Virus record (IMG/VR): IMGVR_UViG_3300028864_000110
Location: 1-21,178 of that record
Source of the DNA: a virus
Reading direction: 5' to 3' (one strand)
Length of the DNA stretch: 21,178 nt
Part shown: positions 1 to 21,178 of the stretch, one piece after another
How the letters are laid out: each line of letters opens with the position of its first letter
Position numbering within the stretch: position 1 is the stretch's first letter
Position numbers and translations under genes: made by a program
Notes under the pieces: generated by a model
Told to the model about the DNA's origin: nothing
Seen by the model: only the letters and a program-made list of their open reading frames with translations
Databases searched by the model: none

Positions 1-6
1 CAGAAA

Positions 7-393
7 ATGTCGAAAGGATGCCTTGGTTTGCTAATAATAGTAGCGATTATTATTGCAATAGTAGGGGTTTTTCAAAATTCAAACAATGATAAGGTAGCTG
101 AAAACTTAAAAAAGGGGATAGATAGTACTTCTCTTTATTATTATTCGAAAGTGATGGCTCAACAATACGTTAAACAGGTATTAAAAGCTCCATCCACTGC
201 AAAGTTTCCGGATGAAGAGTTACATATTGGATATAATCCTGATAGTACTGTCATAGTAAAGATTGGTGTTGACGCTCAAAACTCTTATGGTGCAATGATT
301 CGATCAAATTATATCCTTAAAATGAAATGGTATAAAGATTTTACGGATACGGAAAACTGGCGTAATTTGGCGATAGCGGATGAAAATAATTAA
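7..393 (+). CDS. Small membrane-anchored protein of unknown function
   Basis: 128 aa. Residues 5-23 form one hydrophobic segment (GCLGLLIIVAIIIAIVGVF) after MSK, so the protein is probably anchored in the inner membrane with the rest in the periplasm, or is secreted if cleaved. The soluble part contains QYVKQVLKAPSTAKFP (about residues 53-68). I recognise this as a recurrent motif of small uncharacterised bacterial and phage proteins; it has no function known to me. It is the only plus-strand gene left of the minus-strand operon and is closed by the hairpin at 396-431. It may be the last gene of a transcript entering from the left, possibly a regulatory or lysogeny-associated cargo gene, but that is inference. 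The first ATG is only 6 bases into the window; the membrane segment directly after it supports this start. Confidence 0.7.
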   Translation: MSKGCLGLLIIVAIIIAIVGVFQNSNNDKVAENLKKGIDSTSLYYYSKVMAQQYVKQVLKAPSTAKFPDEELHIGYNPDSTVIVKIGVDAQNSYGAMIRSNYILKMKWYKDFTDTENWRNLAIADENN

Positions 394-395
394 AT

Positions 396-431
396 AAAAA
401 ACCCCTGTGCAAATCAGCACAGGGGTTTTTT
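396..431. terminator. Bidirectional intrinsic terminator between convergent genes
   Basis: A perfect stem CCCCTGTGC (402-410) / GCACAGGGG (417-425) with loop AAATCA is flanked by six A (396-401) and six T (426-431), giving a 15-bp perfect inverted repeat. It reads as stem plus U-tract on both strands. It follows the stop of the plus-strand gene (393), and its right edge overlaps the stop codon of the minus-strand gene ending at 430, so it ends both converging transcripts. Confidence 0.93.
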
Positions 432-969
432 ATTTAAATCCGACACTTACAACCGGTGTTACTGATATAGTAGGCAGTATCTTCACCGCTGAATTATCAG
501 TTACCTGAACAGAATAAGTTTCCATACTATCAATCAAATCATCATGGTCGTGATCGGTGGCAGAACCTACAGAGGTTAGGTAACGAAAGAAGTCGCCTTT
601 GAGATTGTAAAGGTTGTAATTGATGGCATCCAACAGATCAAAGAATTCTAGGGCTTTTGTTTCATGATTCAGTTCTTTGGCCGACGGTGCACGGTTGGCA
701 GTAACAACATGGAGTGTAACGCTTACATCGGCACCTCGTACGCCTTTACTTCTTGCTTCCCATGTGATAGGTTGGAACTGAAGAAAAACAGCGGGACAAT
801 CGAAAGGTGGCGTTTCTTCAATATATTGAAGATTGTTATTCCAAATATCAAAATGCTTTATGGATGACTTCTTATTATCCAATGTAGTTGCCGTAATATA
901 CTTACCCTGGTCGTTTAACTGAATAAGTTTTAATTGTGAAATGATGGCTAAATATAATTGTTTTCTCAT
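430..969 (-). CDS. Neck/tail-completion protein, Mu gp37 (DUF1834)-like
   Basis: 179 aa, last gene of the minus-strand packaging operon. It starts MRKQLYLAIISQLK, and its ATG overlaps the stop of the gpG-like gene (966-969), so the two are translationally coupled. The central part (DCPAVFLQFQPITWE, then VSVTLHVVTAN, about residues 57-90) alternates like the beta-strands of tail-terminator and neck proteins. HDHDD (about 139-143) is a local acidic/His patch of unknown meaning. Position and size fit the Mu gp37/DUF1834 slot, a protein expected at the head-tail junction or tail terminus. The assignment rests on context more than motif, so a generic head-tail connector is the alternative. Confidence 0.55.
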   Translation of the reverse strand: MRKQLYLAIISQLKLIQLNDQGKYITATTLDNKKSSIKHFDIWNNNLQYIEETPPFDCPAVFLQFQPITWEARSKGVRGADVSVTLHVVTANRAPSAKELNHETKALEFFDLLDAINYNLYNLKGDFFRYLTSVGSATDHDHDDLIDSMETYSVQVTDNSAVKILPTISVTPVVSVGFK

Positions 970-1511
970 TTTAAACCTTGTTTTATTACCGTTTCAAGTC
1001 GTAGTTTTAGTGTGCTATCGAAAATCTTTTTTACTGCTTTATTCACTTCTGGCGCGTGACCAATGAACTGACGTTTGGGTATATGGATTTTACTGCCTAC
1101 CTTCATGAGTGCCATGTTACGGAAAAACTCAGCATCTTCACTTATTTTTATATTGCCCTTCGAAGTACTACCATCTTTTTTATATTTTACTTTTCCTCCC
1201 AGTTCGTAATACTTTGCCCAAAAGAACTTTTTCATTTTTGCCGTAACGGTGATATCACCCCCTTCATTGTGAATCTGTGCTGATGGATTACCTGAATAGA
1301 ACTTTACAGCATCGGATAGTACACTTGCCCTAATTGATCCGCGTAACCCTCCACCTCCACGAACTACAAGTAATGACCCTTTTCCTTCACGTCTACGTGC
1401 CGGCCATTTCTGACTAAAGAAAGCTTTCCGTTCAAAATTCCTGTCAAACTCAGATAAGAGTTCAACTTTCATATCGGTGAGAATTTGTTTTCTTAAATCA
1501 TTAACATCCAT
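966..1511 (-). CDS. Phage virion morphogenesis protein (Mu gpG / tail-completion family)
   Basis: 181 aa. The family signature is visible: LRGSIRASVLSDAVKFYSG (about residues 56-74), then AQIHNEGG (about 79-86), and near the C-terminus IHIPKRQFIGHAPEV (about 142-156). This is the usual order LrxSi, iHneGg, PxRqFiG of the Phage_tail_S / Mu gpG virion morphogenesis family. These proteins act in tail completion or head-tail joining. The N-terminal third is basic and contains RRREGKGS followed by a Gly run (VVRGGGG). It sits between the MuF gene and the gp37-like gene, as G follows F in Mu, and shares an ATGA-type overlap with the downstream gene. Confidence 0.85.
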   Translation of the reverse strand: MDVNDLRKQILTDMKVELLSEFDRNFERKAFFSQKWPARRREGKGSLLVVRGGGGLRGSIRASVLSDAVKFYSGNPSAQIHNEGGDITVTAKMKKFFWAKYYELGGKVKYKKDGSTSKGNIKISEDAEFFRNMALMKVGSKIHIPKRQFIGHAPEVNKAVKKIFDSTLKLRLETVIKQGLK

Positions 1512-1518
1512 ACTTGCT

Positions 1519-2346
1519 TTATTCAGAATAATTGTCTGTTACTTCCTTTTGTGCTTCTTTAATTTCATCCGGACTTGAACTTCGTGCCATATAAGGATGT
1601 TTATCCGGAAAAATAGATAATGTCTTACCTGGATTAAAACGGAACATAGCAGACTTGTTGACTCCATTTACCATATTGGTTGTAGCCTGTTCACCCAGTT
1701 GAATGGCATCCGTTGAATTTGAAAGCTCTGCACCTTCTTTGCCTACCTGAATCACCATACACCGGCAGTTCCAGTCAAGTGGTGGAACGTATTCATTCCA
1801 AAACGGATCATCCAAAGGAAGTGTGGTGTTATTTAATTCCTCATGATCGGCACGTACTTTGGCATCACCTGCAGTGCGGAACTGTAACAGGTAACGGCTG
1901 CCATCCTTTTCATAATCCTGCCACCGCGCTGCTGTTTGGGCTGACTGTTGAGCAAAATTATATTCAGCATTCAGGTAGTTCAGGTTGTATTCGTCATTGA
2001 TTACCTGAACGTCCAGTTTAAAGGCATCAAATGATTTTACTTCACCACTGTCAGTAATCAACAGTTCTGAGGCCTGTTGAAGTTCGTGGAATGTTTTCAT
2101 CCCTGAGAATACCCAGGTGTTTTGACGCAATGCTGCTATAACCGTTTCAGGTAATTCATACTTCAACGTTGCTGCAGCTATTCCCTTATCAATGCCAACA
2201 TACAGGATCCGGTTTATTTCGCCTATCAGCTCGGCAGGTGCGCCTTTAATAAGCTCTTTCGGTGTAATGCCCTTATTTTTATGTAGCCAGGCAACAGCAC
2301 GATCAAAAATAGCTGAATCGAAAGGAGGAATATCACCTTTAGCCAA
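1519..2346 (-). CDS. MuF-like minor head (head morphogenesis) protein
   Basis: 275 aa. The C-terminal half holds the MuF/SPP1 gp7-type region: YLLQFRTAGDAKVRADHEEL, then PLDDPFWNEYVPPLDWNCRC (about residues 178-197), with the conserved Trp-Asn-Cys-Arg-Cys. MuF proteins are minor capsid components that accompany the portal and assist head assembly or DNA entry. The frame is open back to a stop at 2440-2442 (minus strand), but that stretch holds no ATG. The best start is TTG at 2346, giving MAKGDIPPFD, which matches how homologues begin. The 68-bp gap from the portal stop holds a strong hairpin (2393-2415). The non-ATG start and the hairpin suggest low expression, as suits a minor head protein. 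Confidence 0.86.
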   Translation of the reverse strand: MAKGDIPPFDSAIFDRAVAWLHKNKGITPKELIKGAPAELIGEINRILYVGIDKGIAAATLKYELPETVIAALRQNTWVFSGMKTFHELQQASELLITDSGEVKSFDAFKLDVQVINDEYNLNYLNAEYNFAQQSAQTAARWQDYEKDGSRYLLQFRTAGDAKVRADHEELNNTTLPLDDPFWNEYVPPLDWNCRCMVIQVGKEGAELSNSTDAIQLGEQATTNMVNGVNKSAMFRFNPGKTLSIFPDKHPYMARSSSPDEIKEAQKEVTDNYSE

Positions 2347-2392
2347 CTGAACTGTCGACGTATTTGTATATAATTCAATTAATGCTTCGTGT

Positions 2393-2415
2393 AGCCCTGA
2401 GTAGTAGTCAGGGCT
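2393..2415 (-). promoter_or_regulatory. Hairpin between portal and MuF genes
   Basis: AGCCCTGA (2393-2400) and TCAGGGCT (2408-2415) form a perfect 8-bp stem with a 7-nt loop. On the minus strand it begins in the portal stop codon and lies about 47 nt before the TTG start of MuF. No U-tract follows on either strand, so it is more likely an RNA-stability or translation-control element than a terminator. Confidence 0.6.
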
Positions 2416-3674
2416 TATTGAAAAAAATTGAGTTTGGTTTTATCAGTTGGTTGAACTGGTGGTATTGGTGGAACAGGTGGTGTTGGTTTAGTCGGCTCTT
2501 TTTTACCTGTAATTTTTACATTGTATTTTTCATTGAAATACTCCTTATCAATTTCATAACCGGCATCTAATAACATCTTTTCGTATGCGATCTGTTCTGA
2601 AGGTGTATAATCAATGGAACTGTCCCAATCAAAACGAAGTCCTTTGACCGGGAATCCGTGCATGATCATAAATGGAATAAGCTTATTATTCACAAGGTCC
2701 CGGATAAAGTCGGCATCAGTTTCAATTACATTTTGTAAAATTTCTAAATGAACTTCTGACTGACTGCGTGAACTGCCGTTGTCAAGTGTCATAGTGGAAT
2801 TCAGAACTCCCTTTGACATTTCAGAGTTGGCACGTTCAATGCGTTTATCGTATACATTAAAAGCATCTCCTCTGGTTGTTTCCTTTATTTCAATTTCAGT
2901 GCCTTCAGGGAAAAGACCCCATGCAGCTGCACCCATATCAGACAACATTTTTTCGACCTTGGTAATTTCTTTTGCATCACGGCTGGTAGTTTTCCCTATC
3001 CGGATAGGCATGCCAAAAAGTTCACCAAATGCATCCCAAAAAGCAAGCATGTTTTTTTTACTGATTGCCTGAGGTGCCAATTTTAGGAATAATCCTAAAC
3101 TTTGAGGGTCTCCGGCTTCAATACACCATTTAGCCAGGTCACCTGAACGGTAATCAATGCCCATTGATGGAAGATCGCCAATTTCCTTTACGATAACTCC
3201 GTATTCTGGTGTGACATGTTTACGTGGAACGAGTGTTGTGTTTTGGAATTGAAGTTTATCATCTATTGTAACAATATCACCAAACTGAATGAGCGAGTGA
3301 CCCCAGTACGTTGAATCAAGTGCCAGGGAAATGAAATTTTTAAACCATTCGGCTTCGAATAGTTCAGTGATATCCTCCAGTTCTTTTTTAGACTTCTTAT
3401 CAACAAGTTTAAACGATTTACGTTGTACGAATTTTTTACGTTGACTTATGGCTCCTGTTAAGTGCAGGTCTATTTCTACGTCGGTATATACATCATACAA
3501 TCGGGCACGCCAGGGATGTTCTACATGGATGGCCTGTTGCCATGCTGCACGCCAATCACCAATGTCTTTTTTAGTAAGATATTGAGTTCGGTTAGCCAGT
3601 TCAATTATCATGGATTTAACGCGTTCCTGTTTCACGTTATCCATTGCCAGGAGCATCTCAGGAGTATAGTTCAT
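2415..3674 (-). CDS. Portal protein, DUF935 (Mu gp29) family
   Basis: 419 aa, in the usual range for DUF935 portals or slightly short. The protein forms the dodecameric ring at the capsid vertex that docks the terminase and the tail. Family-like stretches are DWRAAWQQAIHVEHPWRARL (about residues 41-60), TGAISQRKKFVQ, FGELFGMPIRIGKT (central), TTRGDAFNVYDKRIERANSE and the Ser/Arg loop TLDNGSSRSQSEVHLE (about 293-308). The C-terminus ends in a Pro-rich tail (PTKPTPPVPPIPPVQP), unusual beside the conserved core and possibly a flexible contact for MuF. The start ATG at 3674 follows a spacer of 7-bp repeats. It lies between DUF1320 and MuF genes in the packaging operon. Confidence 0.9.
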   Translation of the reverse strand: MNYTPEMLLAMDNVKQERVKSMIIELANRTQYLTKKDIGDWRAAWQQAIHVEHPWRARLYDVYTDVEIDLHLTGAISQRKKFVQRKSFKLVDKKSKKELEDITELFEAEWFKNFISLALDSTYWGHSLIQFGDIVTIDDKLQFQNTTLVPRKHVTPEYGVIVKEIGDLPSMGIDYRSGDLAKWCIEAGDPQSLGLFLKLAPQAISKKNMLAFWDAFGELFGMPIRIGKTTSRDAKEITKVEKMLSDMGAAAWGLFPEGTEIEIKETTRGDAFNVYDKRIERANSEMSKGVLNSTMTLDNGSSRSQSEVHLEILQNVIETDADFIRDLVNNKLIPFMIMHGFPVKGLRFDWDSSIDYTPSEQIAYEKMLLDAGYEIDKEYFNEKYNVKITGKKEPTKPTPPVPPIPPVQPTDKTKLNFFQ

Positions 3675-3678
3675 TATT

Positions 3679-3706
3679 GTTTGAAGTTTGAAGTTTAAAG
3701 TTTGAA
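3679..3706. repeat. Tandem heptamer repeat (4 copies) upstream of portal start
   Basis: Four consecutive 7-bp units: GTTTGAA, GTTTGAA, GTTTAAA, GTTTGAA (plus strand). They fill almost all of the gap between the DUF1320 stop (3708) and the portal start codon (3674, minus strand), so they lie in the portal's ribosome-binding leader. Confidence 0.9.
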
Positions 3707-3707
3707 G

Positions 3708-4127
3708 TTACCAGTCATTACGGTTTTTTGGAAGTGATCCGTATTTAATGTCACTTCCTATATCGGTACCGGTTGAATCAGTAAGAGGTGGAAGTTCAGG
3801 GGATGCTTTTCCTGCCTGTACATCTTTAAGACCGGAAATGGCACTTTTATAACGTGTTTCGCGTATTTCAAATCCCATCTTTTTTGGTAGCCAGGCAATG
3901 AGATTATAAAGTGTAATATCACAAGTGATCATTACAAGCCATGCGTTTCGATTATCATCAGTAGCAGCAAATGCGGTAGCTACATCGAAACGATTTCTAA
4001 GGTAAGAACTGATTTCTTCAATTGCGTATTTTTCCGCTTTTTGGCGTGTGAGTTCATCCGACTGTTGAATCACATCAAGTGTGACGGCATCGGTAACGGC
4101 TGTATAATCTTCTGAGGTTAAAAACAT
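3708..4127 (-). CDS. DUF1320 protein (Mu gp36-like head-tail connector)
   Basis: 139 aa with the start chosen here. It begins MFLTSEDYTAVTDAVTLDVI, then TRQKAEKYAIEEISSYLRNR (about residues 27-46) and the aromatic/Pro stretch YNLIAWLPKKMGFEIRETRY. This matches the DUF1320 family, whose Mu member gp36 belongs to the head-tail interface. The same frame continues upstream to an ATG at 4175, but the extra 16 residues are encoded by AT-rich heptamer repeats and overlap the preceding gene, so 4127 is the better start. In Mu the gp36 gene lies after the major capsid gene; here it is between the large terminase and the portal on the opposite strand. Confidence 0.83.
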   Translation of the reverse strand: MFLTSEDYTAVTDAVTLDVIQQSDELTRQKAEKYAIEEISSYLRNRFDVATAFAATDDNRNAWLVMITCDITLYNLIAWLPKKMGFEIRETRYKSAISGLKDVQAGKASPELPPLTDSTGTDIGSDIKYGSLPKNRNDW

Positions 4128-4133
4128 ATCATA

Positions 4134-4165
4134 ATTAGTGATTAGTGATAAATGATTAATGATTA
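4134..4165. repeat. Paired tandem heptamers upstream of the DUF1320 gene
   Basis: ATTAGTG twice (4134-4140, 4141-4147), four bases, then ATGATTA twice (4152-4158, 4159-4165). The block fills the gap between the small basic gene and the DUF1320 start at 4127 and just overlaps the former's stop codon. Confidence 0.85.
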
Positions 4166-4402
4166 TCGGGTGCAATAAAATGCCAGTTTTTCAATATCCT
4201 GAATTGTCAGACCTTTTGTAAAAGTACCTTCCTTAATCAGTTCTTTCAGGTTCTGCTTTGATTTGACAAGCGGACGGCCTTTATACCATAGGCAAAAGAA
4301 TTTAGCACCTGTTTTTTCAAACATCCAGTTAGCTTTTCGGATGGCACGCCTTGCTAAACGTTGACGTCTGCTATTTGCAAACCAAAAATAGATTTTTACC
4401 AT
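4163..4402 (-). CDS. Small basic phage protein of unknown function
   Basis: 79 aa, rich in Lys and Arg. It begins MVKIYFWFANSRRQRLARRA, then AIRKANWMFEKTGAKFFCLW and ends with a short helix, LTIQDIEKLAFYCTR. I recognise the pattern (AirkAn...TGxxxFv..., a basic middle, a C-terminal ...Y.T) from small proteins that recur in Bacteroidetes Mu-like prophages between packaging and neck genes, but no role is known to me. The charge suggests nucleic-acid or terminase contact, which is inference only. The start ATG at 4402 follows an 11-bp tandem duplication. Confidence 0.75.
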   Translation of the reverse strand: MVKIYFWFANSRRQRLARRAIRKANWMFEKTGAKFFCLWYKGRPLVKSKQNLKELIKEGTFTKGLTIQDIEKLAFYCTR

Positions 4403-4409
4403 TTTAATG

Positions 4410-4430
4410 TGTGTTTAAATTGTGTTTAAT
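4410..4430. repeat. 11-bp tandem duplication upstream of the small basic gene
   Basis: TGTGTTTAA occurs at 4410-4418 and 4421-4429, a period of 11 bp, a few bases before the minus-strand start codon at 4402. Confidence 0.75.
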
Positions 4431-4442
4431 CAATATTTAATA

Positions 4443-4463
4443 GGTCAACCACGAGGGTTTACC
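4443..4463 (-). other. Possible hairpin at the end of the large terminase gene
   Basis: GGTCAACC (4443-4450) and GGTTTACC (4456-4463) can pair with one mismatch around a 5-nt loop, directly after the terminase stop on the minus strand. There is no clean U-tract, so termination would be weak. It may only mark the gene boundary. Confidence 0.35.
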
Positions 4464-5999
4464 CTACCATGCATTTTTTGAAGATTGACGTCGGCCAACG
4501 GATGGTGAATATATCTCTGCCCTGGTACGTTTTTGAAGAATGTAAATAGCACCCTCATCAGCATCCGGAGCATCATCATGTGTCCGGCTTCCTTTTTCAA
4601 ATGATAAGGTCTGTTCAATACCGGTCAACATATCAGGGTCATTTTGCATTGCTTCATTATACCAGACAAAACCACGTTCCCATAATGGACTCACGCCTTC
4701 AACCCGTTGGAACTTTTCCGGTTTTTTACGCATGTCCGGACGGATAGGTAATTGATACCCGCGCAAATTACCTTCAGTAGTAAATTCGTCCAGGATAATA
4801 TCCTGAAGAAAATTAGCCTCCATGTAATAATCACAAATCACACCTTCCGGCATTGATTCGTGCAGATCGTAAAACCATCGTACCATTTCACCTGTGGAGC
4901 ATTGGCGAACGAAGGCTTTGATATGATGAAGCTCTGTTCCTACTTTACCCCACACTTTTATGGCTTTGTAGTCATTCTTGGTAGTTCCTTTAAAAGAAGG
5001 GTCACAATAGGCTACAATGCTTTCGTACTTATCCAGGCGTGGGAGTTTCTTCCAACGTATCCAGTCATTTTTAAAAACAGCACCCTCTGTAATGGGATTA
5101 TTCATGTATTCCTTTTGGAATGCCCGGTAACCCATAAAAAGCTCCTTTGCCTTGATACGTAACTCTGTCCAGAACTCAGGCCATGAAGGTTCACCCTTTG
5201 CATTGCGGACATTAATCCTTAATACATATACGCTTGCAATAGCAGCAATACGTGCCAGTACGGAGTTTTTACCTATCATGTTGCCAACCATAATAAAACG
5301 ACCACCCATAGGACCAAATGAACCGAATAAGGCTTCTTTTACCCAATCGACCATGTTGTTTACCCGGGCTTCATTTTCTACCAGTTCATCATCATCCAAG
5401 TCATCTATTGCAATATAGTCCGGACGGTTCTCTTTGTACCGGAGTCCACGGGGTGACTGTCCACGACCACGAGCAAAAAAAGCGCAATCATCTACTGTTA
5501 CAAACTCACCTTCTGTCCAGCTGCCAGCATTATATTGTTTACCAAAATCATTAATGTATCGTTGGTTGTATTGAAGTTCTGCCTGTACGTCGGATAGTAA
5601 AGTATTTGCATTGTCCTGGGATTTACCAACCAGAACCATCACGTTTATTTCACGTTTCTTTTGACATTTAAGCCAAAGCGGAATCATAATGTCCACATGG
5701 GTAGATTTAGCATGACCACGTGCCCAGATAAATGCTGCCTGAATGTCCCGGTTCTCTTTTAGCTTATTGGCTGCTTTGGTATGAAATTTCGCATTAGGAA
5801 TGACTTTCCCGGTTTCCTTATCGGTACAATAATGTGGAAAATAATAAGCAACAAAATAATCATAATCGTTACGAGCCTTATCAATACGACGTTGCTTATC
5901 AGCATTGGATTCTGATTTATTTATGGTAGTCTGATTTTGCACCGAGGTACAATGTTCCTTCCATATCCGTAATGCTTCTTTTTGTTCTGATAAAGTCAT
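4464..5999 (-). CDS. Terminase large subunit (packaging ATPase-nuclease)
   Basis: 511 aa, full length for a phage large terminase. The N-terminal ATPase domain has a deviant Walker A, RGHAKST (residues 94-100), preceded by AAFIWA, and a Walker B, YIAIDDLD (195-202). The coupling segment GGRFIMVGNMIGKNS lies at 232-246. The C-terminal RNase H-like nuclease starts IVAYCDPSFKGTTKNDYKA, with D333 as the likely first metal ligand, and ends with THDDAPDADEGAIYIL (about 474-489), where a late acidic ligand is expected. The protein drives ATP-dependent packaging at the portal and cuts the DNA. It is downstream of the small terminase, separated by a 36-bp gap that holds the 25-bp dispersed repeat. Confidence 0.95.
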   Translation of the reverse strand: MTLSEQKEALRIWKEHCTSVQNQTTINKSESNADKQRRIDKARNDYDYFVAYYFPHYCTDKETGKVIPNAKFHTKAANKLKENRDIQAAFIWARGHAKSTHVDIMIPLWLKCQKKREINVMVLVGKSQDNANTLLSDVQAELQYNQRYINDFGKQYNAGSWTEGEFVTVDDCAFFARGRGQSPRGLRYKENRPDYIAIDDLDDDELVENEARVNNMVDWVKEALFGSFGPMGGRFIMVGNMIGKNSVLARIAAIASVYVLRINVRNAKGEPSWPEFWTELRIKAKELFMGYRAFQKEYMNNPITEGAVFKNDWIRWKKLPRLDKYESIVAYCDPSFKGTTKNDYKAIKVWGKVGTELHHIKAFVRQCSTGEMVRWFYDLHESMPEGVICDYYMEANFLQDIILDEFTTEGNLRGYQLPIRPDMRKKPEKFQRVEGVSPLWERGFVWYNEAMQNDPDMLTGIEQTLSFEKGSRTHDDAPDADEGAIYILQKRTRAEIYSPSVGRRQSSKNAW

Positions 6000-6011
6000 A
6001 ACTGGGTCTTA

Positions 6012-6036
6012 ACATCCCCTTTAGGGGCTTGGGGTT
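6012..6036 (-). repeat. 25-bp dispersed repeat, copy 1
   Basis: A GC-rich element with core CCCCTTTAGGGG followed by CTTGGGG, inside an AT-rich genome. It occupies the gap between the small terminase stop and the large terminase start. Its exact reverse complement is at 13856-13880. The core can fold as a CCCC/GGGG hairpin with a 4-nt loop, like a REP-type element. I recall similar CCCCTAAAGGGG-type intergenic elements in Bacteroidetes genomes, but a genome count is needed to confirm that. Confidence 0.9.
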
Positions 6037-6500
6037 TATTTCGTTAAGTGTTCAGAGATATAAAGATCCTGGTACTTATTAATGGCTTTCACTAGTTCCG
6101 GAGTAACTTCTGAGTCGAATGACTGTCGGTACTGGATCCATTTTCCAAAAGCCATAAATACCTCAATAGCATCTACAATATTGGCCTTTTTGTCCAGCTT
6201 TTCAATGACACTTGCAAACTTGGAAAGCTTATCCCCTAATCCGGCAAGTACAACAGGATTCTTTTCTGTATTAGCCTGTTCAATTAGATTGTTTACTGCC
6301 GTCAACAACTTATTGACTAATTCGGGTCGGGTGATATTAGCAGCTGCTTTGGTTGCTGCCCAGTTGCCCAGTTCTACCCACTTACTCATTGTAACGGCAC
6401 TTACTCCTACCTTCTCTGCAATACTTTTTTGAGCATCACCTTGCAGGTAAAGTATGCGTGCAAATTCTTTCTTTTTCTCCAGTTCTTTTTTTGTGGACAT
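6036..6500 (-). CDS. Terminase small subunit (HTH, DUF1804-like)
   Basis: 154 aa, first gene of the minus-strand operon. After a Lys/Glu-rich lead, a helix-turn-helix is visible: FARILYLQGDAQKSIAEKVG then VSAVTMSKWVELGNW (about residues 13-47), the recruit-and-bind module of small terminases. The remainder (about 55-150) looks all-helical (VNKLLTAVNNLIEQ, LGDKLSKFASVIEKLDKKAN), consistent with an oligomerisation domain. It would recognise phage DNA and feed it to the large subunit encoded next. The leader toward 6501-6689 holds the candidate operon promoter. A Mu gp27-type function is inferred from position and the HTH; a transcriptional regulator is a weaker alternative. Confidence 0.82.
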   Translation of the reverse strand: MSTKKELEKKKEFARILYLQGDAQKSIAEKVGVSAVTMSKWVELGNWAATKAAANITRPELVNKLLTAVNNLIEQANTEKNPVVLAGLGDKLSKFASVIEKLDKKANIVDAIEVFMAFGKWIQYRQSFDSEVTPELVKAINKYQDLYISEHLTK

Positions 6501-6689
6501 AATTTATTGTGCTAATGTACTTAAGTGCGAATATGATTGTGATGCAAAATTGGTGCTTTTATGTCATGATTAAAAATAGAATTGACAGAATGGCAGTCCT
6601 ATTTTTTAAGGTGGTTTTATTCCTATTTCTTTGCAACTCAATCAGGTCGACGAAAAACGTGCGATATCTAAATTTAAAGTTAAAATAAC
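6501..6689. promoter_or_regulatory. Divergent promoter region for the packaging and capsid operons
   Basis: This 189-bp AT-rich gap separates back-to-back starts (6500 minus, 6690 plus), so both late operons should be transcribed from it. Weak matches to the Bacteroidetes -7 box TAnnTTTG are TTTCTTTG at 6626-6633 (plus) and CAATTTTG as read on the minus strand at 6552-6545. Each has a T-rich stretch near where a -33 box belongs. ACTTAAGT (6519-6526) is an 8-bp palindrome within a near-palindromic 12-mer and could be an operator. None of these matches is strong, so a phage activator may be needed. Confidence 0.5.
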
Positions 6690-7640
6690 ATGAATTACGA
6701 TGTTCTTATTTCAAACTCAAAACTGAACTGCTTTGGCTTTCGGGTATTGACTTCGGGTATTGATATGGTTCAATTTGAAAAGAACCCTATCATGCTATTT
6801 ATGCATAACAGGCCTTTTGGTCGTGATACGGATGGGATGCTTCCAATTGGTACAGTTATCAATCTGAGAATTGAAAATGATGATTTAATGGGAACGTTGA
6901 ATTTTGACGAAGTTGATGACTTCAGCAAACAAATTAAAGCAAAATGGGATGCCGGTACTTTGCGTATGGTAAGTCCGGGACTTGATCCGAAAGAACGGAG
7001 TGAAGATCCTGCTTATTTATTACCTGGTCAAAAGTATGCCACTGTAACAAAGAGCAAACTTCTTGAAATTAGCGTGGTGGATATGGGTGGTAACGATGAT
7101 GCCCTGGCTTTGTATGCTGATGGAAAACTAATAACACTATCACTGGGTGGAGACAATGAATTTTTAAAACCTATAAATATTATTAATCAAAACGACGAAT
7201 CAATGAAATCAATCGCATTGTTTTTGGGACTGCCGGAAACGGCAACCGAAGCCGAAATACTGGCAAAAGTTACATCAATCAAGTTGGCATCCGACAAAGT
7301 AACTTCGTTGGAAGCGGAAGCTGCAACACAACGTGATCTGGCCATTACTACGGAAGTAGAAGCTGCTATTACGCTTAAAAAGGTAACTGCAGATAAAAAG
7401 GATCATTTTATCACCCTTGGTAAAACTTCCGGACTGGAAGTACTGAAAACTACCCTGGAGTTAATGGTACCATCCAAAAAACCAACCGACGTGATCAACC
7501 TGAATTCAAAAGGTGAAGTTGTAGAGTTCAAGAAACTGAGTGAAGTCCCTGAAGCCGAATTGTTGCTTATGCGCGAAAACGATAAGGACACTTATTGCAA
7601 GCTTTTTAAGGCTGAATACGGCACGGAGATTACTCTTTAA
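6690..7640 (+). CDS. Prohead protease fused to scaffold (Mu gpI-like)
   Basis: 316 aa. The N-terminal half is a serine protease of the HK97-like prohead class: FMHNRPFG contains the likely catalytic His39, and LLEISVVDMGGNDDA the likely nucleophile Ser128. LRMVSPGLDP (91-100) lies between them. After about residue 170 the sequence becomes helical and charged (IKLASDKVTSLEAEAATQRD), and TEVEAAITLKKVTADKKDHF resembles the C-terminal part of Mu gpI, which doubles as scaffold. The protein ends LFKAEYGTEITL. It processes scaffold and probably capsid in the prohead. It is the first plus-strand gene from the divergent promoter region, 61 bp before the MCP gene. Met172 may start a separate scaffold. 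Confidence 0.9.
   Translation: MNYDVLISNSKLNCFGFRVLTSGIDMVQFEKNPIMLFMHNRPFGRDTDGMLPIGTVINLRIENDDLMGTLNFDEVDDFSKQIKAKWDAGTLRMVSPGLDPKERSEDPAYLLPGQKYATVTKSKLLEISVVDMGGNDDALALYADGKLITLSLGGDNEFLKPINIINQNDESMKSIALFLGLPETATEAEILAKVTSIKLASDKVTSLEAEAATQRDLAITTEVEAAITLKKVTADKKDHFITLGKTSGLEVLKTTLELMVPSKKPTDVINLNSKGEVVEFKKLSEVPEAELLLMRENDKDTYCKLFKAEYGTEITL
7203..7640 (+). CDS. Possible internally initiated scaffold protein (Mu gpZ-like)
   Basis: An in-frame ATG (Met172 of the protease gene) begins MKSIALFLGLPETATEAEIL, exactly where the protease domain ends and the helical scaffold region starts. The product would be 145 aa. In Mu, scaffold Z is made from an internal start in the I protease gene, giving a shared C-terminus. 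The upstream sequence is A/T-rich (AATCAAAACGACGAATCA), compatible with Bacteroidota initiation but not diagnostic. Proposed by analogy; the alternative is that scaffold arises only by self-cleavage. Confidence 0.45.
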   Translation: MKSIALFLGLPETATEAEILAKVTSIKLASDKVTSLEAEAATQRDLAITTEVEAAITLKKVTADKKDHFITLGKTSGLEVLKTTLELMVPSKKPTDVINLNSKGEVVEFKKLSEVPEAELLLMRENDKDTYCKLFKAEYGTEITL

Positions 7641-7701
7641 AAGGTGGTCTGTAGAAAGTAGTAAAAACAAGTAATTTAAAAACAATCCAATTTATAAAAC
7701 A

Positions 7702-8760
7702 ATGAAAAAAATATTAGTGTTTTGCCTGGCCTTATTGGTCAATTTCTTTGCCGGAGGCGTAATGTTCGCAGCCGTTGGTATTGCGCCTGTCATAGGTGGG
7801 TTAATTTTTAATGGGGTTGCCATTGTGTCACCTTTATTTGGTGCTCCGATAGGTGCATTTCGTGCAACAATTTTCACTGAGGTTTGGACAGGTGAAATGA
7901 TAAAAGCTTTCCGTAATTCCATGGAGTCAATTGGGTGGATTAGTAGAATACGTGATTATAGCCAGTATGCTAAAAATGATGTCATTCACTTTGTAGACCT
8001 TGGTGGCGATCCAACAGTATTAATCAATAACACATCATATCCATTGGAAATTGAAACCTTATCGGACACCGATAAACCTATCGGACTGGATAAATATCAA
8101 ACTAAACCAAGCCGTATAACCGATGACGAACTGAATGCCATCTCCTACGATAAAATGGGATCGGTGATTGAACGTCACAGTGAAGCAATTAACCAAACAA
8201 AATATGCACGTGCATTACATGCATTGTCACCTAATAGTGACGCTGCCGGTACTCCGGTATTGCTAACAACCGGTGCTACGGCTCCTGAAGGTGGACGTAA
8301 AATGTTGCTTCGTGCAGATATAATCGCGTTAAAAAAGAAATTTGATACGATGAAGGTTCCGGTTGCCGGGCGATGCCTGGTACTTTGTGCTGATCATATT
8401 AATGACTTGCTTCAAAGCGATCAAAAATTTGTGGAACAATACCACAATTATACCACCGGTAAGATTGCTAATCTGTTCTCATTCGAAGTATTTGAATATA
8501 CCGATAGTCCTTATTATGTAGTAGCAGCCAAAACAAAACTGGCTTATGGTTCCGTACCTGGTGTAACACATCGTCAGGCTTCTATTGCCTTCTTTGCTCC
8601 ACAAATGATGAAAGCAACAGGTACAACTAAATCATATTTCAGTGCAGCTGTTGATCACCCTGAAACACAGGAAAACCTTGCCAATTTCCGCACCTATTTT
8701 ATTTGTCTTCCACTAAGGAATCAGGCAATTGGTGCCATTGTCAGCGATATCGTTGCGTAG
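7702..8760 (+). CDS. Major capsid protein with signal-like N-terminus
   Basis: 352 aa. Residues from about 58 on match the Mu-like Bacteroidetes major capsid: FTEVWTGEMIKAFRNSMESI (58-77), NDVIHFVDLGGDP, then VLINNTSYPLEI. Near the C-terminus, TRQ-type residues are replaced by VTHRQASIAFFAPQMMKATG and YFICLPLRNQAIGAIVSD. Placement after the protease-scaffold gene fits. The N-terminus is odd: MKK followed by hydrophobic residues 4-47 (ILVFCLALLVNFFAGGVMFA and onward), which looks like a secretion signal plus a second hydrophobic helix. The A-rich leader before ATG 7702 supports this start. The segment may be a prodomain removed by the protease. A strong hairpin follows the stop. Confidence 0.9.
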   Translation: MKKILVFCLALLVNFFAGGVMFAAVGIAPVIGGLIFNGVAIVSPLFGAPIGAFRATIFTEVWTGEMIKAFRNSMESIGWISRIRDYSQYAKNDVIHFVDLGGDPTVLINNTSYPLEIETLSDTDKPIGLDKYQTKPSRITDDELNAISYDKMGSVIERHSEAINQTKYARALHALSPNSDAAGTPVLLTTGATAPEGGRKMLLRADIIALKKKFDTMKVPVAGRCLVLCADHINDLLQSDQKFVEQYHNYTTGKIANLFSFEVFEYTDSPYYVVAAKTKLAYGSVPGVTHRQASIAFFAPQMMKATGTTKSYFSAAVDHPETQENLANFRTYFICLPLRNQAIGAIVSDIVA

Positions 8761-8770
8761 TTATTAATTA

Positions 8771-8798
8771 GTAACCGGTTGTCATAATAACCGGTTAC
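8771..8798 (+). promoter_or_regulatory. 10-bp hairpin just after the major capsid gene
   Basis: GTAACCGGTT (8771-8780) and AACCGGTTAC (8789-8798) form a perfect 10-bp stem with an 8-nt loop, 10 bp past the MCP stop. The following bases (ATTAAACACA) are not a U-tract, so it is probably a partial terminator or a 3'-end stabiliser that keeps MCP mRNA abundant relative to downstream genes. Confidence 0.75.
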
Positions 8799-8815
8799 AT
8801 TAAACACATACAAAA

Positions 8816-9211
8816 ATGACTAATAAAGAAAATAGTGAAGATCTAAAAGTGACTCCTGTAAAAACAGGTGAAGTTACTCCTGAAAAAGTTATTGAACAGG
8901 TTCCTGAAAAAGAAGTTGAGAAAGTTCCTGAAAAAGAAGTTCCTGAAAAGGAAGTTACTGAAAAGGAAGTAGAGAAAACACCGGAAACTGAAATAGAACA
9001 AGAGTTACCTGTTTTCCCTGCAGTGTCAAAAGTTGAAGCAAGCAATACATCAAAGTTTTATGATGAATCGGAATCTCTTTTTAAAGACTATCCGGATGCA
9101 ATTGCGTTCCACTTTACAAGTGACGGCCTCGCCTTTTTTCAACATACCGATGCCAGGAACCATGCCTCTACATTAGAGGACAAAGAAGTTATTTCAAAAG
9201 TACGTCAATAA
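8816..9211 (+). CDS. Capsid-adjacent protein with Val-Pro-Glu-Lys repeats
   Basis: 131 aa in two parts. Residues about 12-65 are a low-complexity acidic/basic linker made of VPEKEVEK-type units (EKVPEKEVPEKEVTEKEVEK). Residues about 75-131 form a compact domain: FYDESESLFKDYPDAIAFHF, then TSDGLAFFQHTDARNHASTL. The TSDGxAF...A.NHA pattern is one I recognise from proteins encoded right after the major capsid gene in Bacteroidetes phages, where Mu has gp35. A capsid-associated or decoration role is plausible but unproven. The repeat encodes an extended, probably disordered arm and could vary in length between relatives by slippage. Confidence 0.7.
   Translation: MTNKENSEDLKVTPVKTGEVTPEKVIEQVPEKEVEKVPEKEVPEKEVTEKEVEKTPETEIEQELPVFPAVSKVEASNTSKFYDESESLFKDYPDAIAFHFTSDGLAFFQHTDARNHASTLEDKEVISKVRQ
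8900..8985 (+). repeat. Imperfect coding repeat (Val-Pro-Glu-Lys units)
   Basis: Variants of GTTCCTGAAAAAGAAGTT recur in tandem with changing A/G third positions, encoding VPEKEVEK, VPEKE, VPEKE, VTEKE and VEKTPE. This is in-frame low-complexity expansion inside the capsid-adjacent gene. Confidence 0.8.
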
Positions 9212-9242
9212 ACCATTTCCGTGTGTGTTCAACGTTTCGGGA

Positions 9243-9266
9243 TACCGGCAGCTCTTACCGCCGGTA
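9243..9266 (+). other. Hairpin upstream of the tail sheath gene
   Basis: TACCGGC (9243-9249) and GCCGGTA (9260-9266) form a 7-bp GC-rich stem with a 10-nt loop in the 92-bp gap before the sheath start. No U-tract follows. It may be an mRNA processing or stability element at a segment boundary. Confidence 0.5.
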
Positions 9267-9303
9267 CCGGAACAATGGACAACGGGAAAATTAAAAAAAC
9301 AAT

Positions 9304-10500
9304 ATGTTACCACGCGTAAAAATATATTTTGAAAACGGAGCTTTAGGCAGTTCCACGCCATCCGATGATGCCGTGGTAGGATTATTGGCCTCCGGTGTGG
9401 CAGTAACGGGTAAGTTTGTTCCTGGAACATCATACCTTATTACCTCACCTGATGGATTGACCAAGTTAGGTATTACTTCCGCTGTGAACGATGTAAATGC
9501 ATTGATATTTAAAACGGTTGATGAATTCTATACAGAAGCTCCCATTGGTACTAAATTATGGATATTAGCAGCTGTTAATACCTTATCTATGTCCGACCTG
9601 GTTGATAGTACAAAAACGTATGCAAAAACGCTTATTAATGCAGCAAATGGAGCTATTAACTTCATTATGGTTGCCAAAAGTGATGCAATTGCGTATGTTC
9701 CTGTAGTTACTACCGGAATGGATTCGGATGTTGCCCTGGCTATTACCAACGCCCAGGCATTAGGTGAATGGGCTACTGAAACTAAATATGCTCCGCTGTT
9801 TACCATTTTGCCCGGAAGACATTATACCGGAACGGCATCAGCTCTTACCGATCTGGCTCTCGCAGCTAATAACCGGGTTTGTGTGATAATTGGTGACACG
9901 GTAAGTGGCAGCAAGGATGCATCGGTTGGCTTAATGGCAGGTCGTATAGCTGCTATTCCGGTACAACGATCTATTGCACGTGTAAAAACGGGTGCTATCC
10001 CTGTAAACTCAATGTTTATTGGAGCTATAGCTGCTGAACTGGGTGATCCTGATATTATAAACGATAAAGGGTATGTCACCTTCCGCACATTTGTAGGGAA
10101 AGCCGGGTATTACTTTACGGATGATAAACTGGCCACTGATCCAACTGATGACTATGCATTAATCCCAAGACGTCGTGTTATTGACAAGGCTTACCGGATC
10201 GGATATAAAACAATGGTAAACGAATTGAGCAACGAGGTTCCGGTGACGGACTCAGGTTCTATTCCTGCTCCGATTGTAAAAAGTATTCAGAATGCAGTTG
10301 AAGTTGCCATTGAAACAAATATGAACGGCAACCTGGGAGTTGATCCTGGCAATCCAAAAGATACCGGCGTTCAGTGTTTTATTGATGCTTCACAAAACAT
10401 TGTCAGTTCTTCGACATTGATCGCATCGCTTAAGGTTAAACCTTTCGGATATTCAAAGTACATTGATTTGTACCTGGGCTTTAAAACAACAACTGTATAA
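9304..10500 (+). CDS. Tail sheath protein, DUF2586 family
   Basis: 398 aa. This is the contractile sheath subunit that surrounds the tail tube. The N-terminal MLPRVKIYFENGALGSSTPS, the Rossmann-like segments (LWILAAVNTLSMSDLV, INFIMVAKSD) and the C-terminal region with YALIPRRRVIDKAYRIGYKT (about residues 280-299), then a long helix with SIQNAVEVAIETNMNGN, match DUF2586, the sheath family of Bacteroidetes Mu-like phages. The last ~30 residues end in a beta-rich KVKPFGYSKYIDLYLGFKTT, the strand-swapping type of C-terminus that links sheath subunits. The tube gene follows after 13 bp, the standard sheath-tube order. The presence of a sheath makes this a myovirus-type particle. Confidence 0.9.
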   Translation: MLPRVKIYFENGALGSSTPSDDAVVGLLASGVAVTGKFVPGTSYLITSPDGLTKLGITSAVNDVNALIFKTVDEFYTEAPIGTKLWILAAVNTLSMSDLVDSTKTYAKTLINAANGAINFIMVAKSDAIAYVPVVTTGMDSDVALAITNAQALGEWATETKYAPLFTILPGRHYTGTASALTDLALAANNRVCVIIGDTVSGSKDASVGLMAGRIAAIPVQRSIARVKTGAIPVNSMFIGAIAAELGDPDIINDKGYVTFRTFVGKAGYYFTDDKLATDPTDDYALIPRRRVIDKAYRIGYKTMVNELSNEVPVTDSGSIPAPIVKSIQNAVEVAIETNMNGNLGVDPGNPKDTGVQCFIDASQNIVSSSTLIASLKVKPFGYSKYIDLYLGFKTTTV

Positions 10501-10513
10501 TCATTTTAAAAAC

Positions 10514-10930
10514 ATGTTTGATTCAAGAGAATACGAATTTGCTGACTTAACCCTGGTGTTAGGTGGCAAGGATATCACAGGTTTCCGTGGTATCAAATAC
10601 ACTACCAAACAGGAAAAGGAAGTGGTGTACGGTAAAGGGAATGAGCCATTGAAAATTCAGAAAGGCAATAAGAGCCATGAGGGTGAACTTACTATCTTGC
10701 AGAGTGAATATGAAACCTTGGTGGCTAATAGTGCCGATGGTTCATTATTATCACTTCAACTGGATGCGGTAGTTGCGTATGGTAATCCCGGTAACGGTGA
10801 TATGCTGATTACGGATATTTTGCAAGGCCTTCAGTTTACTGAAGAAAGCAAAGAAGTAAAACAGGGTGACAAATTTATGGAGTGCAAACTTCCATTTATA
10901 TTTTTGAGAAAGAAAGCTCAAACGATTTAA
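10514..10930 (+). CDS. Tail tube protein
   Basis: 138 aa from ATG 10514; a longer reading from 10463 would overlap the sheath gene and adds no homologous sequence. It begins MFDSREYEFADLTLVLGGKD, with ITGFRGIKYTTKQEKEVVYG (about residues 21-40), IQKGNKSHEGELTILQSEYE and TDILQGLQFTEESKEVKQGD later. Alternating beta-strands and the x-x-GxxKSxxGELTIxxxE pattern match the tube proteins of this phage group. It would form stacked hexameric rings inside the sheath. A very strong intrinsic terminator follows, as often seen after abundant structural genes. Confidence 0.88.
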   Translation: MFDSREYEFADLTLVLGGKDITGFRGIKYTTKQEKEVVYGKGNEPLKIQKGNKSHEGELTILQSEYETLVANSADGSLLSLQLDAVVAYGNPGNGDMLITDILQGLQFTEESKEVKQGDKFMECKLPFIFLRKKAQTI

Positions 10931-10953
10931 AACCTATAAAATTAATGACTAAC

Positions 10954-10994
10954 AAAAGCAGTCGGTCAATAGCTGGCTGACTGCTTTTATTTTA
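10954..10994 (+). terminator. Intrinsic terminator after the tail tube gene
   Basis: AAAAGCAGTC (10954-10963) pairs perfectly with GACTGCTTTT (10979-10988). The inner bases GGTCA/TGGCT extend the stem to about 15 bp with two G-U pairs and a 5-nt loop. TTTTATTTT follows. It sits 23 bp past the tube stop and 24 bp before the next start codon. Confidence 0.9.
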
Positions 10995-11017
10995 AAAACA
11001 AAATAATAACACACACA

Positions 11018-11326
11018 ATGGAAAAAGAATTAATAGGACAGGCAACTCCTGAACAAATTGCCGAATGGAAAGCAAAAAATAAAAATGTATTTGCAGTTAC
11101 CGTTGATGGTCATATTGCTTATTTAAAAAGTCCTGATCGTAAAACATTATCGTACGCTACTGTTGCCGGCACAAAAGACGCCCTTAAATTCAATGAAGTA
11201 TTGATTAATGGCTGCTGGTTAGGAGGTAGTGAAAACATCAAAACAGATGATGACTTGTTTTATGCAGTTGGAAAGCAACTTGTTGAAATAATCCAGGTAA
11301 AAGAAGCTGAACTCGTAAAGTTATAG
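11018..11326 (+). CDS. Tail assembly chaperone, short (frame-0) form
   Basis: 102 aa. It begins MEKELIGQATPEQIAEWKAK, with AVTVDGHIAYLKSPDRKTLS (about residues 26-45), then FNEVLINGCWLGGSENIKTD (58-77), and ends VKEAELVKL. This is the pattern of the small protein encoded between tube and tape measure in Bacteroidetes Mu-like phages, equivalent to Mu gp41 and lambda G. These chaperones coat the tape measure before tube polymerisation. The stop TAG at 11324 sits directly after the slip site for a -1 frameshift that makes a 156-aa long form. It is the first gene after the strong terminator. Confidence 0.85.
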   Translation: MEKELIGQATPEQIAEWKAKNKNVFAVTVDGHIAYLKSPDRKTLSYATVAGTKDALKFNEVLINGCWLGGSENIKTDDDLFYAVGKQLVEIIQVKEAELVKL

Positions 11327-11349
11327 AGGAAGGTGTTGTGCAACCTTCC
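11314..11349 (+). promoter_or_regulatory. Programmed -1 ribosomal frameshift signal
   Basis: The shift must lie between the -1-frame stop TGA (11308-11310) and the frame-0 stop TAG (11324-11326). Within it CGTAAAG (11314-11320) offers A AAG, on which tRNA-Lys can slip back to AAA. It is the A-site half of lambda's GGGAAAG. Seven nt later GGAAGGT (11328-11334) pairs with ACCTTCC (11343-11349), loop 8 nt, giving a 7-bp stimulatory hairpin. The nearby stop also favours slippage. Confidence 0.78.
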
Positions 11350-11487
11350 GAATGGATAAGAAAAATTAATGCACAATTACGGTATTACCTCCATCTCGAT
11401 CCGGACCTGCTGACGGATATACAATGGGCAAATGCCTGGAAAGAGTTGGAGTGGATACGTGAAGAGGAAGCGAAAGCCAATAAATGA
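11318..11487 (+). CDS. -1 frameshift extension of the tail assembly chaperone (gpGT-like)
   Basis: A second open frame, -1 to the chaperone, runs from the slip codon AAG (11318-11320) to TGA at 11485-11487 and adds 55 residues: VIEEGVVQPSEWIRKINAQL onward to the acidic end WIREEEAKANK. It has no start codon of its own at its beginning and fills the gap to the tape measure. The fusion (frame 0 to Lys101, then this) would be 156 aa, as in lambda G-GT and Mu gp41/42. The aromatic stretch RYYLHLDPDLLTDIQWANAW resembles what I know of the T-part in related phages. Confidence 0.82.
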
Positions 11488-11523
11488 TTTACACATATTA
11501 AGAATAGATTTACATAGATAATA

Positions 11524-13221
11524 ATGGCAAATATATACGAATACATCATAAAGCTAAATGCCCGTATGGACGGTATAGTTGCTGCTAATAAGGGATTGCA
11601 ACGAACTGACCAACTTGCACATGCTGCCCAGGCATCAGCTAATGGTTTGAGTGGCGCATTTAGTAAAGTAGGTGGTGTATTGGGTGCCATGGGAATTGGT
11701 TTTGGCATGTTTCAGGTAGTGAATATGATGAAACAAGGCGTTGAAAAATCTCATGAGCTTCATCTGGCACAGGCACAATTACAGGCCGGACTTATCAGTA
11801 CCGGGAATGCTGCCGGAATTACGATGCAGAGTATTGATGCCATTGCTTCAAAAATAAGTGCAAATTCTTTAAGTAGCCGCGCTGATGTTCTTTCAATGCA
11901 GTCTATCCTATTGACTTTTCCCAATGTATCAAAACAAACATTTGGGGCAGCATCACAAGCCATTGCAGACATGAGTACCCGTATGAAAACGGATATGAGT
12001 TCAACAGCTTTACAAGTTGGTAAAGCTCTTCAAGATCCTATCCTTGGTATAACAGCCTTACGTCGTGCAGGTGTAAACTTCAATGGTGAACAAAAAGAAC
12101 TGATTAAAAGCCTTGTAAAAGGGGGTAATATGGCAGCTGCCCAGACTATGATTTTGACGGAACTTAACAAAGAGTTTGGAGGATCGGCCAAAGCAGCTTA
12201 TGATGCTACTCCTATGGCACATTATAATAAGGCAATCGGTAAAATAATGTTATCAGTTGGTGATCTTGGTATTAAGATTCAGGAAAAATTAGTTCCATCG
12301 TTGGAAATCTTTGCTGATAACTTTAAATCTACTCTTTCGGTTGGAATTCAGTTTGTAAAATCATTATACGATATAAAAGATGTCTTATTGATTCTAGGAG
12401 GTGGATTTGCTGCATATAATATTATACTTGGAGCTGTAGCACTTAAAACGGCTGTATTAACATGGTATACCGGATTATCAACAGCTGCTATCATTGTCAA
12501 CACGTTGGTTACTGAAGGATGGGCTGCTGCCATGGTAGCTGTCAATATAGCCATGTCTGCTAACCCTATTGGTTTTATAATTGCATTAATAGCTTTGTTG
12601 GTTGCAGGGATAGTTTATTGTTATAATCGGTTTGGATGGTTTCGTGGTGCTATTTTGGGTGCATGGGAAGCAATTAAAGGTTTTGGAAATATTATTAAAG
12701 AATTTATAATTGATCGGATTGTTGGAATACTTTCGGGTCTGGGTGGATTAGGTAAGGCACTGGTTCAGTTTTTTAAAGGTGACTGGAAAGCTGCCTGGGC
12801 AACCGCCAATCAGGCAAGTAAAGATCTTATTGGTTTTGGTGCAGTTGGAAATGCAATAAATAACGCCAAAGAAGTTGGTAAGAACATTGGAGCAGCCTAT
12901 CATCAGGGAGTTTCTGAGATAGATGCAAAGAATAAAGCCGGAATAAAGAATAGTGATAAGGCAGGAATTAAAACAGCTACCGTTCCAGGGCTTGGAGTTG
13001 TGGGTGCAGGTGGAACCGGTGGAGGTGCAGCAGCTACAAAAGCAGGAACAGAAAAAGTAGCTACCGGTGGAACCCGCAATACATCTATTACTATTAATCT
13101 GGGTAAAATGGTGGAAAGTATCATTTTTCAGGGAGGTGTAAAAGAGAATGAAAAAGATTTAGTGAGTCAGGTAGAAGCAGCTTTGTTGAGAGTGCTGTAT
13201 TCGGCACAGTCGGCTTCTTAA
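11524..13221 (+). CDS. Tail tape measure protein
   Basis: 565 aa, short for a tape measure and implying a short contractile tail if the usual length-to-residue relation holds. The N-terminus is amphipathic (MANIYEYIIKLNARMDGIVA), followed by Ala/Gly-rich helices with SKISANSLSSRADVLSMQSI (about residues 117-136) and ADMSTRMKTDMSSTALQVGK. A hydrophobic centre spans about 285-370 and includes ANPIGFIIALIALLVAGIVY, a hallmark of tape measures. A Gly-rich linker (GVVGAGGTGGGAAATKAG) near 495 leads to a small C-terminal domain (ITINLGKMVESIIFQGG). It lies directly after the chaperone pair, the invariant order. Confidence 0.93.
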   Translation: MANIYEYIIKLNARMDGIVAANKGLQRTDQLAHAAQASANGLSGAFSKVGGVLGAMGIGFGMFQVVNMMKQGVEKSHELHLAQAQLQAGLISTGNAAGITMQSIDAIASKISANSLSSRADVLSMQSILLTFPNVSKQTFGAASQAIADMSTRMKTDMSSTALQVGKALQDPILGITALRRAGVNFNGEQKELIKSLVKGGNMAAAQTMILTELNKEFGGSAKAAYDATPMAHYNKAIGKIMLSVGDLGIKIQEKLVPSLEIFADNFKSTLSVGIQFVKSLYDIKDVLLILGGGFAAYNIILGAVALKTAVLTWYTGLSTAAIIVNTLVTEGWAAAMVAVNIAMSANPIGFIIALIALLVAGIVYCYNRFGWFRGAILGAWEAIKGFGNIIKEFIIDRIVGILSGLGGLGKALVQFFKGDWKAAWATANQASKDLIGFGAVGNAINNAKEVGKNIGAAYHQGVSEIDAKNKAGIKNSDKAGIKTATVPGLGVVGAGGTGGGAAATKAGTEKVATGGTRNTSITINLGKMVESIIFQGGVKENEKDLVSQVEAALLRVLYSAQSAS

Positions 13222-13254
13222 ATAAAATTATACGTAATAAAATAAATTACACGA

Positions 13255-13854
13255 ATGTTTGACCCAATAAGAGATTTAAACGAAGCAACAAATATAGCAC
13301 TCATAACACAAAATGCCCTTGGGTTTGCTATGCCTCCGTTTATTCCTTTCAGGGATACGGTAATAGTACGCGGGTCGGAGGATGTGGAAGCGTCGGCAGA
13401 ACTGACAAGCCGTATAAATTCGGGATTTGTTGAAAATACAAACTGGGTAGTTCCATTATCATTTCAAATTGATGGATTAACTGATTTCGATTTTCCGGTG
13501 GATCCAATCATTTCATTATCCAGTAAAAATATTATTACACGCCGGTATGTAAATAAGTCAACAAAGCGTGGATCAATTAAAGAACACTGGAGTCAGGATG
13601 ATTGGGAAATTACAATTACAGGAATTATCATAGAACCGGATACTGATTTTATGGAAAACATACTACTTGAATTGCGTAAATATTTAAACAGTTCAAAGTC
13701 AATATCTGTAAAATGCCCGGTATTTAATCAAATGGATATATTACGGATTGCCATTGAAACATACGACTTTCCATTTACAAAAGGAGTGGAGAATCAGGCA
13801 TTCATAATTAAAGCTTTCAGCGATGAAGATTATGACCTTTTAATAAAGAATTAA
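13255..13854 (+). CDS. DUF6046-like tail/baseplate protein
   Basis: 199 aa. Notable stretches are FRDTVIVRGSEDVEASAELT, TRRYVNKSTKRGSIKEHWSQ (about residues 96-115), DDWEITITGIIIEPDTDF (116-133) and a final IKAFSDEDYDLLIKN. The RGSIKEhWsqDDWeItItG segment is what I associate with the Bacteroidetes family DUF6046. It occupies the place of Mu gp43-type (tube initiator / DNA-circularisation-family) proteins between tape measure and hub. A role in starting the tube on the baseplate is inferred from position. The following gap carries the second 25-bp repeat. Confidence 0.7.
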   Translation: MFDPIRDLNEATNIALITQNALGFAMPPFIPFRDTVIVRGSEDVEASAELTSRINSGFVENTNWVVPLSFQIDGLTDFDFPVDPIISLSSKNIITRRYVNKSTKRGSIKEHWSQDDWEITITGIIIEPDTDFMENILLELRKYLNSSKSISVKCPVFNQMDILRIAIETYDFPFTKGVENQAFIIKAFSDEDYDLLIKN

Positions 13855-13855
13855 T

Positions 13856-13880
13856 AACCCCAAGCCCCTAAAGGGGATGT
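13856..13880 (+). repeat. 25-bp dispersed repeat, copy 2 (inverted)
   Basis: Exact reverse complement of 6012-6036, with core CCCCTAAAGGGG preceded by CCCCAAG. It begins two bases after the DUF6046 stop and lies in the gap before the hub gene. As in copy 1, the element sits between a stop and the next start and interrupts no gene. Confidence 0.9.
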
Positions 13881-13888
13881 AATAAATG

Positions 13889-13909
13889 GGATTTAAATAG
13901 GATTTAAAT
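13889..13909 (+). repeat. 11-bp tandem duplication upstream of the hub gene
   Basis: GGATTTAAAT at 13889-13898 and again at 13900-13909, period 11 bp. Each contains the palindrome ATTTAAAT. It ends one base before the ATG at 13911. Confidence 0.85.
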
Positions 13910-13910
13910 T

Positions 13911-14867
13911 ATGTTTAAACTGTCGTGGAAGGTCACTATTGGAACTTATCAGTTGGGAATGATTGAAAGCATTGAAACAATTCGAAGTGTCGAATTATTG
14001 AGTGATACGGCAACCATTACTTTACCTTCGGCAGTTTATAATATCCCTTTTGATATTAATGATAAGATTAAACGTGGTGATGCTGTAAAGATTGAATTCG
14101 GATATGATGATAAGTTTATAACTGAATTTGAGGGTTACCTTCAACAAGAACCGGCAACTGATAATGGATCTCTAATACTAAAATGCGAAGATGGTCTTTT
14201 CCAATACAGGAAATCGCTTGATAACATTGAACTTAAAAATGTAAGCGTAAGTGATGTTCTGAATTACGTGAATGGTAAAATAGGTGGATTTACACTGAGT
14301 TGCGATTATGAATTTAAGTATGACAAATTCGTGATCAACAATGCAACCGGTTATGATGTACTAAAAAAAATACAGGAGGAAGCAAAGCCGAATATCTATT
14401 TAAAAGGAAATATACTGCATGTTCATCCTCAATACTCTGAGATATTTGGTAAAGTAAAATACGATTTTTCAAAGAATATTGAAACTGCAGAACTAAAGTA
14501 TTTAAAGAAAGAAGATCGAAAGGTTATTGTCTCAATTGAATATCCCGGTAAAGATGGTAAACTACATAAAATAGAGTTTGGAGATACCGGTGGTGAACGA
14601 ATTGACAGAAAAGGTGGAACCGGTGATTTGGATAGTTTAATGCTTCAGGCCAAAAACGAATATGTAAGTCGGGTATATGATGGTTATGAAGGAACATTTA
14701 CCGGTTGGTTAGTTCCGTATTGTGATGCCGGGTACCAGGTTAAATTGGTAGATGAGGATTACCAGGATAAAACCGGTAATTATTATGTATTGGAAGTAAA
14801 AACAAATTTCTCAAAATCCGGAGGAGTAAGAACGATTAAAATCGGTAAAAAGTTGAGTGATGGCTAA
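13911..14867 (+). CDS. Baseplate hub protein, late control gene D / Mu gp44-like
   Basis: 318 aa. The N-terminal beta domain (FKLSWKVTIGTYQLGMIESI, then SDTATITLPSA) is followed by DKIKRGDAVKIEFGYDDKFI and TEFEGYLQQEPATDNGSLIL, the first barrel of gpD/gp27-type hubs. The middle has VSDVLNYVNGKIGGFTLSCD and VLKKIQEEAKPNIYLKGNIL (about residues 154-173). The C-terminal part (YDGYEGTFTGWLVPYCDAGY, then NYYVLEVKTNFSKSGGVRTI) is the second barrel. The hub trimer adapts the tail tube to the spike encoded next, and the two genes overlap by 8 bp (14860-14867). Confidence 0.88.
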   Translation: MFKLSWKVTIGTYQLGMIESIETIRSVELLSDTATITLPSAVYNIPFDINDKIKRGDAVKIEFGYDDKFITEFEGYLQQEPATDNGSLILKCEDGLFQYRKSLDNIELKNVSVSDVLNYVNGKIGGFTLSCDYEFKYDKFVINNATGYDVLKKIQEEAKPNIYLKGNILHVHPQYSEIFGKVKYDFSKNIETAELKYLKKEDRKVIVSIEYPGKDGKLHKIEFGDTGGERIDRKGGTGDLDSLMLQAKNEYVSRVYDGYEGTFTGWLVPYCDAGYQVKLVDEDYQDKTGNYYVLEVKTNFSKSGGVRTIKIGKKLSDG

Positions 14868-15357
14868 AGGATCAGAAGTAAGGGACGTAATACGTAAAAT
14901 ATGCGGTGTAGATAATCAGGGTTTGATTTTCTTTAATGCAGAGGTAGTTACTGTTGATGATGAAACATGTACTGTTAAACGAAACGGTATAGAACATACG
15001 GACGTTCGCCTGGCTGCAGTAGTTGATGGTAATACTGAAAACTTACTTATAAAACCCAAAGTAGGCAGCATGGTTTTGATTGCTGACTTGTCTGAAGGTT
15101 TAATGCGGGACCTGGCAATTATAGGTTGGAGTGAAGTGGAAACAATTACAATCAATGGTGGTGACTTTGGAGGAATAGTAAAAATACAGGAGTTGACAAA
15201 TAAACTCAATACGTTAGTACAGGCATTTAACACACATACGCATACAGTTGCCACAACCGGAACGGCAGCCGCGCAAACCGGAACGGCAACAGCTATTGCA
15301 ACACAGGCTCAACCATTCAGTAAGTCTGATTATGAAGATACAAAAATAAAACACTAA
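14860..15357 (+). CDS. Baseplate spike protein (gpV / Mu gp45-like)
   Basis: 165 aa from ATG 14860; a GTG three bases earlier is in frame but less likely. The first ~90 residues form an OB-fold-like domain (NAEVVTVDDETCTVKRNGIE, then NLLIKPKVGSMVLIADLSEG and DLAIIGWSEVETITING). A short helix (KIQELTNKLNTLVQAFNT) follows, then the apex, HTHTVATTGTAAAQTGTATA. The HTH pair (His126, His128) resembles the HxH of the P2 gpV and phi92 tips, where a trimer of such motifs binds iron. The protein would be the membrane-piercing needle. The apex is built on a 21-bp direct repeat. A 1-base overlap (TAATG) couples it to the next gene. Confidence 0.85.
   Translation: MAKGSEVRDVIRKICGVDNQGLIFFNAEVVTVDDETCTVKRNGIEHTDVRLAAVVDGNTENLLIKPKVGSMVLIADLSEGLMRDLAIIGWSEVETITINGGDFGGIVKIQELTNKLNTLVQAFNTHTHTVATTGTAAAQTGTATAIATQAQPFSKSDYEDTKIKH
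15255..15288 (+). repeat. Direct repeat in the spike apex
   Basis: AACCGGAACGGCA occurs at 15255-15267 and 15276-15288, period 21 bp (7 codons), encoding TGTAAAQ then TGTATAI just after the HTH motif. It suggests local duplication of an apex strand. Confidence 0.75.
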
Positions 15358-15674
15358 TGAGCAAAAAGATAGGCATACAACTAACAGGTGATCTGGAACT
15401 GGCAATTAATCCGGTTCGCGATAGTTCCGGACTGATCGTGTCAGGGATAACAGTTGGTGATACGCTTTATCAGAATCAATACATGATCCTGAATGCTCAA
15501 AAGGGTGAGTTTAAAGAGAATCCTACGCTTGGTGTGGGTATTAACGATATGGCAAACGATGATGACCTGAACGAATGGAAAAAGGCCATACGTGAAGAGT
15601 TTGCAAAGGATGGACTAAAAGTGGATAAATTAAGTATAACTACTTCCGGTATGGAGGTAAAAGCAGATTACTAA
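15357..15674 (+). CDS. Baseplate wedge protein (gp25 / gpW / Mu gp46-like)
   Basis: 105 aa. The first half (IGIQLTGDLELAINPVRDSS, LYQNQYMILNAQKGEFKENP) is followed by TLGVGINDMANDDDLNEWKK (about residues 57-76) and AIREEFAKDGLKVDKLSI. The ENPxxGvG...L...ir.ef..DGl.v..l pattern is that of the gp25-like wedge family, which starts sheath polymerisation on the baseplate. Its position directly after the spike gene follows the standard order. The J-like gene, which normally comes next, is displaced by the lysis cassette. Confidence 0.87.
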   Translation: MSKKIGIQLTGDLELAINPVRDSSGLIVSGITVGDTLYQNQYMILNAQKGEFKENPTLGVGINDMANDDDLNEWKKAIREEFAKDGLKVDKLSITTSGMEVKADY

Positions 15675-15675
15675 T

Positions 15676-16149
15676 ATGAAATCAGTTAAAGCAGTATTAT
15701 TGGTAAAACAATTTGAGGGGTGTAAATTAAAACCATATTTATGTCCTGCAGGTATCCCAACGATTGGTTGGGGTAGTACTCGTTACCCAAATGGAGTTCG
15801 AGTATCTATGAAAGATCCTGCTATTACTCAACAAAAAGCTGACCAGATTCTTTTGTGGGACTTACAAGCATTTGAAAAGGATGTGACATTTCTTACTAAA
15901 TCGGTTAAGCTTTCACAAAATCAGTTTGATGCGTTGGTTGATTTTGCTTATAACTGTGGTTCTGATATTGATATTGATACTATTCCTGAAGGATTGGGTG
16001 ATAGTACTCTATTAAAAAAAGTATTGGCAAATACAAATGATCCATCAATAGCTAATCAGTTTAATAGTTGGATTCATGGAGGTGGTAAGGTATTACCAGG
16101 ACTTGTAAAGAGACGTAAAGCTGAAGTTACATTATATTTTACAAAATGA
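15676..16149 (+). CDS. Endolysin, GH24 T4-type lysozyme
   Basis: 157 aa. The catalytic site reads LVKQFEGCKLKPYLCPAGIP then TIGWGST: Glu14, Cys23 and Thr29, spaced E-8-C-5-T, where Cys stands in for the Asp of T4 lysozyme as in P21-type enzymes. QNQFDALVDFAYNCG (about 81-95) and LPGLVKRRKAEVTLY (about 140-154) are the other family blocks. The enzyme cleaves the MurNAc-GlcNAc bond of peptidoglycan. The N-terminus (MKSVKAVLLVKQ) is not a signal peptide or SAR helix, so a holin is needed for release. It is the first gene of a four-gene lysis cassette inside the baseplate genes. Confidence 0.95.
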   Translation: MKSVKAVLLVKQFEGCKLKPYLCPAGIPTIGWGSTRYPNGVRVSMKDPAITQQKADQILLWDLQAFEKDVTFLTKSVKLSQNQFDALVDFAYNCGSDIDIDTIPEGLGDSTLLKKVLANTNDPSIANQFNSWIHGGGKVLPGLVKRRKAEVTLYFTK

Positions 16150-16370
16150 TAGTTATGAATACAATAATTGAACGCTTAAACGCAAAATCACCAAAGTTTT
16201 TCATTCAGTTGAAAAGGTACGCATTAAAAATTGGTGGATCATGTGCGGCTGTTTTAGTTGTAAATTCGACTATGAGTTTAAATTTAAACTCTGTTTTAAT
16301 AACCGGTTTAGGATATGTAGTTGCTACTTGTGTAGCAGTGGCAGGTACTTCACAGCTAACAAAAGAATAG
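16146..16370 (+). CDS. Putative holin
   Basis: 74 aa from ATG 16146, which overlaps the endolysin stop (ATGA); an in-frame ATG at 16155 gives 71 aa. A basic N-terminus (IERLNAKSPKFFIQLKRYAL) precedes two hydrophobic segments, about residues 30-45 (GGSCAAVLVVNSTMSL) and 48-69 (NSVLITGLGYVVATCVAVAG), and a short polar tail (TSQLTKE). Size, topology and its place right after a signal-less endolysin indicate a class II-type holin. The two possible starts could give holin and antiholin forms differing by three residues; this is only a possibility. Confidence 0.75.
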   Translation: MIVMNTIIERLNAKSPKFFIQLKRYALKIGGSCAAVLVVNSTMSLNLNSVLITGLGYVVATCVAVAGTSQLTKE

Positions 16371-16371
16371 A

Positions 16372-16788
16372 ATGAATTTAACAGAAAAAATACTCCTGTT
16401 AGTTGCTACCATTTTGGGTGGTAATTGGATGATAAATCTATTGACACTAAAAAGTCAAAAGAACAAAGTTGCTGCAGAGGCTAAAAAGGCTAACGCTGAA
16501 GCTACCGGTACTGAAATTGAGAATGAAGGTAAGAGAATTCTTAACGTGCAAGAAATTGCAGAACTATGGAAAAAGCTATCAGATGAAAAGTCTGCCATTG
16601 ATGGTCAACGGATAGGAGCATTGACAGACCGAATGGAAGAATTTGAAAAACTGGCAATATCATTTGAAAGCCTGGCTAAATCATTGCAAACAGAAGTCAG
16701 TAAATTGACACGTGCGATAAATAAGGCAAAAAGCTGTCCCGGAGCTGATAAATGCCCGGCTTTACTCGAACTAAATAAAATTGATTGA
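16372..16788 (+). CDS. Membrane-anchored coiled-coil protein (i-spanin-like or lysis accessory)
   Basis: 138 aa. One N-terminal hydrophobic segment, about residues 7-25 (ILLLVATILGGNWMINLLT), then a long charged helical region (residues 27-120: KNKVAAEAKKANAEATG, LWKKLSDEKSAIDGQ, RMEEFEKLAISFESLAK) with coiled-coil character. The C-terminus has a Cys pair, CPGADKC (122-128). A single membrane span plus coiled coil next to an endolysin, holin and lipoprotein is the topology of an inner-membrane spanin subunit. I have no family match, and the next gene alone could span the envelope, so an accessory or tail-related role is possible. Confidence 0.55.
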   Translation: MNLTEKILLLVATILGGNWMINLLTLKSQKNKVAAEAKKANAEATGTEIENEGKRILNVQEIAELWKKLSDEKSAIDGQRIGALTDRMEEFEKLAISFESLAKSLQTEVSKLTRAINKAKSCPGADKCPALLELNKID

Positions 16789-16789
16789 T

Positions 16790-17368
16790 ATGAAAAAACT
16801 ACTTTTTCTCATGGTACTCTCGCTGATCACATTGAGTTGTCGTACAGTGAAGCAAACTACCACTTCGAAAGCTGAAGTAAAAACAGCAGCGAATTTGTCC
16901 ACTAAACTGTCAGCTGATTCCATTTTGAATATCACGAATACTTCAGAAACAAAACAAAGCCAGTCAGGAACTGTGAAGGTAAACGACACCGGAACTGTTG
17001 AAGAAACAACTGTTGAAGAAAACACGACTACCAATTATTCAAAGCCTGATTCAACCGGTAATCAATATCTGATATCAACCACTACGAATAAGAAAACGAC
17101 TCATAGAGTCAATCAAAAAAACCTTAATACCAACATTGACAATAATAGTAATATAGATTATCTGACACGAAATGAAGATAAGTCGAACTTTAAATTTGAT
17201 GAGTCGATAACAGATAAAGGTAAATCGGATGTTTCACTGAAAACATCCGATCAACTTACTCAAGAAACAAAAACGCCTGGTTGGGTTACGATCAGTATAA
17301 TAATTTTGATTTTATCCGGATTATGTTTCGTATACTATTTGTTGAAAAAGTATAATGTTATAAAGTGA
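16790..17368 (+). CDS. Putative unimolecular spanin (lipoprotein with C-terminal membrane segment)
   Basis: 192 aa from ATG 16790; an in-frame TTG at 16781 is less likely. The N-terminus MKKLLFLMVLSLITLSC is a type II signal with lipobox Cys17. The middle, about residues 20-160, is Thr/Ser/Asn/Lys-rich and without hydrophobic blocks (VEETTVEENTTTNYSKPDST, NLNTNIDNNSNIDYLTRNED). Residues about 164-184 form a second hydrophobic segment, WVTISIIILILSGLCFVYYL, ending in LKKYNVIK. Outer-membrane lipid anchor plus C-terminal inner-membrane anchor in one protein is the u-spanin plan of phage T1 gp11, which fuses the two membranes at the end of lysis. It closes the lysis cassette. Confidence 0.68.
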   Translation: MKKLLFLMVLSLITLSCRTVKQTTTSKAEVKTAANLSTKLSADSILNITNTSETKQSQSGTVKVNDTGTVEETTVEENTTTNYSKPDSTGNQYLISTTTNKKTTHRVNQKNLNTNIDNNSNIDYLTRNEDKSNFKFDESITDKGKSDVSLKTSDQLTQETKTPGWVTISIIILILSGLCFVYYLLKKYNVIK

Positions 17369-17408
17369 TATCTACAGGATCCCCACGAATAAACAATAAA
17401 AAAGTATC

Positions 17409-17957
17409 ATGAAAGCATTACAAGGTCAATCCATTTTCGATATAGCTATTCAAACAGCCGGCTCAATTGAGGCAGCTTTTTCCATGGCATTATTGAATGA
17501 TTTGAACTTGACTGATGACTTGGATACAATAAGCGAACTGAAATTATCTCAGGTGTTGAACGATACTGTTTCAAATTATTACCTGGACAAACAAATTAAG
17601 CCGGCATCGAGTCGGGCACAAACGGTTGAATCAAGCGGTGTTCCGGTCTCACTTATTGGTGTTAGTCCAATTATGCAGAACAATGTTCTAAAATCGGTAT
17701 CCGGGCAAACTCTTTTCGATATCGCTATTCAGGTTTCAGGTTCTGCTGAAGCGGCATTTGAAATGGCATTAATCAACTCAATCGGAATAACTGATGAACT
17801 TACTTCAGAAATGGTTCTTTTACCGGCAGGGATTCTTTATAAACAAATTGCTACCTATTACCAGGATAAACAAATTAAGCCGGCTACCGGATTAGGTTCG
17901 AGTCCGGGCAGTACTAACCGGATTTTTGATTATACATTTGACTTTACATTTAATTAA
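17409..17957 (+). CDS. Tandem LysM-like domain protein, probable baseplate/tail component
   Basis: 182 aa made of two copies of one ~65-residue unit. Copy 1 (about 5-66) has QGQSIFDIAIQTAGSIEAAF and ends YLDKQIKPAS; copy 2 (about 97-158) has SGQTLFDIAIQVSGSAEAAF and ends YQDKQIKPAT. The GQ(S/T)(I/L)FDIA...A..lN.l..TD.L pattern resembles a LysM fold (GDTL..IA....L..lN). At DNA level 17 bases are identical (17589-17605 and 17868-17884). LysM-like proteins near baseplate genes recall P2 gpX. It could bind peptidoglycan during infection. It ends in an aromatic tail (FDYTFDFTFN). The gpJ-like gene starts 2 bp later. Confidence 0.62.
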   Translation: MKALQGQSIFDIAIQTAGSIEAAFSMALLNDLNLTDDLDTISELKLSQVLNDTVSNYYLDKQIKPASSRAQTVESSGVPVSLIGVSPIMQNNVLKSVSGQTLFDIAIQVSGSAEAAFEMALINSIGITDELTSEMVLLPAGILYKQIATYYQDKQIKPATGLGSSPGSTNRIFDYTFDFTFN

Positions 17958-17959
17958 TT

Positions 17960-18817
17960 ATGGCACGACTAATTGCTGACATTAAAACGGAAATAGGCAA
18001 CGCATATATTTCACAGCCTGCAATTCAAAGACTTTATGGTTTTCAGGATATCGTAACTGGTTTCGATGGTCTATTTTCAAAAGTAAGTTTTGAAAGCATG
18101 ATATTTTATGCCTTTGCGTTTGCGGTGTGGAGTCTTGAAATGATTTTAGACCTTTTTAAAACTGAAATACAGAATAAGGTTGAAGGGGCTTATATCGCTA
18201 ATTCTTCATGGTGGCATGCTCAGGTAATGTTGTTTCAAAAAGGAATAGGTCTCGTCATGAATCCTGTAACATTCATTTTTGGATATGCAACAATTGATAT
18301 TTCAAAGCAAATTATAAAAAGGTCGGCCGTTAGGCAAAATGTAGATGGTATCTGTAAAGTTCAGTTGTTTGTAGCTACTGAAACCGGGACTGATATTACA
18401 GCACTTACAAATGATGATAAGGTTCTGTTTGAAGCGTATGCCAATTCGATTAAACCGGCAGGCGTTCTTGTAGAAGTAATAACCGGAACCGGTGATGTGG
18501 TTGACTTTGGAATCACGGTGGATTATAATCCGCTTGTTCTCGACTCAACAGGAAAGTTAATTATTGCAGCGAACTATCCGGTCATTGATGCAATAAAGGC
18601 ATTTATTTCAAATTTGAATGATAATGACTTTGGTGGAAAACTGAATATTACAAAACTGATGGATGCAATACAGATCGTTGATGGTGTAGTTGATATTTCA
18701 ATTACTGAATTTAAAATTAACACAGTAGTTAAGCAGACCTGGGGAACTTTTGAAAGTACAAACGGTTGGTTTCAACTGGGTGTAATCACACCAACATATC
18801 AACCACACATAGTATGA
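17960..18817 (+). CDS. Baseplate J-like protein (gpJ / Mu gp47-like)
   Basis: 285 aa. The N-terminal helix (MARLIADIKTEIGNAYISQP) and a hydrophobic FESMIFYAFAFAVWSLEMIL (about residues 44-63) precede the domain ICKVQLFVATETGTDITALT, then FEAYANSIKPAGVLVEVITG (about 155-174). The second half has FGITVDYNPLVLDSTGKLII and DAIKAFISNLNDNDFGGKLN with LMDAIQIVDGVVDISIT, as in gpJ wedge proteins. It is the wedge partner of the gp25-like and gpI-like proteins. It is shorter than P2/Mu J proteins. An ATGA overlap couples it to the next gene. Confidence 0.78.
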   Translation: MARLIADIKTEIGNAYISQPAIQRLYGFQDIVTGFDGLFSKVSFESMIFYAFAFAVWSLEMILDLFKTEIQNKVEGAYIANSSWWHAQVMLFQKGIGLVMNPVTFIFGYATIDISKQIIKRSAVRQNVDGICKVQLFVATETGTDITALTNDDKVLFEAYANSIKPAGVLVEVITGTGDVVDFGITVDYNPLVLDSTGKLIIAANYPVIDAIKAFISNLNDNDFGGKLNITKLMDAIQIVDGVVDISITEFKINTVVKQTWGTFESTNGWFQLGVITPTYQPHIV

Positions 18818-19557
18818 ATATAGATTTTAATAAACTGGTAAATCTGTTAATGCCTACTTTCCTGCGTTCAGAAAGTCTGGTTGCAATCTATAAGGCTGTA
18901 TCTACACCGTTAACGTTTGAATATGAACAGTTCAAAGCGTGGCAGTCAGATATGAGGTTACAGGCTGCAATGACGTGCCAGGTGATGTATATTGAAGCTA
19001 TATTGAATTACCGGTTATTTGGAAACTTCTTGAAAACGATTTATATAACAGACGGTGATGGAATAATAGTTGATTTTATTGTAAACATACCTTCGGGAAT
19101 AACTGTCAATGGTCAATTACTTGTTTCATTGCTTGAAAAATATAAGCTTAAAGGGAAACGGTATTCAATCGGACAAACAACAGTGACATATGAAATTGCC
19201 TGGACTGACCCTGTATGTGAATTGAATGGAATAACGTATGAAGCTTCATGGACTGATCCTATTTGCGAAAAAACAGATGTCGGACCTATTGATAATAATA
19301 TTCGTGTTTTCTTTTCGGGATATGGAGCATATGTAGAAAGTGATTATACGGTTGCATCGAATGTAACAATAGTTGTAAATCTAAGCATTGCACATACCGG
19401 ACAAGATGGTAACTATAATTTCTATTTGCCACTCGGTACTTCACAGTCAGAAGCGTTCTTAAGCGATTATGGAATAATAAGTGCTGATATAGTAAGTATT
19501 ACTCCTAATTCTGATAGCTCATATAATTATACAAATGAATTAACACCACAACGATAA
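18814..19557 (+). CDS. Tail protein I-like baseplate protein
   Basis: 247 aa from ATG 18814 (ATGA overlap with the J-like stop); an in-frame start at 18766 would lie inside the J-like gene. The N-terminal part (IDFNKLVNLLMPTFLRSESL, then KAWQSDMRLQAAMTCQVMYI and EAILNYRLFGNFLKTIYITD) resembles gpI/Mu gp48-type proteins that join the wedge to tail fibres. The middle holds a duplicated 12-residue unit, TYEIAWTDPVCE (125-136) and TYEASWTDPICE (141-152), spaced 16 residues. The C-terminal ~90 residues are beta-rich (VASNVTIVVNLSIAHTGQ) and less conserved in type, as expected next to a fibre. Confidence 0.65.
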   Translation: MNIDFNKLVNLLMPTFLRSESLVAIYKAVSTPLTFEYEQFKAWQSDMRLQAAMTCQVMYIEAILNYRLFGNFLKTIYITDGDGIIVDFIVNIPSGITVNGQLLVSLLEKYKLKGKRYSIGQTTVTYEIAWTDPVCELNGITYEASWTDPICEKTDVGPIDNNIRVFFSGYGAYVESDYTVASNVTIVVNLSIAHTGQDGNYNFYLPLGTSQSEAFLSDYGIISADIVSITPNSDSSYNYTNELTPQR

Positions 19558-19850
19558 TGGCATTTATAAATAACGGATACAAGCGATTTAAAACGCTAAC
19601 GGTAACAGTAAAATTAAACGGAGTTCAGCAATCAGTGAACGTATTGCCATTCATGGCTACCTTTACTCAGGGCGTGACTTATCCGGTTGTTACGGCAGAT
19701 GAACTGGCTAAGATGTCAACGGCTGATTATAACACCCGCGCAACGGATTATGCTGCATATGTACAGGCAAATTATCAAAGTCAGTATCCCGGTCTAATTG
19801 TTTCGGCAGATGGTTCACGGGTGTATGATGCAACTGCATGTCCAATTTAA
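19557..19850 (+). CDS. Small tail-region protein of unknown function
   Basis: 97 aa. It begins MAFINNGYKRFKTLTVTVKL, then a beta-type NGVQQSVNVLPFMATFTQGV and a Tyr/Ala-rich helix (DYNTRATDYAAYVQANYQSQ), ending VYDATACPI. I do not recognise a family. Its start overlaps the previous stop by one base (TAATG), and it lies directly before the tail fibre, so it may be a fibre-attachment or fibre-assembly part. This is inference from position only. Confidence 0.65.
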   Translation: MAFINNGYKRFKTLTVTVKLNGVQQSVNVLPFMATFTQGVTYPVVTADELAKMSTADYNTRATDYAAYVQANYQSQYPGLIVSADGSRVYDATACPI

Positions 19851-19863
19851 TTAATAAACTATT

Positions 19864-21075
19864 ATGAGTTTAACAACCATTGCCCGACAATTGTGGCTAC
19901 AAATACGAAATGAAAAAGGTAAAGAGGCAAATACTGCTGAACGTGTTGGTGATGCCGGTGCTGCAATACTTGATGCGGTTGAATCAAAGGCTGACTATTC
20001 AGGTCAAAATGTATACGAAAATGTAGGAGGTGTTGAATCAACTACTAAAGCTGATGTCGTATTATCAAAGAGAGCCGGCTATTCATCCTATGCGGGCTAT
20101 TCTAATAGTGCCGGGTCTGATGAGGATGGCAAAAATATAAAAGAAACCTATTTTAAAAAAGGGACATTTCTTTTTGATGATATTACAGGTGTCGATACAA
20201 TCGGTTATCCGGGTTCTTTTGGAATAACATTAGTTGCCCCATGGAATGAACAATATAATTTTAATCTTGAAATTAGATACTCATCTTTTGAGGAGGCCGA
20301 ACATGGACAAAGTCTTATAAGTGAAATCACTTTTGAGAATGGAATTAAATACCGAAATACACAGCATGATGGTGCATGGGGTAATTGGTTCATAGAATTT
20401 GGGATACCTATTCCCCTACCTATTGCAACATGGGAAGACCTTAACCGAACCGATCTGATAGATGGCGAATACGCAGTTACCGGATTTAGATCAGGGAGGT
20501 TATCCATAACTAAAGATGTCAGTATCCTTCAAGTTTGGAATGATGATAGCAATACCTTAAGGCGTAGAATCGATATAGCCGACCCTCAGGCTTATCCTGA
20601 TTGGGAAGATGTTTATGTGAAGAAATCACAAGCGTCCCAAATTCAATCAGACTTCAACCAAACAGACGATACCGCAAAAGACTTTATAAAAAATAAACCT
20701 ACAATACCCACTGCTGTTAATGGAATAACGCCAACAATTGGCGTAAATGGTAACTGGTATTATGGTACAACGGATACAGGAATAAGAGCGCAGGGAACTA
20801 ACGGAACACCTGCACCTCTAAATATATCCCTTTTTAAAACCGGTGCAAATGGTATTGTATATCCGCAGAGGTTCAAATGGACATCAAGTAAAACGATTTC
20901 AAGTGTACAGTTAATGACTAATTGCATTAGTATATCTGTAACAATAGGTGCTACTAATTACGATCAGACATCAATAATTGGGGTTACTTTACCGACAGGA
21001 ACGGAACTAGTTATAAATGACATTTTAATTCAAACAGGTTATAACAACGCAAACGCAATAATCATATTATCATGA
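19864..21075 (+). CDS. Tail fibre protein
   Basis: 403 aa. Residues 20-41 (EANTAERVGDAGAAILDAVE) are the short segment that often opens fibres of Bacteroidetes phages. SKRAGYSSYAGYSNSAGSDE (68-87) is the usual x-A-x-x-A shaft repeat. Residues about 95-180 resemble a pyocin-knob-type domain ending in HDGAWGNWFIEF. QIQSDFNQTDDTAKDFIKNK (259-278) and TPTIGVNGNWYYGTTDTGIR (289-308) are common fibre modules, the latter usually leading into a collagen-like or tip region. The last ~90 residues form a beta-rich tip (VQLMTNCISISVTIGATNYD), the likely receptor-binding end. I see no DGR variable-repeat signature in it. It overlaps the next gene by four bases. Confidence 0.85.
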   Translation: MSLTTIARQLWLQIRNEKGKEANTAERVGDAGAAILDAVESKADYSGQNVYENVGGVESTTKADVVLSKRAGYSSYAGYSNSAGSDEDGKNIKETYFKKGTFLFDDITGVDTIGYPGSFGITLVAPWNEQYNFNLEIRYSSFEEAEHGQSLISEITFENGIKYRNTQHDGAWGNWFIEFGIPIPLPIATWEDLNRTDLIDGEYAVTGFRSGRLSITKDVSILQVWNDDSNTLRRRIDIADPQAYPDWEDVYVKKSQASQIQSDFNQTDDTAKDFIKNKPTIPTAVNGITPTIGVNGNWYYGTTDTGIRAQGTNGTPAPLNISLFKTGANGIVYPQRFKWTSSKTISSVQLMTNCISISVTIGATNYDQTSIIGVTLPTGTELVINDILIQTGYNNANAIIILS

Positions 21076-21178
21076 ATATAACAAATACAATACAATTTAA
21101 TGAAAGTAAAATGCTTTCTGAACAATCACAGGAATTTCAAACATGGTATAACAAGAATGTAAATGTGTTGATCAATGA
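21072..21178 (+). CDS. Start of another gene (cut by window end)
   Basis: ATG 21072 overlaps the fibre stop (ATGA) and the frame stays open to the window end for 35 codons: MNITNTIQFNESKMLSEQSQ, then EFQTWYNKNVNVLIN. There is too little to identify a family. The coupling to the fibre suggests a fibre chaperone or another tail part. Confidence 0.5.
   Translation, partial: MNITNTIQFNESKMLSEQSQEFQTWYNKNVNVLIN

Follow-up and report, generated by a model that had tools for sequence, protein, structure and literature searches.

The N-terminal propeptide of an HK97-fold capsid protein is regarded as a scaffold that is tied to its own core. In HK97 gp5 and T5 pb8 it takes the form of a long, charged, helical delta-domain, the T5 protein being cleaved near residue 159. 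The propeptide of T4 gp23 comprises 65 residues and is removed by the prohead protease; to our knowledge, it has not been described as a membrane hairpin. T7-type coats are unprocessed. Within HK97-fold proheads, the N-terminal presequence faces inward. Proheads of T4 start on the inner membrane, where the portal rather than the major capsid protein is located (PMC9958956).

In 2023, a signal-like N-terminus was noted on a capsid protein of a Porphyromonas phage, one that is unrelated to the protein studied here and lies next to a prohead protease, and its removal by the protease was proposed (PMC10367356). The nearest named phages of the locus considered here are members of the Winoviridae, such as Peternella_1 and pippi8-1. 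The available parts of two papers on the Winoviridae (PMC8776804, PMC7077304) make no mention of a hydrophobic capsid N-terminus, and full-text searches of a literature collection found no description of one for this capsid protein family. The present analysis concerns a 21,178-base virus record, which as a whole is referred to as the window, and the hydrophobic N-terminal segment of its major capsid protein (MCP), referred to as the lead.

The capsid protein and its fold

The MCP precursor is encoded on the plus strand at 7702..8760 (352 aa), and its product begins MKKILVFCLALLVNFFAGGVMFAAVGIAPVIGGLIFNGVAIVSPLFGAPIGAFRATIFTEVWTGEMIKAF. Profile searches matched it to PHROG 267, 'major head protein' (E 6e-34), and to PF25209 with a score above the family cutoff. 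Sequence relatives of the core, identified by profile matches, include the capsid protein of cyanophage A4 (9jwb, E 2.4e-14) and T7 gp10A (E 2.5e-4). An AlphaFold2 model built from 52 family sequences has a mean pLDDT of 81.8 and supersedes an earlier one, from 15 sequences, that was poor in the core. It contains a hairpin of two helices (residues 2–24 and 29–42), a linker at residues 47–56 with pLDDT <50, and then an HK97-fold core. The best structural matches are the T7-like HRP29 procapsid (Z 16.0), T7, T5 prohead II, A4, encapsulins and P22, with Z of 14–16 for the HRP29, T7, T5, A4 and P22 capsids. These matches begin at model residue 49–76 and run to 352; none of them covers the lead. 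Fold and sequence agree that the core is an HK97-fold, T7-like MCP, which confirms the role given to this reading frame in the first-pass annotation. Some MCPs of the family have an extra C-terminal domain resembling BACON (L026:3001-4311, L044:685-2004; Pfam E 0.002, below cutoff), and a BACON-like domain is likewise annotated on the hankyphage capsid protein, which is unrelated to this family.

The hydrophobic lead

The N-terminus consists of MKK and then about 50 uncharged hydrophobic residues, the first 47 residues being encoded at 7702-7842. Helix 1 of the lead (residues 2–24, plus strand, 7705..7773) has an Eisenberg hydrophobicity of ~0.8 and a moment of ~0.13; helix 2 (residues 29–42, plus strand, 7786..7827) is followed by hydrophobic sequence to about residue 46. 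The best 19-residue Kyte–Doolittle mean is 2.48 in the lead versus 1.32 in the core. Lysine and arginine are absent over 50 residues, with KK before the hydrophobic stretch and R54 after it. Across ~70 distinct leads of the family, mean hydrophobicity and moment are 0.76 and 0.10 for helix 1, and 0.62 and 0.15 for helix 2. The median K/R-free stretch of the leads is 50 residues, and the N-tail has a mean of 2.3 K/R. In the hairpin group, K/R follows the hydrophobic stretch in 72% of leads and is missing in 28%. Judged by composition, the lead helices are of the membrane type and non-amphipathic, with positive charges at both outer ends as in a membrane hairpin, and both the helix statistics and the placement of charge are consistent with membrane insertion. 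Leads of the Peternella type are shorter and contain a single strongly hydrophobic segment, a second segment being weaker. Behind the first helix of these leads (L035, L132-L143) there is a recurrent SHA-F/GHA-F motif that resembles a signal peptidase site.

An incorrect start codon or other annotation artefact can be ruled out: M1 is the first ATG in frame behind a stop codon, and purifying selection acts on the lead. Among close relatives, dN/dS is ~0.1–0.35 in the lead and ~0.04–0.1 in the core, which indicates weaker selection on the lead. As a control, eight capsid proteins of the PF05065 family, from the same class of hosts, were inspected; their N-termini are charged, with a maximum of 0.17–0.64 over the first 120 residues. 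The lead is thus unlike the charged delta-domains of PF05065 capsids, in line with the contrast that had been noted from the window alone. Together with hankyphage, whose capsid protein has no detectable similarity to this family and no lead, these controls also rule out a general trait of Bacteroidetes capsid proteins.

Lead-bearing and bare relatives

Relatives of the MCP were collected from viral contigs, genomes and phage records, giving 108 distinct family members. A lead was defined as at least 30 residues with a 19-residue mean hydropathy >1.5, and a protein was called bare when it had 14 or fewer residues ahead of the core. By this definition 82 of the 108 carry a lead. The MKK start, hydrophobic run and second helix reported in the first-pass annotation match the window sequence exactly. 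The remaining 26 are bare, with Met directly at the core (e.g. MAGLNQEIW...), and the 108 include no intermediates. In bare reading frames, a stop codon lies 1–21 codons 5' of the Met. In the immediate neighbourhoods examined, no separate gene for a lead was found beside bare capsid genes.

It had been suggested that related Bacteroidetes Mu-like phages share the lead. Peternella_1, pippi8-1 and many prophages do, but the 26 bare members and hankyphage do not. A set of capsid proteins from Porphyromonas phages (e.g. phage012a) adds more bare members to the family. A start at a later Met, named in the first-pass annotation as evidence against a conserved lead, is true of the 26 bare proteins, but lead-bearing sisters coexist with them, which makes the lead an optional module and not an annotation error. 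Because bare relatives have otherwise the same core, the core can function without it. On the core tree, 11 changes between lead-bearing and bare states are needed, at least seven of them forced by starred (well-supported) branches, with long branches making the exact number unsure.

The junction between lead and core

The junction in the window MCP is G51-A-F-R-A55-T56-I57 (plus strand, 7852..7872), largely within the linker of pLDDT <50. The corresponding logo is G-[AS]-L-x-A-G-[VIL] in leads versus M-A-G-L in bare proteins, whose N-termini are MAGLNQEIW, MAGINQEIW or MALQTEIW. Near relatives with leads read LFT-GLNQEIW (L127), AME-GINQEIW (L129), ALAN-ALNQQIW (L121) and SLAFALQTEVW (L145) at the same place, and a more distant one reads LCE-GLNREIW (L114). 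Numbering back from the core Glu in 55 distinct hairpin-type leads, we found G at -9 in 40, L at -7 in 39, A at -5 in 33, G at -4 in 39, and V, I or L at -3 in all 55. In bare forms, position -6 is M and -5 is A, and G is frequent at -4, so that A-G at -5/-4 is common to both. A Met is retained at -6 in six leads and at -5 in two; these eight homologues, whose Met coincides with the bare start position or adjoins it, hint at in-frame fusion of leads onto old start codons.

The first-pass annotation had pointed to FAA (residues 22–24) as a cleavage-like motif. This motif is not conserved, being missing from L026 and L031, and the conserved boundary lies near residue 55. The likely cut site of the window MCP is therefore placed at about A55|T56 and not at FAA-24, with a predicted mature N-terminus of TIFTEVWTGEMIK (residue 56) or ATIFTEVWTGEMIK. 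The predicted mature protein, T56-A352 (plus strand, 7867..8757), has the T7-like HK97 fold and a mass of 32,985, compared with 38,548 for the precursor. The junction motif is short and conserved, borders a region that changes faster, and has L at P3 and A/E at P1, and in this it resembles a prohead-protease site; those of SPN3US and phiKZ are A-x-E and S-x-E (PMC5694885). The likeness between junction residues of lead-bearing and bare proteins is evident in the alignments, and from it we infer cleavage by a protease, in which case the lead would probably be cut off before the virion is finished. A dual translation start that yields a short MCP is ruled out for the window: up to residue 66, start-type in-frame codons occur only at 6, 12, 21, 42 and 66, so there is none at the junction, and the nearest are 42 and 66.

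Exchange of leads between cores

Several pairs of proteins have leads that are much more alike than their cores. The leads of L129 and L148 are 63% identical over 43 residues on cores that are 27% identical; the values are 47% and 26% for L121 and L148, and 42% and 31% for L127 and L114. Shuffled-lead z-scores for such cross-clade matches are ~10–11. Conversely, unrelated leads are found on cores that are 57% identical (L121 and L127) and even 76% identical (L112 and L113), the latter pair suggesting a recent exchange. Given that leads ordinarily evolve more quickly than cores, retention of ancestral leads explains the cross-clade likeness poorly, and exchange explains it better. The proteases closest to those of L121, L129 and L127 come from bare sister phages (52%, 52% and 49%), not from relatives of the lead donors, which rules out joint transfer of lead and protease in these three cases. 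Together with the core tree, these sequence comparisons establish that phages of the family gain, lose and swap the lead independently of core and protease.

The upstream protease and gene neighbourhood

Directly upstream of the MCP gene, as had been described from the window, lies a plus-strand gene (6690..7640) for a prohead-protease-like protein with a C-terminal scaffold-like part. It matches PHROG 80/328, head maturation protease, and shows weak S78/HK97-type and Mu-I-type family matches (PF10123, PF04586, TIGR01543). It is the candidate cutter of the lead. An internal ATG of this ORF (MKSIALFLGLPETATEAE...) opens the scaffold-like part, and a possible nested scaffold would run from M172 (MKSIALFLGLPE...; plus strand, 7203..7640). 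In L112, L044 and L070, separate or shorter upstream ORFs start at this segment or close to it. In having a scaffold-like segment that starts inside or beside the protease ORF, the locus is like the Mu I/Z arrangement.

Proteases also accompany bare MCPs, so the presence of a protease does not track the lead. A tie between the lead and one protease type is ruled out, HK97/S78-like and ClpP-like neighbours occurring both with and without leads, although this typing is approximate, because the scaffold part that the two types have in common is picked up by either model.

The head module lies on two strands. A minus-strand block beside the MCP encodes terminase, portal and a MuF-like protein (430-6500), and protease, capsid and tail genes are on the plus strand (6690-21075), including a DUF2586 tail sheath identified by its family match (9304-10500, plus strand). 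Hankyphage has the same order and so, to the extent examined, does Peternella_1. Between the capsid and sheath genes, 8816-9211 encodes a 131-aa protein with PEKEV/PEKEVEK repeats and no family match.

A possible membrane-insertion prodomain

For a lead that is conserved, under selection, hydrophobic, optional and swapped, with a precise junction to the core, our preferred reading is that MCP residues 1 to ~55 form a removable, exchangeable N-terminal membrane-hairpin prodomain, which the upstream protease would cut off. We consider this somewhat more probable than its negation, its removal at about A55|T56 and its membrane location both being deduced from sequence. The hairpin would be recognised while leaving the ribosome and would insert into the inner membrane of the host, its two ends lying in the cytoplasm, a topology suggested by the hydrophobicity, the low amphipathicity, and the lysines before and arginine after the stretch. 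The HK97-fold core would remain in the cytoplasm, so that capsid protein would accumulate at the membrane or be retained on it. Cleavage at the conserved G-x-L-x-A|G junction by the prohead protease encoded just upstream would then yield an N-terminus equal to that which lead-less relatives obtain from their start codon. A lead that works with any core and protease would more likely have a partner outside the head, for example the host membrane, than be a packed scaffold.

The most serious rival is a soluble hydrophobic delta-domain, in which the hairpins of each capsomer would pack inside the prohead as a scaffold and then be digested, and the membrane would not be involved. We regard it as unlikely, though worth real weight. 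The lead occupies the same chain position as the T5 delta-domain, followed by a linker of low model confidence in a phage that has a protease. The inward-facing N-termini of HK97-fold shells, and the single-span Peternella leads, speak against a simple tether. It would be geometrically difficult to anchor all the subunits of a closed shell in a membrane, so a membrane-bound lead must be cut before closure, nucleate only a few subunits, or surround enclosed lipid; Peternella-type leads with one strong span would also differ in topology from the hairpin type. Against a packed scaffold, the helices are non-amphipathic with hydrophobicity at the membrane level, a scaffold should co-evolve with its core and yet leads swap between cores 25–31% identical, and the upstream protease ORF already has a scaffold-like part. 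This last part would need processing in any case, which counts against the prodomain reading, as do the proteases that accompany bare MCPs and the 28% of hairpin-group leads with no positive charge behind the hydrophobic stretch.

Other readings fare worse. It is quite improbable that the lead is kept as part of the capsid floor; nothing speaks for this directly, although some HK97-fold coats such as T7 are unprocessed, and it fits poorly with bare relatives that have otherwise the same core, with the very low confidence of the linker, and with a conserved junction motif edging an otherwise faster-changing region. The cut hairpins might also stay in the capsid, leave it together with the DNA and make a pore in the membrane of the next host. 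A hydrophobic hairpin rich in small residues and the exchange of leads would suit such a role, but 26 relatives manage without a lead, and we give this reading very little credence. Export of the capsid protein, whole or in part, by a true Sec signal peptide is scarcely credible. The positive n-region (MKK) and hydrophobic h-region are those of a signal, and FAA, like SHA-F/GHA-F in Peternella relatives, resembles a peptidase site; however, the A-x-A is not conserved, the main group has a second hydrophobic helix instead of a single segment, and the conserved boundary lies ~30 residues further on. Moreover, the filling of proheads with DNA has to take place in the cytoplasm, which makes export implausible for a DNA-packaging shell. 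The signal-like N-terminus of the first-pass annotation is hence not a classical one.

If the membrane-hairpin prodomain is correct, a wider picture can tentatively be drawn, which we hold to be possible but doubtful. A whole family of tailed phages would make its MCP as an inner-membrane protein by way of an exchangeable transmembrane hairpin, building proheads on or partly around the membrane and freeing them by proteolysis, and sisters with the same core and protease would have dropped the tether. A membrane-like, optional lead that is swapped between distant cores behaves as a targeting tag rather than a scaffold. Sister phages with and without it offer a natural experiment on where tailed-phage heads assemble and on a membrane stage of the MCP. 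There is also a practical risk, since automatic annotation would call lead-bearing MCPs secreted.

Comparison with known systems

The closest described phages are the Winoviridae (Peternella_1, pippi8-1, FPSV-S27), Mu-like phages of Flavobacteriia, which have a homologous MCP, a DUF2586 sheath and the same module order. Their MCPs belong to the same family and have hydrophobic leads too, although those of Peternella look single-span; they are 25–35% identical to the window MCP, with Peternella_1 at 35%. The capsid protein of BK068098, likely of the Nixviridae type, begins MKFSQMLMAVLTALGFVNKAKA; the Q-rule and HicAB genes that BK068098 carries are ascribed to Nixviridae (PMC10367356). This protein (L166:12242-14248, 668 aa) has one short hydrophobic stretch and then a charged region, and it has no similarity to the window MCP. 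Capsid N-termini that look like signals may thus have evolved on more than one occasion among Bacteroidetes phages. For hankyphage, whose capsid protein is unrelated, the part of a proteomics paper available to us does not mention processing of the capsid protein (PMC12135933).

T7 gp10A and cyanophage A4 are sequence relatives of the core, and an E-V-W-T-G-E helix is common to 9jwb and the window MCP, but neither has a match to the hydrophobic lead. The T4 gp23 propeptide is of similar length to the lead. The parallel with T4 assembly drawn in the first-pass annotation is a loose one: its proheads do start on the inner membrane, but the link comes from the portal gp20 with gp40 and YidC, unlike the lead on the MCP that is proposed here. 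HK97 gp5 and T5 pb8 are alike in having an N-terminal extension ahead of an HK97-fold core and an adjacent protease gene. Residue 170 of T5 prohead II aligns with model residue 55, which places the lead where T5 has its removed delta-domain. In contrast to these long, charged scaffolds, the lead has ~55 residues and is helical but uncharged, hydrophobic, optional and exchangeable.
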